The notes under the pieces: generated by a model
Told to the model about the DNA's origin: nothing
Databases searched by the model: none
The model's input: only the letters and a program-made list of their open reading frames with translations
Source: an uncultured Myxococcales bacterium
Lineage (GTDB): Bacteria; Myxococcota_A; UBA9042; DTJE01
DNA length: 64,000 nucleotides
NCBI GenBank assembly: GCA_903936705.1
Contig: CAIZWN010000070.1
Location: 62,001-126,000, forward strand
Direction of reading: 5' to 3'
In this document: piece after piece, positions 1-64,000 of the stretch
Layout of the letters: each line of letters opens with the position of its first letter
Position numbering within the stretch: the first letter of the stretch is position 1
Made by a program: the position numbers and the translations under genes

Positions 1-185
1 TCGGCGGCCACGTCTGCCTGCACGTCCTGCGGGGCATCCACGGTCGTATCGGCCAGGAGATCGACCAGCGGCACATCCCCAGCGCCGTCGTCGGTTCCCG
101 AGTTCGACGAGCCGCACGCGGCAAGTGCCATGCACAGCAATATCGCCGCGATCAGCTTCATTGGATTAAGAACGTCGGTGCGCAT
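1..185 (-). CDS. Lipoprotein, N-terminal part (cut by window edge)
   Basis: Only the N-terminus (about 61 residues) lies in the window. The start at 185 is chosen because AGGAGG sits 5 bases upstream; a second in-frame ATG at 161 lacks this. After a short n-region and a hydrophobic segment comes a lipobox (LAAC), then a linker rich in Asp, Val, Ala and Thr. This is the same secreted-lipoprotein architecture seen at 9124, 36076, 57163 and 57376. The mature domain lies outside the window, so no function can be given. Confidence 0.75.
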   Translation of the reverse strand, partial: MRTDVLNPMKLIAAILLCMALAACGSSNSGTDDGAGDVPLVDLLADTTVDAPQDVQADVAA

Positions 186-216
186 CGGATCCTCCTGGAA
201 TTCCATGGCTGGCGGG

Positions 217-222
217 ATTATA
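217..222 (-). promoter_or_regulatory. -10 element for the edge lipoprotein
   Basis: On the minus strand these bases read TATAAT, a perfect sigma-70 -10 box, about 30 bases upstream of the AGGAGG/ATG of the lipoprotein at 185. No good -35 hexamer is seen 16-18 bases upstream, so the call rests on the -10 box and its position in the short gap between two minus-strand genes. Confidence 0.4.
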
Positions 223-227
223 GGGGG

Positions 228-1655
228 TCACTGAGTTCCAGGCGAGAGGGAATTCGGGTCGGGGTAGTCATGCGCGGGGCCGGAACAGGAACCCAGCGTG
301 ATTGCCGGGTCGCCACGATCGAAGTCGGCCTGCAGATAGTTGCGAAAGCCGGGAGGCTCACCGCGGTCGGTCCACCGCGATACCGAGGCCCAGGTCCCGG
401 TATTTGCGAACGACACCCCTTGCGTCAGGGGAATCAACGCAGGGCGGTGAGTATGTCCCATTGTGACCAGCTTGACCGGCACAAGGTCAGCGATGGATCT
501 GGCGATAGATGGCAGCTTCGAGTCCACCGTGAACACGTCCTCGCCATGGACCGCGCGTTCGTAGACGAAAAACACCAGGGGAAAACATGACAGCGGAACC
601 ATCAGCTTGATCCACAGCGGGATGGGGACCAGCGCCAGTGCCACCGTGCCGCCTATCATTACCAGCGACATCACCAGCCGGTCTATCCAGAATTCGCGGA
701 TGATACGAAAAAAGCGGCTGGTTATCGGCGGCCGTTGCAGTCGTTCGAGGCCATCGACGGTGACGTCGGCCAGGCCGTTGTCGTGCACCACGCCTTCGCG
801 CAGTCCCTGATAGCCGTCGGGGCGTTTGCGCAGGTGCTTCTTCAGTCGCAACAGGCGCGCCATCACGACCATGCTGCCCCAGAACCAGATCCAGACCAGG
901 CTGCGCCGCTTGAAGGCGTAGAAGCGCAGCCAGTGAATCGCATAGCTGAATACGTTCTGGATGAAGTCCGTCGAATGCGGGTTGAAAAACCCCATTCGCG
1001 TCATCAGATAGCGGTTCGAAAGGTTGCCCATGGGCAGCGCCAGCAATTCCTCGTTGCCGATGTTCACGGTGGGGTGCAGCAGAAACTTGAACGACGAGTA
1101 GTAGTCGTACTGGTTGCCGTGTTCGGCATATATCTCGCCCGGAACGTAGTAGAACCAGGGTTCGAACCGGATCGAACTAGGGTCACATGTGCCGCCGCCC
1201 TCCTTCACTCGGGCCAAAAGGCGGTCGACAATGACCTGGCGCACTTCAAGGAAATGCAGTTCCCGGTCGTGATTACCCATCACGATCACGACCTCGTGAC
1301 CACTGCACAGCACTCGCGCCAGGGTCCTGATGAAAACAGGGTGGTGGTCCAGGATGCGATCGCATTTCCATGCTGATTTGGGCCCAGTTGGATCCAGGCC
1401 GCGCAGGCGTTCCGAACGGCTGACAGGCCAGGCTGGCGGGGAAGGGACCGCGCAGACGAGGTCGAAATCCAGGATGTCCCCGTTCAGGACCAGCGTGAAG
1501 CACGCCGCTTCCGGCCGGCTGTCGATAGACTGATTGACCAGCCGTTCGAGGTCGTAATCGAATACGTGACGGCTGGACTTGTACGCCTTCCATCCGTCAT
1601 GGTGTTCCTCTACGTCGCAAAGGTGGAGGTCGCTGACGACAAGACAGCGATGCAA
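228..1655 (-). CDS. Metallophosphoesterase with membrane segment
   Basis: A 475-residue calcineurin-like phosphoesterase. Metal-ligand motifs are in order: SDLHL (residues 8-12), GD (59-60), GNHD (127-130), an EHGNQ histidine near 179 and GHTH (400-403). A strongly hydrophobic stretch at about 327-365 and another near 250-265 suggest membrane attachment, unlike the compact soluble UDP-2,3-diacylglucosamine hydrolases (about 240 residues) that share the fold. The start is TTG, because the first motif begins only seven codons later and no ATG fits. The substrate is unknown; a phospholipid, lipid A precursor or nucleotide would all suit the family. It is read toward the edge lipoprotein 42 bases away. 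Confidence 0.8.
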   Translation of the reverse strand: MHRCLVVSDLHLCDVEEHHDGWKAYKSSRHVFDYDLERLVNQSIDSRPEAACFTLVLNGDILDFDLVCAVPSPPAWPVSRSERLRGLDPTGPKSAWKCDRILDHHPVFIRTLARVLCSGHEVVIVMGNHDRELHFLEVRQVIVDRLLARVKEGGGTCDPSSIRFEPWFYYVPGEIYAEHGNQYDYYSSFKFLLHPTVNIGNEELLALPMGNLSNRYLMTRMGFFNPHSTDFIQNVFSYAIHWLRFYAFKRRSLVWIWFWGSMVVMARLLRLKKHLRKRPDGYQGLREGVVHDNGLADVTVDGLERLQRPPITSRFFRIIREFWIDRLVMSLVMIGGTVALALVPIPLWIKLMVPLSCFPLVFFVYERAVHGEDVFTVDSKLPSIARSIADLVPVKLVTMGHTHRPALIPLTQGVSFANTGTWASVSRWTDRGEPPGFRNYLQADFDRGDPAITLGSCSGPAHDYPDPNSLSPGTQ

Positions 1656-1826
1656 ATCGGGCCCCCGAAAGAAGATACGACTGCGGGCGAGTATACCTTA
1701 CGCGAGTCGTTGGCGCTTTTCCGTTGCTGTTTGTTGAGGCGAGGCCGCGAGGTCGGGTGGAGCATGAATCTGGCGGTGCTATTAGGCAAGATCGGAAGCG
1801 CAGACAGTTCGATTCAAGCTGGGGAG

Positions 1827-4151
1827 CTATCCGAGGATCGGGCAGTCCGCGGGGCAGTTTGCACTGTCCTCGCCAGCCTTGGGGTCGCATGACTTGTCGC
1901 CGCAGGGCATTCCGCAGGTCGCCTTGCACATCCCTAGAACGCAATCCCAGCTTCCGTAGCACTTGACAGTCCAGGGGAGGCCCAGACATTCAAAGTCGGA
2001 CGAGCACTCGACAACTATTGGTTGGCATCCGCAGCCCGTCTTCAGATCCAGCATGCACTGGCCCTTGCGGCCTGTCGTCAGCAGGCACCCGTCCGGCTTG
2101 CACTCGGGGTTGAAATCCTTGATGCAGGGATCCAGGACCTTTTCGCCTGCGCAGCCGCAGCCCGAGGTGGAATCGAGCTGGCAGCGATCGTTGATTGTCA
2201 ACGGGTTGCCGTCATCGCACAGCACGGGCTTGCAGACCGGGTTTGTCTCCTTGGCGCAGGGGTCGATGATCTCGTCTCCAGCGCATCCGCAGCCCAGTTT
2301 CAGGTCAAGAACGCACCGGTCGTTGAAGGTGCGCGGGTTGCCGTCGTCACACAGGGACGGCTTGCATTGGGAATTAAGATCCTTGATGCATGGGTCCGTA
2401 ATCGGCGTGCCCACGCAACCGCAGGCGCCGGTGTCCAGCTTGCCGCACTGGTCGTTGTCGGTGGTCGGGTCGCCGTCGTCGCACAGGACAGGCTTGCATT
2501 CGGGGTTGAAATCCTTGGCGCAAGGATCGGCGAGGACGTCCCCGACACAACCGCATCCCAGCTTCAGGTCCAGGACGCAGCGGTCGTTGGTGGTCAGCGG
2601 GTTGCCGTCGTCGCACAGCTTGGGTTCGCACTTGGGATTCAGGTCCTTGCTGCACGGGTCGGTTACCTGGGCGCCAAAGCATCCGCAGGCGCCGGCGGCG
2701 TTTTTCTGGCACTTGTCGTCGTTTGTGAACGGGTTTCCATCGTCGCACAGCTTGGGTTCGCACTGCGGGTTCAAGTCCTTCATGCACGGGTCGGTCACCT
2801 GGGAGCCGAAACATCCACAGGCGCCCGTGGTGTTCATCTGGCACTTGTCGTTGAAGGTGAACGGATTGCCGTCGTCGCACAGCTTGGGTTCGCACTTGGG
2901 ATTCAGGTCCTTGCTGCACGGGTCGATTACCTGGGTGCCGAAGCATCCGCAGGCGCCGGCGGCGTTCTTCTGGCACTTATCGTCGTTGGTGAAGGGGTTT
3001 CCATCGTCGCACAGTTTGGGTTCACATAGGGGATTCAGGTCCTTCATGCACGGGTCGGTTGCCTGGGTGCCGAAGCATCCGCAGCCGCCGGCGGCGTCCT
3101 GCTGGCACTTGTCGTTGAAGGTGAAAGGGTTGCCGTCGTCGCACAGCTTGGGTTCGCATTGGGGATTCAGGTCCTTGCTGCACGGGTCGGTCACCTGCGT
3201 GCCGAAGCATCCGCAGCCTCCGGCGGCGTCCTGCTGGCACTTGTCGTTGAAGGTGAACGGATTGCCGTCGTCGCACAGCTTTGGTTCGCACTGCGGGTTC
3301 AGGTCCTTCATACACGGGTCGGTAAGCTGGGTGCCGAAGCATCCGCAGCCTCCGGCGGCGTCCTGCTGGCACTTGTCGTCGAAGGTGAACGGATTACCGT
3401 CGTCGCACAGTTTGGGTTCGCACTGGGGATTCAGATCCTTGCTGCACGGGTCGGTTACTTGGGTTCCAAAACACTCGCAGCCGCCGGCGGCGTCCTGCTG
3501 GCACTTGTCGCCTGTGGTGTCGGGATTGCCGTCGTCGCAGGGTTCCGGCTTGCACTCGGGGTTCAGTTGCTTGTCGCAGGGGTCAATGACCTGCGTTCCC
3601 TGACAACCGCAGGAACCGTCATCCATCTTGGCGCACTTGTCGCCGGTGGTGTCGGGATTGCCGTCGTTGCAGGCCTCCGGCTTGCACTCGGGGTTGAACT
3701 GCTTGTCACAGGGGTCCATGACCTGCGTTCCCTGACAACCGCAGGACCCGTCATCCATCTTCGCGCACTTGTCGTCGGAGGTGGTCTGGTCGCCGTCATC
3801 GCATGCCTCGGGTTTGCACTCGGGGTTGAGTTCCTTGCTGCACGGATCCGTGGGGACTGGGGTGCCGGCGCATTCGCACAGGCCGTTCGAGGTCAGCGCG
3901 CACTTGTCGCCCGTGGTTGTCTGGTCGCCGTCATCGCATGCCTCTGGTTTGCATTCGGGGTTTAAGGGACGCTCGCAAGGACCTTGCGTTACGTCTGTTC
4001 CAAATTCCGCAGTCTGGTCGGTACCAACATCAGGTACGTCTTGACCGATACCGTCGGCAAGGCCCACATCGGTGCCGGGACCGCTTGGGCCGCAACTGCT
4101 CGCAACCGCCAGGGTCAACATTGCTGCCATCACCAATCGCGTTTTCATCAT
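1827..4151 (-). CDS. Lipoprotein with fifteen 44-residue Cys-rich repeats
   Basis: A 774-residue secreted protein. It starts at the first of two adjacent ATGs behind GGGAGGAGG (4156-4164). A signal peptide ends in a lipobox-like ASSC around residue 20, followed by a Gly/Asp-rich linker to about residue 56. Fifteen tandem repeats then run to about residue 716; each begins with DPC, contains LNPxCxP and CDDGNPxT, then DKC and a closing CxC, giving six Cys. The central repeats are nearly identical, the outer ones more diverged, and the last is shortened. The C-terminus is a different Cys-rich module with a GEDSANCPADC segment resembling short Asp/Cys calcium-binding-like repeats of myxobacterial surface proteins. 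The DDGN loops could bind calcium, but that is inference. A sigma-54-type promoter lies just upstream. Confidence 0.85.
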   Translation of the reverse strand: MMKTRLVMAAMLTLAVASSCGPSGPGTDVGLADGIGQDVPDVGTDQTAEFGTDVTQGPCERPLNPECKPEACDDGDQTTTGDKCALTSNGLCECAGTPVPTDPCSKELNPECKPEACDDGDQTTSDDKCAKMDDGSCGCQGTQVMDPCDKQFNPECKPEACNDGNPDTTGDKCAKMDDGSCGCQGTQVIDPCDKQLNPECKPEPCDDGNPDTTGDKCQQDAAGGCECFGTQVTDPCSKDLNPQCEPKLCDDGNPFTFDDKCQQDAAGGCGCFGTQLTDPCMKDLNPQCEPKLCDDGNPFTFNDKCQQDAAGGCGCFGTQVTDPCSKDLNPQCEPKLCDDGNPFTFNDKCQQDAAGGCGCFGTQATDPCMKDLNPLCEPKLCDDGNPFTNDDKCQKNAAGACGCFGTQVIDPCSKDLNPKCEPKLCDDGNPFTFNDKCQMNTTGACGCFGSQVTDPCMKDLNPQCEPKLCDDGNPFTNDDKCQKNAAGACGCFGAQVTDPCSKDLNPKCEPKLCDDGNPLTTNDRCVLDLKLGCGCVGDVLADPCAKDFNPECKPVLCDDGDPTTDNDQCGKLDTGACGCVGTPITDPCIKDLNSQCKPSLCDDGNPRTFNDRCVLDLKLGCGCAGDEIIDPCAKETNPVCKPVLCDDGNPLTINDRCQLDSTSGCGCAGEKVLDPCIKDFNPECKPDGCLLTTGRKGQCMLDLKTGCGCQPIVVECSSDFECLGLPWTVKCYGSWDCVLGMCKATCGMPCGDKSCDPKAGEDSANCPADCPILG
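2004..3983 (-). repeat. 15 tandem 132-bp coding repeats
   Basis: In-frame tandem array encoding the 44-residue units of the Cys-rich lipoprotein. Units 5 to 10 (roughly 2.6-3.5 kb) differ at only a few residues, while units 1-3 and 11-15 have diverged, the pattern expected when unequal exchange duplicates and homogenises the middle of an array. Unit 1 is 45 residues and unit 15 is 42. Such an array can change copy number between strains and can collapse in short-read assemblies. Confidence 0.9.
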
Positions 4152-4200
4152 CAAACCTCCTCCCAAGGGCGGCCCACCGGGACCGCTCTCCCCTGCTTAG

Positions 4201-4216
4201 TGCAGGGAGCATGCCA
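4201..4216 (-). promoter_or_regulatory. Sigma-54 (-24/-12) promoter of the Cys-rich lipoprotein
   Basis: The minus strand reads TGGCATGCTCCCTGCA. Against the sigma-54 consensus TGGCACG-N4-TTGCA the GG and GC dinucleotides have exactly the required spacing, and only two informative positions differ (C to T in the -24 box, T to C in the -12 box). Transcription would begin near 4190, about 40 bases before the ATG at 4151 and upstream of its ribosome binding site. Confidence 0.7.
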
Positions 4217-4306
4217 AATGGATTCAACCTTCATAAGGGTTTAATACTAGAGGGGTTTGTGAGTAATGTCCATTTGGTCGGTTGTCTGACAGGCGTGGGC
4301 GCACCC

Positions 4307-4336
4307 GGATGTCACATGGGGTGTCCCGGGACATCC
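4307..4336. promoter_or_regulatory. Palindrome, candidate enhancer site for the sigma-54 activator
   Basis: The 12-base perfect palindrome TGTCCCGGGACA (4322-4333) is overlapped by a second inverted repeat, GGATGTC at 4307-4313 with GACATCC at 4330-4336. It lies about 90-130 bases upstream of the -24 element of the minus-strand sigma-54 promoter, the usual distance for an enhancer-binding protein, and between that promoter and the FHA/sigma-54 activator gene. The rest of the 4164-4508 gap holds a TATTCT box at 4421-4426 that could serve the activator and nothing else recognisable. Binding by the adjacent activator is inferred. Confidence 0.45.
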
Positions 4337-4508
4337 AGACGTCGGCATTGTGTGTGTCGCGTATTTTCGCCATCTTTGTGCGGCCGTAGTCTCGGCCTCC
4401 TGGTTGCAGGCCCAGCGTGCTATTCTCAATCGTCGGGCCGTCGGCGCGATGTCGGGTTCGTCCGGGCCGATGATCGCGGCCCCCGGGGTACAAGCCTATT
4501 GGAGGGTC

Positions 4509-5861
4509 ATGAAGCGGCGATCGACACAGACGATGGATGTCTCCAAGCCTGCAAAGGCCAAGATTCACCAGTTGCTCCAGATTCATCCACCAGTTTCTCC
4601 AGGGGTCTCGCCTGCCACGGTTCTTTTGCCCAGGACGGTGATTGGTCGTTCGAACGAAGACGGGGCGAACCTTGTCCTGGCAGATCCGCTGGTATCGCGC
4701 GTTCATGCAGAACTGCGATTCGAGGGAGGTTCCTGGGTCGTCACCGACCTCGACAGCAAGAACGGAATCTTTGTGGACGGGGTTCGTGCGGCCCATGCTG
4801 CCATGCGGGATGGGTCCGTTCTGCGCCTTGGAAAGACGTTGCTGGTCCTGCGCGAAATGGGGCTGGAGGTGCCGCCGCCGCTTCCGCCGGGACTTCCGTT
4901 TCGGGGAAATTCACCCGCCTTGCGCCTGGTGGAGGAGACCTGTCGTCGCATTGCCGGATCAGACGGGACCGTGCTGCTGCGGGGCGAAACCGGGACGGGC
5001 AAGGAGGTTTTTGCCAGGTATCTGCATGCCTGTTCGGGGCGTCTTGGGCGGTTCGTTGCCGTCAATTGCGCCGCTGTTTCGGGCGGGCTGTTCGAAAGCG
5101 CTTTCTTCGGCCACCGGAAAGGGGCGTTCACCGGTGCCGCGAGGGACTTTGGCGGTTATTCGAGGGCCGCGGCGGGCGGGACCCTGTTCCTGGACGAGGT
5201 TGCCGAGATGCCCGACGAGTCGCAAGCAAAGTTATTGCGATTCCTGGAGACGGGTGAGATCGCCACCATCGGCACTACCGACGAGACTTCAATCGATGTG
5301 CGATTCATCGCCGCGACCAACCAGGATCTTGAAGCCCGGCTTGCCTCGGGGCGCTTTCGAGGGGACCTTTTCGCGAGGCTGTCCCGGCGGATTATTGTGC
5401 TTCCTCCCTTGCGTCATAGACCCGAGGACGCGCTGGCGATTGCCATCGATCGTCTGCCACCAGGTCACAGAGGTTTGTCGGCGGATGCCGCCGAGGCGCT
5501 GGCGGTTCACGAATGGCCTTTCAACGTTCGGGAGTTGTTGGCGGCCATTGACGTCGCGATCCAGGATGCCCCCGACAATGTCATGCTGCCAGTGACTGCG
5601 TTTCCCGAGGCAGTGCGGCATCGCATCGTGCAGCGCACCGCACCGGTCAGTCCTGCCGCAAGCCCCATTCCTGGTTCTTCGGATGGGATGGACTCCACTG
5701 TCGTGGCCCCGGATGTGCCTGGGGCCGAACCGATTCCGACCCGCGAACAGTTCGAGGGGATCTTTCGGGATTGCGACGGCAACGTGTCCGAGATTGCCAG
5801 GCGTCTGGGGCGCGATCGGCGCCAGGTCTACCGATGGATGGAACGCTTCGGCCTCCGGTGA
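4509..5861 (+). CDS. FHA-domain sigma-54-dependent transcriptional activator
   Basis: A 450-residue enhancer-binding protein. An FHA domain at about residues 40-115 (motifs GRS, SRVHAEL, SKNGIFV) would read phosphothreonine on a partner, typically through a Ser/Thr kinase. The AAA+ domain has Walker A GETGTGKE (159-166), the sigma-54 contact loop GAFTGA (205-210) and Walker B TLFLDE (225-230). A Fis-type helix-turn-helix closes the protein at about 420-450. The frame is open back to an ATG at 4350; 4509 is chosen because GGAGG lies just before it and the FHA domain begins soon after, though the spacing is short (3 bases) and 4449 is also possible. This FHA-AAA-Fis layout is common in Myxococcota. 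The divergent lipoprotein with its sigma-54 promoter is the obvious target. Confidence 0.9.
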
Positions 5862-5929
5862 TGCTGTTTCTGATCGCCTGTTGATACGATCGCGTGCGTC
5901 TGCGTTTCAAAGTGCTAGTATGCCCCTCA

Positions 5930-7057
5930 ATGACGACCTGGATCACAAGTCACGCCGAGCTCGAAGCGCTGGTGCGCTGCATCAGAAGCGAGTCCGTAGT
6001 TGCCATCGATACCGAATCCGACAGCCTGCACCACTATCGCGAGAAGGTATGTCTGGTGCAGGTGGGGCGCCGGAATGCGGAACCGGTCCTGGTGGATCCG
6101 CTGGCGCTGATGGATCTGTCTCCTCTTGCGGCCCTGGCCAAGGAAATGTCGCCGGAACTGGTTTTCCACGGCGCCGACTACGACGTCGCGTGCCTGAAGA
6201 GGGATTTTGCCTTCAGTTTCGGAAACCTGTTCGACACCATGATTGCGTCGCGCCTTCTGGGCGAAGTCGATTTCGGGCTGTCTGCCTGCCTTCTGCGTGA
6301 ACTGGGGGTGCATGTCAGCAAGGACGAGCGGTTGGCCGACTGGTCGCTGAGGCCGCTGGACCCCCTGCGCGAGGCCTACGCCCTGGCCGACGTCGAACAT
6401 CTTGTAGCCTTGAGGGATCGCCTGGTTGATCGTCTGCGTGAGGCTGGGCGCGAGGCCTGGGTGCGCGAGGAATGCGCGGCCGTGGCGGCGTTGCCGGCTG
6501 CCGTGCCGGAACCAGAGCCAGCCGATTTTCGCAAGTCGAGTGCTTGCCCTGATTTGAATCCGCGCGGGCTGGCCGTACTGAAGTCGCTGTACGAGGCTCG
6601 CGAGGCCATATGCCGAGCTACCGACCGGCCTCGGTACAAGGTGGCCGGGGACAGGGATCTGGCTGTTCTTGCCTTGGGACTGCCTCATGATGCGGGGGAA
6701 CTTGAAAGACTGCGCGGGGTTCCCAGGAATATCCTGCGGCGTCCGGGGCCCTGGCTGGATGCCATCAGACGCGGGCTTTCTGATGCCCCTGTGCAGTTGG
6801 ACCCGCCGCCGTCACGTCCGCGAACAGACCCTCGAGTTGCGGAGCGTATCGGACGGCTGCGAGCCTGGCGTCCCGAGGTCGCAGCGCGCTTGCGTCTTGA
6901 TCAAGGGGTGCTGCTGCCGCAACGCCTGATCGTGGCTCTGGCCGTTGATGACCCGCGCGACAGGGATGGGCTGGAGCGGATCGAGGGCCTGCGATCATGG
7001 CGGGTGGACGCACTGGGGAACGAGATTCTGAAAATCTTGAGCGGAAAAACCGGCTGA
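5930..7057 (+). CDS. rnd: Ribonuclease D
   Basis: A 375-residue DEDD-family 3'-5' exoribonuclease that trims tRNA and other small RNA precursors. The catalytic acids are visible: D27 and E29 in AIDTES, D84 in HGADYD, and the tyrosine-type exo III motif Y150 to D154 (YALAD). An HRDC-like domain follows, recognisable around residues 210-280, and a Pro/Arg-rich tail completes the protein. Length matches E. coli RNase D. The ATG at 5930 is preferred over an upstream in-frame GTG at 5894 because the fold begins immediately after it; neither has a clear Shine-Dalgarno. It ends five bases from the convergent porin-like gene. Confidence 0.88.
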   Translation: MTTWITSHAELEALVRCIRSESVVAIDTESDSLHHYREKVCLVQVGRRNAEPVLVDPLALMDLSPLAALAKEMSPELVFHGADYDVACLKRDFAFSFGNLFDTMIASRLLGEVDFGLSACLLRELGVHVSKDERLADWSLRPLDPLREAYALADVEHLVALRDRLVDRLREAGREAWVREECAAVAALPAAVPEPEPADFRKSSACPDLNPRGLAVLKSLYEAREAICRATDRPRYKVAGDRDLAVLALGLPHDAGELERLRGVPRNILRRPGPWLDAIRRGLSDAPVQLDPPPSRPRTDPRVAERIGRLRAWRPEVAARLRLDQGVLLPQRLIVALAVDDPRDRDGLERIEGLRSWRVDALGNEILKILSGKTG

Positions 7058-7062
7058 TTGTT

Positions 7063-8451
7063 TCAGCGGAAGATCGGAATGTACGTCTTGACGACGACGT
7101 TCCAGTAATCGTCAAAAACGATAGCGTTGTACCCGTCAACGACCTTGCGCCAGCTGAACGCCACATCGACAGGAATATAAACAGGCAGCAGCGAAATTGA
7201 CGCGCCAAGCTGGATCGCGTGTGTCGTCTGCTGGCCCAGCAGCTGAAGCCCCTTCGCCATCTGGATGAAATAGTAGTCGCCGTCCAGTTCTGGTTCCTGG
7301 GAATGGCTGACGCCGTAGCCGACCTGCAGGCCCAGAAGCGCAACCTGGATGCCAAGCTGGGCGGTCCAACCGATCCCAAAGCCCGGCGTGTACTTGAAGG
7401 TCCCGCCCTTCTGCAGATGGCGCAGATCGGGGAACTGGTTGAAGACGGACGGGTCGTTGAAGGCCTGAAGGATCTTTCGGTCGGGCTGAGTCGTGAAATT
7501 CGTCGGATAGCGCCTGTGCTGCGCAAATCCGTAAGACATGCTGAACTCGCTGGAAGCGACAATGTCGACCCAGTAGGAATACTTGTAGATTCTGAGGTCG
7601 TAACCCTGGGTGAAACCGACCGCCCAGCCACCGATGCCGGTGTCAATTTCGGGGCCGGTGCCCAGCGTCAGCGACGAATTCGAGTTGGCGATTCTGCCGG
7701 TGGGGAAGAACACGCGGGCCGTGAAGGCAGCCGACATGCGTGGGGTGCGCCATGGATTCCAGGAGAAGCCAGTGTTGATATCGCCCAGAACCCAGTCGGC
7801 GTCGTACTTCAACTGGGGGACGGGGCGACCCACGGCTGGAAGAAACTGGTACAGCTTTCGCAGGCCTTCCTTCCGCGCAAAATCCGGGTCGGGCGTGCCG
7901 TCTGGGTTGTTGCCGGTCAGCGGCTTTCCGTCCGGACCCAGCACCTTCGGGTTGAAGCCCAGGTGCATGTACTGGTAAGGCAGTTCGAAGTACCAATCGA
8001 AGTTTCCAAGGATGCCGTACGATGCCTGGAAGACGTGGCCGCCGCCGTGGCCAGCCAGTCCGACGTCCAGCTTGCCTCCGGGCAGTGCCAGTGGCGCCAT
8101 GACCGGGCCGATCTGGTGCTTGTCGTTGTAGCGTCGCCCCGCCTTCAACTGCGTATAGTCCCATTTTACCGACGCGTAGCCCTTGGGCAACTGGGCCGAC
8201 ACTCCGTACAGATCGGCTTTCCCGACCTCGTCCAGTTCCTTGTCTATGAATTTTGTCCACTTCTGCCAGGCGTTCAACGGCTTGGCTGGCTTCTTGATGC
8301 CGTCAGCCGACGTCGCAGGCTGGTCCTCGGATGACCCACCCACGGCCTTGTTGATGCCCTTGCCAGTCGCGCGGGACTGGGAGAAACCAGGTGCAGCGGC
8401 CAGCAGCAGGGCGGCCATCCCGAGGACCGAAACTATGGTTCGCGTCTTCAT
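7063..8451 (-). CDS. Outer-membrane beta-barrel-like protein
   Basis: A 462-residue protein with a clear signal peptide (cleavage after GFSQS, about residue 25). The mature part has alternating aromatic/polar strands, many Tyr/Trp, long Gly/Pro/Asp loops and a terminal strand ending in Phe-Arg, as expected of an outer-membrane barrel of the MetA/phenol-degradation or DUF3570-like type. No family can be named. It follows 16 bases after the 9124 lipoprotein on the same strand, so the two are probably co-transcribed and may act together at the outer membrane. Confidence 0.6.
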   Translation of the reverse strand: MKTRTIVSVLGMAALLLAAAPGFSQSRATGKGINKAVGGSSEDQPATSADGIKKPAKPLNAWQKWTKFIDKELDEVGKADLYGVSAQLPKGYASVKWDYTQLKAGRRYNDKHQIGPVMAPLALPGGKLDVGLAGHGGGHVFQASYGILGNFDWYFELPYQYMHLGFNPKVLGPDGKPLTGNNPDGTPDPDFARKEGLRKLYQFLPAVGRPVPQLKYDADWVLGDINTGFSWNPWRTPRMSAAFTARVFFPTGRIANSNSSLTLGTGPEIDTGIGGWAVGFTQGYDLRIYKYSYWVDIVASSEFSMSYGFAQHRRYPTNFTTQPDRKILQAFNDPSVFNQFPDLRHLQKGGTFKYTPGFGIGWTAQLGIQVALLGLQVGYGVSHSQEPELDGDYYFIQMAKGLQLLGQQTTHAIQLGASISLLPVYIPVDVAFSWRKVVDGYNAIVFDDYWNVVVKTYIPIFR

Positions 8452-8467
8452 GGTGTTTCCTCGCTCC

Positions 8468-9124
8468 TTACTGCGGGCACGTCTGGGGGCAGTAGGGGTC
8501 CTTGGGGACCTTGTCGCACGTCTTGTTGTCGCACAGCAGCAACTGGACCAGCTTCAGCGGCAGGCATCCCATCAACTTGCCACCAGCGTTGTCCACGACG
8601 CCCAGGTCCGGGCAGCCATAGTCGGCCCTGCCGCAGTCCGCGTCGGTCGCACAGACCTTGACGCAAAGTTTCGGGAAACCTTCTGAAACCGCGTTGGCAT
8701 CGGCGCATTTCGCGCTGGCATCCGGGCCGCATTCATCGTCCGTCGAGCAGCCGATATAGGAACACATGCCGCCAGGGGCCTCGAGGTTCGGGTTCAACAG
8801 TTTCAGGAATTCGGTGGTCAGGCAGGACATCGTCCAGCACTGATCGTCGGTCTCGCAGGCCGAGCCGGTTGGGCGATCCTTTTCCGGCAGCGGGACGTCA
8901 ACCTGCGTGTCGGTCGTCGTCTCGGCCGCAACGTCGGACGTCGTGTCGGTTACCACGTCAATCGTCTCGGCCGGCAGAACATCGACCGGTCCAAGGTCGT
9001 CAGCCACCTCGGGCGCAACGTCCATGAACCAAAGGTCGGTGCCTGAGATCCGAGCCGAATAGCAGCCGGCACCCACCGGCAAGGTCAGCATCGCGGCCAG
9101 AGCGACCAAGGGAACTCGAGCCAT
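8468..9124 (-). CDS. Cys-rich lipoprotein with Asp/Thr linker
   Basis: 218 residues: signal peptide with lipobox VGAGC (Cys21), a linker of about 50 residues rich in Asp, Val and Thr, then a globular part with more than a dozen Cys in short CxxDxxC-type modules (for example CETDDQC, CSTDDEC and CATDADC). Such Asp-containing Cys modules recur in myxobacterial secreted proteins. GGGAGGGG precedes the ATG. First gene of a two-gene unit with the porin-like protein. Function unknown. Confidence 0.75.
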   Translation of the reverse strand: MARVPLVALAAMLTLPVGAGCYSARISGTDLWFMDVAPEVADDLGPVDVLPAETIDVVTDTTSDVAAETTTDTQVDVPLPEKDRPTGSACETDDQCWTMSCLTTEFLKLLNPNLEAPGGMCSYIGCSTDDECGPDASAKCADANAVSEGFPKLCVKVCATDADCGRADYGCPDLGVVDNAGGKLMGCLPLKLVQLLLCDNKTCDKVPKDPYCPQTCPQ

Positions 9125-9154
9125 GCCACCCCTCCCGGCAGAGCGTTACGGGGG

Positions 9155-9183
9155 ATTTGACACGGGTGCCAACGGCCTGTCAA
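9155..9183 (-). promoter_or_regulatory. Sigma-70 promoter for the lipoprotein/porin pair
   Basis: The minus strand reads TTGACA, 17 bases, TCAAAT: a perfect -35 and a 4/6 -10 box. Predicted transcription start is near 9148, a short leader before the ATG at 9124. Confidence 0.45.
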
Positions 9184-9335
9184 GGAATTCTGGTTGGTAC
9201 GGGTGGGTTGTGTCTGATTCTAGGGAAAAAACCTCTTTTCCCGGGTTTCCGCGTTGTATGTTTCTGGTATTCTCCCGCCCAGGTGGCGCCGGGGAGACCG
9301 GGCGCATTTGTTGGCTTGCCGCGTCGGAGGATGCC

Positions 9336-10340
9336 ATGCGCCAGTTCGAATTGATCAACTCGTTCAGGGTGAAGGCCCGCAAGCAGGTAAAGCACGTTGT
9401 GCTGCCCGAGGGCAACGAGTCGCGCACGGTCCAGGCGGCTGCGCAGGTGGCAGAACTGGGTGTTGCCAGGGTCACGTTGCTGGGCTGCGAGGACGAAATC
9501 CGAAAGGTGGCTGCCGAACAGAAGGTCGACCTGAAGGGCGTCGGGGTGCTGGACCCGGCCAAATCCGACCTGCTGGAAAAATACGTCGCTTCCTATTATG
9601 AAATGCGCCGGCACAAGGGTGTGTCCATGGACCAGGCGCGCCAGGCGGTTCTGGACCCGATCGTGTTCGGTACGATGATGGTTCATCTGGGTGACGCGGA
9701 CGGTCTGGTGTCGGGCGCCGAACATTCGACCGCCCATACGATTCGGCCGGCTCTTCAGATCATCAAGACGGCTCCAGGCATCAGCATCGTTTCGTCGGCG
9801 TTCATCATGCTCGTTCCGGACTGCGAGTTCGGCGAGGAAGGCATGTTCGTATTCGCCGACTGCGCGGTTACCCCGAACCCGAACGCCGAGGAACTGGCGG
9901 CCATCGCCCTGTCGTCCGCCGAGACGGCGAAAGTTTTGTGCGGCATGACGCCGCGCGTCGCAATGCTGTCCTTCAGCACCAGGGGCAGTGCCGAGCACGA
10001 ACTGGTAGACAAGGTCACGAAGGCCACCGAGATCGCCAGGGCGAAGGCGCCTACGCTTGAGATCGACGGCGAGCTTCAGGCGGACGCGGCACTGGTGGCC
10101 AAGGTTGGCCAGAAGAAGTGTCCGGGGTCGCCGGTTGCCGGCCGTGCCAACGTCCTTGTCTTCCCTGATCTTCAGTCTGGCAATATTGGCTACAAACTGG
10201 TCGAGCGGTTGGCCAAGGCGTCGGCCATCGGCCCGTTTCTCCAGGGCATGAAGAAGCCCGTCAACGACCTGTCCCGCGGCTGTTCGGTCGAGGACATCGT
10301 CAATGTGGTTACCATAACGGCAGTACAGGCACAGGGCTGA
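9336..10340 (+). CDS. pta: Phosphate acetyltransferase
   Basis: A 334-residue single-domain Pta, converting acetyl-CoA and phosphate to acetyl phosphate. The sequence opens with the family's KHVVLPEG and ESRTVQAA, and contains VSGAEHSTAHTIRPALQ and MLSFSTRGS, hallmark stretches of the PTA/PTB fold. It lacks the long N-terminal DRTGG/BioD-like domains of the E. coli enzyme. The frame is open to 9123, but GGAGG at 9326-9330 fixes the start at 9336. ackA begins 72 bases after its stop, so the two form the acetate/ATP pathway unit. Confidence 0.95.
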   Translation: MRQFELINSFRVKARKQVKHVVLPEGNESRTVQAAAQVAELGVARVTLLGCEDEIRKVAAEQKVDLKGVGVLDPAKSDLLEKYVASYYEMRRHKGVSMDQARQAVLDPIVFGTMMVHLGDADGLVSGAEHSTAHTIRPALQIIKTAPGISIVSSAFIMLVPDCEFGEEGMFVFADCAVTPNPNAEELAAIALSSAETAKVLCGMTPRVAMLSFSTRGSAEHELVDKVTKATEIARAKAPTLEIDGELQADAALVAKVGQKKCPGSPVAGRANVLVFPDLQSGNIGYKLVERLAKASAIGPFLQGMKKPVNDLSRGCSVEDIVNVVTITAVQAQG

Positions 10341-10412
10341 AATTGGGCGGGGCGGCTGGTCCTCGTCGGACGTCGCCCTCGTTCCATGTCTTTTGATGCG
10401 GAGGCAACGCAG

Positions 10413-11753
10413 ATGATCATTCTTTCGCTGAACTCGGGTTCCAGTTCCCTGAAGTACCAGGTCTTCGATTACGAGAAGGAGGAAACCCTGTCGACCGGTA
10501 TCGTCGAGCGCGTCACGGTCGGCGACTCGTTCATAAAGTTCTGCCGGCACGGCGGGGCGGCCCAGACCATCGGGCATGAGTGCCATGACCACCGTGCGGC
10601 GATGAAGCTGATCCTCCAGGTCATCACGGACCCGGAAACCGGGGTGCTGAAGAGCCTGGACGAGATCGCGGCGGTCGGTCATCGCGTGGTCCACGGCGGC
10701 GAATTCTTTGCGCGGTCTGTGCTGATCGACGACGAGGTTGTTCGGATCGTAAAGTCCCTGTACTCGTTGGCGCCGCTGCACAACCCGCCGAACGTTCTGG
10801 GGATCGAGGCGGCCCGCGAGGTCATGCCGACCGTCCCGCACGTGGCGGTCCTGGACACTGCGTGGCACCAGACGATGCCTGCGCACACGTACACCTACGC
10901 GTTGCCGCACGAGTGGTACGAAAAACATGGCGTCCGCCGCTACGGCTTCCACGGTACGTCGCTGCTGTATTGTGCCAAGAGGGCCGCGGTCCTTATGGGC
11001 AAAGACCCGCTGCAGACGAATCTGGTGATCCTGCACATCGGTAACGGCGCGTCCGCGAATGCCGTCAGGAACGGCCTTTCGTACGACACCTCGATGGGTT
11101 TGACACCGCTGGAAGGCCTGGTGATGGGCACTCGCGCCGGCGATCACGACGCAGCCATCGACCTGGCGATGATGGAAAAACTGGGCAAGACTCCCAAGGA
11201 AATGAACGACATTCTGAACAAGAAGTCGGGCATCTATGGCATTACGGCCGGCAAGTGGTCCGACCGGCGCGATGTCGAGATCGCCTCGAAGGAGGGCGAC
11301 AAGCTGGCGCAACTGGCCATCGACGTCGAGGTGCACCGTCTGAAGAAGTACGTCGGCGCTTACATGGCGGCTATCGGCGGGGCGGACGCGCTGGTCTTCA
11401 CTGCAGGCGTAGGCGAGATGTCCGCGATGGTTCGCCAGCGGACCTGCGAGGGTCTGGAGTTCCTGGGGATCAAGCTGGATCTGCAGCGCAACGAAATGGC
11501 CCGCACGCGAAACGCCGAGTTGCTGATCAGCAGCGAGGATTCAAAGGTCAAGGTGTTCATCATTCCGACCGACGAGGAACGAGTAATCATCGAGGATACG
11601 GTCGCCATCATGAACGGGACCTATGACGATCACACCAAGTTCGTGTACCCCTTCCAGAAGGCCGGTTATATCAACAGCCAGCGCTTGAAGGAGTTCGAGC
11701 GTGAATGCGAGAAACGCCCGCTGCTGGGAAGCCTGGAAGTGAAGCCTGCGTAA
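10413..11753 (+). CDS. ackA: Acetate kinase
   Basis: A 446-residue ASKHA-family kinase that interconverts acetyl phosphate plus ADP with acetate plus ATP. Signature segments are NSGSSSLKYQ at the N-terminus, VGHRVVHGGE, GFHGTSLLY, and the DTSMGLTPLEGLVMGTRAGD substrate loop. GGAGG 8 bases upstream selects the ATG at 10413. It is about 45 residues longer than the usual 400; the excess is a charged C-terminal tail after the last conserved block (DEERVI). Follows pta. Confidence 0.96.
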   Translation: MIILSLNSGSSSLKYQVFDYEKEETLSTGIVERVTVGDSFIKFCRHGGAAQTIGHECHDHRAAMKLILQVITDPETGVLKSLDEIAAVGHRVVHGGEFFARSVLIDDEVVRIVKSLYSLAPLHNPPNVLGIEAAREVMPTVPHVAVLDTAWHQTMPAHTYTYALPHEWYEKHGVRRYGFHGTSLLYCAKRAAVLMGKDPLQTNLVILHIGNGASANAVRNGLSYDTSMGLTPLEGLVMGTRAGDHDAAIDLAMMEKLGKTPKEMNDILNKKSGIYGITAGKWSDRRDVEIASKEGDKLAQLAIDVEVHRLKKYVGAYMAAIGGADALVFTAGVGEMSAMVRQRTCEGLEFLGIKLDLQRNEMARTRNAELLISSEDSKVKVFIIPTDEERVIIEDTVAIMNGTYDDHTKFVYPFQKAGYINSQRLKEFERECEKRPLLGSLEVKPA

Positions 11754-11798
11754 CTGGAATCACGGTCATCAGGGCCTGTCCGGCCCAAGGCACGAAAG

Positions 11799-12677
11799 CT
11801 AACCAACCCACGTCCCCGACAGGTAGGCCTTCTTCCCGTCCTTGTCGCGAAGGTCGAATGCAAAGCCGCCATCGGTGGTCGAGACGCCGAAAACGGTAGC
11901 TGCAGGCAGCAGCACCGGGCGCTTGAACTCGACCTCCAGGCGGGCGACGGGCGATGGGGCGCGTCCTTCCAAAGCCGCGACGCAGCGCGCCATCGTCCAC
12001 ATTCCGTGCGCGATCGGGCGCGGGAACCCTCCCAGGAGTTTCGCGGTGATCGGCCACAGGTGGATCGGGTTGTAGTCGCCGGACACCTTTGCGTACAGTC
12101 GGCCCTGGTTCGCGGGAACCGTCCATGGCGTGGTCTCGGCCATCGGCGCAGGATCAGTTGGCTTTTGACCCGCTGCCGGCCTTGGGGCACCCTCGGCGGT
12201 CTTCCGTCGGACGAACACCGTGGTCACCGATTCCCATGCGACGTTTCCTCGCACCGAGGCGGCTGTCAGCACGTCGAACTCGAAACCGTTGCGAACCTCT
12301 CGCGTCCCGTCAACAACGACGGCCAGGTCCAGGCGGTCCCCGGCGCGCAGCGTGCCGTGCTGAACTATGGTGTTGCGGGCGTGGATTATTCCCATCGCAG
12401 CTACCGGGAACGACGGGTGTGTCAGGACTGCCAGGTGCAGTGGCGCCGCGAGGATGTGCGGGTAGGTAAGGGGCACTGCGTCCCCCGATGCAAATCCGCA
12501 GACCTGGCGGTACGATGCCAGGCGCCTGGCGTCCAACTCCACACCTTTAATCGAAGCCTCGAAGCGTCCGATGGTATCGCCCGGGCGCAGGCGCTTCTTC
12601 CCGGCGAACAGTGCGCGACGGTAGCCCGCGCCGAGGCTGGGCAGATCTTCAAAATCAAGGCGTACGGTTTCGGCCAT
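11799..12677 (-). CDS. MaoC-like (hot-dog) hydratase family protein
   Basis: A 292-residue double hot-dog protein. The C-terminal half carries the hydratase-2 motif YAKVSGDYNPIH (about 195-206; Asp201, Asn203, His206) followed by PIAHGMW, as in MaoC and R-specific enoyl-CoA hydratases; the N-terminal half is a degenerate hot-dog domain, as in fungal and actinobacterial MaoC dehydratases. Acting on an enoyl-CoA or acyl-thioester is expected from the family; the substrate is unknown. GGGAGG upstream selects 12677 rather than the longer open frame to 12782. It converges on ackA. Confidence 0.8.
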   Translation of the reverse strand: MAETVRLDFEDLPSLGAGYRRALFAGKKRLRPGDTIGRFEASIKGVELDARRLASYRQVCGFASGDAVPLTYPHILAAPLHLAVLTHPSFPVAAMGIIHARNTIVQHGTLRAGDRLDLAVVVDGTREVRNGFEFDVLTAASVRGNVAWESVTTVFVRRKTAEGAPRPAAGQKPTDPAPMAETTPWTVPANQGRLYAKVSGDYNPIHLWPITAKLLGGFPRPIAHGMWTMARCVAALEGRAPSPVARLEVEFKRPVLLPAATVFGVSTTDGGFAFDLRDKDGKKAYLSGTWVG

Positions 12678-12871
12678 GGCGGTTCCTCCCTGAATCCCGG
12701 CCCCCTTGCCGGACGCGAGCGAGCATAGGACGGTGCGGCCAGGGGGCGCAAGGGAGATCCGCCTGCTGCGGGTGCACGACATGGCTACCTGGCTACAAAA
12801 GGCAGACTACCGAAGCAAAAAATGGGGTTGAGAATGGATGCTGACGTGGATCCGGGCTATTTCAGTCCTTC

Positions 12872-13435
12872 CTAGCGGTACCCCCCCGACTGCCGCCCGC
12901 TGGTCAGCGCCGAGAAGAGTTTCTGGTAAAGGTCCATGCAGTGACGAACCGTCTTTCTGGCCTCTTCAGGACCCAGGAAGTCCTGGACCAGGACCTCCTT
13001 GTTTTCCAGCTTCTTGTAGTCCTCGAAGAAACGTCGCAGTTCCTCGAGGCGGTGGGGCGGCAGTTCCGTGATTTGCGTGAAGTGCTGGTATTCAGGGTCG
13101 TCCAGGTGGATGCAGATGATCTTTTCGTCGTTGTCGCCCTGGTCCAGCATCGTCATCATCCCGATCGGTCGAACGCGCAGGATGCTCAATGGAACAACCT
13201 GTTCCTGCATCAGGACCAGAACGTCCAACGGGTCGTGGTCGTCGCCCAGCGTCTGCGGAACGAAGCCGTAGTTTGCAGGGTACATGACCGACGAGTACAG
13301 GACTCGGTCTACCCGTACAAGGCCAGTTGCCTTGTCCATCTCGTACTTGACCTTGCTGCCCTTCGGGATCTCGATGACGCACTGGAATTCCTCGGGCGCT
13401 TCGGGACCCACTGAGACGTCGTGCCAGGGATGCAT
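12872..13435 (-). CDS. ppa: Inorganic pyrophosphatase, family I
   Basis: 187 residues, hydrolysing pyrophosphate to phosphate and so pulling activation reactions forward. The core is typical of soluble family I enzymes: [24 protein letters not shown], and the metal-binding DDHDPLD at 65-71. Length agrees with the family (about 175-190). Monocistronic as far as spacing shows. Confidence 0.95.
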
Positions 13436-13740
13436 GGTTGGCTCCTAGTGTGAACCGTGCCGACTCGATGCACCCCCCCGGAAAGCGTGGAAACCTAGGC
13501 GCCTCGGGCCGGTTCGGGGCCTAGGATGCTGTTTTGATGACGGCTCGTCAAGGAATAGTCCCGGATATCGGCGTGGCTTCTCGCGATAAGCTGGTCGCAC
13601 GAATGGATTCGGTGATTGGGGGAGAAGGGACCAACGAGGTGCAGCGGATGCTGATTGCGCGGCACCTGCTGGGCCTGCGGTGACTTGACGTTTGGCGTTT
13701 GCCAAAGCAGCATCTTGAATCCTGCACTTTGGGTGATGCA
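13436..13740. other. Intergenic gap with inverted repeat
   Basis: About 305 bases without a recognised gene. A perfect 6-bp inverted repeat, TTTGGC at 13691-13696 and GCCAAA at 13701-13706 with loop GTTT, sits 35 bases before the DUF2231-like gene and directly after a TTGACG (13685-13690), so it could be an operator over a weak promoter. A 48-codon plus-strand frame at 13537-13683 has no ribosome binding site and unremarkable codon use; I do not call it a gene. Confidence 0.4.
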
Positions 13741-14367
13741 ATGAGCCGACTGCTGCCTTCAATCGTTCTGCCGATATTGCTGCTGGCCTATGGGACGTTG
13801 CTGGCGCAGGCGGCGCCGACACCGGTTGCGGGAAAGGCGTCGACGGCGGGAGACGTAGAGGAGATCGAGGATGTGCAGGCCGTCGAGGTCGTGCAGACGC
13901 CGGCCCGGGCGGGCGGTGATGCGGTGCGCGGCGGTTGGGCTGATATAGCGGGCCGTTTCCACAACGCCGTGGTCCATTTGCCGATCGGGTGGCTGTTGAT
14001 GGTGCTGCTGCTGGACGTGCTGGCGTTTGTCCTGCGCAGGAAGGAACTGGAGTCTGCCGGTCTGTGGGTGCTTGGTGGAGCCTTGCTGTCGTTCGTGCCT
14101 GGGGTGGCTACCGGCCTTCTGCGGGAAGACTTTGTCGCGCAGACTTCCGAGGTGCAGAAACTGATCACCACCCACGCAACCCTGATTTTTGTAACCGCCG
14201 GCTTGGCAACTGCTGCGTTCCTGTGGCGGATTCTGTTTGGCAAGGATCTTTCCGGTGCGAAGAAGGGCGTCTACCTTGCGTTGATCGCCAGTGCCGCAGT
14301 GCTGGTCGGAATCGCCGGGCACTGGGGCGGCAAGATCGCCTGGGGTATCGACTATCTTCCTTTCTGA
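13741..14367 (+). CDS. DUF2231-like membrane protein
   Basis: 208 residues. A signal-anchor at the N-terminus, an acidic Val/Glu linker, then four hydrophobic helices. The first carries FHNAVVHLPIGW, and the end reads GHWGGKIAWG, both matching the DUF2231 family of small integral membrane proteins often found beside cytochromes c; His residues facing the membrane suggest a redox or haem role, unproven. Start ATG 13741 with a weak GGGTGA upstream. Confidence 0.7.
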   Translation: MSRLLPSIVLPILLLAYGTLLAQAAPTPVAGKASTAGDVEEIEDVQAVEVVQTPARAGGDAVRGGWADIAGRFHNAVVHLPIGWLLMVLLLDVLAFVLRRKELESAGLWVLGGALLSFVPGVATGLLREDFVAQTSEVQKLITTHATLIFVTAGLATAAFLWRILFGKDLSGAKKGVYLALIASAAVLVGIAGHWGGKIAWGIDYLPF

Positions 14368-14487
14368 CGGCCGGGAGCCAAGCTTTCCTGCGCCATGATT
14401 GAGGCAACAAGGAATTGATTTCGGGGGCGGTGTCCCTTTTTCCCAGGACTGCGATAAACTTTGTCCTCGCTTTGGCCTTTTCGGCCC

Positions 14488-14507
14488 CCCCCCTTTTTTA
14501 AGGGGGG
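14488..14507. repeat. C6TT-TTTT-AAG6 palindrome in leader
   Basis: An 8-bp perfect stem (CCCCCCTT / AAGGGGGG) with a TTTT loop, 55 bases upstream of the acyl-CoA ligase ATG. It is not followed by a T-run on the plus strand, so it is not a canonical terminator for the upstream gene. Similar C-run/G-run palindromes are scattered as small interspersed repeats in many deltaproteobacterial genomes. Confidence 0.5.
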
Positions 14508-14562
14508 TAGTTCTTTCGAGAGGCTCAACGGGTCTTCTATTCTCTTGCCAGGAGAACGGATC

Positions 14563-16374
14563 ATGGTAACCAATCCCGAGTGGTTTGATCACCCGACCAA
14601 CCTGGTTGACCTGTGGGAGGACAGCGCAAGATCATTTGCCGACCGTCCCCTGTTCGGCACTCGGGGGACCGACGGTTACTTCCATTGGGTTACCTATGGC
14701 GAGGTTGCAGGTCGCGTCCACGCCCTGCGAGCAGGCCTTGCCTGCCTTGGCGTCGGTCCTGGCGATGCGGTGGGCTTCATAGCGAACAACCGTCCGGAGT
14801 GGGCCATCGCGGCCTTCGCCACCTTCGGTCTTGGTGCCAGGTTCGTGCCCATGTACGAGGCCGAACTGCCGTCGGTCTGGAGGTACATCCTGCAGGACGC
14901 CGAGGTAAAGGTCCTGATGGTCGCCGGTCAGAAGGTACTGGAGATGCTTGGGGATCGATCGGACCTCTCGGCGCTGGAACACGTTGTGGTCATTGACGGT
15001 GGGGGCGAGGACAGCCTGGCGGTGCTTGAACAGGTCGGTCGAGGCAGCCCGGTCGCGGCACATCACCCGGACCCAATGGACGTCGCCACACTGATCTACA
15101 CCTCTGGCACTACCGGCGAGCCGAAGGGAGTGCTGCTGACACACGGCAACTTCACGACGAATTGCCAGGCCGGCCGCCATCTGTACCCGTTCCTGGGGCC
15201 GGAGGATCGCAGCCTGTCCATCCTTCCGTGGGCGCACGTCTACGGTCAGACGGGCGAGTTGTATCACTTCATAAGTTTTGGCGGCTCGATAGGCGTTGCT
15301 GGCGGTCCTGCCTCGATTGCCAACGACCTGATAGAGGTTCGCCCCACGTATCTCATCACCGTGCCGCGTGTTTTCAACCGCATCTACGACGGCGTCTGGG
15401 CGTCGCTGCGTGATCACGGTGGCTTGAAACTGAAGCTGTTCGAGGCGGCTGTTGCCGCTGCGCGCCGCAAGCGCGAGACCGGTCGGTCGGGCCTGAAATT
15501 TCGGCTTCTTGACAAGCTGGTCTTCCAGAAGGTTCGCGATCGTTTCGGTGGCCGCCTGTGCGGTGCGTTGTCTGGCAGCGCAAAGATGAACGTCGAGATA
15601 GCGCAGTTCTTCTTCGACATCGGGATCCCTGTGTATGACTGCTATGGCCTGACGGAAACGTCGCCGGCCGTCAGTATGAACTGCCCGTCGGCGCACAAGC
15701 TGGGCAGCGTTGGACGGCCCGTCGAGAAGGTGACAGTCGTCATTGATCGCAGCCGTGTCGATGACGACAGCGGCGAGGGCGAGATCATCGTATACGGGCC
15801 GAACGTGATGCTGGGCTACCATAACAAGCCGCAAGCGACTGCCGACGTGATGACCTCGGATGGCGGCTTCCGGACAGGCGATCGCGGGAAGCTGGACGAG
15901 GATGGTTTCCTTCATATCACGGGGCGGTTCAAGGAACAGTACAAGCTGGAGAACGGCAAGTACGTCTTCCCTGGGGCCGTCGAGGAAGAGATCAAACTGA
16001 TTCCCTACGTGCTGAACGTGATGGTCTTCGGTGAGGGTCGGGCGTTCAACGAGTGCCTGGTGGTGCCCGATCTTGCCCGTCTGAGACAGCACGGGAAGGA
16101 ACTGGGTCTGTCGGTCGATCCCGAAGCGATGCTGCTGGCCGACGATGCGATCGGACGCCAGGTCAGGCACCTGGTGGGCCTGGATATTGCGAACCACCTG
16201 CTGGGCCGCTTCGCTTCATACGAGATCCCGCGACGCTTTCATTTTGCAGTCGAGGACTTCACGGTGGCAAACGGGCTGCTGACCCAGACGCTGAAACTGA
16301 AGCGCAAGGCCGTGATGGAGCGCTTTGCCGACCTGCTTCAGGGGGCGGGCGACGAGACGTTGGACAGTTTGTGA
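14563..16374 (+). CDS. Long-chain acyl-CoA synthetase (AMP-forming)
   Basis: A 603-residue ANL-superfamily ligase. The ATP/phosphate loop YTSGTTGEPKG starts near residue 178, the adenylation motif YGLTE near 361, and GFRTGDRG with a following GRFKEQYKLENGKYV hinge marks the C-terminal domain. The long-chain (FadD/FAA) subgroup is suggested by the length and by the ALSGSAKMN and LENGKYVFP segments. It activates fatty acids to acyl-CoA for beta-oxidation or lipid synthesis. AGGAGA selects the ATG at 14563; the frame is open further upstream to 14461 but without a ribosome site. Confidence 0.9.
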   Translation: MVTNPEWFDHPTNLVDLWEDSARSFADRPLFGTRGTDGYFHWVTYGEVAGRVHALRAGLACLGVGPGDAVGFIANNRPEWAIAAFATFGLGARFVPMYEAELPSVWRYILQDAEVKVLMVAGQKVLEMLGDRSDLSALEHVVVIDGGGEDSLAVLEQVGRGSPVAAHHPDPMDVATLIYTSGTTGEPKGVLLTHGNFTTNCQAGRHLYPFLGPEDRSLSILPWAHVYGQTGELYHFISFGGSIGVAGGPASIANDLIEVRPTYLITVPRVFNRIYDGVWASLRDHGGLKLKLFEAAVAAARRKRETGRSGLKFRLLDKLVFQKVRDRFGGRLCGALSGSAKMNVEIAQFFFDIGIPVYDCYGLTETSPAVSMNCPSAHKLGSVGRPVEKVTVVIDRSRVDDDSGEGEIIVYGPNVMLGYHNKPQATADVMTSDGGFRTGDRGKLDEDGFLHITGRFKEQYKLENGKYVFPGAVEEEIKLIPYVLNVMVFGEGRAFNECLVVPDLARLRQHGKELGLSVDPEAMLLADDAIGRQVRHLVGLDIANHLLGRFASYEIPRRFHFAVEDFTVANGLLTQTLKLKRKAVMERFADLLQGAGDETLDSL

Positions 16375-16488
16375 TTCCAGACAGCATTTTCAGCGCTGGA
16401 ACGTTCGTGTGCTGGTGACCAAACCTCGCCTGGTCACTCTGGGCCGTCGCCACCGGCTTTTCGAGGTCCCTGTGGATTTTATCTACGA

Positions 16489-17106
16489 CTACCGGGTCAA
16501 TGCCGTGAACAGGTTCTCCAGCAGTTGCAGCGCGTCCTGCGGCATGGCGGCCCGCCCAGGCAGGCTTACCTGACAGGCGCCTTTCACTGCGTTCACCAGT
16601 ACCAGGGGCATGTTTCCCAGCAGCGTAACGGGGGCCGCAACAACAGGAAGGTTCTGGCGTACGGCCTCTTCGGCGACTGACCAGACCCGGGGACGATCAT
16701 CGGGCGGGTGCATGAAATGGCGTCCATCCCAACAAAGAATTGCTGCGCGACACGACTCCAGCAGTTCGATGCCGTCGAATGTGGTCAGCAGCGTTGCGGT
16801 TCCGTCCATGCGAACGCCGTCGTACGGACCTGGTGATGATTGTTTCGGGAACCGTCCCGACAGGCCGGCGTTGGGCGACGGCAGGTAACGGACCGGCATC
16901 CAGTCGAACAGGCTGGAAATGCTGCCTCGGGCCTCGTGGCGCAGTGTTCCCGAATCGTTCCACAGCGCGTAGACGCCGGGTGGTGATTGTGTCGTGAACC
17001 GGTCGAACGCATCAAGGGCCCTGGCGTCGTCCAGGCCCAGCCGTGCGGCGTGCAGTTCACGCAGGACGACACCGCTGGACGTCTTTTTCAGGGTGGTGAA
17101 CCGCAT
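16489..17106 (-). CDS. pabC: Aminodeoxychorismate lyase-like (class IV aminotransferase)
   Basis: 205 residues. Short for PabC (about 270), but the layout fits the PLP class IV fold: an N-terminal 'HAARLG' segment, a central Lys (PKQSS) where the PLP lysine is expected, then a segment ending in DGRHFMHPP in place of the usual Asn-Leu-Phe...DG...TPP, and VNAVKG where PabC has a 'NSLRG' loop. It would release pyruvate from aminodeoxychorismate to give p-aminobenzoate. The start at 17106 lies inside the 3' end of pabB (19-base overlap), supporting translational coupling. Family assignment is by motif and context. Confidence 0.65.
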   Translation of the reverse strand: MRFTTLKKTSSGVVLRELHAARLGLDDARALDAFDRFTTQSPPGVYALWNDSGTLRHEARGSISSLFDWMPVRYLPSPNAGLSGRFPKQSSPGPYDGVRMDGTATLLTTFDGIELLESCRAAILCWDGRHFMHPPDDRPRVWSVAEEAVRQNLPVVAAPVTLLGNMPLVLVNAVKGACQVSLPGRAAMPQDALQLLENLFTALTR

Positions 17107-18104
17107 CCCAGTGCCCCCAGTTTGGTGCGGAATTCCTGTACCTCGGCATCGGCATCCGAGTCCCAGACTATCCCGCTGCCAACCCCGTATTCCCATCCGG
17201 TTGCCGTCCTGGACGCCGTGCGTATCAGCAGGCTGAACATGGCGTGGTCGCCCTGCCACAAGCCCAGCGCACCGCAGTATGGGCCACGCGGTGTTGACTC
17301 CAGCAATCGAATCATTTCAAGAGCAGACTCCTTGGGGGCGCCAGTCACCGACCCGCCGGGGTGCAGTGCGTCCAGCACCTCCAGTGGGCCATTGCCTTTG
17401 CGCAGCACGCCTTCGACGTCGCTGACCATCTGGATCGCGTAGGGCAGTTCCAGCTTGCGGCGTGCGCACGAGACTTTCACCGATCGGGGCTCGCAGACGC
17501 GGGTCAAATCGTTTCGGACCAGGTCGGTGATCATGGCCAATTCGGATATGTCCTTGGCGCTTGATTCCAGGTTCGCGCCTTGTCCGGGGGCAGCGGTGCC
17601 CTTCATAGGTTCGGATCGGACTCGGCGCCCTTCAACCTCGAAAAAACACTCCGGGGAGGCCGATACGAACTCCGGGCCGCCGGGCAAACGTACCCACGCT
17701 GCAAATCGCGGTGCTCCGCCGGCGCACATTGCGGACAGAAGGGCCGAGCCGCACGTTGCGTCAAGCTTGGCCCGCACGGTGAAGCAGACCTGGTAGACGT
17801 CGCCCGCAGCGATGGCCTCACGGATCCGGTCTATAGCCTGGCGTATGCCGGCATCTTCAAAGCGGACAATGGGTTGTTCAAGGGCAGGGCAGAGTGGTTC
17901 GGCGCACTGCGAGATACTGGAAGGTTCGAAGATGCGGGCCTCACGGCCAGCGGCACCGTAGGAGGCGAAGACCAGTTGCGCATGGGAATCGTCGCGGGCG
18001 GCCGAACATTCCTGCAATCCTTGCAGCAACACAAAGGACCCGTTGCCGAACCCCGGGCCAAGAAGGGCAAACGATTCAAGGCGCTCCAGTGAATCCAGGG
18101 TCAT
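17088..18104 (-). CDS. pabB: Aminodeoxychorismate synthase component I
   Basis: A 338-residue chorismate-binding enzyme of the PabB/TrpE/MenF family that aminates chorismate. Signature blocks include GDVYQVCFT, EPMKGT (where anthranilate synthases usually have PIAGT), ITDLVRNDL, and the C-terminal GSGIVWDSDADAEVQE. The N-terminal domain is shorter than in TrpE. Starts with an ATGA overlap on pabA (18101-18104) and ends overlapping pabC, so the three are a coupled folate-precursor unit; that context favours PabB over anthranilate synthase. Confidence 0.88.
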   Translation of the reverse strand: MTLDSLERLESFALLGPGFGNGSFVLLQGLQECSAARDDSHAQLVFASYGAAGREARIFEPSSISQCAEPLCPALEQPIVRFEDAGIRQAIDRIREAIAAGDVYQVCFTVRAKLDATCGSALLSAMCAGGAPRFAAWVRLPGGPEFVSASPECFFEVEGRRVRSEPMKGTAAPGQGANLESSAKDISELAMITDLVRNDLTRVCEPRSVKVSCARRKLELPYAIQMVSDVEGVLRKGNGPLEVLDALHPGGSVTGAPKESALEMIRLLESTPRGPYCGALGLWQGDHAMFSLLIRTASRTATGWEYGVGSGIVWDSDADAEVQEFRTKLGALGCGSPP

Positions 18105-18664
18105 CGAATACTCTCGAAGAAGGCTTCGAACATTCCGGTCCCGTGGGGAGTTGCGTACGAATCCGGGTGGAACTGGACGCCGGCAATCGGCAGCCAGTCG
18201 TGTTCGACCGCCATCGGGATGCCGTCTTCGGTCGAGGCAACCACCCGCAGTGGCAGGCAGACAGCCGAGAGCGAGAGAGAATGGTAGCGCATCACGGTCT
18301 GAGGGCCGACAAAGCCGGGAAACAAACGCGAAGGCGTGAACAGTGCTGTACTTGTCATGCCGTGCGCGGGCCGCGTTCGGACCAGTGAGGCACCAAAGGC
18401 CAGGCCGATCGACTGGAAGCCCAGGCAGATACCAAACATTGGCAACCTGCGGCGCGCAGCGTCGCCTACCAGTCCAACCAGTCCAGCGCGGATCGGATCG
18501 GTAGGCCCTGGCCCGATCACGATAGCATCGAATCCTTGCAGAGCCTGCGGGTCAAGGCCGGCCTCGTGCCCGTCCCGGATCGTGATGGCGCTTCTTGGAA
18601 ACGGCAGGCGATCCAGCACGTTCCACGAGAAGGAATCCCGGTTTTCCAGGAACAGCAACCGCAT
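18101..18664 (-). CDS. pabA: Glutamine amidotransferase (aminodeoxychorismate synthase component II)
   Basis: 187-residue class I glutaminase subunit supplying ammonia to PabB. The nucleophile is Cys80 in GICLGFQ and the triad His is His166 in GVQFHPD. Unusually, the third triad position is Asp168 (HPDS) where the family has Glu (HPES). GGAGGG precedes the ATG. A 33-base gap separates it from the upstream NAD-binding gene, so they may share a transcript. Confidence 0.88.
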   Translation of the reverse strand: MRLLFLENRDSFSWNVLDRLPFPRSAITIRDGHEAGLDPQALQGFDAIVIGPGPTDPIRAGLVGLVGDAARRRLPMFGICLGFQSIGLAFGASLVRTRPAHGMTSTALFTPSRLFPGFVGPQTVMRYHSLSLSAVCLPLRVVASTEDGIPMAVEHDWLPIAGVQFHPDSYATPHGTGMFEAFFESIR

Positions 18665-18697
18665 GAAGAAAAGGCCCTCCAGTGGCTTGACTTGAGT

Positions 18698-19486
18698 TTA
18701 CCGGCGCGTGATCTGGTCGAGGTCGGCGCGTTCCACTATCCGGTTCAAGCCATCTGGCGACAATGCCAGGCGGATCATTGCTTCAGCCAGACTGGCTGCG
18801 TCTATTGAACGGTACTTTCGCCACGGACCCACCAGGCCAACGGTCTTCCCCAGGTTCAGCGTTGCTTCCAGTACCGAGTTGGCAAGGCGCTCACCGGTAC
18901 GGTTTTCGTCGCGGTCGGGTCCTGTCACGATTGCCGGGCGGACTATCGTGTACGGAAGACCCGACGTTATCACGGCCTGTTCTGCCTTGTAGCGCCAGTG
19001 CATATAAGCGCCCTTGGATCCCGGGCCAGCTCCCATTGCGGACAGATAGGTGAATCGGGGGGCGCCTCCGGTCAGGAAGGACGCCTCGACCAGCATCGCC
19101 GTCAGCCCGTAATCCACCGTTTCGTACGACGCTGCATCCGCCTCGCCTCCGGTGCGCTGAAGCGCCTGCATCCGGGCGCGGGTGGTTCCCAGCAGGCCGA
19201 AAACCACAGATGGCGCGGCTTGCCGCAGCGTCTCGGCCATCATAGGCAGCTTCCATGGCGTGGCGTCCGGTTCGGCTCCCAGTTCCGTGAACCGTTGCCA
19301 CCAATCCTGCAACCGCAAGGAGTCGGACCGCACATGCGCGATGGTGCGCACGCCGCGTGCCACCAGTTGCCGCACCACCTGCTGACCCACGTAGCCAGTT
19401 GCGCCTGCCACAAAAACTGTTTCCTGGGTCGAAGTCGTTTCGCCGCCTTTCACGAAAACTCCTTCGCTGGTCGTTGCCATTTGCAT
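18698..19486 (-). CDS. NAD(P)-binding atypical SDR (NmrA/YwnB-like)
   Basis: About 262 residues. The Rossmann start FVAGATGYVGQQ (about 25-36) is the extended/atypical SDR motif; later come TYLSAMGAG, a YMHWRYKAEQ segment with the Tyr...Lys positions, and PYTIVRPAIVTGP. Complex I NDUFA9-like, quinone-reductase-like and sugar-nucleotide enzymes all look alike at this level, so the substrate is open. The start is uncertain: ATGs at 19486 and 19480 are preferred; an in-frame GTG at 19579 would add a tail without homologous features. It is upstream of pabABC and divergent from the Ehr operon. Confidence 0.7.
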   Translation of the reverse strand: MQMATTSEGVFVKGGETTSTQETVFVAGATGYVGQQVVRQLVARGVRTIAHVRSDSLRLQDWWQRFTELGAEPDATPWKLPMMAETLRQAAPSVVFGLLGTTRARMQALQRTGGEADAASYETVDYGLTAMLVEASFLTGGAPRFTYLSAMGAGPGSKGAYMHWRYKAEQAVITSGLPYTIVRPAIVTGPDRDENRTGERLANSVLEATLNLGKTVGLVGPWRKYRSIDAASLAEAMIRLALSPDGLNRIVERADLDQITRR

Positions 19487-19630
19487 GCGTCCATGAAACT
19501 CATCCGAGGGCCAATTATCGAGGTCTGGCGTCCGCGGGTCAACAGGCGTGGGCTGTGAAAAGTCTTCCCGGCGTCGCACGGAAGCTTCATCTGGTTTTCC
19601 CGTGATGTCATGCCGGACCGTGCTGTTTCC

Positions 19631-19658
19631 TTGACATCGACAGCCGCGGGGCTATCCT
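19631..19658 (+). promoter_or_regulatory. Sigma-70 promoter of the hydrogenase-related operon
   Basis: TTGACA (19631-19636), 16 bases, TATCCT (19653-19658). It places transcription start near 19665, which rules out the ATG at 19610 as the start of the first subunit and supports the GTG at 19712. Confidence 0.55.
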
Positions 19659-19711
19659 GCGCCCCGCACATATGGATAGGGTTCGCACCGGCGGACCCGC
19701 CGAGCGGCATC

Positions 19712-21703
19712 GTGACAGTTGCTCTCAGCCTGGTGCTCTTCTCCATCCCCATTTTAATCCTGGGCGGAACCCTGTCCGCAATTCTGTACCGGCATGATCG
19801 GGCGGCGCGGATCACTGGCTGTGTGGCCGGTTTCCTTGGAACGGCGGTCGGCCTTTCGGGCGCGTTGCTGGGACTGATTGACGGGGTCGAGGAAACCGTG
19901 GCATCGGTTTGGCGATTGCCGGTCGGCACGGTGTCGGTAGGTCTTGATCCGCTGACCTCCTTCTTTCTGTTTTGCATCTTTCTCGTTTGCGGACTTGGCG
20001 TCGTCTACGCGATCGGATACCTCAAGCACCTCCCAGGGCGTGCTCGTGTCGCGCCGGCACTGGCATTCTTCAATCTTCTTGTGGTGTCCATGGCCGTTGT
20101 CGTGCTTGCCAGGGACGCGATCTTGTTCCTATTGGCGTGGGAAGCAATGTCTCTGTCATCCTTCTTTCTGGTGACTTTCGACGCCTCTCAGGAATCCACC
20201 AGGCGCGCGGGCATCTTCTACCTGATCGCCTGCCATGTCGGCCTGGTACCGCTGGTCCTTCTGTTCGTTCTGCTGGGCGATCCCGCAGGTTCGTTCGGGT
20301 TCCAGGCAATCCGTGCAGCGACGGCGCCCGGGGGAGGACTTGCGACCGCAGCCTTCCTGCTGGCACTGCTGGGCTTCGGCATCAAGGCCGGCTTTTGGCC
20401 GGTGCACGTCTGGCTGCCCGAGGCTCATCCGGCTGCTCCAAGTCACGTTTCGGCGGTGATGTCGGGTGTGATGATCAAGCTGGGCATCTACGGTCTGCTG
20501 AGGACCTTGACGCTGCTGGGCACCCCGTTGGAGTGGTGGGGGTTCGTACTGATTGCCATAGGCATCGTTTCCGGCGTCGGAGGTGTGTTGCACGCCCTGG
20601 CGCAGCATGATTTGAAGCGGCTCCTGGCTTACTCCAGCGTCGAGAACATCGGGATTATCGCGCTGGGGATGGGCCTTGGGATTGTCGGTCGTGCCAACGG
20701 GAACTCGACCATCGCATTCCTGGGTTTTGGCGGGGCCCTGCTTCACGTCCTGAACCACGGCCTCTTCAAGGGACTGCTGTTCCAGGGTGCCGGCAGCGTA
20801 ATGCACGCGACCGGTACCCGAGATCTCGATTCACTTGGCGGCTTGATGAAAAGGATGCCGGTGACCGGAGCTGCCTTCCTGACCGGCTCGGCGGCCATCA
20901 GCGGGCTGCCACCACTGAACGGCTTCGTCGGCGAGTTGCTGATCTATGTCGGAGCCTTCCTGGGTGTAGTGGAACTGCCATCGGCCAGCGGCCTTTGGAC
21001 GCTGGCCATAGTGCCGGCGCTGGCATTGATCGGAGGGCTGGCGGCGGCGTGCTTCGTGAAGGCTTTCGGGGTCGTGTTCCTGGGCGAGCCTCGTACGCCG
21101 GCGGCAGCGGCGGCGCACGAAGTCGATATGTCGATGAGGATCGCCATGGTGGCGGGTGCTGCCCTGTGCATCGCGATTGGCGTGGCACCCCAGGTCGCGT
21201 TGCGCCTGATTGAGGGCCCGGGTGCCCTCCTTGCGGGGTCAGCATTGTTGCCACCGGTCGTTACCGAAGTGCTTTCGGCGGTCACGAGGGCCTCGCTGGC
21301 CCTGATCTGCCTGGTGGCGCTGGCGGCGTCAGTGCGCTTTCTTCTGTTGCGTCGTCGCGAGGTCCGGCGTGCAGCGACCTGGGGATGCGGCTATGAGGCC
21401 CCGACTCCGCGGATGCAGTACACGTCGGCATCCTTCGCCGATCAGGTGCTGGCACCGGCTGAAACCATCTTCGAACACCACATCGAGGCCGGTGGGCTGA
21501 ACGGGTACTTTCCGCGAACTGCTCACCACCACGAGCGCCTGGGCGACATGGCGGCAGATCGCGTCATGGAACCGGCTATGGGCCTTCTTGTGTCGGCGTT
21601 TGGCAGGCTCGGCTTCCTCCAACAAGGGGGCGTTTCCAGATACCTGGTGTGGGTCCTGCTGACAGTCGTTGTGCTGCTGGTCTGGCAGCTTGGTGCTTTT
21701 TGA
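19712..21703 (+). CDS. Proton-translocating antiporter-like subunit (HyfB/HycC type)
   Basis: A 663-residue polytopic membrane protein of the NuoL/M/N-Mrp antiporter family, with about 14-16 helices. The functional core is present: LLAWEAMSLSSFF (Glu of helix 5), FGIKAGFWPVHVWLPEAHPAAPSHVSA (Lys and His of helices 7-8), and a DLKRLLAYSSVENIG segment. The C-terminal GCGYEAPTPRMQYT is particular to HyfB/HycC-type subunits of group 4 hydrogenases. GTG 19712 is chosen from the promoter just upstream; length then matches HyfB (672). First gene of a six-gene operon. Confidence 0.9.
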   Translation: MTVALSLVLFSIPILILGGTLSAILYRHDRAARITGCVAGFLGTAVGLSGALLGLIDGVEETVASVWRLPVGTVSVGLDPLTSFFLFCIFLVCGLGVVYAIGYLKHLPGRARVAPALAFFNLLVVSMAVVVLARDAILFLLAWEAMSLSSFFLVTFDASQESTRRAGIFYLIACHVGLVPLVLLFVLLGDPAGSFGFQAIRAATAPGGGLATAAFLLALLGFGIKAGFWPVHVWLPEAHPAAPSHVSAVMSGVMIKLGIYGLLRTLTLLGTPLEWWGFVLIAIGIVSGVGGVLHALAQHDLKRLLAYSSVENIGIIALGMGLGIVGRANGNSTIAFLGFGGALLHVLNHGLFKGLLFQGAGSVMHATGTRDLDSLGGLMKRMPVTGAAFLTGSAAISGLPPLNGFVGELLIYVGAFLGVVELPSASGLWTLAIVPALALIGGLAAACFVKAFGVVFLGEPRTPAAAAAHEVDMSMRIAMVAGAALCIAIGVAPQVALRLIEGPGALLAGSALLPPVVTEVLSAVTRASLALICLVALAASVRFLLLRRREVRRAATWGCGYEAPTPRMQYTSASFADQVLAPAETIFEHHIEAGGLNGYFPRTAHHHERLGDMAADRVMEPAMGLLVSAFGRLGFLQQGGVSRYLVWVLLTVVVLLVWQLGAF

Positions 21704-21710
21704 GGTGGCG

Positions 21711-22628
21711 ATGTTCGATGTGCTGATGCACCTGGCCTGGTTGATCCTCCTGCCCCTGCCGATGCTGGGCCTGGTAACCGTGGTCAAGTCGTGGATCGCA
21801 GGACGCCGGGGCCCGCCGTTGCTGCAGCCCTTTCACGATGTCGTCAAGTTGCTTCGCAAGGGTGCCGTCTACAGTCGGACGACAACCTGGGTCTTCGCGG
21901 CCGGGCCGGTCGTCGCGCTGTCCTCGACCGTGCTGGCCGGACTGATTGTGCCGATGGGTTCCCCTTCCTCGCCCTTCGGCTTTAGCGCTGATGTCATCGT
22001 GTTTGCCTACCTGCTTGGGCTTGGTCGATTCTTCACCATGACGGCAGCCTTGGACACCGGGTCGGCCTTCGAGGGCATGGGCGCCAGTCGCGAGGGCGCC
22101 TTTGCTGCACTGGCGGAACCGGCGCTGTTCCTTGCCTTGATGATCCTGTGCGTCCCGGCCGGCGGCATGTCGTTCGGGGAGGCATTCGCCGTGCTGCCTG
22201 CATCCCACGGCCTGCTGCGCAGCCCCGGCCTCCTGCTGGCCGCGCTTGCCTTGGGCGTCGTCCTGTTGGCGGAAACGTCCCGCATTCCGGTAGATGACCC
22301 GAACACTCACCTCGAACTGACGATGATTCACGAAGTCATGGTGCTTGACCACGGTGGCCCGGACCTGGCCTTCATACAGATCGGGTACGCGCTGAAGCTG
22401 TTCGTCCTCGGGTCGGTAATCGTGCACCTGGTTCTTCCGATTCCGGCCGACTCGTGGACTGGTCCTGCCGCGTTCCTGGCCGGCCAGGCCGGCATCGCCG
22501 TGGCAGTCGGTATCATCGAGTCGGTCATGGCCCGCCTGCGTCTGTCTCGCGTTCCCCAGTTTTTGATCGGGGCTTGCGTCGTGGCGGCGGTAGGGGTGCT
22601 GGTCCTCTTTACCGGGGGGCGCCCATGA
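21711..22628 (+). CDS. NuoH-like membrane subunit (HyfC type)
   Basis: 305 residues, eight or so helices, the membrane arm subunit that contacts the peripheral arm. The family motif ETSRIPVDDPNTHLELTMIHE is complete, corresponding to the acidic loop of NuoH/HycD/HyfC. It follows the HyfB-like gene by seven bases behind an AGGTGG, and its stop overlaps the next start. Confidence 0.92.
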   Translation: MFDVLMHLAWLILLPLPMLGLVTVVKSWIAGRRGPPLLQPFHDVVKLLRKGAVYSRTTTWVFAAGPVVALSSTVLAGLIVPMGSPSSPFGFSADVIVFAYLLGLGRFFTMTAALDTGSAFEGMGASREGAFAALAEPALFLALMILCVPAGGMSFGEAFAVLPASHGLLRSPGLLLAALALGVVLLAETSRIPVDDPNTHLELTMIHEVMVLDHGGPDLAFIQIGYALKLFVLGSVIVHLVLPIPADSWTGPAAFLAGQAGIAVAVGIIESVMARLRLSRVPQFLIGACVVAAVGVLVLFTGGRP

Positions 22629-23296
22629 GCCTGGATGCGGACCTGCTGCTGTTGCTGGTTATTGGCATCGACCTTTTCATCGGTTCGACCAGCCGGTTGG
22701 GCGCCCGCATTCGGGCATGCGCGCTGCAGGGCCTGGTTCTTGCGGCGCTGCCGCTTGCCATCCAGGGTACAGGTGTTCTGGCCGAGGGCGAACGGATCGT
22801 CCACACCGTCCTGGCGGTCGGGGCGACGTTGATCCTGAAGGCGGTAGTCATCCCCATATTCCTGTTGCGGGCCATGCGGCGCAGCGGTGTTCGTCGCGAA
22901 GCCGATCCCGAACACAGCCTGCACCTTTCACTGCTGCTTTGCGGTGTGCTGGTCGGGTTGTCGTTCTGGATCGGGGCGGTGATGTTGCCACCCCAGGCAG
23001 GCTCCAGCCCTCTGGGCGTTCCTGCCGGCCTGGCAACGATGCTTATCGGGCTGTTCCTGACCATCAGCGGACGCACTGAATTGACGCAGGTCATTGGCTA
23101 CATGGTCCTTGAGAATGGCGTCTTCGTCATAGGCCAGCGCCTGTTGGGCGAGTTCCCGCTGGTCGTGGAACTGGGCGTCCTGCTGGACGTCCTGGTTGCG
23201 GTCATGCTGATGGCCATCCTGGTGGTATTCACAAACCGCCAGCACGAACAGGGAGCAGATGTGGCGGCAGAAACCGTCGGGGGGGGCGCGCCATGA
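22625..23296 (+). CDS. HyfE-like membrane subunit (NuoK-related)
   Basis: 223 residues with six or seven hydrophobic helices. The VIGYMVLENGVFVIG segment carries the membrane Glu typical of NuoK and MrpC, and the extra N-terminal helices are those of HyfE. ATGA overlap with the HyfC-like gene and again with the HyfF-like gene shows tight coupling. Confidence 0.85.
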   Translation: MSLDADLLLLLVIGIDLFIGSTSRLGARIRACALQGLVLAALPLAIQGTGVLAEGERIVHTVLAVGATLILKAVVIPIFLLRAMRRSGVRREADPEHSLHLSLLLCGVLVGLSFWIGAVMLPPQAGSSPLGVPAGLATMLIGLFLTISGRTELTQVIGYMVLENGVFVIGQRLLGEFPLVVELGVLLDVLVAVMLMAILVVFTNRQHEQGADVAAETVGGGAP

Positions 23297-24753
23297 TCGT
23301 GTTGTGGCTGCTCCTTGCGCTTCCCGTAGCCGGTGGTGTAGTTGCGGCAATGATTCCCAGTCCGCGGGCGGTGCTGTTGCTGTGTGTTATCGGTGCGCTG
23401 GCCGAGGTCGTGCTGGCCGCGTTGGTAGTCCCCGCGGCCCTTGACGCCCCGGTTTTTGCCGGCGGCCGCCAGTTGATGCTGGACGCGCTGTCCGCGTACC
23501 ACCTGGGATTGGTCGTCGTGGTCTTCGCGTTCTCGTCGGTGTTTGCACTCAGGTACTTCGGGCCTCTGGTGCAAGACGGAACCTTTTCGCGCGGCACCGC
23601 CCGCCGGTTCGGCGCGGCCTGGTTCGGCTTTCTGGCCAGCATGGTCATGGTCCTGCTGGCGAACAACGTCGGTCTGCTGTGGGTCGCAATGGAAACCACG
23701 ACGCTGGCTTCGGCCTTGCTGGTGTGCCTGGAATTCGACCCTCCGTCGGTGAAAGCCTCGTGGACCTACATGATGATCTGCTCGGTCGGCATCGCGCTGG
23801 CCCTTCTGGGCACGTTCCTGCTGTGCGGCGAGGCCCGCAACGTCACCACGGGAACCGAGAGCCCGTTCCTTTGGACAGATCTCGTTCGAGCGGCTCCGCG
23901 CATGCGGCCCGGCGGCGTGAAACTGGCGTTCCTGTTCCTGCTGGTCGGCTATGGAACCAAGGCGGGCCTTGCGCCCATGCACACCTGGTTGCCGGATGCT
24001 CACGGGCAGGCTCCGACGCCTGTTTCGGCGGTCTTGTCTGGCGTTCTTCTGAATTGTGCGATGTACGCGATCAGCCGCTTCGTGCCTGTCGTTGACGCGG
24101 TCACAGGCGGCGACGGATGGGCATCAACACTGCTAGTACCCTTCGGTCTTGTGTCGATCCTGGTAGCCGTGGCGTTCATCGCCCACGAGCGCGACCTGAA
24201 GCGGCTGCTGGCATATTGCAGCATCGAACACACCGGTATCATCGCCCTGGCCCTGGGGCTTGGTGCAATGCCGGCGGCGCTGTTCCACACGCTGGGACAT
24301 TCGATTGCCAAGATGGTCGCATTCTTTTCGGTCGGGTTCCTTGCACGCCAGCACGGCACTCGTGACAGCCAGGCCATCAGCGGGATGTTGCGGGTTTCCC
24401 CCTTGGCCGGGATGGGATTGCTGCTGGCGGTGCTTGCCCTGGCGGGTGCTCCTCCGTTCTCGCTGTTCATGAGCGAATTGTGGGTAGCAATAGAGGGGGT
24501 GGAGCAGGGTCACACCGCTGTCGTAGTGGCGTTCCTGCTGGGGGTGGCCGTGATCGCCGTCGTGCTGTTGCGACCCGTGCTGGGCATGGTGTGGCGTCCA
24601 GTGGCCAAGGGGGGCCGCGCTGCCGGTCTGGGATGGATCGACTGGTTGCTGGTGGCTGCTCCACTGGCGGTGTTGGGGCTGCTGGGCTTGTGGATGCCTG
24701 CCTTGTTGACTGACGCGTTGAACAAGGCGGCTGCGATTCTGCGAGGCGGCTGA
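23293..24753 (+). CDS. Proton-translocating antiporter-like subunit (HyfF type)
   Basis: 486 residues, second NuoN/L-like subunit of the operon. The key Glu is in WVAMETTTL, and the Lys/His helix pair in YGTKAGLAPMHTWLPDAHGQ. A further HERDLKRLLAYCSIEHTG segment matches HyfF. Length fits HyfF (about 490-525). Overlaps neighbours at both ends (ATGA before; TGATG junction after). Confidence 0.9.
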   Translation: MIVLWLLLALPVAGGVVAAMIPSPRAVLLLCVIGALAEVVLAALVVPAALDAPVFAGGRQLMLDALSAYHLGLVVVVFAFSSVFALRYFGPLVQDGTFSRGTARRFGAAWFGFLASMVMVLLANNVGLLWVAMETTTLASALLVCLEFDPPSVKASWTYMMICSVGIALALLGTFLLCGEARNVTTGTESPFLWTDLVRAAPRMRPGGVKLAFLFLLVGYGTKAGLAPMHTWLPDAHGQAPTPVSAVLSGVLLNCAMYAISRFVPVVDAVTGGDGWASTLLVPFGLVSILVAVAFIAHERDLKRLLAYCSIEHTGIIALALGLGAMPAALFHTLGHSIAKMVAFFSVGFLARQHGTRDSQAISGMLRVSPLAGMGLLLAVLALAGAPPFSLFMSELWVAIEGVEQGHTAVVVAFLLGVAVIAVVLLRPVLGMVWRPVAKGGRAAGLGWIDWLLVAAPLAVLGLLGLWMPALLTDALNKAAAILRGG

Positions 24754-26300
24754 TGAAACTGGCGAATCCCAAGTCATTCCACAACGGACAGGCCGTCGCA
24801 ATCTTCGACGTTGCCTCGGTTGCACCCCGTGCCCTTCGGGATCTGGTTGTGAATTCCTGCTCGCACGGCGGGCGTCTTTGCGGGTTGTTCACGTTGCCTG
24901 GTCGGCCCGGCACGCTGGACCTGGTGGCGCTGATTGCCCACGACTCCGAAGGGCGCCTCAGCATGTTGAAGGCAGGAGTGGCGCAAGGCGGCAGGTACCC
25001 CTCGCTGACAGCCGAGCTGCCATCGGCGCATGCCTTGGAGCGGGCAATCTGGGAGAGCGACGGTTTGCAACCCGACGGGCACCCGTGGCTGAAACCATTG
25101 CGACGCCATCCTGCGCTGGAACCTGCCGGGGCGGCTGAAACAGGCGATCCTGTCGGCAGGAACCAGGGGGCGGGTGCTGCTGGAGGCCGTGATCACCCGT
25201 TTTTCCGGATGGATGGTCCCGGGGTGCACGAGGTGGCGGTGGGCCCGGTGCATGCGGGCATCATCGAGCCGGGGCACTTCCGTTTCCAGTGTTCGGGTGA
25301 GACGGTTCACCATCTTGAAATCCACCTTGGTTACCAGCATCGAGGTGCCGAGGCCCTGCTGCGCGATTCGTCACCTGCGCGCCGGCTGGCTGTGGCCGAA
25401 ACACTTGCCGGCGACACGTCTATCGGCCACGGGATTGCCTGCTGCCGCGCCATGGAATCACTGGCTGGGATCGAGGTGCCCGAGCAGGCACTTTGGTTGC
25501 GGGCTGTCGCGCTGGAACTGGAGCGCCTTGCCAATCACGTGGGCGACCTTGGCGCACTTTGCAACGACGTGGGTTATCTTCCCGGGGCGTCATGGTTCGG
25601 GCGTTTGCGAGGCGAGTTTCTGAATGCCCAGATGGAGATCTGCGGCAGCCGCTTTGGACGGGGCCTGCTGGTGTTCGGCGGTGTCCGGTTCGGTGTTTCC
25701 CCGGAACTCAGGCACGACTTGCTGGGTCGATTGGCTATTGCCCGTCGTGATCTTGATGATGTGGCATCCGTCACCTTCGAGTCCCCGTCGGTCCTGGGCC
25801 GCTTCGAGCACAGCGGCATCGTGTCCCGTCAGGCGGCCGAGGACATCGGTATGGTTGGCCCGGCTGCACGTGCCAGCGGCTGCACTCGCGACGTTCGCTG
25901 CGATCATCCGCTGGGCGCCTTCGTCGACTGGGGTCTTTCCTCGGCCGTCGAGACCGCCGGGGATGTTCTTGCCCGTGCCCGAGTGCGGTGGGTCGAAGTG
26001 AAGCGCTCGCTGGAATTCGTGCTGGCCCGCCTGGCGGCGCTGCCCGATGGCCCGTTGGTTGTTCCCATGCCGCAGCCACGCCCGGGTGCCGTTGTCGGGG
26101 TGCTGGTCGAGGGATGGCGCGGCGAGATCTGCCATGTCGTGGCGACAGGTGACGACGGGCAAATCGTGGCTTACCGTGTGTTTGATCCCAGCCTGCACAA
26201 CTGGTTCGGTCTGACTTTGGCGATGCGCGGGACTCCGATTTCGGATTTTCCGTTGTGCAATAAATCGTTCAACCTTTCGTATGCGGGGCACGACTTGTAG
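24753..26300 (+). CDS. HyfG-like large subunit lacking NiFe ligands (Ehr type)
   Basis: 515 residues. N-terminal NuoC-like domain (to about 140), then the NuoD / hydrogenase large-subunit fold with HHLEIHLGYQHRGAE and EVPEQALWLRAVALELERLANH. In [NiFe] hydrogenases two CxxC pairs hold the metal site. Here the first is replaced by DTSIGHG (about 221-227; Thr and Gly at the Cys positions) and the C-terminal pair by a tail ending in FPLCNKSFNLSYAGHDL. There is no C-terminal processing sequence. The protein therefore cannot bind NiFe in the usual way and matches the 'energy-converting hydrogenase related' (Ehr) group, whose electron donor or substrate is unknown. Confidence 0.88.
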   Translation: MKLANPKSFHNGQAVAIFDVASVAPRALRDLVVNSCSHGGRLCGLFTLPGRPGTLDLVALIAHDSEGRLSMLKAGVAQGGRYPSLTAELPSAHALERAIWESDGLQPDGHPWLKPLRRHPALEPAGAAETGDPVGRNQGAGAAGGRDHPFFRMDGPGVHEVAVGPVHAGIIEPGHFRFQCSGETVHHLEIHLGYQHRGAEALLRDSSPARRLAVAETLAGDTSIGHGIACCRAMESLAGIEVPEQALWLRAVALELERLANHVGDLGALCNDVGYLPGASWFGRLRGEFLNAQMEICGSRFGRGLLVFGGVRFGVSPELRHDLLGRLAIARRDLDDVASVTFESPSVLGRFEHSGIVSRQAAEDIGMVGPAARASGCTRDVRCDHPLGAFVDWGLSSAVETAGDVLARARVRWVEVKRSLEFVLARLAALPDGPLVVPMPQPRPGAVVGVLVEGWRGEICHVVATGDDGQIVAYRVFDPSLHNWFGLTLAMRGTPISDFPLCNKSFNLSYAGHDL

Positions 26301-26323
26301 ATGCGACAGGGGAGGGCCAGCCG

Positions 26324-27100
26324 ATGAACCTGATCCGCGCGCGGTTCCGCCAAGGCATGCGGACGATGGCCTGGCCGGATGGTCCTGCCAGTCTGCCTTC
26401 GCGTTTTCGCGGGCGGCCAGTTCTGGACCAGTCGCGTTGCATTGACGGCTGTCGTGCCTGCGCCGATGCCTGTCCGACGGGGGCGGTGCACGGCGCGCCT
26501 CTTCGCATGGACCTTGGTGCGTGCCTGTTCTGCCCGGCGTGCGCCGAAGCGTGTCCTACCGGCGCGATCCAATTTTCCAGCGATTTTCGCCTGGCCGCGT
26601 CTGCGCGCCAGGATCTCCAGTTGTCTGGTGAGGCACCTGCCAGCACCGACGCCGACGCCGAGACCCGGCGCCTTGCCGTTGCCCTGCCAGCCGCCACGCG
26701 CCGCCTGTTCGGCCGTTCCTTGAAGCTGCGCCAGGTTTCCGCCGGAGGCTGCAACGGGTGCGAGGCCGATCTGAACGTGACCGGAATAGTGGTGTTCGAC
26801 CTTGGCCGCTTCGGGGTGCAGTTCGTGGCGTCACCACGCCACGCCGATGGAATCGTGGTGACCGGGCCCGTTACGGCGAACATGGAACAGGCCCTGCGCG
26901 ATACGTGGGAGGCCGTGCCCTCGCCGCGCCTCCTGATCGCCGTGGGCGCATGTGCGCTGTCTGGCGGGCCTTTCATCGGTTCTGCGCCTTGCGGTGCCGG
27001 AGTGCCTTCGGACTTGCACGTGGACCTGTTTGTCCCAGGCTGTCCGCCGCACCCTCTGACGTTTCTTGACGGCATCTTGAGAATGCTGGGCAGGCTGTAG
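26324..27100 (+). CDS. Fused ferredoxin and NuoB-like small subunit (HyfH-HyfI)
   Basis: 258 residues combining two peripheral-arm parts. Residues 39-77 hold two [4Fe-4S] motifs: Cys39, 43, 46, 50 (C-x3-C-x2-C-x3-CP, one residue longer than usual) and Cys67, 70, 73, 77 (canonical). Residues 130-258 are the NuoB/HyfI fold with the proximal cluster ligands intact: Cys142 and Cys145 (CNGCE), Cys209 (GACA) and Cys239 (PGCPPHP). So electron transfer centres are kept even though the adjacent large subunit has lost its NiFe ligands. GGGGAGGG precedes the start. Last gene of the operon, converging with sdhB. Confidence 0.9.
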   Translation: MNLIRARFRQGMRTMAWPDGPASLPSRFRGRPVLDQSRCIDGCRACADACPTGAVHGAPLRMDLGACLFCPACAEACPTGAIQFSSDFRLAASARQDLQLSGEAPASTDADAETRRLAVALPAATRRLFGRSLKLRQVSAGGCNGCEADLNVTGIVVFDLGRFGVQFVASPRHADGIVVTGPVTANMEQALRDTWEAVPSPRLLIAVGACALSGGPFIGSAPCGAGVPSDLHVDLFVPGCPPHPLTFLDGILRMLGRL

Positions 27101-27156
27101 GGAAAAATTCGGTTGGTCGTACGGTCCGTTGGCGCAGCGTCTGTACGTGGTAGTGT

Positions 27157-27932
27157 CTATCCGACCGCCGCCTTTCCGCCGGTACCTTGGTACACCATGA
27201 AACTGGCTTTGTGGAAGTCGCAGTTGGCGCGGGCGATGTGGTGAATACCGATGCGCTTGGGGCAGACGGCTTCGCACTCGCCGTAGTTCGAACAGTATCC
27301 GAAACCCTCGGCCTCGGCCGTGCGGATCATCGCCAGGGCACGCTTCAGGCGCTCGGGCTGGCCCTGGGGCAGCAGGCCCAGATGCGACAGCTTGGCCGAC
27401 ACGAACAGTGACGCCGACCCGTTCGGGCAGGACGCCACGCACGCGCCGCAGCCGATGCACTCGGCCGCATCCATCGCCAGGTCGCTGGACTCCTTCGACA
27501 CGGTAATGCCGTTGGCGTCCGGGGCCGAACCAGTTCGCACCGCGATGAAGCCTCCGACCTGGATGATTCGGTCGAACGCTCCGCGGTCCACAATCAGGTC
27601 CTTCAGGATCGGGAAGGCCTTGCTGCGGAACGGCTCGATCCAGATCTCGTCGTTGTCATGGAAGTGTCGCATGTGCAGTTGGCACAGTGTCGTGCCGGAC
27701 TTCGGACCATGCGGTTCCCCGTTGACCACGGCGCCGCAGCAACCGCAGATGCCCTCGCGGCAATCGTGCTCGAAGTGGACGGGCTCTTCGCCCTTGACCA
27801 CCAGTTCCTCGTTCAGGACGTCCAGCATCTCCAGGAAGGACATGTGTTCGGAAACGTCCGCAAGAGTGTAAAGCTGGAAACCGCCCTTGTTGGAACGCGC
27901 CTTCTGGCGCCAGATATGCAGCGTCAGCTTCA

Positions 27933-27933
<1 letters not shown>
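27157..27933 (-). CDS. sdhB: Succinate dehydrogenase/fumarate reductase iron-sulfur subunit
   Basis: 258 residues. [2Fe-2S] ligands at Cys58, 63, 66 and 84 ([10 protein letters not shown] ... TLC), then [12 protein letters not shown] and a later CEAVCP for the [4Fe-4S] and [3Fe-4S] clusters. It passes electrons from the flavoprotein to the cytochrome b subunit. GAGGAG upstream of ATG 27933, which overlaps the sdhA stop by one base (TAATG). Confidence 0.93.
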
Positions 27934-29842
<1,909 letters not shown>

Positions 29843-29846
<4 letters not shown>

Positions 29847-30529
29847 GCGACACCTCCTGGGATCTTGATCAGGCCGGCAAGGACCGCGATCGGGAAGGAC
29901 AGGTCGCCGATTACGACGATGGCCGTCAGGAGGTTCGCAACGCAGCGGCGTGCGCGGTCCTGGGCCGGGTGCGACCAGCCCAGCGTCTGGAACCATGACC
30001 ACAGGCCATGGTTGAAGTGCAGCATCAGCATCAGCACCGCGACAATGTAGAAGGCCGACACGTACCACAGGGTGAAACCGTTGACGACGTTCTCGTAGGC
30101 GCGCAGCTCCTGGAAGGGCAGCCCGGCGCTGCCGCACGTCAGGTGCAGTATGTGGTAGACGATGAATGCCCCGATGATCGGGCCCGACCAGACCATCGTG
30201 CGTGCGGCATAGCCGACCTCGCGGTAGACGCGCTTGGCGTACCGGACGGGACGGGCGCCCCAGGCCTGAATGGTCAGGACGATTGCTGCCCAGACGTGCA
30301 GCACGACACACAGGATCAACACGATTCGGGCGGCCCACAACAGGGGGGCAGCTCGGGTTGAGTGCAGGAAGGCCGCGTACTCGTTGATTGCCTTCCCTCC
30401 GTCGCCCGCGTACAGCTGGAGGTTCCCCAGCATGTGCACGAACACGTAGGCAAAGAGGATCAAGCCAGTGACGGCCATCACCATCTTCTTGCCGACTGCC
30501 GAACGCCAATAGGCTGCCAGTGCGGACAT
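29843..30529 (-). CDS. sdhC: Succinate dehydrogenase cytochrome b558 subunit (type B)
   Basis: 228 residues, five transmembrane helices in one polypeptide with haem-ligand histidines spread over helices (HMLGN, VLHVWA, VYHILH, MLHFNHG), the pattern of di-haem type B anchors. It anchors SdhAB and hands electrons to, or takes them from, quinone. GGAGGG precedes ATG. First gene of sdhCAB. Confidence 0.9.
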
Positions 30530-30604
30530 TCGTTTCCCTCCATCGAGGCACGCGCGGACCGGGACATCCGGTTCGCAACAAAGCGGGTTTTCGACGCCGG
30601 TGGC

Positions 30605-30634
30605 AGTCTAGGTCAGGCGTTTCCAGGGTGTCAA
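30605..30634 (-). promoter_or_regulatory. Sigma-70 promoter of sdhCAB
   Basis: Minus strand reads TTGACA, 18 bases, TAGACT (4/6 match at -10). Transcription would start near 30598, about 70 bases before sdhC. Confidence 0.5.
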
Positions 30635-30859
30635 CGAATCGGCTCGAACACCGTTAAGGCAGGCGGGTTTGCAACGAGAAGGAACGAGGGGGGCGATCCT
30701 TTATTGCCGCGATCCACCCGGCCAAAGCCGTTTCGGACTGCGGGTGGAATACTGGCCAAACTACCGCATCAGGACGCCATGCAGTCAATCGGGCAAGCCT
30801 TGCTACGGTTCGAATAACGTGCCATATTCAGACTGGCTGCGATTTGTCGGGGGGCCAAT
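30635..30859. other. Intergenic region before the toxin-antitoxin pair
   Basis: Non-coding spacer between the divergent sdh operon and the antitoxin gene. A 76-codon plus-strand frame runs through it and into the antitoxin gene in another register, but it has no ribosome site and no recognisable protein features. No repeat or RNA is evident. Confidence 0.4.
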
Positions 30860-31147
30860 ATGTATGCAAAGGAAACGGTCAAGCCCATTACCTACTTGAA
30901 GAATAATGCTGCGGTGGTGATCCGGGACGCCGCCGAGTCAGGATACACATTGGTCGTAACGCAAAATGGGGAAGCCAAAGCCGTGGTCATGGGTATTGAC
31001 CAGTATGAATACTGGAAGCGATCCCTGGCCATGCTGAAACTGATTTCACTGGGCGAAGCGGATATCGCGGCCGGGAATCTGGTGACGGCGGAAGATGCTT
31101 TCGCGGCTGCGGAACAGACCATCAGGCAGGCTCGCAAGAATGACTGA
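30860..31147 (+). CDS. Phd/YefM-family antitoxin
   Basis: 95 residues. The N-terminal KPITYLKNNAAVVIRDAAESG is the DNA-binding, ribbon-helix-like Phd/YefM fold; TLVVTQNGEAKAVVM and the following DQYEYWKR are family core. The acidic/amphipathic C-terminal part would wrap the toxin. It overlaps the toxin gene by eight bases. It probably represses its own promoter. Confidence 0.88.
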   Translation: MYAKETVKPITYLKNNAAVVIRDAAESGYTLVVTQNGEAKAVVMGIDQYEYWKRSLAMLKLISLGEADIAAGNLVTAEDAFAAAEQTIRQARKND

Positions 31148-31472
31148 CCAGCATTTCAAGGTCCTGTGGACCGCTGTTGCTGTGCTGGATCTCAAGGATA
31201 TTATTGAATACATCGCCGCAGACTCAAGTTTGAACGCGACAAATGTCCTGAACAAACTGAAGGATCGCGTTGCAGAACTCGACCAATTTCCGGACCGTGG
31301 CCGGGTAGTTCCCGAACTTGCCAAGGTTGGTCTGTCGGGCTGGCGCGAGCTGGTCGTCAAACCCTACCGCATCGTGTACCGGATTGACCGCGATTCGGTC
31401 TATATCCTTGGCGTGCTGGATTCCCGCCGCGACCTCGAGGAACTTCTACTAAGGCGCTTGATTCGTATGTAA
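31140..31472 (+). CDS. RelE/ParE-superfamily toxin
   Basis: 110 residues. The fold is indicated by DLKDIIEYIA near the start, a FPDRGRVVPEL loop, and the C-terminal strands WRELVVKPYRIVYRI and VYILGVLDSRRD. ParE-like members poison gyrase, RelE-like members cleave ribosome-bound mRNA; the sequence alone does not decide, though the 'DRGR...VPEL' form is usual in ParE. Downstream partner of the Phd-like antitoxin. Confidence 0.87.
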   Translation: MTDQHFKVLWTAVAVLDLKDIIEYIAADSSLNATNVLNKLKDRVAELDQFPDRGRVVPELAKVGLSGWRELVVKPYRIVYRIDRDSVYILGVLDSRRDLEELLLRRLIRM

Positions 31473-31628
31473 TCGGAGATCACTTCAGACCTCATGCCTC
31501 CGCTGTCTTGCTTGATGGTCCCCGTGCACCCAACCGGTTCAAGCGCCTTGACTCGGCGAATGCGCTCGCCTGACAATGTGCGTCGGACCTGGATTTTGTC
31601 GCTGATTGCGTTGGCTTGGGAGGCCTGA

Positions 31629-32396
31629 ATGAAGACCGTCATACTGGCCGGTGGCCTTGGGACGCGCCTTGCGGAAGAGACCGAAATGCGCCCCAAGCCG
31701 ATGGTCGAGATCGGCGGGTATCCGATGCTGTGGCACCTGATGAACCTGTACTCGGCCAGCGGTTTCGACGAGTTCGTCGTCGCTCTGGGCTTCAAGGGTG
31801 AGGCCATCAAGCGATATTTTCTGGACTACCGTCGCCTTGTCGGGGACCTGACCGTGCGGTGCGACACGGGCGAGGTTGTTCATGGTGGTGTGCCGGCGGT
31901 ATCATGGACGGTTCATCTGGTGGACACGGGTCTGGCGACGCAGACTGGTGGTCGCCTGCGCCGCTTGCGGCCATGGTTGCAGGACGGCACCTTCATGATG
32001 ACTTATGGCGACGGCCTTTCGGATATCGACATTGCGCGATTGGTCCAGTTCCACCGTTCACATGGGCGTCTGGCGACGGTGACCGCCGTTCGCCCACCGG
32101 CGCGTTTCGGTGGTCTGGATATCCAGCCAGACGGCTTTGTTCGGCGCATGGAGGAAAAGCCATTGGCCGGGGAAGGCTGGATCAACGGCGGTTTCTTTGT
32201 CCTGGAACCAGCGGTCCTGGACTATATCTCGGGGGATTCGATGCCCTGGGAGCGAGATCCGATGGAACGCCTGGCCGCTGAAGGGCAACTTGTCGCGTTC
32301 AGGCACGAGGGCTTCTGGCAGCCGATGGACACGATTCGCGAAAAGCGGATTCTGGAGGCGCTCTGGGACTCGGGACATGCTCCCTGGAAGGTCTAG
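31629..32396 (+). CDS. rfbF: Glucose-1-phosphate cytidylyltransferase
   Basis: 255 residues, making CDP-glucose from CTP and glucose 1-phosphate. Nucleotide loop [13 protein letters not shown], the [10 protein letters not shown] block, [10 protein letters not shown] with the metal Asp, and a C-terminal [12 protein letters not shown] that is diagnostic of RfbF against other sugar-phosphate nucleotidylyltransferases. GGGAGG precedes the ATG. First of a two-gene unit. Confidence 0.93.
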
Positions 32397-32443
32397 AATG
32401 CATGTCCGCGGCGTTGCCGCACGTGATCATGACGGGGGAACAC

Positions 32444-33421
32444 ATGGACTTCTGGCAGGATCGAAGGGTTTTCGTGACAGGGGCCACCGGTCTGGTCGGG
32501 TCGTGGCTGGTTCGGGACCTCGTGGATGCCGGGGCGACTGTTTCGATCCTTGTCCGGGACTGGGATCCGCAAAGCGAACTCATCAGATCCGGGACGATTC
32601 AGAGCACATCGGTCGTTTCCGGGGCGCTTGAGGATCTTGCAACCCTGGAACGAGCCATTGCCGAACACGAGCCCGACGCAGTCTTCCACCTGGGCGCGCA
32701 AACGATTGTCGGCACCGCATTGCGCAGTCCGCTGGCAACTTTCGAGGCAAACGTCCGTGGCACCTGGAATCTGCTGGAAGCATGTCGCCGGCATCCCGGC
32801 ATCGTCAATCGCATCGTCGTTGCTTCCAGTGACAAGGCGTACGGCGAAAGCGAGGTGCTGCCGTACACCGAGGCGATGCCCCCCCTGGGCCGCCACCCGT
32901 ACGACGTGTCCAAGTCGTGTGCCGATCTGATTGCCCAGACCTACTACCGCACTTATGGGACTCCCGTCGTTGTGACCAGGTGCGGCAACATCTATGGCGG
33001 CGGGGATCTGAACTTCAGCCGGATAGTCCCTGGAACCATACGCAGCCTGATCAGGGGCGAGCGGCCGATTGTCCGCAGCAACGGTCTTTTCACGCGGGAT
33101 TACGTCTATGTTCGCGACGTCGTTGACGCATATTTACGCGTGGCCCAACAGGCCGACATGCCCGGCGTGACTGGTGAGGCTTTCAACTTCGGCCCGGCGA
33201 TGCCCATGACCGTGCTGGAACTGGTGAATCGCATTTCCGGTCTGCTGGGCCGCACTGACCTTTTGCCGGTGGTCCTGGATCAGGCTAGCTCCGAAATCCC
33301 CGACCAGTACCTTGATTCGTCAAAGGCGCTTCGCGTGCTGGGATGGACGCCTCGTCATGGACTGGACGCTGGGCTTCGCGAAACCATAGCCTGGTATCGC
33401 GACTTCATTCGGGCCCGATAG
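32444..33421 (+). CDS. rfbG: CDP-glucose 4,6-dehydratase-like SDR
   Basis: 325 residues, extended SDR. NAD loop [11 protein letters not shown], the SSDKAYG segment (Ser at the catalytic Ser/Thr position), active-site YDVSK, and [18 protein letters not shown], typical of CDP-glucose dehydratases. It would give CDP-4-keto-6-deoxyglucose, the entry to 3,6-dideoxyhexoses or other O-antigen sugars. The ATG at 32444 fits the fold start; the upstream GGGGGA is only a fair ribosome site. No later CDP-sugar enzyme lies nearby, so the end product must be set elsewhere. Confidence 0.8.
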
Positions 33422-33463
33422 GAATCATCCCCCAACCTGATTCGCAGACATGCACGCGCTTGC

Positions 33464-33759
33464 CTACGAGATTGCCCTGGCGATTCCGAATGCCGCGGCC
33501 GCGGCCAGCCCGCCTGGGATCCGGCTTTTCGAGCCCCAGTTCGAACCGCATCATGAAGTCCACCCAGGCCCATGGCGATCGACCCGGCCGCGATCTCGGC
33601 GAGGCCGGCCGTGGCGATGATGCCCGTCTGGTCGATGGCCCCTGCCAATCCTGCTGCCAGCGCGAACGGGACCGTCAGACCGTCGGACATCCCGATGACC
33701 ACATCGCGGACGGCTTCCGAACCTGTGAAATGGCTCTCGCCGTGGGGGTGTGTCGACAT
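33464..33759 (-). pseudogene. Decayed VIT1/CCC1-family transporter
   Basis: From ATG 33759 the frame reads HFTGSEAVRDVVIGMSDG and AGLAEIAAGSIAMGLGG, the N-terminal hallmark of VIT1/CCC1 iron/manganese transporters. The next frame then supplies WVDFMMRFELGLEKPDPRRA, which in intact members lies some 50-60 residues further on. A third frame continues LAAAAAFGIARAIS to a stop at 33464. So the cytosolic linker is deleted and the reading frame is shifted at least twice. The shared TGGGTGG at the junction suggests deletion between short direct repeats. An AGAGG remains upstream of the start. Confidence 0.75.
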
Positions 33760-33796
33760 GACTATTACCTCTCGACAGGGACACCCGAAACTGTCG

Positions 33797-36076
33797 CTAT
33801 TCCGTGATGATTTCGGCCGTTCCCGTCGAGAACCATGTTCTCAGATAGTGGACGGCCTGACGTCGCAGCAGCTCGCCCTGTGGCTGGCCGGTCCCTATGA
33901 AGACGCCGTGCTCAACTCCGTCCACCTGGAACAGACCCGATTGGACCGTGGATGCGTCGGCAGTCTGAAGGCCGGGGATGGCCTTCTTCACGGGACCCAC
34001 CTGCCTCAGCGACAGGGCGCGAGCCAGAATCTCGGTGGATGGATTCGCGACCGTATCGTCATCGATAACCTCCTGGGCCAGCATCCTTGCAGGCTTGTCC
34101 AGAGGTCTGAAGAAGCCGGTCAGCAACCGGTCGGCATAGGCAACCCCGTCGCCGGTCCAGACTCCGTGCTCGGCGGCGTTGCGGTATCCCTGGGCCAGGA
34201 AGACGTCGCCGAACGCCTTCTGGACGTAGATTTCAACCAGGTGAAACATTCCCAGCCCGCCAACATTGCACAGGAATGTCTCGATGCGCTGGCTGAACGG
34301 CAGGTACAGCAGCCCGATGATAGACCCCAGGCTGTGGCCCAGCAGGCCGATTCGAGTCGTGTCCAGTTCCGATCGGCCATCAGGGTTGCCAGCCGGCCAT
34401 CCGTCCTGTTGCAGCGCCAGTTCGTCGATCAGCGCTATGGCCGAGGCGATGTCCAGCGCGGCCTGCCGGAAATTCTCGCGGATGCGAATGGGGTCGTTGA
34501 TGGAAAGAAAGTCCAATCCCCAGTCGTAGGTGTTGGTCCCGGCCCCACGGCTGCCGTGCCGAGGGAAATCGAACCGCAGTACGGCCATCTTGTCGGTCAC
34601 CAGCAGTTGAGCGATCTGGCACAAGGCGTGCGAATCCGCGGCGATACCGTGCAGGGCCACGACCACCGGGAATGGACCTTCGCCGGCTGGTACCATCAGC
34701 CGGAAATCAACTGCTTCGGGGGGGAATGTCTTGAAGCCGTCGGCCTCGGGCACCCAGCGGCCGTCGTCCGGTGAAGTGAGGTTCCATGGGCCGAAAGTTC
34801 CCCGGACCGCCCAGCCCATGACCGACGGGTCCATGGGGCAGTCGTCCAGTTGGCCGTCGCTGACGACATCGGGATTCCCGTCCTTGTTCAGGTCCAGATC
34901 GAACTGGATTTCCGGCGGGATCGATGGGGGGATGAAACGGGACATCTGATCCTTCAATTCGGACACGTCGTCGTATGCGTACCCTGTCGTGATCGTGGCC
35001 GCCGCAAGCACGCTGTCGCCATCCGGAAGCGCCGCCAGCAGAGGCACCACCCGGTTGGTCTCGGCTTCGAGCTGGGCCTTTCGCACAGGGTTGGCGTTCG
35101 ACGGAATAGTGGCCTTGCCCAGCACCTGAGCAAATCCCTTGGATTGCTTCAGAGGATTGCCGTCGGCGTCCAGCAACCGGTCAGTTGCCGCCAGCAGATA
35201 GCGGGGGGCCTTCAGGGGCCAGGCGGGAACCAGTCGGACGACCCAGAATTCATCGTCGGGGTAGGGCAGGTATTCGGTCAAAAAGGCTGCTCGCGCGCCC
35301 GGCCTGCCCTGTTCGTCCAGTTCGTACAGCCGCACCGACGCATCTGCCGCAAGTGACGCGGCGATGTCGGATGGCAGGGATGCGGGGTCGATCGGAACGC
35401 TGGTCTGGAACACGATCGGGTTGTAGGACGCGAAGCCGTGCACCTGCAGCAGGGCTGGTGGGAACGGGCCATTGACCAGCAGTGGAAGGTTGGCGTTGGA
35501 AAAGTCGTTATCGTCAACCACGATTCCGCCATGCGCGTTCAGGTGCCGATCCCACGGGAAGAAACCGTCCACCGGCGTCGCGAAAAGGTCGTACATGACG
35601 CGGGCAGCGGGTTCCTCGTAAGGCGGGACGTCAGGTCCCAGATCGCCCGCATCGGCCAGGAGGTCGTGGGCACCCTGGTCGCCGGCGATGACTTCTTCCG
35701 CTGTTGAATCCTCGATGATGTCTCCGGCGGGGTTGCAGACGCACTCGCCCCAGGTCATCCCGTCGTCCTGGCACAACTGCTGTCCCAGGCATTCGTCAGA
35801 AAGTCGGCAGGCGATGAATGTTCCGGGATCGCAAATGTTTCCTTCACCTTCGCACAGACACGTGCCGTAGTAGCCCAGGCCATCCTGCCTGCACTTCTGC
35901 TGGCCGGCACAACCATCGATTCCTGTGCATGAGTAGACCTTTTCAGGGGTGCACAAATGGTCTTGATTCTTGACTGCGCATCCGGTCGCCAGGACACCAA
36001 GAACGCCCAGCATCCACAGGATTCCCAAAGCTTTCTGGATCCGCAAATAGGATCCTGAAAAGGGTTGCGCCCGCAT
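33797..36076 (-). CDS. Large secreted lipoprotein with alpha/beta-hydrolase domain
   Basis: 759 residues. Signal peptide with lipobox LATGC (Cys33). Two Cys modules follow (about 40-110), each of the form GCAGQQKC or ECLGQQLC followed by a CxC, then an acidic Asp/Ala linker. The bulk is a secreted hydrolase: FPVVVALHGIAA, an FDFPRHGSRG segment, and the nucleophile elbow LGHSLGS near residue 580. An internal DLNKDGNPDVVSDG stretch resembles a calcium-binding EF-hand-like loop. Likely an esterase or lipase of the cell surface; substrate unknown. GGAGG before ATG 36076. Divergent from the M29-like gene. Confidence 0.78.
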   Translation of the reverse strand: MRAQPFSGSYLRIQKALGILWMLGVLGVLATGCAVKNQDHLCTPEKVYSCTGIDGCAGQQKCRQDGLGYYGTCLCEGEGNICDPGTFIACRLSDECLGQQLCQDDGMTWGECVCNPAGDIIEDSTAEEVIAGDQGAHDLLADAGDLGPDVPPYEEPAARVMYDLFATPVDGFFPWDRHLNAHGGIVVDDNDFSNANLPLLVNGPFPPALLQVHGFASYNPIVFQTSVPIDPASLPSDIAASLAADASVRLYELDEQGRPGARAAFLTEYLPYPDDEFWVVRLVPAWPLKAPRYLLAATDRLLDADGNPLKQSKGFAQVLGKATIPSNANPVRKAQLEAETNRVVPLLAALPDGDSVLAAATITTGYAYDDVSELKDQMSRFIPPSIPPEIQFDLDLNKDGNPDVVSDGQLDDCPMDPSVMGWAVRGTFGPWNLTSPDDGRWVPEADGFKTFPPEAVDFRLMVPAGEGPFPVVVALHGIAADSHALCQIAQLLVTDKMAVLRFDFPRHGSRGAGTNTYDWGLDFLSINDPIRIRENFRQAALDIASAIALIDELALQQDGWPAGNPDGRSELDTTRIGLLGHSLGSIIGLLYLPFSQRIETFLCNVGGLGMFHLVEIYVQKAFGDVFLAQGYRNAAEHGVWTGDGVAYADRLLTGFFRPLDKPARMLAQEVIDDDTVANPSTEILARALSLRQVGPVKKAIPGLQTADASTVQSGLFQVDGVEHGVFIGTGQPQGELLRRQAVHYLRTWFSTGTAEIITE

Positions 36077-36256
36077 CCAGCACCTCCATACATTCCTGGG
36101 GAACCGTTGAGATAGGGTATCAGAAGGACAGGTCCAGGCGGAACCCACGTTCTGCGCACATCCGGTCAGTACATCCATCCCGGCTGTTTTTCGCCGGAAC
36201 GCTGGACATCCCGGGCATTCTTCGGCCACGATCACTGTGCCCGTGAGGAAATCGTC

Positions 36257-37417
36257 ATGGAAGCGCCGTTGACTGCCAATGAACTGTCGATGCTGGTTTC
36301 AAGGGTGTTTTCAAGGCGCCCGGACGAGCGTGAGCTGGCTGTGCTGGTGGACCTGCCGGATGGCGAGTCCCCCGACAACGATGCGTGGGCACTGCGGCGC
36401 GAGGTGGCTGCCGGCTGGGTTCAGGTCCTGTCCAACGGCAGCGACCTGGCCGCCGTTCTGTACTTGTACCGCAACGTCCGTCGCAATAACGCGGACCTGC
36501 CGTCAGTGGTCTGGCGGCACGCGGGAGGCCCTTTGCCGGTTCACGCGGACAGTCTTGGCGCCGCGAATACGGTCCTTCTGGATGACGTGTTGCAGCGCAC
36601 ACCGATGGTTCTGGCGCCGACCGAATTTTCCGCTACGGCGCCGCTGAAGGTCCTGGCGCGAACATTGGGTTTCAGGGGCGCGACCATGCCAGGTTTTGCG
36701 CCATCCATGATCCCGGCGCTGCGATTGGACTTCACCGAGGTGTCCCGTCGTGTCGGCATTCTGGCTGACCTGCTGGACATCTCCACCGGGGCCGATATCG
36801 AGTTCCTTGTCGACAGGACACGCGAATGCCGGTTGCACCTTGATCTGCGGCATCGGGATGCCCACAGGTCTGGCGGCCTGTTTCCCTTGCCGGGGATGGT
36901 AGGCAACCTGCCATCTGGCGAGGCGTACATCGTGCCCTACGAGGGCGAACTGGACGGGGATCCTTCCGCCTCGGAAGGGGAACTGCCGGTGCAGTTCGAG
37001 GACGGTCTTGTCGTGTACCAGGTTCGTGGCAACCGGGCGGGCGATGTCGCGGGCGATGATCCAGCCACGGGTCGCGAGGCCGATTTGTTGCGCCAGGAGC
37101 CCGCCTATTCAAATCTCGCAGAACTTGGACTGGGCGTTCTGGAGGGCTTCGGTATCCTGCCGCAAGGCGAGATCCTGATCGACGAGAAGCTGGGGCTGCA
37201 TATCGCCTTTGGGCGCAGCGACCATTTCGGCGGGCAGATTGGTCCCGGACATTTCTCGTGTTCCCAGGCCGTGGTCCACATTGATCGTGTCTACATTCCG
37301 GAACTCCAGCCTCGCATCGCAGTGTCGCGACTGGATTTGCGCATGCCAGGTGGCGAGGTTGTCCCGCTGATGCGCGATGGCCGCTATTCGATTGATTTCG
37401 AGGCCGGCGCCTCCTGA
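36257..37417 (+). CDS. M29-like metallopeptidase fold protein
   Basis: 386 residues. The C-terminal half resembles thermophilic aminopeptidase (M29) and NicX-type dioxygenases: NLPSGEAYIVPYEGE (metal-site Glu), AELGLGVLEG, ILIDEKLGLHIAFG (Glu and His) and the final VVHIDRV. The N-terminal 200 residues are divergent from characterised members. Whether it is a peptidase or another metal-dependent enzyme cannot be told. No ribosome binding site stands out, but the ATG is well placed after the divergent promoter region. Followed by the spike gene. Confidence 0.6.
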   Translation: MEAPLTANELSMLVSRVFSRRPDERELAVLVDLPDGESPDNDAWALRREVAAGWVQVLSNGSDLAAVLYLYRNVRRNNADLPSVVWRHAGGPLPVHADSLGAANTVLLDDVLQRTPMVLAPTEFSATAPLKVLARTLGFRGATMPGFAPSMIPALRLDFTEVSRRVGILADLLDISTGADIEFLVDRTRECRLHLDLRHRDAHRSGGLFPLPGMVGNLPSGEAYIVPYEGELDGDPSASEGELPVQFEDGLVVYQVRGNRAGDVAGDDPATGREADLLRQEPAYSNLAELGLGVLEGFGILPQGEILIDEKLGLHIAFGRSDHFGGQIGPGHFSCSQAVVHIDRVYIPELQPRIAVSRLDLRMPGGEVVPLMRDGRYSIDFEAGAS

Positions 37418-37509
37418 ACGACCTGGTTCAGTCGCATTCATGCGGGGCGTCGTTGCCGTGCCAGCTGCCCGGCTGTATCATCGAGACCTCCCTTTCCGGA
37501 GACCCAGGG

Positions 37510-38301
37510 ATGGATCCGATTGTGCCCGGTGCGTCGGTGAATCGGATCCTGGGTGTCGTCAGCGGCATCGTCATCGACAACCAGGACCCGGAAGGCTTGT
37601 ACCGCGTCAAGGTCAAGTTTCCCTGGGTCAAGGAATCGTCAGACCAGTATTCGAACGACCCTGATCGCGAAGACTTTCCGTCCGCCTGGGCGAGGGTCGC
37701 GACGATGATGGCGGGCAACCAACGTGGCGCCTTCTGGTTGCCGGAGGTGGATGACGAGGTGCTGGTGACCTTCGAACACGGCGATATCCGCCGTCCCTAC
37801 GTCATTGGTTCGTTATGGAGTTCGGAGGACAAGCCAATTCACGCCAACAGTGATGGCAAGAACAATTTTCGCACCTTCTTCAGTCGTTCGGGCAACGTCA
37901 TGCAGTTCATCGACGAGGACGGTGGCGAAAGGATTGTCATCCAGACCAAGGTGGCGCCGGACGACTCCGAAAAGGCGCACAAGGACCGCGGCGGCCACTT
38001 CATCGTGTTGGACCATTCCAGCGGTGGCGAGAAGATCGAGATATACGACAGCAAGCAGGAAAACTACGTGCTCATCGACTCGGCGAACTCACGCATCGAG
38101 GTCTGCAGCGCGCAGGGCGACATCAAGATATCCGCGCCGATGGGGAAGATCGAGCTGGAGTGCAAGGAGTTGGTGACGAAGTCGTCGATGAACACGACGA
38201 TAAAGGCGGACGCTGCGATGAAGGTCCAGGCTGGCTCGACAGCCGAAATGACTGCCAACGCGTCGATGACGATCAAGGGCGCCATCGTCAAGATCAACTA
38301 G
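37510..38301 (+). CDS. gp5/VgrG-like baseplate spike protein
   Basis: 263 residues. The N-terminal half is the OB-fold of phage gpV/gp5 and VgrG: VSGIVIDNQDPEGLYRVKVKFPW, ARVATMMAGNQRGAFWLPEVDDEVLV and RRPYVIGSLW. The C-terminal half carries ISAPMGKIELECKEL and short repeating beta segments ending in KGAIVKIN, the triple-stranded needle of spike proteins. It lacks the gp27-like domain of full VgrG. Such short spikes belong to contractile injection systems and phage tails, yet no tube, sheath or baseplate gene lies in this window. ATG 37510 chosen for GGAGA and the fold start. Confidence 0.85.
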   Translation: MDPIVPGASVNRILGVVSGIVIDNQDPEGLYRVKVKFPWVKESSDQYSNDPDREDFPSAWARVATMMAGNQRGAFWLPEVDDEVLVTFEHGDIRRPYVIGSLWSSEDKPIHANSDGKNNFRTFFSRSGNVMQFIDEDGGERIVIQTKVAPDDSEKAHKDRGGHFIVLDHSSGGEKIEIYDSKQENYVLIDSANSRIEVCSAQGDIKISAPMGKIELECKELVTKSSMNTTIKADAAMKVQAGSTAEMTANASMTIKGAIVKIN

Positions 38302-38523
38302 CGACCAAGGCAATCTGGAATCACGAGTCGTGTCTGCCTGGAGCCAATCCCCCCTTTTGCCCCGGGAGGTTGCGACGGGTTAGACCCTGGTTCCAGGCCG
38401 GTGTGCGGTCTGCTCTCTTGAACTACCCCTCCCCCAAATCTACACTGCAGTACAACGGTTGGCGGGTGCTTGCGGGGGATTCGTTGTGATCGCCGACCTG
38501 GTGGCGTGATTTGGGGGTGTCAA

Positions 38524-38895
38524 ATGGCCGATCTCACGAAGCTCGAGGACATGCGCCCCGAGAACCTGCTGAAGGAATTCTACAATCGAAACGGCTGCGT
38601 CCGGATCCGTCCTGACGATCCGGAGAAGGGCCGACATGGCGGCGTGGAACTTCGCTTGGTGGTCGGGGACATGACGGAACGCAGGAACGTCCTTGGGGCG
38701 ATGAAGCTTTTGAGCCTTCCGCATGGCAAGGTGTATCGCAAGCAGAAGACTCGGCGCCAGTGGGTCGTGCCTGTCTATGCTCGTGCCGACATCCTGACCT
38801 TTCTGAAGATCGTCAAGCCCAAGAACGCGACCGTCCTGTCAAAGCGCGTCAATGCAACCGTCAAGCGGCGGACCGCCGCCGAGCGCGCGATGTAG
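38524..38895 (+). CDS. Small basic protein of unknown function
   Basis: 123 residues, strongly basic. The middle (ELRLVV ... LGAMKLLSLPHGKVYRKQKTRRQWVVPVYARADILTFLKIVKP) has the spacing of a single LAGLIDADG-like half domain, but the signature helix itself is not convincing, so no function is assigned. It stands 222 bases after the spike gene and converges with FTCD. Confidence 0.55.
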   Translation: MADLTKLEDMRPENLLKEFYNRNGCVRIRPDDPEKGRHGGVELRLVVGDMTERRNVLGAMKLLSLPHGKVYRKQKTRRQWVVPVYARADILTFLKIVKPKNATVLSKRVNATVKRRTAAERAM

Positions 38896-38914
38896 ACCGT
38901 TAATTTCGATAGTT

Positions 38915-40579
38915 CTACAGGCGACTACGAACCAGTGTCAGGGCTTCGGCAGCCACATTCTGCACTTGATCCAGCCTTTCCTGTGCCAGCTTGCGGCGTT
39001 CGTGGGACGCTGATCCAGCAGCATTCTTCAGATTGATGGCAACGTTCAGGAACGCTCCTTCGGCGCCAGCCCTGGCCGCTGCTGCCGCAGAGCCGGCATC
39101 CGAAAGGCATGCGTGGTAGCCGATGGACACCGCTTCCAGTGCCAACTCGGCTACCCTCAGGCAAAGGGTAAGTGTCTCGAACGGCACCGAGGTCGCGCGC
39201 TCGTTTGCCGCATCCAGGGCTGTGCTGCGAAGGGCCTTCTCATCGTCGGTTTCGTGGCGCATCCTTGTCGCGGCCATGACCGACTCGAATGCGATGCTGT
39301 CCAGGTCGACCAGTTCCGACAGGCGCACCCTCAGTGACTGGGCTTCGTCGGCGAGGGCCTTGAGGCGCGGCCGGTCCTTCTGGCGATCAGGGCGGCGGTA
39401 GGTCAGGTTTGCCACCATGGCTGCCAGACCGGCACCAAGCGCCCCGCAAAGGGCGGCGACGGATCCGCCACCAGGGACAGCCGTATCGGCAGATAGGCGA
39501 TTGGTGAACTCGCCAACCGGCAGGTTCATCAGGGTCTTGGTCGACGTGTTCAATCTGTATTCGATAACCTTTTCGTTCGCTACGAAAGGTTTCGCGTCCG
39601 ACAGGCCCAGCGATCGGACTGCAATATGGATCAGATCCGGTTCGGGGGCAGCGGGGGACAAACCCTGCTTTTCGAGATAGTGGCGTCCGGCTGCCAGCAG
39701 CGCTTGTCTGGGCACCAGGCCGACGATCTCGCTGCCGGTTACCTCGACACCCAGCAGCGCAGCCTGACGTCTGGCCTCGTCGTAAACGACGTGCATCGGA
39801 GTGGCTCGGTAGTCGAGAAGATTGACGCTGACCTGTGCGATGCCGTATTCCTCGATCACCCATCCGACGGCGCGAACGGCCTTCAAGACTCCCGGGATCT
39901 TCAACTGGTCACCCGCGGGATCGACCAGGCGCTCGCCGTCGGTGTCTCTGGCCGGACCTCCACACTCTCGCATGCGAATTGCCATGCGGCTGGCCAGCAG
40001 CCGTTCCCGGGTGTTCAGGTTGACGTTGTACGCGATGAGGACCTCGCGGGCCCCGATAACCGTAGCGCCGACCCGCGGATTGAACACCGCCGGACCGAAG
40101 TCGGGAGTCCAGTCGGGGTCGGCCAGCCGCGCCGCCAGGCCTTCGTACTCGCCCTTCCTGATGTCGGCCAGGCTGGCTCGCTGGGGTCTTGTTGCGGCCT
40201 GGTCGTACAGGTAGACGGGGATTTGCAGCTCGCGGCCTGCGCGCTCGCCCAGTCTGCGGGCCATCTCGATGCATTCGGTCATGGTCACGCCGTCCAGTGG
40301 CACGAACGGGCAGACGTCGGTTGCGCCGAGTCGGGGGTGTTCCCCCACGTGCCTGGTCATGTCGATGCGCTCGGATGCAACGCGCATGGCCTGGAAGGCG
40401 GCCTCTTCAACCGCGGCCGGTGCGCCGGCCAGGGTCACGACCGTCCTGTTGGCCGCGGCTCCCATGTCAACATCCAGCAAGGTGGCGCCAGCCTGCCGTG
40501 CCGCTTCGGTGATTGCGCGGATAACCGAAGCGTCGCGCCCTTCCGAGAAATTGGGTACGCATTCAACAAGTCGCGCCAT
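38915..40579 (-). CDS. Formimidoyltransferase-cyclodeaminase
   Basis: 554 residues joining two folate enzymes, as in the animal FTCD protein. Residues 1 to about 330 are glutamate formimidoyltransferase (LVECVPNFSEGRD, EHPRLGATDVCPFVPL, DLIHIAVRSLGLS at the junction); residues about 360-554 are cyclodeaminase (VGEFTNRLSADTAVPGGGSVAALCGALGAGL). It moves the formimino group of histidine breakdown to tetrahydrofolate and releases ammonia to give methenyl-THF. GAGG before ATG 40579 with the fold starting at residue 2; the frame is open to 40849. No hut genes are adjacent. Confidence 0.9.
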   Translation of the reverse strand: MARLVECVPNFSEGRDASVIRAITEAARQAGATLLDVDMGAAANRTVVTLAGAPAAVEEAAFQAMRVASERIDMTRHVGEHPRLGATDVCPFVPLDGVTMTECIEMARRLGERAGRELQIPVYLYDQAATRPQRASLADIRKGEYEGLAARLADPDWTPDFGPAVFNPRVGATVIGAREVLIAYNVNLNTRERLLASRMAIRMRECGGPARDTDGERLVDPAGDQLKIPGVLKAVRAVGWVIEEYGIAQVSVNLLDYRATPMHVVYDEARRQAALLGVEVTGSEIVGLVPRQALLAAGRHYLEKQGLSPAAPEPDLIHIAVRSLGLSDAKPFVANEKVIEYRLNTSTKTLMNLPVGEFTNRLSADTAVPGGGSVAALCGALGAGLAAMVANLTYRRPDRQKDRPRLKALADEAQSLRVRLSELVDLDSIAFESVMAATRMRHETDDEKALRSTALDAANERATSVPFETLTLCLRVAELALEAVSIGYHACLSDAGSAAAAARAGAEGAFLNVAINLKNAAGSASHERRKLAQERLDQVQNVAAEALTLVRSRL

Positions 40580-40593
40580 CGCAAGCACCTCGT

Positions 40594-41025
40594 CTAGTCG
40601 GCCTGCAGGCAGCCTTCGCGACCGCAAACCTGGAAAACCTTCATCACCAGACACGGCGTCCTGTTTCCAGAGGTCCGAACGGATTTCGACAGGCGGCCTA
40701 CAACCTGAACTGTCCGTGGCAGACCAGGCCCAGGGCTGGCGGCAAGGGCCTGGCGAGCCGCCTCGGCGGGCCCTTCGGGGTCCTTCGGTTCCAGATAAAC
40801 TCGGCTCCAGGTCTCGTCCAGCAGTACCTCGAATTCCGGGCAGTCGCACTGTGTCGGGTTCAGGCGCAGCATGAACTTATCGTCGGTAGCATGGGCTTCC
40901 GCCCGCGCCTCGACACGCTCCAGAGCCTGGTTAGCAGGCGAGGTGACCGACGAACTGCAGGCGATCGGTACCAGTGCGCCCAGGGTCGCAAGGCAGCGGA
41001 TACAGGATCCAAAAATCGTCAGCAT
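40594..41025 (-). CDS. Small lipoprotein, unknown
   Basis: 143 residues. Signal peptide with lipobox PIAC near residue 23, then a small domain with paired Cys (CDCPEF; CLVM; VCGREGC) and the possible disulphides they allow. GGAGG five bases before ATG 41025; this GGAGG is one arm of the palindrome CCTCCTTCGGAGG, which might mask the ribosome site. Lies between the UbiA-family gene and FTCD with short gaps, same strand. No known family. Confidence 0.65.
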   Translation of the reverse strand: MLTIFGSCIRCLATLGALVPIACSSSVTSPANQALERVEARAEAHATDDKFMLRLNPTQCDCPEFEVLLDETWSRVYLEPKDPEGPAEAARQALAASPGPGLPRTVQVVGRLSKSVRTSGNRTPCLVMKVFQVCGREGCLQAD

Positions 41026-41047
41026 TGAATCCTCCGAAGGAGGCCGA

Positions 41048-41938
41048 TCAGCCGTAGACAGCCCAGGCAACCACCAGCGCCCATGCCGATATATTGATCA
41101 AAAACGGCAGGTCGCGAACCATTTCATCCGTCGGACTGCGGGCCTCGTCCTTTCGCCTCAGCAAGAACAGGAAGCGGCCGATTCCTGCGACCACAAACGG
41201 TATTGTGGCGACCAGCCGTCGGTTGCCGAAGTAGGAATGGGTCTGGGGTGCAACAGTGTAGAAGGCATAGGCAGCAATGGTCAGGACACCTACGACGATC
41301 AGAGCCACGTCGATGTGATGAAGGCGGTACTGGCGCAGGGCAGGGCGTCTGGCTCCCGAGGCGTCACCAAGCAGTGCAAGTTCATGACGTCGTTTGCCAA
41401 GGCCCAGGAACAGCGCCACGAGGAACGTGCATCCCACCAGGTAGACTGAGATCTCGTCCCCGGCCAGTCCAATTGCCACCGAACCGGCAAGGATTCGCAG
41501 CAGAAACCCGGTGGCGATAGACAGTACATCCAGATAGGCATAGCGCTTGAGGGTCGTACTATAGGCGACGTTCAGCGCCAGGTATCCGGTGGCGGCCAGA
41601 TTGAACGCCCCCCCAAGGAAATAGCCGATCGAGAAGGCCAGGGCCATCGAGAAAAGCCCCCCGGCCAGGGCAGTCTGGATCGACATTTCACCGGACGCAA
41701 TCGGGCGGTTCTTCTTGACCGGATGCAGACGGTCCTTGTCGACGTCCAGTACGTCGTTCATGACGTAGACCGACCCGGAAAGCAGGATGAACACCAGCAT
41801 CCCCAGGGCAGCCTGCATGAGGACTTCGGGGTGGCCTGCCGTGTGCTCCTTGGCAAACACCGCCGGTGCAAAAACAAACAGGTTCTTGACCCACTGGCCG
41901 GGTCGCATGGTCCGCACCAGCGCTCGCAGGGACTTCAT
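41048..41938 (-). CDS. UbiA-family prenyl-phosphate transferase (DPPR synthase-like)
   Basis: 296 residues, nine predicted helices. RPGQWVKNLFVFAP and the Asp-rich NDVLDVDKDRLHP with the following RPIASGEM are the metal/diphosphate motif of UbiA transferases; the combination of RPxQWVKN with the Asp motif is that of decaprenyl-phosphate phosphoribosyltransferases (as in arabinan precursor synthesis). Related enzymes also occur outside Actinobacteria, with unknown products. The start overlaps the nnr stop by four bases. Confidence 0.8.
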   Translation of the reverse strand: MKSLRALVRTMRPGQWVKNLFVFAPAVFAKEHTAGHPEVLMQAALGMLVFILLSGSVYVMNDVLDVDKDRLHPVKKNRPIASGEMSIQTALAGGLFSMALAFSIGYFLGGAFNLAATGYLALNVAYSTTLKRYAYLDVLSIATGFLLRILAGSVAIGLAGDEISVYLVGCTFLVALFLGLGKRRHELALLGDASGARRPALRQYRLHHIDVALIVVGVLTIAAYAFYTVAPQTHSYFGNRRLVATIPFVVAGIGRFLFLLRRKDEARSPTDEMVRDLPFLINISAWALVVAWAVYG

Positions 41939-43476
41939 CGAACGACACCTTTTTCAAGGAGTGCGCCAAGTGCTCGCGGGATCAGATCAATCAGGTCGGA
42001 CGCGAGAACGGAGTGCTCCGTCAAGGTCGAACCGGCAAGATCGCCCGTGGCCCCGTGAAGATACGCGGCGGCGCAAGCGGCCTGGAACGGGGGAATACCT
42101 CGTCCAAGAAGTGCGCCAGTGACTCCGGCAAGCACGTCACCACTTCCTCCGACCGCCAGTGCAGGCCCGCCTGTCGGGTTCAGGGCAAGCCGGCCGTCGG
42201 CCGCCGCAATGACGGTCCCGGCGCCCTTCAGGACAATGACCGAACCCGTAAGGGCAGCAAGGTTGCGGGCGGCGGTGATGCGGTCGGCCTGGACCTCGGC
42301 AGACGTGATTCCCAACAGGCGTCCTGCTTCCCCCGGATGCGGCGTCAGAACGCACTCGGGACCAGTTTGCAGGTTTTTTCCTGCGGCAAGGACGTTCAAT
42401 GCGTCGGCGTCCAAGACTGTGGGCAGGCCCGCGCCCAGCAGGCGTGTCAACAGGGCGTCGATGCCTGGGCGCGTGGATAAGCCAGGCCCAAGGATCATCG
42501 CGGTCTTGCCCGATACAACTGCCGCCAGGGTTGCTTCATCGATTTTCAGGCAATCGCCGGCTTTGTCGAGAATCGTTTCGATCATGACGTCAGGTTCACG
42601 GCCTTCCAGACGGGCAGCAACCTCCCGTTCGGTGGCCACCGTTGCAAGCCCCGACCCGCCGCGCAGTGCCGCCCTGGCTGCCAGGAGGGCGGCGCCGGCC
42701 TTGCCAGCAAGGCCTCCAACGACCAGGACGTGTCCGAAGCGATTCTTGAACGACCCGGCATCTCGTCGGGGAAACGCATGTCGTACGCATTCGGCATCCA
42801 GCAAATCGGCACCTGGTGCCGAGATCAGCGTCGATCTCGGGATTCCGATCGGCACGACCTCTACACGACCGCAATAGCCGGCGCCCGGCCAGGCGAAGTG
42901 CCCAATCTTGGCCGTCCCGAATGTCAAGGTGACGTTCGCGTGCACGCATTCGCCAAGAACCAGGCCAAGGTCGGAATCGACGCCCGAAGGCAAGTCCACG
43001 GCCAATCGAGGGCACAAAAGGGCGTTCATGGCGCGAATGACGCCGTCAAACGGTTCAGTCAGCGCCCGCGAAAGCCCTGTTCCGAAGAGGGCATCCACCA
43101 CAACGCCCCAGGGGCGCAGCCACAGCGCCCGCGGGACGGCATCGGGGGCCTCGACGATGGTGACCGGGAAATGCCGCAAGGCGTTGAGGTTTGCCGCCGC
43201 ATCGTCAGGCAGCATCACGGCTCGTCCCACCTTGACGGCCACCACTTCAACACCCAGGTCGGCCAGGTGTCTGGCTGCCACCCATCCGTCCCCGCCGTTG
43301 TTGCCTGGACCGCACAATACCAGGGCCGAGTTGCAGCCGGTTTCCCTGGCGAGTTCCAAGGCACGGTTCGCGACGGCCAGGCCGGCCCTTTCCATAAGGA
43401 TTCTGCCGCTGATGCCGACGACCTCGATCGTGTGACGATCCAGATCCTGCATCGTGGCGGAAGTCACCAGTCTCAT
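41935..43476 (-). CDS. nnr: Bifunctional NAD(P)HX epimerase/dehydratase
   Basis: 513 residues. N-terminal YjeF epimerase domain with GPGNNGGDGWVAARHL and the catalytic region AVDLPSGVDSD; C-terminal ribokinase-fold dehydratase with TPHPGEAGRLLG and GGSGDVLAGVTGALL. It repairs hydrated NAD(P)H. Length is that of E. coli Nnr (515). Upstream of and overlapping the UbiA-family gene. Confidence 0.94.
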   Translation of the reverse strand: MRLVTSATMQDLDRHTIEVVGISGRILMERAGLAVANRALELARETGCNSALVLCGPGNNGGDGWVAARHLADLGVEVVAVKVGRAVMLPDDAAANLNALRHFPVTIVEAPDAVPRALWLRPWGVVVDALFGTGLSRALTEPFDGVIRAMNALLCPRLAVDLPSGVDSDLGLVLGECVHANVTLTFGTAKIGHFAWPGAGYCGRVEVVPIGIPRSTLISAPGADLLDAECVRHAFPRRDAGSFKNRFGHVLVVGGLAGKAGAALLAARAALRGGSGLATVATEREVAARLEGREPDVMIETILDKAGDCLKIDEATLAAVVSGKTAMILGPGLSTRPGIDALLTRLLGAGLPTVLDADALNVLAAGKNLQTGPECVLTPHPGEAGRLLGITSAEVQADRITAARNLAALTGSVIVLKGAGTVIAAADGRLALNPTGGPALAVGGSGDVLAGVTGALLGRGIPPFQAACAAAYLHGATGDLAGSTLTEHSVLASDLIDLIPRALGALLEKGVVR

Positions 43477-43625
43477 GGTCTAGCCTCCCCGCCGAATGGC
43501 GGATGCCAAGCATATCCCCGTCGCCGCAGGAGGGGAAGGCGCTGCGAGCTGCGCTTGTCTCCGGCTTTGCGCCGTGCCTGGTTGGGAGGTATGATTACGC
43601 GGACAACAAATCGCGAGGTCGAGCG

Positions 43626-44267
43626 ATGTCCCGCCAGGTCTTACCGGTTGCCATCGCCGTGGTGTTCTGGGCCTCGGTGGCGACTGCCCAAAAAGGGCCG
43701 GCATCATCGGCTGCAGGCAAGACGGATGGTCCGGCTGCAATTACCGATGCGGCCAATGCCGTGGGTCCTGACGGCAAGAAGTTGAAGAAGGGTGTCGTCG
43801 TTCTTGCGCCATCGGAAGATGGTTTCCAGGTGGCTGATGAGGGCGGCCAGATCTACACGGCTCGGGGCTACCGAGGCGTCGTTCCCGGTGTCAGAGACCA
43901 GTCTGACGTCAACGCCAAGCGGCCCGAGAACGAGACGTTAGCCGGGACTCGAGCGATTGTCGAGTGGGTTGGCTTTCAGCCGTTCCCTTCATATTCCCGG
44001 GTGTTTGTTCAACTTTCAGGGCGCTTCACTTTTTCGGTGACACGGCCCAAGCCCGACCGGATCGAGGTGCGATTCCCCGGCGCCGACATGTCGACCCCGA
44101 ACGACTCGCGTCACCTGATAGCAAGAGACTTCCCAACCGCTGTTGACCGCATCGACATGTCCCTGGACGCTGACGGTACGATTGTCGTATCCATTCTGCT
44201 GAAGCGGCCTGTCGGCTATCTGTTTCGACAGGAAGGCCGCTATGTGTTCGTGGACATCGAACCCTAG
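43626..44267 (+). CDS. Secreted AMIN-like domain protein
   Basis: 213 residues. Signal peptide (cleavage after VATAQ, about 22), a polar low-complexity linker, then a beta-sandwich from about 110: FQPFPSYSRVFVQLSGRFTFSVTRPKPDRIEVRFP and a closing VGYLFRQEGRYVFVDIEP, matching AMIN domains of PilQ and AmiC that bind peptidoglycan or polysaccharide. GAGG before ATG 43626. First of three plus-strand envelope genes. Confidence 0.7.
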   Translation: MSRQVLPVAIAVVFWASVATAQKGPASSAAGKTDGPAAITDAANAVGPDGKKLKKGVVVLAPSEDGFQVADEGGQIYTARGYRGVVPGVRDQSDVNAKRPENETLAGTRAIVEWVGFQPFPSYSRVFVQLSGRFTFSVTRPKPDRIEVRFPGADMSTPNDSRHLIARDFPTAVDRIDMSLDADGTIVVSILLKRPVGYLFRQEGRYVFVDIEP

Positions 44268-44366
44268 GGCTGACGCAATATTCCTGCCGAACTCGTCATG
44301 CGAATGCGAACCAACCGGAACGATGGTACGATGCCAGCCCAGTGGATTCCCTCAGGGAGGGATCAG

Positions 44367-45326
44367 TTGCGTCGCCGATCGGTAATGTTTGTTGCCGTGT
44401 TCATCGTGTCGCTGGCCACGTCAGGTGCGTCCGCCGAAGGGCTGTCTCCCGAATCGGCGCTGGCTCTGCTGAGGCTGGATCGCAGTGCCAAGGTGCGTGC
44501 ACAGGCCGCGTTGACGTTGCGTTCCAGGGCCGAGGAACCCAATGTCAGGACCGCGCTTGTGGCAGCCCTTGGCGACCTTGATGCAATCGTACGGGCTGCG
44601 GCAGCCAATGCCCTTGGGGCGGTTCCGCATACTGACGCCTTCGAGGTGCTTGCAAGAAGGACCCGGGACCGAGACCCACTGGTGACCAAGTGGGCACGAT
44701 GGGCGCTGAGGCGGACGCTGGCTGCCGCGCCTACCGTCCATGTCGCGCATGTTGGCGTCAAGGTGTTGGCGTCCGGAAAGCATGACGACATGGGGCGCGT
44801 TCTGGAGGGCGCCATGCTGGGCATTCTCCTGAAGACCGGCAGCCGGTTCGAATTGGAGTTCACGAAGAAGACATTCGACTTCTCGACCGATGATCAGGCG
44901 GATTCACCCGCCGCCGGCGAGTCTCGCGGGCAGCAGAAGGCGTTGGAACTGATGCGACAGGGAAAATTTGATGCCGCCGCGCTGAGCATAGGGGGGGCAG
45001 ACGACCCGGATGCGGCGAAGGTTGTCGTTCGCTTTGCAGCCGAAGTCGAGATATCCGATGCGGCATCCGGCAGCACCGCCAGGGCGCGCCTGCGTGTCGA
45101 GACAATCGATGGTGTGCTGGCCTTTGATGTTGCCGCTGATGGAGTGGGAAAGATTCCAGATGTTGCGGCCGAGGAAGTTGACGAATACTCGACCCAGCCA
45201 GGGCCCGAGGAACTGCGCAGCGAGGCCGTAGATGCTGCCGGGCGAGCGGTTGCCGAGGCACTGGTGAGCAGCATGGCCGCCGCCGAAAAGCCTCCTGGTG
45301 AACAGGCTGGCCAGGCGGCTCGGTGA
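44367..45326 (+). CDS. Secreted HEAT-repeat-like protein
   Basis: 319 residues. TTG start 44367 with GGGAGGG five bases upstream; this gives a clean signal peptide (RRR then a hydrophobic core ending GASA). Residues about 28-110 form HEAT-like helices (RLDRSAKVRAQAALTLRSRA, VRAAAANALGAV, VTKWARWALRR). The second half is an alpha/beta domain rich in acidic residues with no known match. In-frame ATGs at 44298 and 44331 lack ribosome sites. Confidence 0.68.
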   Translation: MRRRSVMFVAVFIVSLATSGASAEGLSPESALALLRLDRSAKVRAQAALTLRSRAEEPNVRTALVAALGDLDAIVRAAAANALGAVPHTDAFEVLARRTRDRDPLVTKWARWALRRTLAAAPTVHVAHVGVKVLASGKHDDMGRVLEGAMLGILLKTGSRFELEFTKKTFDFSTDDQADSPAAGESRGQQKALELMRQGKFDAAALSIGGADDPDAAKVVVRFAAEVEISDAASGSTARARLRVETIDGVLAFDVAADGVGKIPDVAAEEVDEYSTQPGPEELRSEAVDAAGRAVAEALVSSMAAAEKPPGEQAGQAAR

Positions 45327-45369
45327 TGATGTCTTTCGGCTGTGGGCCGACGTCGGGAGGGTTGGGGAC

Positions 45370-45990
45370 ATGAATCAGCAGGCGCATAAAGAACAGCGCA
45401 GACGCGTGATGGTCGACGCGGGTTTCCAGGTCAAGTACACGCTGCTGTTGGTGGGCGTTGCGGTGGCGGTATTCGTGGTCCTGGCCGTCCTGTATCGGGA
45501 GGTTCTGCGGGAGGAAAAGGCGCTGCTGGGACTGCAGTCGGCTTCCGTTGCTTCCCAGGAGACAATTGGGGCGGATGACAGGGAATTCAATGACGATCTT
45601 CGCGGACGCGTGGAAATGGACGATCAACGTCGCATCCTGGCGTTGGCGGTCGCGGCGGCAGTTCTGGTGGGGGTTCTTGCCTGGATCGGCATCCACATGA
45701 CGTTTCGTGCGGCCGGGCCTGCATTGGCGGTATCGAGGATGCTGAGGGCAATGGCTTCGGGCGACTTTACGACGTTGCGCAGGTTGCGCGACAAGGACCA
45801 TTTCCGGTTTCTGGAGGAGGACCTTTTTGCCTTGAGGGACGCGCTGCGTCGTGAGGCCGAGGAAGAGGTTGCTGCCCTGAATTCCGCCGAGGAATCCCTG
45901 GGAGGTGGAAAGGGCGGTGAAAGACCCGAAAGCGCGCGTCAGGTGATTTCGACCATGAGGGAACGCAAGGAGCGCCGTTTCGGGTTGTGA
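45370..45990 (+). CDS. Two-helix membrane protein with HAMP-like segment
   Basis: 206 residues. Transmembrane helices at about 20-43 and 96-115 flank a small periplasmic loop; the segment after the second helix (AAGPALAVSRMLRAMASGDFT, about 122-140) looks like a HAMP coiled coil, and a Glu-rich coiled tail follows. There is no kinase or methyl-accepting domain, so it may pass or sense an envelope signal in partnership with another protein. GGAGGG and GGGG upstream of the ATG. Near the end of the AMIN/HEAT cluster. Confidence 0.65.
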   Translation: MNQQAHKEQRRRVMVDAGFQVKYTLLLVGVAVAVFVVLAVLYREVLREEKALLGLQSASVASQETIGADDREFNDDLRGRVEMDDQRRILALAVAAAVLVGVLAWIGIHMTFRAAGPALAVSRMLRAMASGDFTTLRRLRDKDHFRFLEEDLFALRDALRREAEEEVAALNSAEESLGGGKGGERPESARQVISTMRERKERRFGL

Positions 45991-46036
45991 ACGAGGCGGG
46001 CGGCCGATTTCGGCTTGCCGTCCGGAATTAACGACA

Positions 46037-46975
46037 ATGCGTTTGTACCGTGGATTTGGCGGGCTGCCATCGGGCTTTGGGCCTGCGGTGGTCGCGATGG
46101 GCAACTTTGACGGGGTCCACCTGGGCCACCGCCAGGTTCTTGGCGCAACCATCGAATCTGCGCGGTCGCGTGGTGTAACGGCTGCCGCAGTTACCTTCCA
46201 CCCACACCCCCTGCGAATACTGGCTCCCGAGCGTGCGCCGGTGCTGATCCAATCGCTTCCGGACCGCCTGGCCTGCCTGGAATCGACCGGGATTGACGCG
46301 GTGATTCTTGTGCCATTTTCACGCGTACTGGCGGAAGTAACTGCCGAGGCGTTCGTCGAGGAGTTCCTCGTTCGACGGCTGGGATGCATCGAGCTCCACG
46401 TCGGAGGCGACGCCAGATTCGGCAAGGGCCGGGCTGGGGATGTTGCCCTTCTGCAACGTCTTGCCGATATTCACGGTTTCGATTTGATGATTTCCGACGC
46501 GGTCAAGGCCGATGGTATCCGCTCGTCGTCTTCGGAGATTCGACGTCGTCTGTTGGCCGGTAATGTTGCTGGTGCGCGAACGCTGCTTGGGAGGCCGTTC
46601 TCGCTGGTAGGTGAAGTTGTCACGGGGGCCGCGAGGGGGCGCGCAATGGGCTTTCCCACGGCAAACCTGCTGCCGGATTCGGCGATGCTGCCTGCGCCCG
46701 GGGTCTATGCTGCAATCGGTTTGGTCCCTGGGTTCCGGCTTCCGGCGGCAGTCCATCTGGGGCCGATTCCGACCTTTGACGTGACGCCACCTGTGGTCGA
46801 GGCGCATCTTGTCGGGTTCGATGGCTACCTGCCAGGAGTCCGCATGCGCCTGGACTTCGTTCAGAGGCTGCGGGGTGTCATCCGGTTCGATTGTGTCGAG
46901 GCGTTGCAGCAGCAGATCGTGAAGGATATCAGCGATACCCTGCAGTACATCGAAAATGATGAAGGCATTCGTTGA
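46037..46975 (+). CDS. ribF: Bifunctional riboflavin kinase/FAD synthetase
   Basis: 312 residues. N-terminal adenylyltransferase domain with MGNFDGVHLGHRQVL and the IRSSSSEIRRRL block; C-terminal flavokinase with RGRAMGFPTANL and the closing beta strands. It makes FMN and FAD, cofactors for SdhA here. The rpsU promoter begins inside its last codons. Confidence 0.95.
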   Translation: MRLYRGFGGLPSGFGPAVVAMGNFDGVHLGHRQVLGATIESARSRGVTAAAVTFHPHPLRILAPERAPVLIQSLPDRLACLESTGIDAVILVPFSRVLAEVTAEAFVEEFLVRRLGCIELHVGGDARFGKGRAGDVALLQRLADIHGFDLMISDAVKADGIRSSSSEIRRRLLAGNVAGARTLLGRPFSLVGEVVTGAARGRAMGFPTANLLPDSAMLPAPGVYAAIGLVPGFRLPAAVHLGPIPTFDVTPPVVEAHLVGFDGYLPGVRMRLDFVQRLRGVIRFDCVEALQQQIVKDISDTLQYIENDEGIR

Positions 46976-47000
46976 CAACAGCAACAAGGTCGGCTATAAA
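46972..47000 (+). promoter_or_regulatory. Consensus sigma-70 promoter of rpsU
   Basis: TTGACA (46972-46977), 17 bases, TATAAA (46995-47000): optimal spacing, perfect -35 and 5/6 -10. The -35 box overlaps the ribF stop codon (46973-46975). Start of transcription is expected near 47007. Confidence 0.8.
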
Positions 47001-47038
47001 CCGCACGTCCTAACGCCCGGAAAGGGGGTGAATTCGCC

Positions 47039-47257
47039 TTGAATCCAAAGCAATTGGAGTTCCGCCCGCTGGAGGTCACCGTTGCCGAGGGAGATGTGGG
47101 CCGTGCCCTGTCTGCCTTGAAGCGCAAGATGGCCAACGAAGGCCTGTACAAGGAACTGAAGAAGCGCCGCTTCCACGAGAAGCCCAGCGTTCGTCGCAAG
47201 CGCAAGCAGCGCGAGGCCGATCGCCGGCGCAAGAAGTTGGTAGCGTTCGGTAGGTAG
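47039..47257 (+). CDS. rpsU: 30S ribosomal protein S21
   Basis: 72 residues, highly basic. FRPLEVTVAEGDVGRALSALKRKM, GLYKELKKRRFHEKPSVRRKRK is the S21 pattern. The start is TTG, preceded by AAAGGGGGTGA at about 8 bases; the GTG inside that sequence would stop after four codons. Driven by the consensus promoter just upstream. Confidence 0.93.
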   Translation: MNPKQLEFRPLEVTVAEGDVGRALSALKRKMANEGLYKELKKRRFHEKPSVRRKRKQREADRRRKKLVAFGR

Positions 47258-47296
47258 GCGTCCCGCGGTGCGCCCCCTTGCCGGAGGTGCTCCCAC

Positions 47297-47794
47297 ATGC
47301 GCTGGCCAGTCGCCGCGATCCCCCTTTTGGCTGTCCTTGTGGCGGCCGTCCTGCCCTCTTGTTCAGGCAGCCAATCCCGCGGTTCCGTGCCGTCCGACGG
47401 AACGGAGTGGCCACAAAACTATACCTCCTGGAAGCGTCTGAACGAAGCTCCAATTCTTCTTGAATCCGAGAAGACCGCGCGAAACATCCTTGTGAACCAG
47501 GTGGTCTTGTCTCATCGGAAAGATGGATCTGCGGCCTATCCGATCGGAGCGGTGCTGGTCAAGGAGGAAATGCACCTGGAGTCCGATCCGCAGGGACGGT
47601 TGCGCCCAGGTGAAGTCTTTCGCGTGTCAGTGATGTTCAAGGTTGGCAGGGGCGATACCAGCGGATGGGCCTTCAAGGCCTTCGACCCGAAGACCAAGCG
47701 AGAGTTTCCGCGGGACAGGGTCGATCCGGACGGCTGCTATTTTTGCCATGCCGATGCGAAGGCTGGAGACTACGTCTTCAGTCGTGTTGACTAG
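47297..47794 (+). CDS. Cytochrome P460-like lipoprotein
   Basis: 165 residues. Lipobox LPSC near residue 22. The fold is suggested by YPIGAVLVKEEM and a WAFKAFDP segment ahead of a C-type haem motif CYFCH (Cys147, Cys150, His151) close to the end, the arrangement of cytochrome P460 proteins. In other members P460 haem reacts with hydroxylamine or NO; whether the Lys-haem crosslink forms here cannot be told. Its last bases overlap the end of the convergent merR gene. Confidence 0.72.
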   Translation: MRWPVAAIPLLAVLVAAVLPSCSGSQSRGSVPSDGTEWPQNYTSWKRLNEAPILLESEKTARNILVNQVVLSHRKDGSAAYPIGAVLVKEEMHLESDPQGRLRPGEVFRVSVMFKVGRGDTSGWAFKAFDPKTKREFPRDRVDPDGCYFCHADAKAGDYVFSRVD

Positions 47795-48420
47795 GGTTGT
47801 TCCCGCGGTTCCATTTCCAGGTCGGTCAGAAGCTCGCGCAATTCCAGACTCAAAGCGGCCATGGTGGCGCGCAGCTCGTTTGATTCACTGCGCTGTATCG
47901 TAACAGCCATGGTCTGGGAGTCGGCACGGGCCAGGGCTTTGTCGCGTTCCGTTTCAGCAACTGCCAACTGCCTCTGCAGCTTGTCCACTTCGGCGGAAAG
48001 GGACGTGACTTGCGTCTGAAGTTCGTCGAGTTCCGCCAGTGACGGTCCTGCCGGTGCCTCACACAATCGTGGCGCCACAAGGTCGAGGGCCAGCACTCCC
48101 TGCTGAATCCCGTTGTCACCAGCGTTCTGCCCATCCTCGGCATCCAGAAGCCCTGGTATTCGATTGCGGGTCTCGCGGGAAGACAGGCCGTCGTCATGCA
48201 ACAGGCGCCTGATCAAGCCCAGCGCCTTGACGTCCCTCCTGGAAAAAACGTGCTGGCCGGCCTTCGTGCGGACCGGGCGGACGAAGTCTGCAAATTCGGA
48301 AACCCAATAGCGTATCGCGGAAGGGGCTACCCCTACGATGCGCGCCGCGTCGCCGAGCTTATAGAAATACGGAGAATCCGCAGCATTGGACGTAGATACG
48401 GGCCGGGAGGGATCGCCCAT
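47791..48420 (-). CDS. MerR-family transcriptional regulator
   Basis: 209 residues. Winged helix at about 18-85: FYKLGDAARIVGVAPSAIRYW and VFSRRDVKALGLIRRLLHDDGLS. A coiled coil (about 130-170) follows and the typical MerR metal/effector Cys cluster is missing, as in the MerR-like gene that commonly follows ihfA in deltaproteobacteria. 22 bases after ihfA, same strand. Confidence 0.88.
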   Translation of the reverse strand: MGDPSRPVSTSNAADSPYFYKLGDAARIVGVAPSAIRYWVSEFADFVRPVRTKAGQHVFSRRDVKALGLIRRLLHDDGLSSRETRNRIPGLLDAEDGQNAGDNGIQQGVLALDLVAPRLCEAPAGPSLAELDELQTQVTSLSAEVDKLQRQLAVAETERDKALARADSQTMAVTIQRSESNELRATMAALSLELRELLTDLEMEPREQP

Positions 48421-48442
48421 CCGACCTCAGTGGTGTTGCCGG

Positions 48443-48721
48443 TCAGGAGTTGAGGATCGAGCGCAGCACCTGGCTGGGCTTGAACGTCAACACCTTCCGG
48501 GCTGTGATCTCGAGAGGTTTGCCGGTCTTCGGGTTGCGACCCATTCGTGGCCGTTTGGCTCGAACGGTGAAGGACCCGAACGAGGAGATTTTCACCTTCT
48601 CGCCAGTGACCAGGGCCTCTTTTACGACATCAAGGATTGTCTCGACGATCGAGGCCGCTTCCTTCTTGGAGAAGCCGCCAAGTCGCTCGTACACGCCCTC
48701 GACAATGTCCGCTTTCGTCAT
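48443..48721 (-). CDS. ihfA: Integration host factor alpha subunit
   Basis: 92 residues, HU/IHF fold: MTKADIVEGVYERLGGFSKKEA, VKISSFGSFTVRAKRPRMGRNPKTG with the DNA-bending Pro loop. The alpha assignment rests on this sequence and on the position after the rplT operon. GGAGGG seven bases before ATG 48721. IHF bends DNA at sigma-54 promoters, relevant to the regulator at 4509. Confidence 0.9.
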   Translation of the reverse strand: MTKADIVEGVYERLGGFSKKEAASIVETILDVVKEALVTGEKVKISSFGSFTVRAKRPRMGRNPKTGKPLEITARKVLTFKPSQVLRSILNS

Positions 48722-48738
48722 GGCTGTTCCCTCCATGC

Positions 48739-49089
48739 TCATGCCGCCGCCGTTTGCCGAACGATCCGGGAGAAACCTTCCGGATCGTGCACGGCGATAT
48801 CTGCCAAAACCTTCCTGTCCACGGTGACCTTCCTCAACAGAAGGTTGTGAATCAGGTCGCTATAGCGAGTTCCGTTCATTCTGCAGGCCGCGTTGATACG
48901 CGCGATCCACAGACTGCGGAAGTTCCGCTTGTTCTGCTTGCGGTGAACGTACGCGTAAGCCCACGAGCGGTGGACCTGCTCGACGGTCCGCCGCCAGGTC
49001 GTACGCCTGCGATCCCGATATCCCTTCGCGAAGGCGAAAATCCGATTCGTCCTCCGCCGCCGCTTGAACCCTCGTTTAACTCGTGCCAT
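48739..49089 (-). CDS. rplT: 50S ribosomal protein L20
   Basis: 116 residues, opening MARVKRGFKRRRRTN, followed by the conserved RRRTTWRRTVEQVHRSWAYAYVHRKQNK. Binds 23S rRNA early in assembly; in many bacteria it represses its own operon. 16 bases after rpmI. Confidence 0.96.
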   Translation of the reverse strand: MARVKRGFKRRRRTNRIFAFAKGYRDRRRTTWRRTVEQVHRSWAYAYVHRKQNKRNFRSLWIARINAACRMNGTRYSDLIHNLLLRKVTVDRKVLADIAVHDPEGFSRIVRQTAAA

Positions 49090-49105
49090 GACCGACTTCC
49101 TCCAA

Positions 49106-49303
49106 TCAACCGCTCGGCAGAAGCCGGCGAACTTTGTGAAGATCCGCAGCCGAAACCATGGACGTCGTACGCAGGCGTCGCTTCCGCTTGGGATCCTTCT
49201 TGGTCAGGATGTGGCTCTTGAAGGCGTTTCCGCGCTTGAAGCCGCCGCCACCAGTCTTCACCAGGCGCTTTGCAGCAGCCCTATTCGTCTTGATCTTCGG
49301 CAT
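49106..49303 (-). CDS. rpmI: 50S ribosomal protein L35
   Basis: 65 residues: [44 protein letters not shown] at nine bases selects the ATG at 49303, so its start lies 23 bases inside the end of infC, a translationally coupled arrangement. Confidence 0.94.
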
Positions 49304-49853
49304 CCTCGTCATCCTCCAGCTTCTTCTTCGCGACCGGTCCCTTCGATGCCAGGTACATCGCCAGCAGACGCCCTTCCATGCGGGGCGGGCGCTCGAGCGT
49401 AGCAACATCCATCAGGTCGGCAGCGATCTTCTCCATGGTCTGGAGTCCCAGTCCGGCGAACTGGACCTCGCGTCCCTTGAAGAACATCACGTACTTGACC
49501 TTATGGCCTTCCATCAGGAATTCCTTGGCCTGCCGCATCTTCGTCGCGAGGTCGTGATCGTCCGTCTTGTAACGGATCTTCACTTCCTTCAACTGGACGA
49601 TGAACTGCCGCTTCCGGGCCTCCTGCTGTCGCTTCTTGCGCTGGTACTTGAACTTCCCGTAATCCATGATGCGACAGACGGGAGGTACCGCCTGCGCGCC
49701 GACCTCCACGAGGTCGAACCCGGCTTCCTCGGCCATCTTCAGCGCGTCCCATGTTGGAACGATGCCTATCTGCTGGCCTTCGGCGCCAATCAACCGCACA
49801 TCTCTTGCACGGATTCGGTTATTGATCCGGACGTCTTTGTCCTCTACGACCAC
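49281..49853 (-). CDS. infC: Translation initiation factor IF-3
   Basis: 190 residues. [22 protein letters not shown] opens the N domain; [15 protein letters not shown], the linker helix and the C domain ([14 protein letters not shown]) follow, then an acidic tail [10 protein letters not shown]. The start is GTG 49853 behind GAGAGGGGTGA. First gene of infC-rpmI-rplT-ihfA-merR; the pheS and pheT genes often found after rplT are absent. Confidence 0.95.
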
Positions 49854-49923
49854 TCACCCCTCTCGTTCCAGTGTGTACACGCGAACTGCCCAAGCAGCCG
49901 CATCAAGGCCGACAGAGCCTTTG

Positions 49924-49995
<72 letters not shown>

Positions 49996-50206
49996 AGGGT
50001 CCAAAGCCGGAGTGAGGATACGCGAAAGCGCACGGGTGTCAAGTGAATTTTGGGTTTTAATCGGGTCGATGTCGGCGCGATTCCCGCGCAAAGACAGTCG
50101 TTGACGGCCGTCGATATGGGGTGCTACCCTTCCGCGAATCGTGCGCGCGTGCCTCCCGGAATGGGTGGCGATGGCGATGAAGCTACGACGCTAGGAGGTC
50201 CTGACG

Positions 50207-51814
50207 ATGCTGGTCCGACTGAAGCGATACGGCGGTGTGATTAGCCTGCCGGTGCTGGTCGCGTTCGGCCTGTCGGTGACGGGGATCCCGTCCCTCTCAC
50301 AGGCCCAGTCCCAGGCCCGTACGGCGAAGGTACTTTTCGTACCCGTGCAGCGGGGCGAATCGGTGCCCGAGGGAGTGCCGTCGCGTGTCGAGGAGTACTT
50401 CCGCGCGCTGATAGAAATCGAGCCGCGGATCAAGCTCGTCTCGCTGCCTGCCGACATGGCGGGGGTACCTGGTCCGGCCCCGGCGACCGAGCCAGCCGCC
50501 CAGGCGGATTCGCCACAGGTGCTTCCACCGTTGGCGCCGCACCCGGATCTAGAGCGCGCCGAGCGCTTGTCGGGTAGTGGTCGCGATCTTGCGCGGGCAC
50601 AGAAATTCGATCGCGCGCTTTCCGTGTTGATGCAGGCCAAGGATCTTTACGCCAAGCGGCTCGGCGAGCTGGAAGACTTCAATCGCTACGTGGATGTACT
50701 GTTGTGGATCTCGGTTTCGTTCTTGAACGGCGGGTACGCCGAAGAGGGGACCGCCGCGCTGTCTGAAGTCATCACGTTGAGACCAGAGTTGTCTGCCGAC
50801 GCTGCGGAATTCGGGGCAAAGTTTGTCGCTGCGGTTGATGCGGCAAAGAAGCGCCTCGCTGAAGGGCCTGTCGTTTCGGTTACGGCCGAACCCGCAGAGG
50901 GCGTCATCTATGTTGATGGTCGTCTTCTGGGATCCGGAATCCAGGTTGCTGCAGGTCTGGCACGCGGTCGTCACTACGTGAGGGTCGTGGCCGACGGCTA
51001 CTATCCAGCTTCTTCCGTCCTGACGACGAAGGGAAGCGCGCCGGCGAAGACGACAGTGACCCTCAAGTCTCGCATGGTTCGTATCGCCAAGGACCGGAAG
51101 GTTGCGGTCGCGCCGGAACCCAAATTCCGATCGCTGTCCGAGTACGCGCGGACCGGCGCTTTCCAGGAGGCAGGTTTCATCAAGGCGGCGCAGTCTGCCG
51201 CGAACAAGACCCTTGCTGATTTCGTTCTGTTTTCGTTTCTGGCGCGGACTGAATCGGCGTTCCATCTGGGTGTTTTCCTGATGGATGTCAGGAACGGAGA
51301 ACTTGTCTCGATTGAGCAGGCCACCGTGGATACGGACCTTGGTAACCTGCAGATTGCACTGCTGGATCTCGAGTCACGTCTGGCTAAATCGTTGTTCGAC
51401 TTCCCGCGCGACCGTCTGGTGAAGAGTCGCCCCGCTATCTATGATATGCGGGTGGCTCGTCCCGTTCCTGCGCCAGCGCCGGCGCCGGCGCCGGTTGCAG
51501 TTCCGGTTCCCGTGGTGCAGCCGCCCCCTGTGGTGGTTCGCCAGGCTCCCGCGCCGGTACGGACCCAGTACCAGGCTTCTCTTCCCCCTGCGGCACCTGT
51601 CCCGTCAAGGGTCGAAATGGATTCCTTGCCGTCGGATTTTCCGATGGATGATGCCGCCCCAGTCACGCCCCAATCCCAGGTGCCAATCTACAAGAAGTGG
51701 TGGCTGTGGACCATCGTCGGAGCTGTTGTGGCGGGGGGTGTCATAGCTGCCGGCGTGGTCGTCGGCACCAAGGGAAGCAAGCCTGGCAAGGTGATTGGCG
51801 AGGCCACTTGGTGA
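50207..51814 (+). CDS. PEGA-domain envelope protein with C-terminal anchor
   Basis: 535 residues. Signal peptide (to about 32); helical tetratricopeptide-like region 110-210; PEGA domain at about 223-275 (EPAEGVIYVDG, GRHYVRVVADGYYP); a second alpha/beta region; a Pro/Ala/Val-rich linker (about 420-470) and a single terminal helix (about 498-520) with a basic tail. PEGA domains are common in myxobacterial surface proteins. AGGAGG eight bases before the ATG. Followed 11 bases on by the kelch-like gene. Confidence 0.75.
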   Translation: MLVRLKRYGGVISLPVLVAFGLSVTGIPSLSQAQSQARTAKVLFVPVQRGESVPEGVPSRVEEYFRALIEIEPRIKLVSLPADMAGVPGPAPATEPAAQADSPQVLPPLAPHPDLERAERLSGSGRDLARAQKFDRALSVLMQAKDLYAKRLGELEDFNRYVDVLLWISVSFLNGGYAEEGTAALSEVITLRPELSADAAEFGAKFVAAVDAAKKRLAEGPVVSVTAEPAEGVIYVDGRLLGSGIQVAAGLARGRHYVRVVADGYYPASSVLTTKGSAPAKTTVTLKSRMVRIAKDRKVAVAPEPKFRSLSEYARTGAFQEAGFIKAAQSAANKTLADFVLFSFLARTESAFHLGVFLMDVRNGELVSIEQATVDTDLGNLQIALLDLESRLAKSLFDFPRDRLVKSRPAIYDMRVARPVPAPAPAPAPVAVPVPVVQPPPVVVRQAPAPVRTQYQASLPPAAPVPSRVEMDSLPSDFPMDDAAPVTPQSQVPIYKKWWLWTIVGAVVAGGVIAAGVVVGTKGSKPGKVIGEATW

Positions 51815-51825
51815 AGGAGGACGCG

Positions 51826-53541
51826 ATGCGGATTCGTTTGACGACCTTGGTTCTGGCGTTCTCCTGGGCGGTTACGGTAGCGGTTGCCGGTTGCGGCGAA
51901 GAGGTCGGGGCCACTGCTGTCCTGACGGTGGATGTTGTCACCGTCAAGGCGGCCAAGGTGATGACCGGGGCTTCAACCGATCCTGTCAAGGATGCTACGG
52001 CGATCAAGTTCACAGCTTCCGGGGCCGGGATGGACGCTGTCTCGGTCGAGTACGGTTTTGACGCTGGCGTGGTTGGCTCGGGAGCATTGCCCGAGTTCCA
52101 GGTCGGCTACGAAAGGCAGATGACCGTTGAACTCTGCAGCGGGACTTGCGATCTTGAAGCTGGCGGAACGATCCTCTCGCGTGGGCGTTCCGTCCTCTTG
52201 AAGATACTTGAGGGAGACAAGACCAAGCCGAAGACTGTTTTTGTGGCCCCGCTGAATTCGTTCGTTCCGCCATCGAAGGTTGGCGAGACTGACGCCATCG
52301 AGACCTCAAAAATCATTGGTTCCGAACGGGTGGGCGCCACCGTTACCGAACTGGAGGACGGCACCCTCCTGATCATTGGTGGGGCCAAGATCAAGGCTGG
52401 TGCCAAATCGTGGTATCGCCCCGATGATATCGAGTCCGTCTCGAACAAGGCCGAAATCTACGATCCGCAATCAGGGGTGTTTACCTCAACCGGGATCCTG
52501 ACCCGCGCCCGTTCCCACCATGCGGCCATCAAGCTGGGAGGGCCGAACAAGGCTGACGGCCGCGTGGTTGTGATGGGCGGCTACGAGTCGAAGGCTGGCG
52601 CATTTGTCCCAACCATGTCGGTCGAGATATACGACCCCGTTACCAAGACGTTTACCGAGGAACCCGAAAATCGTTGGCTTGCAGGGGCAGGCCGCGCGCT
52701 GATGACTGCCGGCCTGGCCTACCCGGACGACGGCGTCATCTTCCTTGCCGGTGGCATTTCGGATCCAGTGGACCGTGGCGCCTGGTTGTTGTACCAGCCT
52801 GGCAGGGGAACTGCAGGGGCTGGCGGGTTGACGCCGGCCGAAGTTGGACCCGAGAATGGCAAGGGCACGCCGCGATGGAATCATACGATGACCTTCCTGC
52901 CTACCTACGGCAAGAGTGCCGGTGGCGCCTCGATCCCGGCTTTCGTATTGATGGGAGGCGAGAACGATTTGGGCACCCTTTCCGAGGTCGAGGCCTACCA
53001 GCTTGATCCGTGGAACGGCGGGTCTTCCTCGGTGCGTCGCGATGTGAATGCCGTCACCACGGCTCTGCCTGCCACGGCGCGCACGCTGCACTCGGCCGTG
53101 TACGTGCCTGGGCAGGGAATCGTGTGGGTCATTGGCGGTTTCGAGGACAAGGAGCTTACCAGGCCCATCAATCGAGTAGAGGTCTTCCGTGTTGGTGCAT
53201 TGTCCTTCACTGACGGCGAATATCTCGATTTGGCGGAAGCGCGCGGTGGAGTGTCGGCTACCCTGATTGAAACCGCCACCAATACGGTGTTCATCGCCGG
53301 AGGAAAGGGTGCTGGCGGTCCGTTGACCCGTACCGAGATGATCGTCGAGACGAAGGTTTGTCAGGAAGGGGGGGGGGCATGCGTCCGCCAACCGTCCATA
53401 GTTTCAGACAAAACGCCTGAAATGGACTCTGCCAGGGTCGGTCAGGCAGCAATTCTGGATCCGACCAGCCGTCTGCTTCTGCTGGGCGGTGTCTCTGCCG
53501 ACAACGCCATCCCCGATCCGATTTTCTACAACCCTCTGTAG
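51826..53541 (+). CDS. Kelch/beta-propeller lipoprotein
   Basis: 571 residues. Lipobox VAGC around residue 23; an Ig-like N-terminal domain; then repeated propeller blades: TARSHHAAIKL-like ARSHHAA, VVVMGGYESKAGA, VEIYDPVTKTF, VFLAGG-like FLAGGI and VWVIGGFED, ending LLLGGVSADN. The blades fit galactose-oxidase/kelch families; no catalytic residues identifiable. AAGGAGG at 51814-51820. Operon with the PEGA gene. Confidence 0.75.
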   Translation: MRIRLTTLVLAFSWAVTVAVAGCGEEVGATAVLTVDVVTVKAAKVMTGASTDPVKDATAIKFTASGAGMDAVSVEYGFDAGVVGSGALPEFQVGYERQMTVELCSGTCDLEAGGTILSRGRSVLLKILEGDKTKPKTVFVAPLNSFVPPSKVGETDAIETSKIIGSERVGATVTELEDGTLLIIGGAKIKAGAKSWYRPDDIESVSNKAEIYDPQSGVFTSTGILTRARSHHAAIKLGGPNKADGRVVVMGGYESKAGAFVPTMSVEIYDPVTKTFTEEPENRWLAGAGRALMTAGLAYPDDGVIFLAGGISDPVDRGAWLLYQPGRGTAGAGGLTPAEVGPENGKGTPRWNHTMTFLPTYGKSAGGASIPAFVLMGGENDLGTLSEVEAYQLDPWNGGSSSVRRDVNAVTTALPATARTLHSAVYVPGQGIVWVIGGFEDKELTRPINRVEVFRVGALSFTDGEYLDLAEARGGVSATLIETATNTVFIAGGKGAGGPLTRTEMIVETKVCQEGGGACVRQPSIVSDKTPEMDSARVGQAAILDPTSRLLLLGGVSADNAIPDPIFYNPL

Positions 53542-53617
53542 AGACAACCAGACAGCATTCATTGCTTCGAAACCGGTCGCCCTGTTATTCCCTTGATTGC
53601 ATCGACACAGGGGGGGA

Positions 53618-55030
53618 TCAGGCTTCGTCCCCTCCGATGACGCCTAGCAGTTCCAGGGTCATCATCTCCAGTAGCTCCCTGTCTCCTCTGGTTTCCACGT
53701 TCAATCGCAGCAAAGGTTCGGTATTGGAGCCGCGCAGATTGAACCTCCAGTTTCGGAATTCCAGCGACAGTCCGTCGGTCGTGTCCTGGGCCTTGGCGCT
53801 GGGCAGATAGCGTGTGCGAACCGCATCTACCGCGGTCTCGATGTCCTCGACCTTGCGGTTGATTTCACCGCTGCAAGGGAATGCGTCCATGCGGTCGCCG
53901 ATGGCCTCGCGCAGGGTGCCCCCGGTGCGGCTGAGGTGTTCGGCCACCAGCAGCCATGGAATCATCCCGGAATCGCAGTAGCCGAAGCGTCGGAAGTAGT
54001 GGTGGGCGCTCATTTCGCCACCGTACACCGCGTTTTCCGTGCGCATGCGCTCCTTGATGAAGGCGTGGCCGGTCTTGCTGCACACCGGAGTTCCGCCTGC
54101 CGCAGTTACCAGTTCAACCGTGTTCCAGGTCAGGCGCGGGTCGTGGATGATCCTGGAGCCAGGGGCCATGCGCAGCGCCTGTGTCGCAAGCAGTCCGACC
54201 AGGTAGTATCCCTCGACGAAATCGCCGTTGCCGTCAAAGAAGAAGCAGCGGTCGAAGTCGCCGTCGAATGCCACACCGAAGGCGGCGCCTGCCTTGCGGA
54301 CCGCATCTGCACAAAACGTGCGATTGCCGGGAAGCAGTGGGTTGGGCACGCCGGTTGGGAACGTTCCGTCAGGTTCGAAGCGGCTCTCGACTATGCGAAA
54401 TGGCAGATTTCTTCCAAGGCGTCGGACGACAGGACCGGCGCAACCATTGCCGGCATCGACGACAATAGTCAAAGGCTTCAGTGACGGGATATCTACCCAT
54501 GTCAGCAGATGTGCAACGAAATCGTCGGTGATGTCCAGAGTGGTGAGATTGCCGGGGACGGGTGCGTCCGGTAACCCTCCCTTGACTGCGGCGCGACCAA
54601 GGTCATGTAACCCGGTGTCCCCGCTGACCGGCCTGGCCCCGACGCGTACAAGCTTGAGGCCGTTGTATCCTTTCGGGTTGTGGCTGGCGGTGACCATTAT
54701 TCCGCCGTCCAGCCCCCGGTTGAACGTTGCGAAATAGATCATCTCGGTACCGCATAACCCCAGGTCCAGGACGTCGGCGCCCCCGCGACGCAGACCGCGA
54801 ATCAGGGCATTGGCCAGCATTGGCGACGATTCGCGCACGTCGCGTCCAACGGCGACGACCATCCGGTTGCCGGTGCGGCTCTGGTCATGCCCCAGACCCG
54901 AGGCACGGTCGGCCAGCAATAGAACGACAAAGGCTCGTCCGACACCTTCGGCCAGCGCCTCGTCAAGGTCGTCAGGGACCCGGCCCCGCACGTCGTAGGC
55001 CTTGAAGCATGGGGGAAGACGTTCGTTCAT
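53618..55030 (-). CDS. Phosphomannomutase/phosphoglucomutase
   Basis: 470 residues, alpha-D-phosphohexomutase family. YDVRGRVPDDL, the phosphoserine loop TASHNPKGYNGLK, metal-binding DGDFDRCFFFD, substrate GGEMSAHHY and the phosphate-contact RGSNTEPLLRLN. Interconverts hexose 6- and 1-phosphate, feeding sugar nucleotides for glycans such as those of rfbF at 31.6 kb. Confidence 0.93.
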   Translation of the reverse strand: MNERLPPCFKAYDVRGRVPDDLDEALAEGVGRAFVVLLLADRASGLGHDQSRTGNRMVVAVGRDVRESSPMLANALIRGLRRGGADVLDLGLCGTEMIYFATFNRGLDGGIMVTASHNPKGYNGLKLVRVGARPVSGDTGLHDLGRAAVKGGLPDAPVPGNLTTLDITDDFVAHLLTWVDIPSLKPLTIVVDAGNGCAGPVVRRLGRNLPFRIVESRFEPDGTFPTGVPNPLLPGNRTFCADAVRKAGAAFGVAFDGDFDRCFFFDGNGDFVEGYYLVGLLATQALRMAPGSRIIHDPRLTWNTVELVTAAGGTPVCSKTGHAFIKERMRTENAVYGGEMSAHHYFRRFGYCDSGMIPWLLVAEHLSRTGGTLREAIGDRMDAFPCSGEINRKVEDIETAVDAVRTRYLPSAKAQDTTDGLSLEFRNWRFNLRGSNTEPLLRLNVETRGDRELLEMMTLELLGVIGGDEA

Positions 55031-55153
55031 AGCGTACCGCCCGGGGTGCGAAGCCAGGTGACAGCATACCCGAGCCGGACCGTCAGGGGGAGGTTGCGCA
55101 GTGCAGGTCGTGAATCTGGTTGGCCGTCCATGTCCACGGGTTCGGCTGGTTCC

Positions 55154-57163
55154 CTATTTCACCGGGCAGGCGGTCGCGGCCCCGGCTGCGTCGTAGCACG
55201 TGCAGCGCTGGCTGCCCAGGGTGGTCATGAATGATTCGATTTTCGCGATGTCGGTCGTCAAGGACAGCAGTGCGCTGAAGCGCAACGTACTACCGACGGC
55301 TACGACCGTCGATTGGCCATCGCAGGCGAACAATCGCGATGTGCGGGAATAATCCGGGGTCGCCACTACGCAGGACTTTATTGGCTTCAATTTAGCGTCC
55401 AGTTCGATATCGACCAGGACCACGCCCGCCGAGTATGCGTCGGCTTCGGTCAAGATCTTGACTCCATCAGCGCCTACGCCTTCCAGCATTTCGGGCTTCA
55501 TCGTCAGCAGCAGTTCACGCAGGTAGTTGTCGCCGCCGTCGCCCTTCCCCCATGAATTCACGGTCAGGAACGTTCCCAGGTCGCCGGTGTCCAGAACGGC
55601 CGCCGAAAAGATGCCGACTCGGTCGAACCCGAACAGCCTTACCCACGACGTCCCAAGCGTGGCCCAGACGCTTGACATGCCCGGCAGCGCCTCGGCCGGC
55701 TTGGTCTTGTCGCCGACGACCCCCTTGAATACCAGTTTCACGACAGGCTGGTCCACCGGCGGGTCCCCCAGGAATTCGGCCGGAATCGTACATTCCTCGG
55801 GCGCGTCCTTGGCGTCGGTCAGGAATACCTTCAGGGCTTCCGACGTCACGGCGACTGTCTGTGCGGGCAGGAAGTTGTGCATGTGGCAGAAGGCCATGTC
55901 CAGATCCGGGGAATAGTAAGTCTCGACATGGAAGCCGAAATTCAGGCCGCCGTGGCCGTAGATATAGCCGATTGGCGTCTGCTGCCGCATCAGGCCAAGG
56001 CCGTAGTCCGATTCGCCGCCCAGCAGCGTGATGCGGTGCCAGTCGCGCATCTCGTTCATCATGTCGGGCCCAAGCAGCCGGCCCAGTTGCAGGGCGCGCT
56101 GGAAGGTCGCCAGATCGTCCGGGTTGGACACGATGGCGCCAGCCGTCCAAGTCAGCGACGGGTGCAGCAGGCTGGTGGCGTCGATGGTCTGCGTGCCGGC
56201 CAGGTACAGTTCCTCGGGGATGACGGCGAACATGGCCGATGGCAAGCCCATCAGCGGCACCAGTACCGACATGTCCATGTACCCGTGGACCAGTCTGTCC
56301 GCGGGGTCGCCTGCCTTTTCCAGGTATGTATTCTTCAGGCCCAGAGGCTCGAAGAACCGGGTGCGCATTTCGTCGATGGCCTTCAATCCGGTCACCTTCT
56401 CGCCGATCATGCCCAGCAGTATCCAGTTGCTGTTGGAATACGATCCGCCAGTGCCTGGCGTGTAGGCAAGTGGCTTGTCAGCCACGAATGACAGGACTTC
56501 GGCCGGCGTGTAGACGTGTTCCGGCTGCGACAGGATCTGCAGCAGCACGGCGGAGTCCACGATGTATTCTGGAATGCCCGACTGCATGCCCAGCAGGTGC
56601 CGAACGGTGATGGCGCTCCACTGAGTGTACTGGGGCAGGTAGTCGGTCAGGGGCGCGTCCAGCACGACTTTTCCTTCCTCGACCAGTTGCAGTATCCAGG
56701 TGGCGGTGATGGGCTTGGTGTTGCTGCCGACACGGAACTGGCTGAGTGCTGTCACTGGCGAATTGGTGACCTTGTCTGCCAGTCCAGCGACCCCGGACCA
56801 CGTGCGCTTGTCGCCGTCATGGATCGCGAAGGCGATGCCTGGGTCCCCGCTGAATCTGACGTATTCGTTCAGTACCGTTTGCAACGCCGCGGCGAGGGCA
56901 GGGGCGACTGGATCTGGCGTCGGCGGGGTGTCGACCGACGTGTCGCCAGGTGCGTCGCCGGGGAGATCTTCGGGAGGCGACGTATCAGGCGCGTCGGTGA
57001 CGTCAATTGCGTCGGGTGTATCGGTGACGACGATTGCATCGGGCGCGTCGGTGTCGGCCGGTACGTCCGGTCCGGGCGAGGTCCCGTCAGAATCGCTGCA
57101 CGCACCTAACCCAAGCAATGCAGTCGTCGCCAGAATTGTAATCAAGTAATCAATTTTTCTCAT
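55154..57163 (-). CDS. Serine beta-lactamase-fold lipoprotein
   Basis: 669 residues. Lipobox GLGAC (Cys22), a linker of about 60 residues almost wholly Asp/Ala/Thr/Val/Pro, then a class C beta-lactamase / D-Ala-D-Ala carboxypeptidase-like domain with SxxK (Ser147, Lys150 in VGSNTK), YSN (Tyr242-Asn244), and a downstream HGG in place of KTG. A C-terminal domain of about 230 residues is unknown. GGGAG seven bases before ATG 57163. Likely a peptidase or esterase at the surface; being a lactamase is not implied. Confidence 0.82.
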   Translation of the reverse strand: MRKIDYLITILATTALLGLGACSDSDGTSPGPDVPADTDAPDAIVVTDTPDAIDVTDAPDTSPPEDLPGDAPGDTSVDTPPTPDPVAPALAAALQTVLNEYVRFSGDPGIAFAIHDGDKRTWSGVAGLADKVTNSPVTALSQFRVGSNTKPITATWILQLVEEGKVVLDAPLTDYLPQYTQWSAITVRHLLGMQSGIPEYIVDSAVLLQILSQPEHVYTPAEVLSFVADKPLAYTPGTGGSYSNSNWILLGMIGEKVTGLKAIDEMRTRFFEPLGLKNTYLEKAGDPADRLVHGYMDMSVLVPLMGLPSAMFAVIPEELYLAGTQTIDATSLLHPSLTWTAGAIVSNPDDLATFQRALQLGRLLGPDMMNEMRDWHRITLLGGESDYGLGLMRQQTPIGYIYGHGGLNFGFHVETYYSPDLDMAFCHMHNFLPAQTVAVTSEALKVFLTDAKDAPEECTIPAEFLGDPPVDQPVVKLVFKGVVGDKTKPAEALPGMSSVWATLGTSWVRLFGFDRVGIFSAAVLDTGDLGTFLTVNSWGKGDGGDNYLRELLLTMKPEMLEGVGADGVKILTEADAYSAGVVLVDIELDAKLKPIKSCVVATPDYSRTSRLFACDGQSTVVAVGSTLRFSALLSLTTDIAKIESFMTTLGSQRCTCYDAAGAATACPVK

Positions 57164-57375
57164 CGAGCATCTCCCGGTTGGATGGTTCGTGGCGCGCGCT
57201 GGCAAACATGCCTCGGCGGGGGGGAATCCTACTCTTTACTGCCTGGGAAATGCCACAGCCAAAATATCGTCTGGCATCGACGTGAGGTGCGATCCCATGT
57301 TAAATGCGGTTGCCTGCGCAGTTTGCGCCCGTCGCTGCTGGAACGCGGGATTCATCCTCGAATCGAGGTGTCTGG

Positions 57376-59799
57376 ATGCGATTCTCATGGCCAAATAGCT
57401 GGTTGATTACCTCGGTCGTTCTTGCGGTCGGGTCGTTGGTTGCAATGTCGTGCGGCGGATCCGGTAGTGCCGACCTGGCCGAAATCGATGCACCTGGTGA
57501 AACGGGTTCGCCCGATCTGGCCGATGTCGCCGTCACGGCCGATCTGGACGAGGTGCCTGCCATTGCCGATCTGGTGCACGAAACGGCTTACGAAACTGCC
57601 GTCGATGCCGTTGATGCTGTCGATGCTGACATGGCCGATTCCGATGAACCGCCCCCCGATCTGCCGCCGGTTCCAGGGAACGCTATTCCCTCATGGCAGC
57701 GCGCAAGGCAGGATGCCCTTCTGTCGTACTCGTGCGACAGCACACTCGACCCCCGCAATCCGATTCATGTGCTGGCCCATCTTGCCTGCGCTAAACGCCT
57801 TGGCCGCCCCGATGTGCCGGCTGACGCCGTTCCGCTGGACGCATTCGACCAGGTTTTTACCAAGATGTATCGCCTGCAGGACACCAGCGATTTCGATGCC
57901 ACCCGCCTGGTGAACCTGCTGTACGGCGCGGGCGATCATCCTGCCGTGCCCGCCGTATTGCGAACGCGTATCGAGGATGCCTTGCTGTCATTCAAGTACT
58001 GGTTTTCCGACCCGACCCCGGTGCGCGAGGCCGATGGCAAGCCGGTGATCGACAACATGTGGTACTGGTCGGAAAACCACGTTCTGATTTTTAGAACGGT
58101 CGAGTTCCTGATGGGCCAGCGATTTCCTGCACGAATCTTCACAGTGACCGGTCAGACCGGGGCCTGGCATCGCGAACGCGCCCACGCCGAAATCCTGCGC
58201 TGGCTGGACGAGCGCGCCCACTGGGGCTTCACCGAGTGGCACTCGGACGTCTACTACAACTGGGACATGAACCCACTGATCACGCTGATCGAATGGTCCG
58301 ACGACGTTGAAATAGTGCAGCGTGCCTCCATGGTACTGGATCTTTTCTGGCTGGACGTGGCGTTGAACGTCCACAGGGGCAACTTTGGAGTGACGCACGG
58401 CAGGTCGTACATCAAGGACAAGCCGGCTGCGACTCTGCAGGACACGTTCGATTCGACGAAACTGTTTTTTGACGACACCAGTCTGCCTTGGACCGGGGCA
58501 GCGCCGGGAGCGACCGTACTGTTTGCGGTGTCCGAGAAATACACGATGCCATACGCCATCCGCGCCATTGCCACCAGCGACGTTGCGATGGAGGACCGCG
58601 AGCGGATGAACCTGCCGCTGCCCGAGGAGCCGCCCGTTTCGGCCGATGCTGTTGTGCCTGCGCCGCCCTACGGCCTGGCATACGACGAGGCGAACCTGGC
58701 CTTGTGGTGGACGATGTCGGCCTTCACATCATGGCCCTTGCTTCCCATGACTCTGGACGTGGCGACGCGCTATGGCTTGTGGGCGGGACAGTTCGAGTCG
58801 ATTTCCGTCATCGCCGGTGTCCTGGACCTGACCCAACCGGTCGACGTGCTGATGCAGGACATATTCCCGTTGTACCAGTTGTTCTGGCGGATCTTCAATT
58901 CAGGCCTTCTGAAGGAGGTCTATACCAAGACGTTCCGTACCGCCAACGGCATGCTTTCAAGCATCCAGGACTACCGCAAGGGCAGCAACGCAATGCAGGT
59001 TCATTCATGGCAGGCGACGCTGGACGAAACGGCCGTGGTTTTTACCCAGCACCCGGGTGCCCTGCCGGTGGCCGACGGCGAACCTGTTCCTTCCTCCTGG
59101 AACTGGCAGCAATCGGACGAGCATGGTGCCGGCTACTGGACCGGCGAAAGTTCCCTGCCGCGCATCGGGCAGCACCGCGACCTGGCGGTGATTCTTTATG
59201 CCCCGCAGTTCGAGCCCCGGCCGCTGGGCCTGGTCCAGTTCGACTACCGCAACGAAACCCACGCGTATTTTCCCAAGGCCCACTTTGACGAGGTGATCCA
59301 GGAGGGCAACTGGACGTTCGGGCGCAAGGGCGACGGCTACGTGGCTTTGTGGTCATTCCAGCCGACGGCATGGCGCGAAGGCCAGCCTGAAGTCTACGAC
59401 AATCGCGGGCTGCCGTTCGACCTCGTGGCCGATGGTGCGCAGAACGCATGGGTGGTGCAGTTGGGGGATGCCGTTGAATGGCTCTCATTCGAAGCCTTCA
59501 TGACTGCGTTGTCGGCGTCCCGAATTTCGGCGGAACCGGTTGCCGATGCCGAAGGCGACGGATTTGCCGACGGTTATCGTGTTTCGTGGGATTCGCCTCG
59601 CCGCGGCACAGTTACCTTCGGCTGGCACGACCCGCTGACGGTGGATGGTGCCGATGTTCCCTTGCGCTGGGAGTGGCGATTCGACAACCCGTTCATGCGG
59701 ACACGTTTCAACGATACTCGATACGACGTGCAGGCTGACGGCCATCGCCTGTTCCTGGATTTCTCGACCGGCGCACGGCTTGCCACTACGCCGCCGTAA
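57376..59799 (+). CDS. Large secreted lipoprotein of unknown family
   Basis: 807 residues. Lipobox VAMSC near residue 26, then an acidic Asp/Ala linker to about 100. The main domain (about 110-560) is helical and rich in Trp/His: NMWYWSENHVLIF, GQTGAWHRERA, RAHWGFTEWHSDVYYNWD, and THGRSY, which suggests an alpha/alpha toroid or lyase-like fold. The C-terminal third turns beta. I do not recognise a named family. GAGG seven bases before ATG 57376. Divergent from the beta-lactamase-fold lipoprotein. Confidence 0.7.
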   Translation: MRFSWPNSWLITSVVLAVGSLVAMSCGGSGSADLAEIDAPGETGSPDLADVAVTADLDEVPAIADLVHETAYETAVDAVDAVDADMADSDEPPPDLPPVPGNAIPSWQRARQDALLSYSCDSTLDPRNPIHVLAHLACAKRLGRPDVPADAVPLDAFDQVFTKMYRLQDTSDFDATRLVNLLYGAGDHPAVPAVLRTRIEDALLSFKYWFSDPTPVREADGKPVIDNMWYWSENHVLIFRTVEFLMGQRFPARIFTVTGQTGAWHRERAHAEILRWLDERAHWGFTEWHSDVYYNWDMNPLITLIEWSDDVEIVQRASMVLDLFWLDVALNVHRGNFGVTHGRSYIKDKPAATLQDTFDSTKLFFDDTSLPWTGAAPGATVLFAVSEKYTMPYAIRAIATSDVAMEDRERMNLPLPEEPPVSADAVVPAPPYGLAYDEANLALWWTMSAFTSWPLLPMTLDVATRYGLWAGQFESISVIAGVLDLTQPVDVLMQDIFPLYQLFWRIFNSGLLKEVYTKTFRTANGMLSSIQDYRKGSNAMQVHSWQATLDETAVVFTQHPGALPVADGEPVPSSWNWQQSDEHGAGYWTGESSLPRIGQHRDLAVILYAPQFEPRPLGLVQFDYRNETHAYFPKAHFDEVIQEGNWTFGRKGDGYVALWSFQPTAWREGQPEVYDNRGLPFDLVADGAQNAWVVQLGDAVEWLSFEAFMTALSASRISAEPVADAEGDGFADGYRVSWDSPRRGTVTFGWHDPLTVDGADVPLRWEWRFDNPFMRTRFNDTRYDVQADGHRLFLDFSTGARLATTPP

Positions 59800-59904
59800 A
59801 GACTTCCGGCGGGCTTTCAAGCCAAGGCCTGTTGACGCGAACCCCCTGGATCGACGACACTCTGCGCCTGCTGCCACATGCCGATGTAAGGGAGTCGGAT
59901 CTGC

Positions 59905-61914
59905 ATGGAGCCGATCGAACACACATCGCCACCTGCGTCTGAGCCTTCCCACGGACCACACCGCCCACATCGTGTTCCGGTGGGCCGCGCAGCAGGGGCC
60001 GGATTGCTGGTCGGTGCCTTGGGCGTGGTCTATGGCGATATCGGCACTTCGCCCTTGTACGCGATGAAGGAGGTTTTCTTTGGCGAGCGCGGGATTCCTG
60101 CCTCCGACGTCAATGTTCTGGGTACCGTATCGCTGATCTTCTGGGCCCTGATGCTGGTCGTCCTTCTGAAATACGTGGTCCTCATCCTGCGCGCCGACAA
60201 CGAGGGTGAGGGTGGGATCTTCGCGCTTCTGGGCCTGTTGATTCGCAAGAACCGGGAACTGGAGGCGAAAGGAGGAAAGGCCGTAGCCCTGCCTGTCTGG
60301 CTGACGATCGCGGTTCTTATAGGTGCCGCGTTGTTGTACGGCGACGGCATGATCACGCCTGCCATCTCGGTCCTGTCGGCAGTGGAGGGATTGAAGATTG
60401 TCAATCCGAGTACCCATGACTGGGTAGTGCCCCTGACGGTCTTGATCCTGGCTGGCCTGTTCGTGATTCAGAAGCGTGGGACAAATCGCATCGGGTGGCT
60501 GTTCGGTCCGGTAATGGCCATCTGGTTCGTCTGTATCGGAGTGCTTGGCGCGTCCAGCATCCTGAAACACCCAGAGGTTTTTCAGGCGATCAACCCCTGG
60601 TACGCTTTCATACTGCTGCGTGACCAGGGCTTCCATTCCCTGCACATACTTGGTTCCGTGATCTTGTGCGTGACCGGCGTCGAGGCCATGTACGCCGACA
60701 TGGGCCATTTTGGTCGCACGGCCATTACCCGTGCGTGGCTGTTCCTGGTGTTTCCCTGTCTGATCCTCAACTACTTTGGTCAGGCGGCGTTTCTTCTGGG
60801 AGGCCGTGAGGTTCCGGATGGACACCTGTTCTATGCCCTGGCGCCCCAGTGGGCCATGGGCGCGCTGGTTGCGCTGGCCACCTTCGCGACGGTCATCGCC
60901 AGTCAGGCCTTGATCACCGGGGCATTCTCGCTGACCCAGCAGGCCACCTCGATGGGGTTGTTCCCGCGCCTGAAGGTTGTTCATACCAACCCTGACATGC
61001 CGGGCCAGATCTATCTTCCATTCATCAACTTCGTGCTGTTTGCTGGCTGCGTCGGGCTGGTAATTCAGTTCAAGTCGTCGACTTCCCTGGCGGCAGCTTA
61101 TGGGCTGGCGGTCACCGGAACCATGCTTGTCACATCGTTCGTGTTTGCAACTGTAGCCCGTCGGGTCTGGGGCTGGAAGTTGCGCTATCTGGTGCCGATC
61201 ATGGTTTTGCTGCTGGTGGTCGATTTCGGCTTCTTCTTCTCGAACCTGTTGAAACTGCCTGATGGTGGCTATATCCCGTTGATGATCGGATTCGTGTTTT
61301 TCGCCATCATGGACGTATGGCGTTGGGGTCGCCAGTGGATTGGTCTTGCCTACCAGCGTCGTTCCGGCGCCTACAACATGACCGTCGCCGAACTGTTGGC
61401 GGCGCGCAAGCAGAGCCTGGACTCGGAACATTCGATGTCACTGGTCGTGATGGCCTCCCGAGCAATCTGCCGGCCCGAGGATCTTGTTCCGCCGGTGCTG
61501 GCCGTGCACTTTCGCAACTGGAACCGCCTGCCCAAGCACCTGGTGTTCTTCTCGGTAGTGCCTATCGGTTCGCCGACAGTAAAGGACAAGGACAGGTTCC
61601 AGGTGACCACGTTCTGCGAGGACACGTCTGGCACGGTTGTTTCGATCCAGGCGCGATATGGATACATGGAGCAACCCGACATTCGACGGGCACTGAATCG
61701 ACTGAAGAAGGAACACCTGCTGCGCCTGCCGTTGCAGCCGGAACGCTGGTTGATCCTGATTGGTGCGGAACGATTCGTGACCAGAGGGCGGACCTTGCAG
61801 GAGCGTCTGAGGATTTCCGTGTTCAGCCGGATGAACAGGTTGGCAAAGCCCGTCACCGATTACTTCGGCCTGCGCTCGGATGCCGGATTGACCATCGAGA
61901 CGATCAACGTCTGA
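59905..61914 (+). CDS. kup: Kup-type potassium transporter
   Basis: 669 residues, about 12 helices followed by a soluble C-terminal domain. LGVVYGDIGTSPLYAMKEVFFG is the family signature; GAALLYGDGMITPAISVLSAVEG follows. Proton-driven potassium uptake at the inner membrane. AGGGAG upstream. Converges on the MFS gene with a 16-base gap. Confidence 0.95.
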   Translation: MEPIEHTSPPASEPSHGPHRPHRVPVGRAAGAGLLVGALGVVYGDIGTSPLYAMKEVFFGERGIPASDVNVLGTVSLIFWALMLVVLLKYVVLILRADNEGEGGIFALLGLLIRKNRELEAKGGKAVALPVWLTIAVLIGAALLYGDGMITPAISVLSAVEGLKIVNPSTHDWVVPLTVLILAGLFVIQKRGTNRIGWLFGPVMAIWFVCIGVLGASSILKHPEVFQAINPWYAFILLRDQGFHSLHILGSVILCVTGVEAMYADMGHFGRTAITRAWLFLVFPCLILNYFGQAAFLLGGREVPDGHLFYALAPQWAMGALVALATFATVIASQALITGAFSLTQQATSMGLFPRLKVVHTNPDMPGQIYLPFINFVLFAGCVGLVIQFKSSTSLAAAYGLAVTGTMLVTSFVFATVARRVWGWKLRYLVPIMVLLLVVDFGFFFSNLLKLPDGGYIPLMIGFVFFAIMDVWRWGRQWIGLAYQRRSGAYNMTVAELLAARKQSLDSEHSMSLVVMASRAICRPEDLVPPVLAVHFRNWNRLPKHLVFFSVVPIGSPTVKDKDRFQVTTFCEDTSGTVVSIQARYGYMEQPDIRRALNRLKKEHLLRLPLQPERWLILIGAERFVTRGRTLQERLRISVFSRMNRLAKPVTDYFGLRSDAGLTIETINV

Positions 61915-61930
61915 CGAAGGTGTCGGTCGG

Positions 61931-63217
61931 TCAATGTGCCTTGGCGCGGGTGGCCAGCGAGCGACTGAGGAACGTCAGCGCCGCAGCAAGCCCCATCATT
62001 CCCATGATGATGAAGTACGTCAGATCCTGGCTGCCGGTCACGTCCTTGATCTGGCCGTTGATCCAGGGCATCAGAAGGCCAGCCGCGCCCCACGCCGTGA
62101 ACAGCAGTCCGTAGTTCACGCCAAAACCCTTCAGGCCCCAGAAGTCCTTGGCTACCGAGGGGAACAGCGAAAGGTTCGCCCCGTAGTTGGCGCCCAGGAA
62201 AAGAACCACGCCAAGCGTCATCGCGATGAAGGCAGGGCCGGTGCCCGAACCATCCGTGCCGGTCGAGCGGCTGAGCAGGAACAGGCACAACACCACGACG
62301 GCCTGGAAAACGAATGCGGCAAACATAGTCCACTGTCGGCCCAGCCGATCGGACAACGTGCCGGCCATGATGCGTCCCAGGGCGTTGCCGATTGCAAGGA
62401 CGACAACGGCGACGAACGCCAGTTCTCCGAGGGACTTCTTTCCGAGATCCTGTGCAACGCTGATGAAGGTCAGTCCTGCGGCAGCCCCCAGGAAGTACAT
62501 CAGCCACAAGACATAGAACTGAGCGGTACGTACAACGTCCTTCCAGCCGATGTCGTTCTGGGCGGCGTAGGCCCCTTTTCCTCCTGCTCCCGCCGCGACG
62601 TAGCCATCCGGGGGATTTTGCAGCAGTTGTGCCAGCAGTGACACGATCACCAGGAATCCCATTCCGAAACTGATTACGGTTGCCGCGACGCCCTTTTCGA
62701 CCACGCCGTCAGGAGTCGTCGTTGCGTAATATCCCAGCAGCCATGAAGCCAGAGGTGCAATGAAGACTGGCGCCAGGCCGAATCCGGCAACTACTATCCC
62801 GGCGATCATCCCGGTTCGCGAGGGCGGGAACCACTTGATTGCAGCCGGGGTGGTTGCTGCGTACCCGAACCCGATGCCCAGGCCGCCGATTACTCCGAAC
62901 CCTATGATGAAGCCGGTGAGCGATGGGGCCGTCATGCCTGCAAGGATGCATCCGGTCCCGACCAGGCCGCCGCCAACCATTGCGACCATCTTGGGGCCGT
63001 ACTTGTCCTGCAGGCGGCCAGCCAGGACCATCGCCACCGAGAACACAAAACAGGCCACGGCATAGGGGAGTGCCTTGTCGGCGTTCGACCATCCCCACGA
63101 GTCGGGAATGCCGCCTTTGAGGACGCTCCATGCATACAGAACGCCGAGGCCCAGGTTGATGCCTGTGCCGGCCATCGTGACCACACGCCCGTCGATCCAT
63201 CCGGATTGTTCTTCCAT
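61931..63217 (-). CDS. MFS transporter, oxalate/formate antiporter (OFA) family
   Basis: 428 residues, 12 helices. The N-terminal GTGINLGLGVLYAWSVLKGGI, the central GIGFGYAATTPAAIKWFPPSRTGMIAGI and YGANLSLFPSVAKDFWGLK are the OFA hallmarks. Substrate is a small monocarboxylate or dicarboxylate by family. ATG 63217 follows a run of eight G; the frame is open to 63328, which would add an unneeded tail. Confidence 0.88.
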   Translation of the reverse strand: MEEQSGWIDGRVVTMAGTGINLGLGVLYAWSVLKGGIPDSWGWSNADKALPYAVACFVFSVAMVLAGRLQDKYGPKMVAMVGGGLVGTGCILAGMTAPSLTGFIIGFGVIGGLGIGFGYAATTPAAIKWFPPSRTGMIAGIVVAGFGLAPVFIAPLASWLLGYYATTTPDGVVEKGVAATVISFGMGFLVIVSLLAQLLQNPPDGYVAAGAGGKGAYAAQNDIGWKDVVRTAQFYVLWLMYFLGAAAGLTFISVAQDLGKKSLGELAFVAVVVLAIGNALGRIMAGTLSDRLGRQWTMFAAFVFQAVVVLCLFLLSRSTGTDGSGTGPAFIAMTLGVVLFLGANYGANLSLFPSVAKDFWGLKGFGVNYGLLFTAWGAAGLLMPWINGQIKDVTGSQDLTYFIIMGMMGLAAALTFLSRSLATRAKAH

Positions 63218-63426
63218 GCCCCCCCCAATAATAGAAGACTGACGGGCATCAACACGCCTGCCGGGACGTAAACATCGAATCATTGGGAAATCAATCGCGA
63301 TGGCGACGTTGGAAGGGGTATTGATCACGGGAGCGCTGTTTCCATGTCGGAAGTTTTCCAGAATTCAGGCTGGCGGGTTGGTTGCGTTTCACGGGGTACC
63401 CAAATAGCACCGTCAAGCCAGGATCA

Positions 63427-64000
63427 TCAGTCAGGCCTTCCTGCACGCGACCAGCGGCGTCGGGAGACAGCAACAAGTGCAGCGAAACACGAAACCATGA
63501 CTGTCATCATCGCGGTCGGGAACCTGGAGCGGCCGGCTGCAGCCGAGCAGCCTCCGGCCGGGCCGCCCTGTGACCAGCCTGAATGTGGATCGTCGGTGCC
63601 AATTGCTTCGGTCGGGACGTCGGACTGGGATTCGGGTTGAACCAGGTCGGACGAAGCATCCGGATCATCGGCGATTCTGTCCGGCAGCAGGTCGAACGTG
63701 GAGTTGTCGCTTCCGTGGTCGGGCGAAAGGCCGTCCAGAAAACTGTCGGGTAGATGTGTTTCGCCACCAGCCAGGTCAGACGGTCCGCGGTCGCCGCCGC
63801 CTTCATCTTGCAGGTTGGCATCCGACTGAGTGATGTCGGGCATAGCAACGTCGTGGAACTCGTTTTCGCCTTCCGCCACATCGCCGAATTCATCGGGCCT
63901 GACATCCTCTGATGTGCCATCGACGACATCAGCATCCGGTAGTTCGACGCATGATCCGTCCAGGCAAGAAAGCCCGTCCGGACAAGGGCCGGCATTGCCG
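63427..64000 (-). CDS. Surface protein with MYXO-CTERM-like end (cut by window edge)
   Basis: C-terminal part (about 190 residues) of a protein that begins beyond the window. Visible first is a Cys-containing segment (PCPDGLSCLDGSC), then a very acidic Asp/Ser/Glu-rich region of about 130 residues, and finally GGC, a hydrophobic helix (FPTAMMTVMVSCFAALVAV) and SRRRWSR. A Cys just before a helix and an Arg-rich tail is the tripartite pattern of MYXO-CTERM-type sorting signals, in which the protein is processed and anchored. The acidic stretch resembles the linkers of the lipoproteins in this window. Confidence 0.75.
   Translation of the reverse strand, partial: GNAGPCPDGLSCLDGSCVELPDADVVDGTSEDVRPDEFGDVAEGENEFHDVAMPDITQSDANLQDEGGGDRGPSDLAGGETHLPDSFLDGLSPDHGSDNSTFDLLPDRIADDPDASSDLVQPESQSDVPTEAIGTDDPHSGWSQGGPAGGCSAAAGRSRFPTAMMTVMVSCFAALVAVSRRRWSRAGRPD

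Follow-up and report, generated by a model that had tools for sequence, protein, structure and literature searches.

A conserved hydrogenase-related (Ehr) complex without nickel–iron ligands in an uncultured Myxococcales bacterium, a candidate ferredoxin-driven ion pump

Introduction

What reaction is left to a membrane-bound hydrogenase relative once the ligands of its nickel–iron site are gone? The question is raised by six genes in a stretch of 64,000 nucleotides (the window) from an uncultured Myxococcales bacterium. The Ech-hydrogenase-related (Ehr) complex corresponds to GSU0739-0745 of Geobacter sulfurreducens (Coppi 2005; PMC7894505). It is also found in Nitrospira and Sulfobacillus, and no function was assigned to it in print up to 2025-2026 (PMC12342949, PMC13194489). 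The complex of the window is a further Ehr complex; Ehr itself is already known, without an agreed function. Shown here are the strong selection acting on Ehr, its misfit with each of the three active-site types for which structures are known, and a four-cysteine form among its nearest relatives.

Results

Operon organization

Six same-strand genes at 19712-27100 encode subunits of the HyfB, HyfC, HyfE, HyfF, large and fused small types according to Pfam and NCBIfam profiles (Table 1). Position and families agree with the six co-directional Hyf-type genes of the initial annotation. The overlaps reported there are present for C/E and E/F (4 bases each) and F/G (1 base), but G and HI are separated by a 23-base gap, and B and C overlap only with the TTG start at 21669, the ATG at 21711 being likelier. 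HyfB has 663 residues from GTG 19712 (697 from the alternative ATG 19610), and its C-terminal part contains a WGCGYEAP loop like the ND3-like loop of HycC. All six reading frames are open. The operon is not a product of chance, because its profile matches reach 2.4e-182, its gene set recurs in nearly all of about 93 loci and dN/dS is 0.11-0.22.

Table 1. Coordinates of the Ehr operon, of two sites in EhrL and of the adjoining genes in the window
Feature	Position	Strand	Evidence or remark
HyfB/NuoL-like antiporter subunit (EhrA type)	19712..21703	+	PF00361 3.1e-56; NF005086 2.4e-182 (hydrogenase-4 subunit B)
HyfC/NuoH-like membrane anchor (EhrB type)	21711..22628	+	PF00146 7.9e-32; alternative TTG start 21669
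HyfE-like membrane subunit (EhrC type)	22625..23296	+	NF008556 4e-17; same place in other loci
HyfF antiporter-like subunit	23293..24753	+	NF005044 2.6e-107 (hydrogenase-4 subunit F); PF00361
Large subunit EhrL, 515 aa	24753..26300	+	NuoC-like N-part and NuoD/HycE-like core; PF00346 3.8e-28
A219-G220-D221-T222, place of the first CxxC pair in EhrL	25407..25418	+	Alignment with HycE/HyfG/NuoCD
EhrL tail D498-L515 (DFPLCNKSFNLSYAGHDL), place of the second CxxC pair; gene end	26244..26297	+	
Fused small subunit EhrS, 258 aa	26324..27100	+	PF12838 and PF01058
sdhB-sdhA-sdhC	27157..30529	-	NF005746, TIGR01811, TIGR02046; convergent neighbour, outside the complex

The former nickel–iron site of EhrL

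The best solved relative of EhrL is HycE (7z0s_E), by sequence (3e-47) and by predicted fold (TM 0.87). A first model with 15 sequences was too poor in the tail and the cavity; the second, with 55, has low confidence in the cavity loops 166-171 and 511-515. Alignment with HycE, HyfG and NuoCD places Ala219, Thr222, Ser509 and Gly512 at the positions of C241, C244, C531 and C534 of E. coli HycE. None of the four ligand cysteines of a group 4 [NiFe] hydrogenase is present (0/4 positions), nor were Cys ligands, named beforehand as counter-evidence, seen at other positions. The loss of both CxxC pairs described in the initial annotation is real, with details slightly off. The first pair is replaced by Ala219/Thr222 and not by Thr and Gly at about 221-227, and the tail said to stand in for the second aligns residue by residue with HycE. 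The endopeptidase tail is missing, as had been noted: EhrL stops at L515, three residues past position 512, where the removable tail of HycE would start. This feature alone is not diagnostic, as a four-cysteine relative (L126/L140) also has no C-terminal extension.

The remodelled site is highly conserved. S509 and G512 are invariant in 99 of 99 Ehr proteins, and 83 of the 99 carry the full A/T/S/G pattern at the ligand positions. Among 55 proteins from many phyla, 72 EhrL residues are invariant, G220 and D221 do not vary, 51 have Asn (N507 in the window) where HycE has its canopy Asp D529, and 24 near-invariant positions differ from both HycE and NuoCD. Many members have a Cys one residue before position 512; there the window has Ala, and its nearest relatives have Ser or Ala. 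In the alignment, the conserved polar residues D221, S509, K504, H167 and E172 fall on the former site or close to it. The proton-path residues of HycE have been named (PMC9474812); E193, H284, E437 and R478 are kept in 55/55 Ehr proteins and R395 in 54/55. Their counterparts in the window, E172, H262, E415, R456 and R373, are invariant or nearly so. The quinone residues H38 and Y87 of complex I Nqo4 align with Ile171 and Gly220.

Iron–sulfur clusters and membrane arm

EhrS joins a two-cluster ferredoxin domain (HyfH/NuoI-like) to an N2/proximal-cluster domain (HyfI/NuoB-like). Each cysteine of the former (C39, C43, C46, C50, C67, C70, C73, C77) and of the latter (C143, C146, C210, C240) is kept in most Ehr homologues. 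The proximal cluster has a hydrogenase-type CxxC loop with four ligands, in contrast to the tandem CC of NuoB. All of NuoM E144/K234/K265/E407 are found in HyfB; HyfF has E144, K234 and E407, with Asn for K265 as in E. coli HyfF. HyfC keeps NuoH E157, D213 and E220, and shows N for E216, H for E218 and D for E228, as in other Ehr. With all iron–sulfur ligands and most antiporter residues kept, the wiring and the membrane pump are intact, as first proposed.

Distribution, phylogeny and selection

At least 571 Ehr relatives were confirmed in one scan. The six-gene set is found, mostly in the same order, in nearly all of about 93 loci spread over at least 12 phyla, Geobacter included. To identify the subunits in these loci, stop-to-stop frames were searched with profiles, since the gene caller overlooked some real genes where GC content is high. 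In the tree, the 30 Ehr rows form a single clade (support 100/100) of their own, not placed among true hydrogenases, and Nuo forms another (100/100). This clade includes the EhrL of the window together with Geobacter argillaceus and Geomonas, which stand for the Geobacteraceae in this tree, the GSU sequences themselves being left out. A cysteine-less copy and then a four-cysteine tail-less relative adjoin the Ehr clade, so the loss of the nickel–iron cysteines probably took place within the hydrogenases.

The dN/dS values are 0.11-0.22 across all six genes, with 0.11 and 0.14 for EhrL. The latter values, and a hydrogenase proton path that is invariant or nearly so, show that the former nickel–iron site is not decaying; Ehr is under strong selection. 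The assignment to Ehr made at the outset is borne out by the missing nickel–iron ligands, the clade with Geobacter, the gene set and order, and the lack of HypD in many carriers.

Genome content and neighbourhood

The hyp maturation genes were followed through HypD in a phylum sample of 189 genomes. HypD is absent in 19 of the 30 Ehr genomes, though present in the window's own, which has another hydrogenase elsewhere; five of the HypD-less genomes checked are also without a NiFe hydrogenase. A ferredoxin-oxidoreductase gamma domain occurs in 30/30 Ehr genomes versus 157/189 of the whole sample, a weak link to ferredoxin, as POR-type enzymes are common throughout and related genomes are not independent. 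In the window, pta-ackA lies upstream of Ehr. At least one of the quinone-synthesis markers MqnA/D, MenD and MenG/UbiE is found in 16 of 28 Ehr genomes, and all are missing in 12, including the window's own and that of the isolate Rectinema subterraneum (G243). These markers give false negatives, because sdhCAB in the marker-less genome of the window implies some quinone. UbiA, found in 14/14 control genomes, was dropped as a marker.

The adjoining sdhCAB genes had been taken as a hint to function. They do lie next to Ehr on the opposite strand, but this neighbourhood is not conserved and the genes were rejected as a partner: apart from the window, a single genome has them near Ehr (G001, about 6 kb away), and they were not found on the 18.8-kb contig of the same genus (G002) nor at other Ehr loci, save for a distant homologue pair in L032. 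No homologue of NuoE, NuoF or NuoG, and hence no NADH module of complex I, stands beside any of the approximately 93 loci. Formate dehydrogenase was likewise rejected, with none beside Ehr at the window or these loci in a search that used E. coli NuoG to represent the molybdopterin family, which a distant FdhA may escape. Further conserved partner enzymes were rejected too: no Pfam family occurs in more than 2 of 80 immediate same-strand neighbours, in flank counts resting on the gene caller mentioned above. An HTH-EIIA gene is near many Ehr operons and absent from the window's family. Mycobacterium Rv0081-Rv0087 may be a look-alike locus and is left out of the argument.

Discussion

Proposed mechanism and alternatives

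We consider it probable (about 0.6) that the window encodes a functional Ehr complex, belonging to the superfamily of complex I and group 4 hydrogenases, which acts as a ferredoxin-driven ion pump and reduces a small acceptor. Electrons, most likely from reduced ferredoxin, would enter the two ferredoxin-type clusters of EhrS and pass to the proximal cluster, which would hand them to a small acceptor in the former nickel–iron cavity of EhrL. The acceptor may take its protons via the retained hydrogenase path E172, R456, H262, E415 and R373, and the reaction would drive ion pumping by HyfB, HyfF and HyfC, whose key residues suggest this role. Hydrogen would be neither made nor used. The intact iron–sulfur and antiporter residues support the proposal made at the outset that ion pumping is coupled to a redox reaction not involving hydrogen. 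The changes of K265 in HyfF and of some NuoH glutamates, the weak link to ferredoxin, the quinone markers missing from 12 of 28 Ehr genomes and the low-confidence cavity loops of the model count against this explanation. As acceptor, a quinone is plausible, and a carrier other than quinone is equally so; the remaining weight falls on chemistry at the cluster or on some other process.

The quinone branch of this explanation can be stated alone: Ehr would be a ferredoxin:quinone oxidoreductase, a short complex I without NADH module, where quinone enters the EhrL/EhrS/HyfC cavity to receive its electrons in the place once occupied by nickel. The modules shared with complex I, the high fold similarity, the 16 marker-bearing genomes and the quinone-dependent SdhCAB in the window speak for it. 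However, Nqo4 H38 and Y87 are replaced, the tandem CC of NuoB is CxxC, and 12 of 28 genomes, Rectinema subterraneum among them, have none of the three markers, so that we regard it as possible though rather unlikely. A sulfane-sulfur or polysulfide reductase like MBS, with the proximal cluster as catalyst, is improbable. MBS is the sole characterised non-hydrogenase relative outside complex I that likewise takes ferredoxin electrons, but its cysteine loop is shortened with one iron open, it has no catalytic Glu and it keeps two LSU cysteines (PMC7684303), whereas Ehr has a four-ligand CxxC loop, retains the Glu as E172 and has no cysteine at any of the four positions.

Ehr of Geobacter sulfurreducens KN400 was stated in 2026 to be a decayed hydrogenase without redox function, and the ehr genes of electrode-evolved Geobacter are reported to carry missense changes (PMC13194489). 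Such decay, or a mere passive ion channel, would fit the lost nickel site, but is very hard to reconcile with the low dN/dS and open frames of six genes, the gene set retained in about 93 loci of many phyla, the 72 residues of EhrL that never vary and its 24 nearly invariant positions unlike HycE and NuoCD, and an abundance of the G. sulfurreducens Ehr proteins that is higher on formate than with hydrogen (PMC7894505). We give just as little credence to a hydrogenase that binds a different metal, or nickel–iron via other ligands. The polar residues around the former site and the Cys just before position 512 in many members could serve it; yet the window has Ala instead of that Cys and its nearest relatives have Ser or Ala, HypD is missing from 19 of 30 Ehr genomes, and Ehr expression in N. 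moscoviensis is not raised by H2 (PMC12342949).

To extend the ferredoxin-driven reading, Ehr might represent one more catalytic type within the complex I superfamily, with a hydrogenase proton path, a non-hydrogen and possibly non-quinone substrate and a metal-free pocket. Its origin would lie in four-cysteine hydrogenases without a tail, independently of complex I. In many phyla it stands beside a DNA-binding PTS-EIIA protein, maybe a tie to PEP or energy state. This extension is speculative and we hold it to be doubtful. Identifying the substrate of Ehr would make an entire class of energy-conserving pumps in bacteria of soil, sediment and groundwater intelligible. It would also allow the path leading from hydrogenase to complex I to be set against another loss of the nickel site, probably an independent one.

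Comparison with known systems

The complex of the window resembles Geobacter Ehr in subunit types, loss of the nickel–iron ligands and the EhrL clade with Geobacteraceae relatives; unlike it, the window has one HyfB, whereas Geobacter has a second copy. FDH-Ehr complexes were proposed for Riflemargulisbacteria and Saganbacteria (PMC6349859). In contrast to these, no NuoE/F gene and, in the search with NuoG, no NuoG/FdhA-type gene was found beside Ehr in the window or its approximately 93 relatives. With formate hydrogenlyase and hydrogenase 4 of E. coli it shares the Hyf subunit types, the proton-path residues and the best sequence and predicted-fold match. It differs from HycE/HyfG systems by the absence of the four cysteines and the cleavable tail, by Asn507 for Asp529 and by the fused small subunit; the operon has no HycB/HyfA, HyfD or FdhF, and many carriers are without HypD. 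Homologous modules (NuoB/CD/H/I/L/M/N), antiporter residues and the iron–sulfur wire are shared with respiratory complex I, while the NADH module and the quinone His/Tyr are absent and the proximal cluster is bound by CxxC in place of CC. Like MBS of Pyrococcus furiosus, Ehr has an ion-pumping arm and no nickel–iron site, and ferredoxin-type electron entry is expected; the three-cysteine proximal cluster, the missing catalytic Glu and the two LSU cysteines of MBS (PMC7684303) are not features of Ehr.

Absence of the NiFe site in EhrL

The six genes are present as the initial annotation described them, and they match the expected families. Its claim that the large subunit EhrL carries no NiFe ligands also holds. 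Alignment with E. coli HycE, HyfG and NuoCD reveals a non-cysteine residue at all four ligand positions, with HycE C241, C244, C531 and C534 corresponding to A219, T222, S509 and G512. The first pair is Ala/Thr and not the Thr/Gly of the initial visual reading. The tail shows residue-by-residue homology to that of HycE; past position 512, EhrL has three more residues and HycE 35. The combination A/T/S/G is found in 83 of 99 Ehr proteins, and S and G at the third and fourth positions in all 99. Among 94 proteins the tail nearly always follows the consensus DFP-[LIV]-[CN]-NKSF-[ND]-LSY-[CAS]-G-x-D-[LV].

Assembly of the NiFe site requires HypD. Of 189 genomes sampled from the phylum, 30 have a strong EhrL match (E < 1e-120, the distant copy of genome G013 left out), and 47 have HypD. 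HypD is absent from 19 of the 30 Ehr genomes, and 14 of these 19 reach a completeness of 90% or more. Of the relatives that were also searched for NiFe hydrogenases, G003, G004, G009, G010 and G017 carry Ehr and lack both HypD and a NiFe large subunit. In the window's own genome, other contigs do encode HypD and a hydrogenase, and absence there therefore cannot be used as an argument. In agreement with Ehr not acting as a hydrogenase, H2 did not raise Ehr expression in N. moscoviensis (PMC12342949).

Distribution and origin of Ehr

A profile built from 15 relatives and run on GTDB contigs confirmed at least 571 relatives. For 80 of these loci, and for loci of the window's own relatives, subunits were assigned by searching stop-to-stop frames with profiles. 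Six subunits recur in nearly all of them, most often arranged HyfB, C, E, F, G, HI, and the small-subunit fusion is part of this common plan. A second HyfB is present at some loci; Geobacter Ehr has likewise been published with two HyfB-type copies, EhrA-1 and EhrA-2 (PMC7894505, PMC13194489). Two further Ehr-like operons are listed in the table.

In an IQ-TREE tree of 45 rows, the window and two Geobacteraceae group with the other Ehr rows, 30 in all, in a single clade (100/100). Together with the missing ligand cysteines and the shared subunit set, this shows that the Ehr identity proposed initially was right, and the window complex belongs to a known family. Next outside is L072_second, a second cysteine-less copy from a Verrucomicrobia contig (96/89), followed by L126, a four-cysteine protein from the window's phylum (97/75), then by L018, cysteine-less on a very long branch, and by HycE/HyfG. 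The complex I proteins make up a separate clade (100/100). L126, a putative hydrogenase, has ICGVC and DFPLVNKSFELCYACTDR without a tail extension, and its gene lies between those of HyfF and a fused small subunit. With complex I taken as outgroup, which is an assumption, and with some inner branches weak, the simplest reading of this order is that Ehr would derive from a four-cysteine, tail-less enzyme and would have lost its ligands separately from complex I.

Coordinates of the features discussed
Feature	Locus	Position	Strand	Remarks
Phosphotransacetylase and acetate kinase genes (pta-ackA)	window	9123-11753	+	adjacent genes
First ferredoxin motif of EhrS (C39-C50)	window	26438-26473		CxxxCxxCxxxCP
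Toxin-antitoxin pair	window	30860-31472	+	Phd/YefM-type antitoxin (PF02604), ParE/RelE-type toxin (PF05016)
Second Ehr-like operon	L072, Verrucomicrobia contig	12305-19431		straight behind the first; tail FPVVNKSFNLSYSGNDR; outside main Ehr clade
Divergent cysteine-less Ehr-like operon	L141 (G013:C22)	4640-12073		order HyfC-E-F-G-HI-B; tail LSVAESDR; fewer cysteines in ferredoxin domain
Four-cysteine, tail-less EhrL relative	L140 (G141:C671)	1011-3492		ICGVC ... CYACTDR; nearest four-cysteine relative of Ehr in tree; ferredoxin domain of fused small subunit seems to keep one cluster motif only
HTH_17-PTS_EIIA_2 gene near Ehr	L022	4240-4908
HTH_17-PTS_EIIA_2 gene near Ehr	L027	4235-4945

Selection, proton path and electron wire

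Geobacter Ehr has been called non-functional on the grounds of its missing NiFe site (PMC13194489). Against this verdict, all six window genes have open frames, and comparison with two congeneric species gives dN/dS values of 0.11-0.22 (0.11 and 0.14 for EhrL); these ratios are rough, since synonymous distances approach or exceed 1. Among 55 proteins, 72 EhrL residues are invariant, and at 24 near-invariant positions Ehr departs from HycE as well as from NuoCD. In the formate hydrogenlyase structure, the proton path of HycE comprises E193, R478, D529, H284, E437 and R395 (PMC9474812). Of its counterparts in Ehr, E172, R456, H262 and E415 are kept in 55/55 and R373 in 54/55; D529, described as strictly conserved (PMC9474812), is N507 in 51/55. 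These patterns argue that Ehr is not dead.

The small subunit EhrS has eight ferredoxin-domain and four proximal-cluster cysteines, each retained in most homologues; its first ferredoxin motif exceeds the usual CxxCxxCxxxCP by one residue. At the proximal cluster the loop reads CNGC, like that of HycG and unlike the CC of NuoB. HyfB retains NuoM E144, K234, K265 and E407. HyfF retains three of these four and, like its E. coli counterpart, has Asn in place of K265. The DDPxTHLEL loop of HyfC has changes at NuoH E216, E218 and E228.

Possible donor, acceptor and regulator

None of about 93 Ehr loci has a neighbouring gene of the NuoE, NuoF or NuoG type, and no enzyme family common to their immediate neighbours was found. 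The simplest idea is therefore that electrons would enter directly from ferredoxin. A POR-type gamma domain, present in 30/30 Ehr genomes versus 157/189 overall, lends this weak support. The pta-ackA genes, about 8 kb upstream of Ehr, point to acetyl-CoA/acetate metabolism.

The initially suggested link to sdhCAB was slightly off. At least one quinone marker (MqnA/D, MenD, MenG/UbiE) occurs in 16 of 28 Ehr genomes and none in 12, among them the genome of Rectinema subterraneum, an isolate, and that of the window. Neither the window's genome nor the family members G003 and G010 gave a hit to MqnA/D, MenG/UbiE or, above the cut-off, MenD. SdhCAB needs quinone. As the window encodes SdhCAB, the markers must miss some pathway, and their absence is therefore not counted as proof against a quinone acceptor.

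Of the 64 loci whose upstream sequence is long enough, 34 have a gene for a protein of roughly 210-290 residues within two genes of the Ehr operon, in most cases immediately upstream and co-directional. The two members scanned have HTH_17 fused to PTS_EIIA_2 (PtsN-like), and the EIIA-motif His is conserved in 40/41 sequences. The gene occurs near Ehr in Planctomycetota (11/12), Verrucomicrobiota (7/9), Bacteroidota (3/3), Spirochaetota (2/2) and other phyla. It was not found in the window's genome or the family members searched, and is therefore dispensable for Ehr in this lineage. A literature search gave no report of it. It is possibly a regulator tying Ehr to the PEP/energy state.

Comparison with known site types

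The AlphaFold model of EhrL (mean pLDDT 89.0, pTM 0.91; loops 166-171 and 511-515 uncertain) is closest in the PDB to HycE (TM 0.87/0.84, 28% identity), with complex I behind (0.81/0.71). To what is known of Ehr, our analysis adds a comparison at residue level, evidence that the genes are under selection, a relative with four cysteines and the association with a possible regulator. Three site types have been described (PMC7684303): complex I with H38 and Y87, hydrogenases with four cysteines and Glu E21, and MBS with neither set of residues and with one iron of its proximal cluster left open. Ehr differs from complex I by Ile171 and Gly220 at the quinone positions, from hydrogenases by lacking any ligand cysteine although the Glu is kept, and from MBS by its hydrogenase-type proximal loop. 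Judged by these residues, the Ehr pocket matches none of the three.

Follow-up and report, generated by a model that had tools for sequence, protein, structure and literature searches.

The closest described systems to the locus studied here are the energy-converting hydrogenase-related (Ehr) complexes, e.g. Geobacter sulfurreducens GSU0739-0745 and Mycobacterium tuberculosis Rv0081-0087. In the available excerpts of the literature, Ehr complexes are described as devoid of the NiFe-binding residues (PMC6349859, PMC10284858), their function is called unknown (PMC10284858, PMC6728331), and coupling of a cytoplasmic redox reaction to ion transport is "suspected" (PMC6349859). Excerpts of the same kind assign the M. 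tuberculosis operon to EHR (PMC6728331) and give the G. sulfurreducens Ehr NuoL-like, HyfE-like, large and small subunits, which in a proteome are more abundant with formate than under hydrogen-containing conditions (PMC7894505). The archaeal Mbx is counted as Ehr in the available part of one paper. The portions of the Ehr literature searched name no substrate, donor or ion for Ehr of the hyf type, and those of PMC11540253, PMC6606698 and PMC3578206 hold nothing on Ehr complexes. The group is widespread, since at least 568 stretches encoding a relative were found in a single genome scan.

We analysed a stretch of 64,000 nucleotides from an uncultured Myxococcales bacterium (hereafter the window). 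Judged by reading frames and family models, it carries an operon of six genes, hyfBCEFG-I, four of them membrane genes, which belongs to the known Ehr kind; the six genes are tightly packed and all lie on the + strand (Table 1). No hyfA, hyfD or formate dehydrogenase gene was seen in the operon. The top NCBIfam match of the hyfB-like subunit is hydrogenase 4 subunit B, under its cut-off, as is every NCBIfam match listed for the six proteins; the Pfam search gave no match for the hyfE-like subunit. The hyfB-like subunit keeps all the positions aligned with NuoM E144, K234, K265 and E407. The hyfF-like subunit keeps those of E144, K234 and E407, and has Asn at the K265 position, as does E. coli HyfF. 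The loops of the membrane anchor are short and of the HyfC type, the NuoH insertions being absent; what such loops might mean for the opening of the pocket discussed below we only infer.

Table 1. Features of the Ehr operon in the window.
Feature	Position	Strand	Remarks
hyfB-like antiporter-type membrane subunit	19610..21703	+	Proton_antipo_M 3.5e-56; 697 aa as called, start may be later
hyfC/nuoH-like membrane anchor	about 21711..22628	+	NADHdh 1.4e-31
hyfE-like membrane subunit	22625..23296	+	NCBIfam hydrogenase 4 membrane subunit 2e-17, below cut-off
hyfF-like antiporter-type membrane subunit	23293..24753	+	Proton_antipo_M 1.9e-44; hydrogenase 4 subunit F 2.6e-107, below cut-off
Ehr large subunit, HyfG-like, with fused N-terminal 30-kDa-type part	24753..26300	+	A219, T222, S509, G512 at the NiFe ligand positions
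Ehr small subunit, HyfI-like, with fused HyfH-like ferredoxin domain for two [4Fe-4S] clusters	26324..27100	+	Oxidored_q6 3.6e-25 and Fer4 domains

The relatives compared are the best 80 of the at least 568 found in the scan. In 61 of these best 80 loci the B, C, E, F, G and I genes are all present; the other 19 mostly lack genes at one end of the operon, where the flanks are short. No conserved redox partner or donor enzyme was found next to the operon: leaving one regulator aside, every neighbouring family is confined to at most 7 of the 80 loci, many of which have short flanks. In the window an SDH-type operon adjoins the Ehr operon, so a quinone pool is likely. The genome itself has four matches to the gamma family of 2-oxoacid:ferredoxin oxidoreductase, an enzyme that is a plausible source of ferredoxin. 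It also carries a NuoCD-like gene on another contig, a match to the NiFe hydrogenase large-subunit family, and HypD.

Group 4 [NiFe]-hydrogenases hold their metal by four Cys in two CxxC motifs. Alignment with HycE, HyfG and NuoCD of E. coli places A219, T222, S509 and G512 of the window at the ligand positions of HycE (C241, C244, C531 and C534), i.e. none of the four ligands is present, as the initial annotation had noted. The same holds for the relatives. Among the best 80 of at least 568, the first position is Ala in 74, Ser in 3 and Cys in 3, the second Thr in 77 and Ser in 3, the third Ser in 80 and the fourth Gly in 80; all four ligands are thus absent in 77 of the 80. The neighbouring position 511 is Cys in 76 of these best 80 and Ala in the window, and a hidden metal site using this residue was rejected for the window. 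The large subunit stops three residues past the fourth ligand position, in the window and in 80/80 of the same best relatives, and so has no C-terminal peptide of the kind removed by hydrogenase proteases. The ligand-bearing proteins extend 35-44 residues past the last ligand (HycE and HyfG, 35 each; Azospirillum and Rhodovastum FHL; row L106).

The small subunit keeps its cluster ligands. Its gene falls just outside 24753-26300, the stretch to which the initial annotation referred. That annotation gave the proximal-cluster Cys as 142, 145, 209 and 239; all four are indeed there, each one residue further on (C143, C146, C210 and C240). In the best 80 of at least 568 relatives, aligned columns show the four Cys in 76/76 of those in which the gene was found (none was found in the other 4); a narrow text pattern for the CxxC matched 74 of these 76. 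The spacing in the window, C-x2-C-x63-C-x29-C, is identical to that of HycG (C48, C51, C115, C145) and differs from the NuoB form, in which the first two Cys are adjacent (C63, C64). These residues are therefore proximal-cluster ligands of the hydrogenase type, and not "NuoB cluster ligands" as first proposed. The fused ferredoxin domain of the window has all eight Cys for two [4Fe-4S] clusters. Among the 76 relatives the first of these clusters is complete in 63 and the second in 66, all twelve cluster Cys being present in 63, with at least one ferredoxin Cys missing in 13. The twelve Cys in 63/76, together with the proximal four in 76/76, point to a strong constraint on the electron path. 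As the NiFe ligands are lost and the cluster path is kept within a module of the complex I superfamily, the window complex is very unlikely to be a hydrogenase.

To place the large subunit we used a tree of 40 chosen rows, rooted on NuoD by our own choice. With this root, E. coli HycE/HyfG form the sister group of the Ehr large subunits. One branch sets off every one of the 26 ligand-less Ehr rows, with L107 as the sole Cys-bearing row among them, beside the HycE/HyfG type (UFBoot 100 / SH-aLRT 100), and the NuoD rows stand apart (100/100). The Geobacter row L044 falls with the other ligand-less rows (UFBoot 98 / SH-aLRT 94). A single loss of the ligands common to Ehr and NuoD was rejected: holding both together costs 73 log-likelihood units (AU p = 8.6e-6). 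Two or more separate losses of the NiFe ligands within the superfamily are thus the most likely history. The AlphaFold2 model of the large subunit, built with 50 aligned sequences, has a mean pLDDT of 87.0 and a pTM of 0.89; residues 119-147 and 508-515 are below pLDDT 50, and these last eight residues hold S509 and G512. Its best match to a solved fold is HycE of FHL (7z0s_E; Z 42.0, rmsd 2.9 over 475 residues, 26% identity). The other matches listed are complex I-type 49-kDa chains (Z 36.7-39.3 over 333-345 residues); such matches speak for fold and not for function, and a family absent from those listed is not thereby excluded.

We then compared the residues around the vacated site, taking their roles in the hydrogenase and complex I pockets from the available parts of the FHL structure paper (PMC9474812). 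The alignment holds 94 core Ehr rows, 7 short plasmid Ehr, 2 Ehr without proximal Cys, 23 NuoD and 7 NiFe rows, the last representing 6 different proteins (L107 and L136 are one protein); these are the counts after removal of five duplicates. The NuoD rows were picked by their residues at the ligand columns, which makes their ligand counts circular, but not their His/Tyr counts. The proton-gate Glu of hydrogenases (HycE E193) is E172 in the window; the position is Glu in 103/103 Ehr rows and Gly in 23/23 NuoD rows. HycE H284, E437, R395 and R478 correspond to H262, E415, R373 and R456. All five residues are kept in 94/94 core Ehr rows, and over all Ehr rows H284, R395 and E437 are matched in 103/103 and R478 in 102/103. 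The positions that contact the quinone headgroup in complex I (Nqo4 His38 and Tyr87) are I171 and G220 in the window. The former is Ile in 102/103 and the latter Gly in 103/103 Ehr rows, while His and Tyr are found in 23/23 NuoD rows. At the canopy Asp position, 88 of the 94 core rows have Asn, 5 have Asp and 1 has Ser. We had also considered the Asn found at the HycE S283 position in 88/94 core rows as a complex I-like trait, since PMC9474812, in the part available, names Asn there in its complex I subunit; this was dropped because 22/23 NuoD rows have Ser. Thus the pocket keeps the proton route, and neither the metal ligands nor the known quinone contacts. On these aligned residues, the empty site resembles that of a hydrogenase more than the quinone site of complex I.

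This map bears on the reading closest to the initial annotation, i.e. that the vacated pocket binds quinone as in complex I, the whole being an ion-pumping ferredoxin:quinone oxidoreductase. The superfamily and the fold are common with the complex I 49-kDa subunit, with the Z scores given above for the matches listed. In complex I the NiFe pocket was itself turned into a quinone pocket, according to the excerpts of PMC9474812. The adjoining SDH-type operon also fits, and one of the 23 NuoD rows likewise has Asn at the canopy Asp. But the headgroup His and Tyr are replaced throughout Ehr, so the comparison with NuoD quinone-site residues that had been suggested turned out against a shared site. 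The canopy Asp, which the same excerpts describe as strictly conserved, non-protonatable mutants there impairing complex I, is mostly Asn. The cluster motif and the anchor loops are hydrogenase-like and the ligand loss is of independent origin. We therefore hold a quinone reductase of this type to be rather unlikely. The proposed match to complex I stands for the superfamily module, the lost NiFe ligands and the kept cluster path; as a specific match it is not supported, given the independent loss, I171/G220, the kept proton-gate Glu and the HyfC-type loops.

The complex once called Mbx is the Pyrococcus MBS. It offers another precedent, in which polysulfide or sulfane sulfur would be reduced directly at the proximal cluster: the available text of PMC7684303 describes MBS, whose structure is solved, as a member of the superfamily that takes electrons from ferredoxin, has an incomplete set of NiFe ligands and lacks the quinone residues. 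However, MBS is described there as having a cluster motif three residues shorter than MBH and a three-Cys ligation, as lacking the proton-gate Glu and as retaining two NiFe Cys. The window has the HycG spacing and none of the NiFe Cys, and the Ehr rows keep the Glu (103/103). The membrane arm of MBS is also different, being Mrp-rich. A search score points the same way (74 bits for 6u8y_L against 165 bits for HycE). The chain 6u8y_L is presumably MbsL. An MBS-type reductase was set aside on the cluster spacing and the kept proton-gate Glu, and we regard it as very improbable.

The wider family includes both more complete and more reduced members. L107 (genome G140, contig C671), from Myxococcota, has all four NiFe ligands and is 39% identical to the window and 34% to HycE. 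Its proton-gate loop and extreme C-terminus show Ehr marks, it has no tail, and the fused ferredoxin motifs are not complete; this case is a single row from a single genome. Twelve more loci of its phylum gave no further Cys-bearing case (eight Ehr, one divergent ligand-less, three NuoD). We also examined thirteen plasmid loci of named organisms, picked for diversity and not at random. Two of them, Azospirillum MTCC4035 and Rhodovastum, are true FHL with four ligands. The Rhodococcus stretch contains no large subunit and was left out of the comparison; its small subunit keeps the proximal four. Among the ten plasmid-borne Ehr, Variovorax keeps all twelve cluster Cys. In Paraburkholderia, Cupriavidus metallidurans, Ciceribacter, Burkholderia stagnalis, Azospirillum Az39, Rhizobium and Bradyrhizobium the small subunit has no ferredoxin domain and keeps the proximal four (three of these seven records are unannotated there, and the ferredoxin was sought in the small subunit only).

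The last two of the ten have lost the proximal Cys. The four positions are T, D, E and S on plasmid pMESIL01 of Allomeiothermus silvanus, and N, D, D and A on the plasmid of Mycobacterium branderi; in both, the first ferredoxin cluster retains one of its four Cys and the second retains three. Nevertheless, each of the two has an open reading frame for every one of the six subunits, and NuoM E144, K234 and E407 are matched in both antiporter-type subunits, as in the window and in Rhizobium. The two members seem to have lost the proximal Cys independently of each other (AU p = 0.033 against a single clade). The branch of M. branderi is very long (2.47), so where it belongs is uncertain, and it may be in decay or have taken on another function. 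The portions of the literature searched showed no mention of a proximal-cluster loss in Ehr; Marreiros et al. 2013, the source for Ehr according to citing papers, may discuss it. These two members indicate that electron transfer to the proximal site is not universal in the Ehr family, and that reduction of a quinone by the proximal cluster cannot be what the family as a whole does. With the ferredoxin losses, they also imply that redox chemistry cannot be the function of all Ehr, and perhaps not that of the window complex.

One could go further and consider the peripheral arm as a pseudo-enzyme that anchors or gates an antiporter-type membrane arm, the complex being a redox-independent ion translocator and the loss of clusters in some lineages reflecting a dispensable electron flow. 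The intact subunit frames, the kept antiporter Glu/Lys/Glu and the apparent independence of the two losses would agree with this. The twelve cluster Cys of the window and of 63/76 close relatives would be unexpected if electrons were irrelevant, and only two such members were found among the ten named plasmid-borne Ehr examined, one of them on the long and possibly decaying branch. For the window complex we thus consider this reading improbable. A broader version concerns the family: redox chemistry would be optional, and what the members share would be ion movement by the antiporter-type arm, with a pseudo-hydrogenase that holds or gates this arm. Ehr would then be a redox pump stripped in successive steps, from the Cys-bearing, tail-less L107 type to core Ehr without NiFe and with three clusters (the window), then to plasmid types of proteobacteria that retain just the proximal cluster, and to at least two lineages without the ligands of that cluster. 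We offer this broader version as a tentative scheme that we are inclined to doubt. If it is true, Ehr complexes without proximal ligands would be machines of the complex I superfamily that run, or wait, without electrons. Such members would make it possible to test directly whether electrons are needed for ion movement in this superfamily.

The reading to which we lean, with some reserve, is that the window complex is a redox-driven ion pump that is not a hydrogenase and uses some other acceptor in the empty pocket. Its membrane arm consists of two antiporter-type subunits, a HyfE-like subunit and the anchor, and its short peripheral arm is of group 4 [NiFe]-hydrogenase descent. Electrons of low potential, with ferredoxin as the simplest donor, would enter through the two [4Fe-4S] clusters and reach the proximal cluster, which would pass them to an acceptor other than protons, located in or near the empty metal pocket. 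Protons would come by the old hydrogenase route, and the reaction would drive ion movement by way of the beta1-beta2 loop, the anchor and both antiporter-type subunits. The acceptor may be a quinone held without the His/Tyr pair of complex I or, equally, a small soluble molecule. Of the initial suggestion that the empty site binds a quinone-like or other ligand, the second half thus survives as a possibility; the first is weakened by the poor match to a complex I-style quinone site and by the two relatives that also lack the proximal Cys.

Compared with the known systems, the window complex is a new member of the Ehr family: it combines a ligand-less large subunit of the group 4 type with an antiporter-type and NuoH/HyfC-type membrane arm. 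The Geobacter loci L044, L055 and L072 are among its relatives. The window has eight ferredoxin Cys where these three and the like loci L047 and L082 have one of four for the first cluster and three of four for the second, a comparison made through these rows and not through the G. sulfurreducens or M. tuberculosis sequences. With FHL and hydrogenase-4 (E. coli Hyc and Hyf; 7z0s) it shares the N-terminal fusion, the proximal-cluster spacing, the proton-gate Glu and the proton route, and it differs from them by the absence of the NiFe ligands, by the change of the canopy Asp to Asn and by the absence of the 32-residue tail of FHL past the Arg position. The proximal CxxC...C...C of group 4 [NiFe]-hydrogenases is present in its small subunit; the C-terminal peptide removed by a protease, a trait of the FHL-type group 4 enzymes only, is not. 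With NuoD and NuoB of complex I it has in common the superfamily, the lack of NiFe ligands, the position of the proximal cluster and the antiporter-type subunits, but it lacks the quinone His/Tyr and the tandem Cys, has the hydrogenase Glu and lost its ligands independently. With the Pyrococcus MBS it shares the superfamily, incomplete NiFe ligands and the absence of quinone residues, and it differs in the length of the cluster motif, the proton-gate Glu, the number of remaining Cys and the membrane arm. New here are the independent loss of the ligands, the members without proximal Cys, and the residue map, which describes an empty site unlike both the quinone site of complex I and the site of MBS, with the hydrogenase proton route kept.

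A gene for a fused HTH_17 (helix-turn-helix) and PTS EIIA-type domain protein lies less than 400 bases upstream of the operon of the energy-converting hydrogenase-related complex (Ehr) at 33 of the 42 testable loci, and in 32 of these 33 it shares the strand of the operon. At locus L033 it is on the opposite strand and its identity is only 27%. At five Geobacter-type loci the gene is divergent and more distant from the Ehr operon; at one other testable locus, L037, it overlaps the called frame, and at three no such gene was found. Searches for it at loci L162 and L163 gave no match, and the same holds for the window's own genome, where the search was run without a positive control.

Features located at the Ehr locus L006 and beside the window's Ehr operon
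Feature	Position	Strand	Remarks
Fused HTH_17 and PTS EIIA-type domain gene	L006:2205-2930		equivalents in other relatives
Succinate dehydrogenase/fumarate reductase-like operon	27157-30529	opposite to Ehr operon	iron-sulfur subunit by family-model scan, other two by reading
Two small overlapping genes	30860-31472		toxin-antitoxin-like

In the window the succinate dehydrogenase/fumarate reductase-like operon is convergent with that of Ehr, and the two small overlapping genes presumably form a toxin-antitoxin-like pair, the antitoxin resembling Phd/YefM and the toxin ParE/RelE. The same genome also carries a NuoB-like gene on contig C69 (L167:7812-8342); in the 16 kb around it, queries with the other complex I and Ehr subunits gave no match.

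The Ehr small subunits encoded by pMESIL01 of Allomeiothermus silvanus (L139) and by a Mycobacterium branderi plasmid (L142) have none of the proximal-cluster cysteines, and on pMESIL01 this gene is present in two copies whose proteins are 100% identical. At L044, L047 and L072 some ferredoxin cluster cysteines are absent; at these three loci the large and small subunit genes are about 0.9 kb apart (between 9503 and 10390 in L044).

L136 (1008-3489; genome G140, contig C671) encodes an Ehr-like large subunit in which the four NiFe cysteines are all present and the C-terminal tail is absent, and the adjoining small subunit has incomplete ferredoxin motifs. This pair is possibly an intermediate linking the formate hydrogenlyase-type hydrogenase and Ehr.

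Two Ehr-like operons stand in tandem on one Variovorax plasmid (L138:2848-17371), of which the second is truncated where the stretch ends. At L168 (contig C22 of genome G013, from the window's own order) the large subunit is divergent: its ligand positions are occupied by A, T, S and E, in contrast to the core Ehr large subunits, which mostly carry A, T, S and G.
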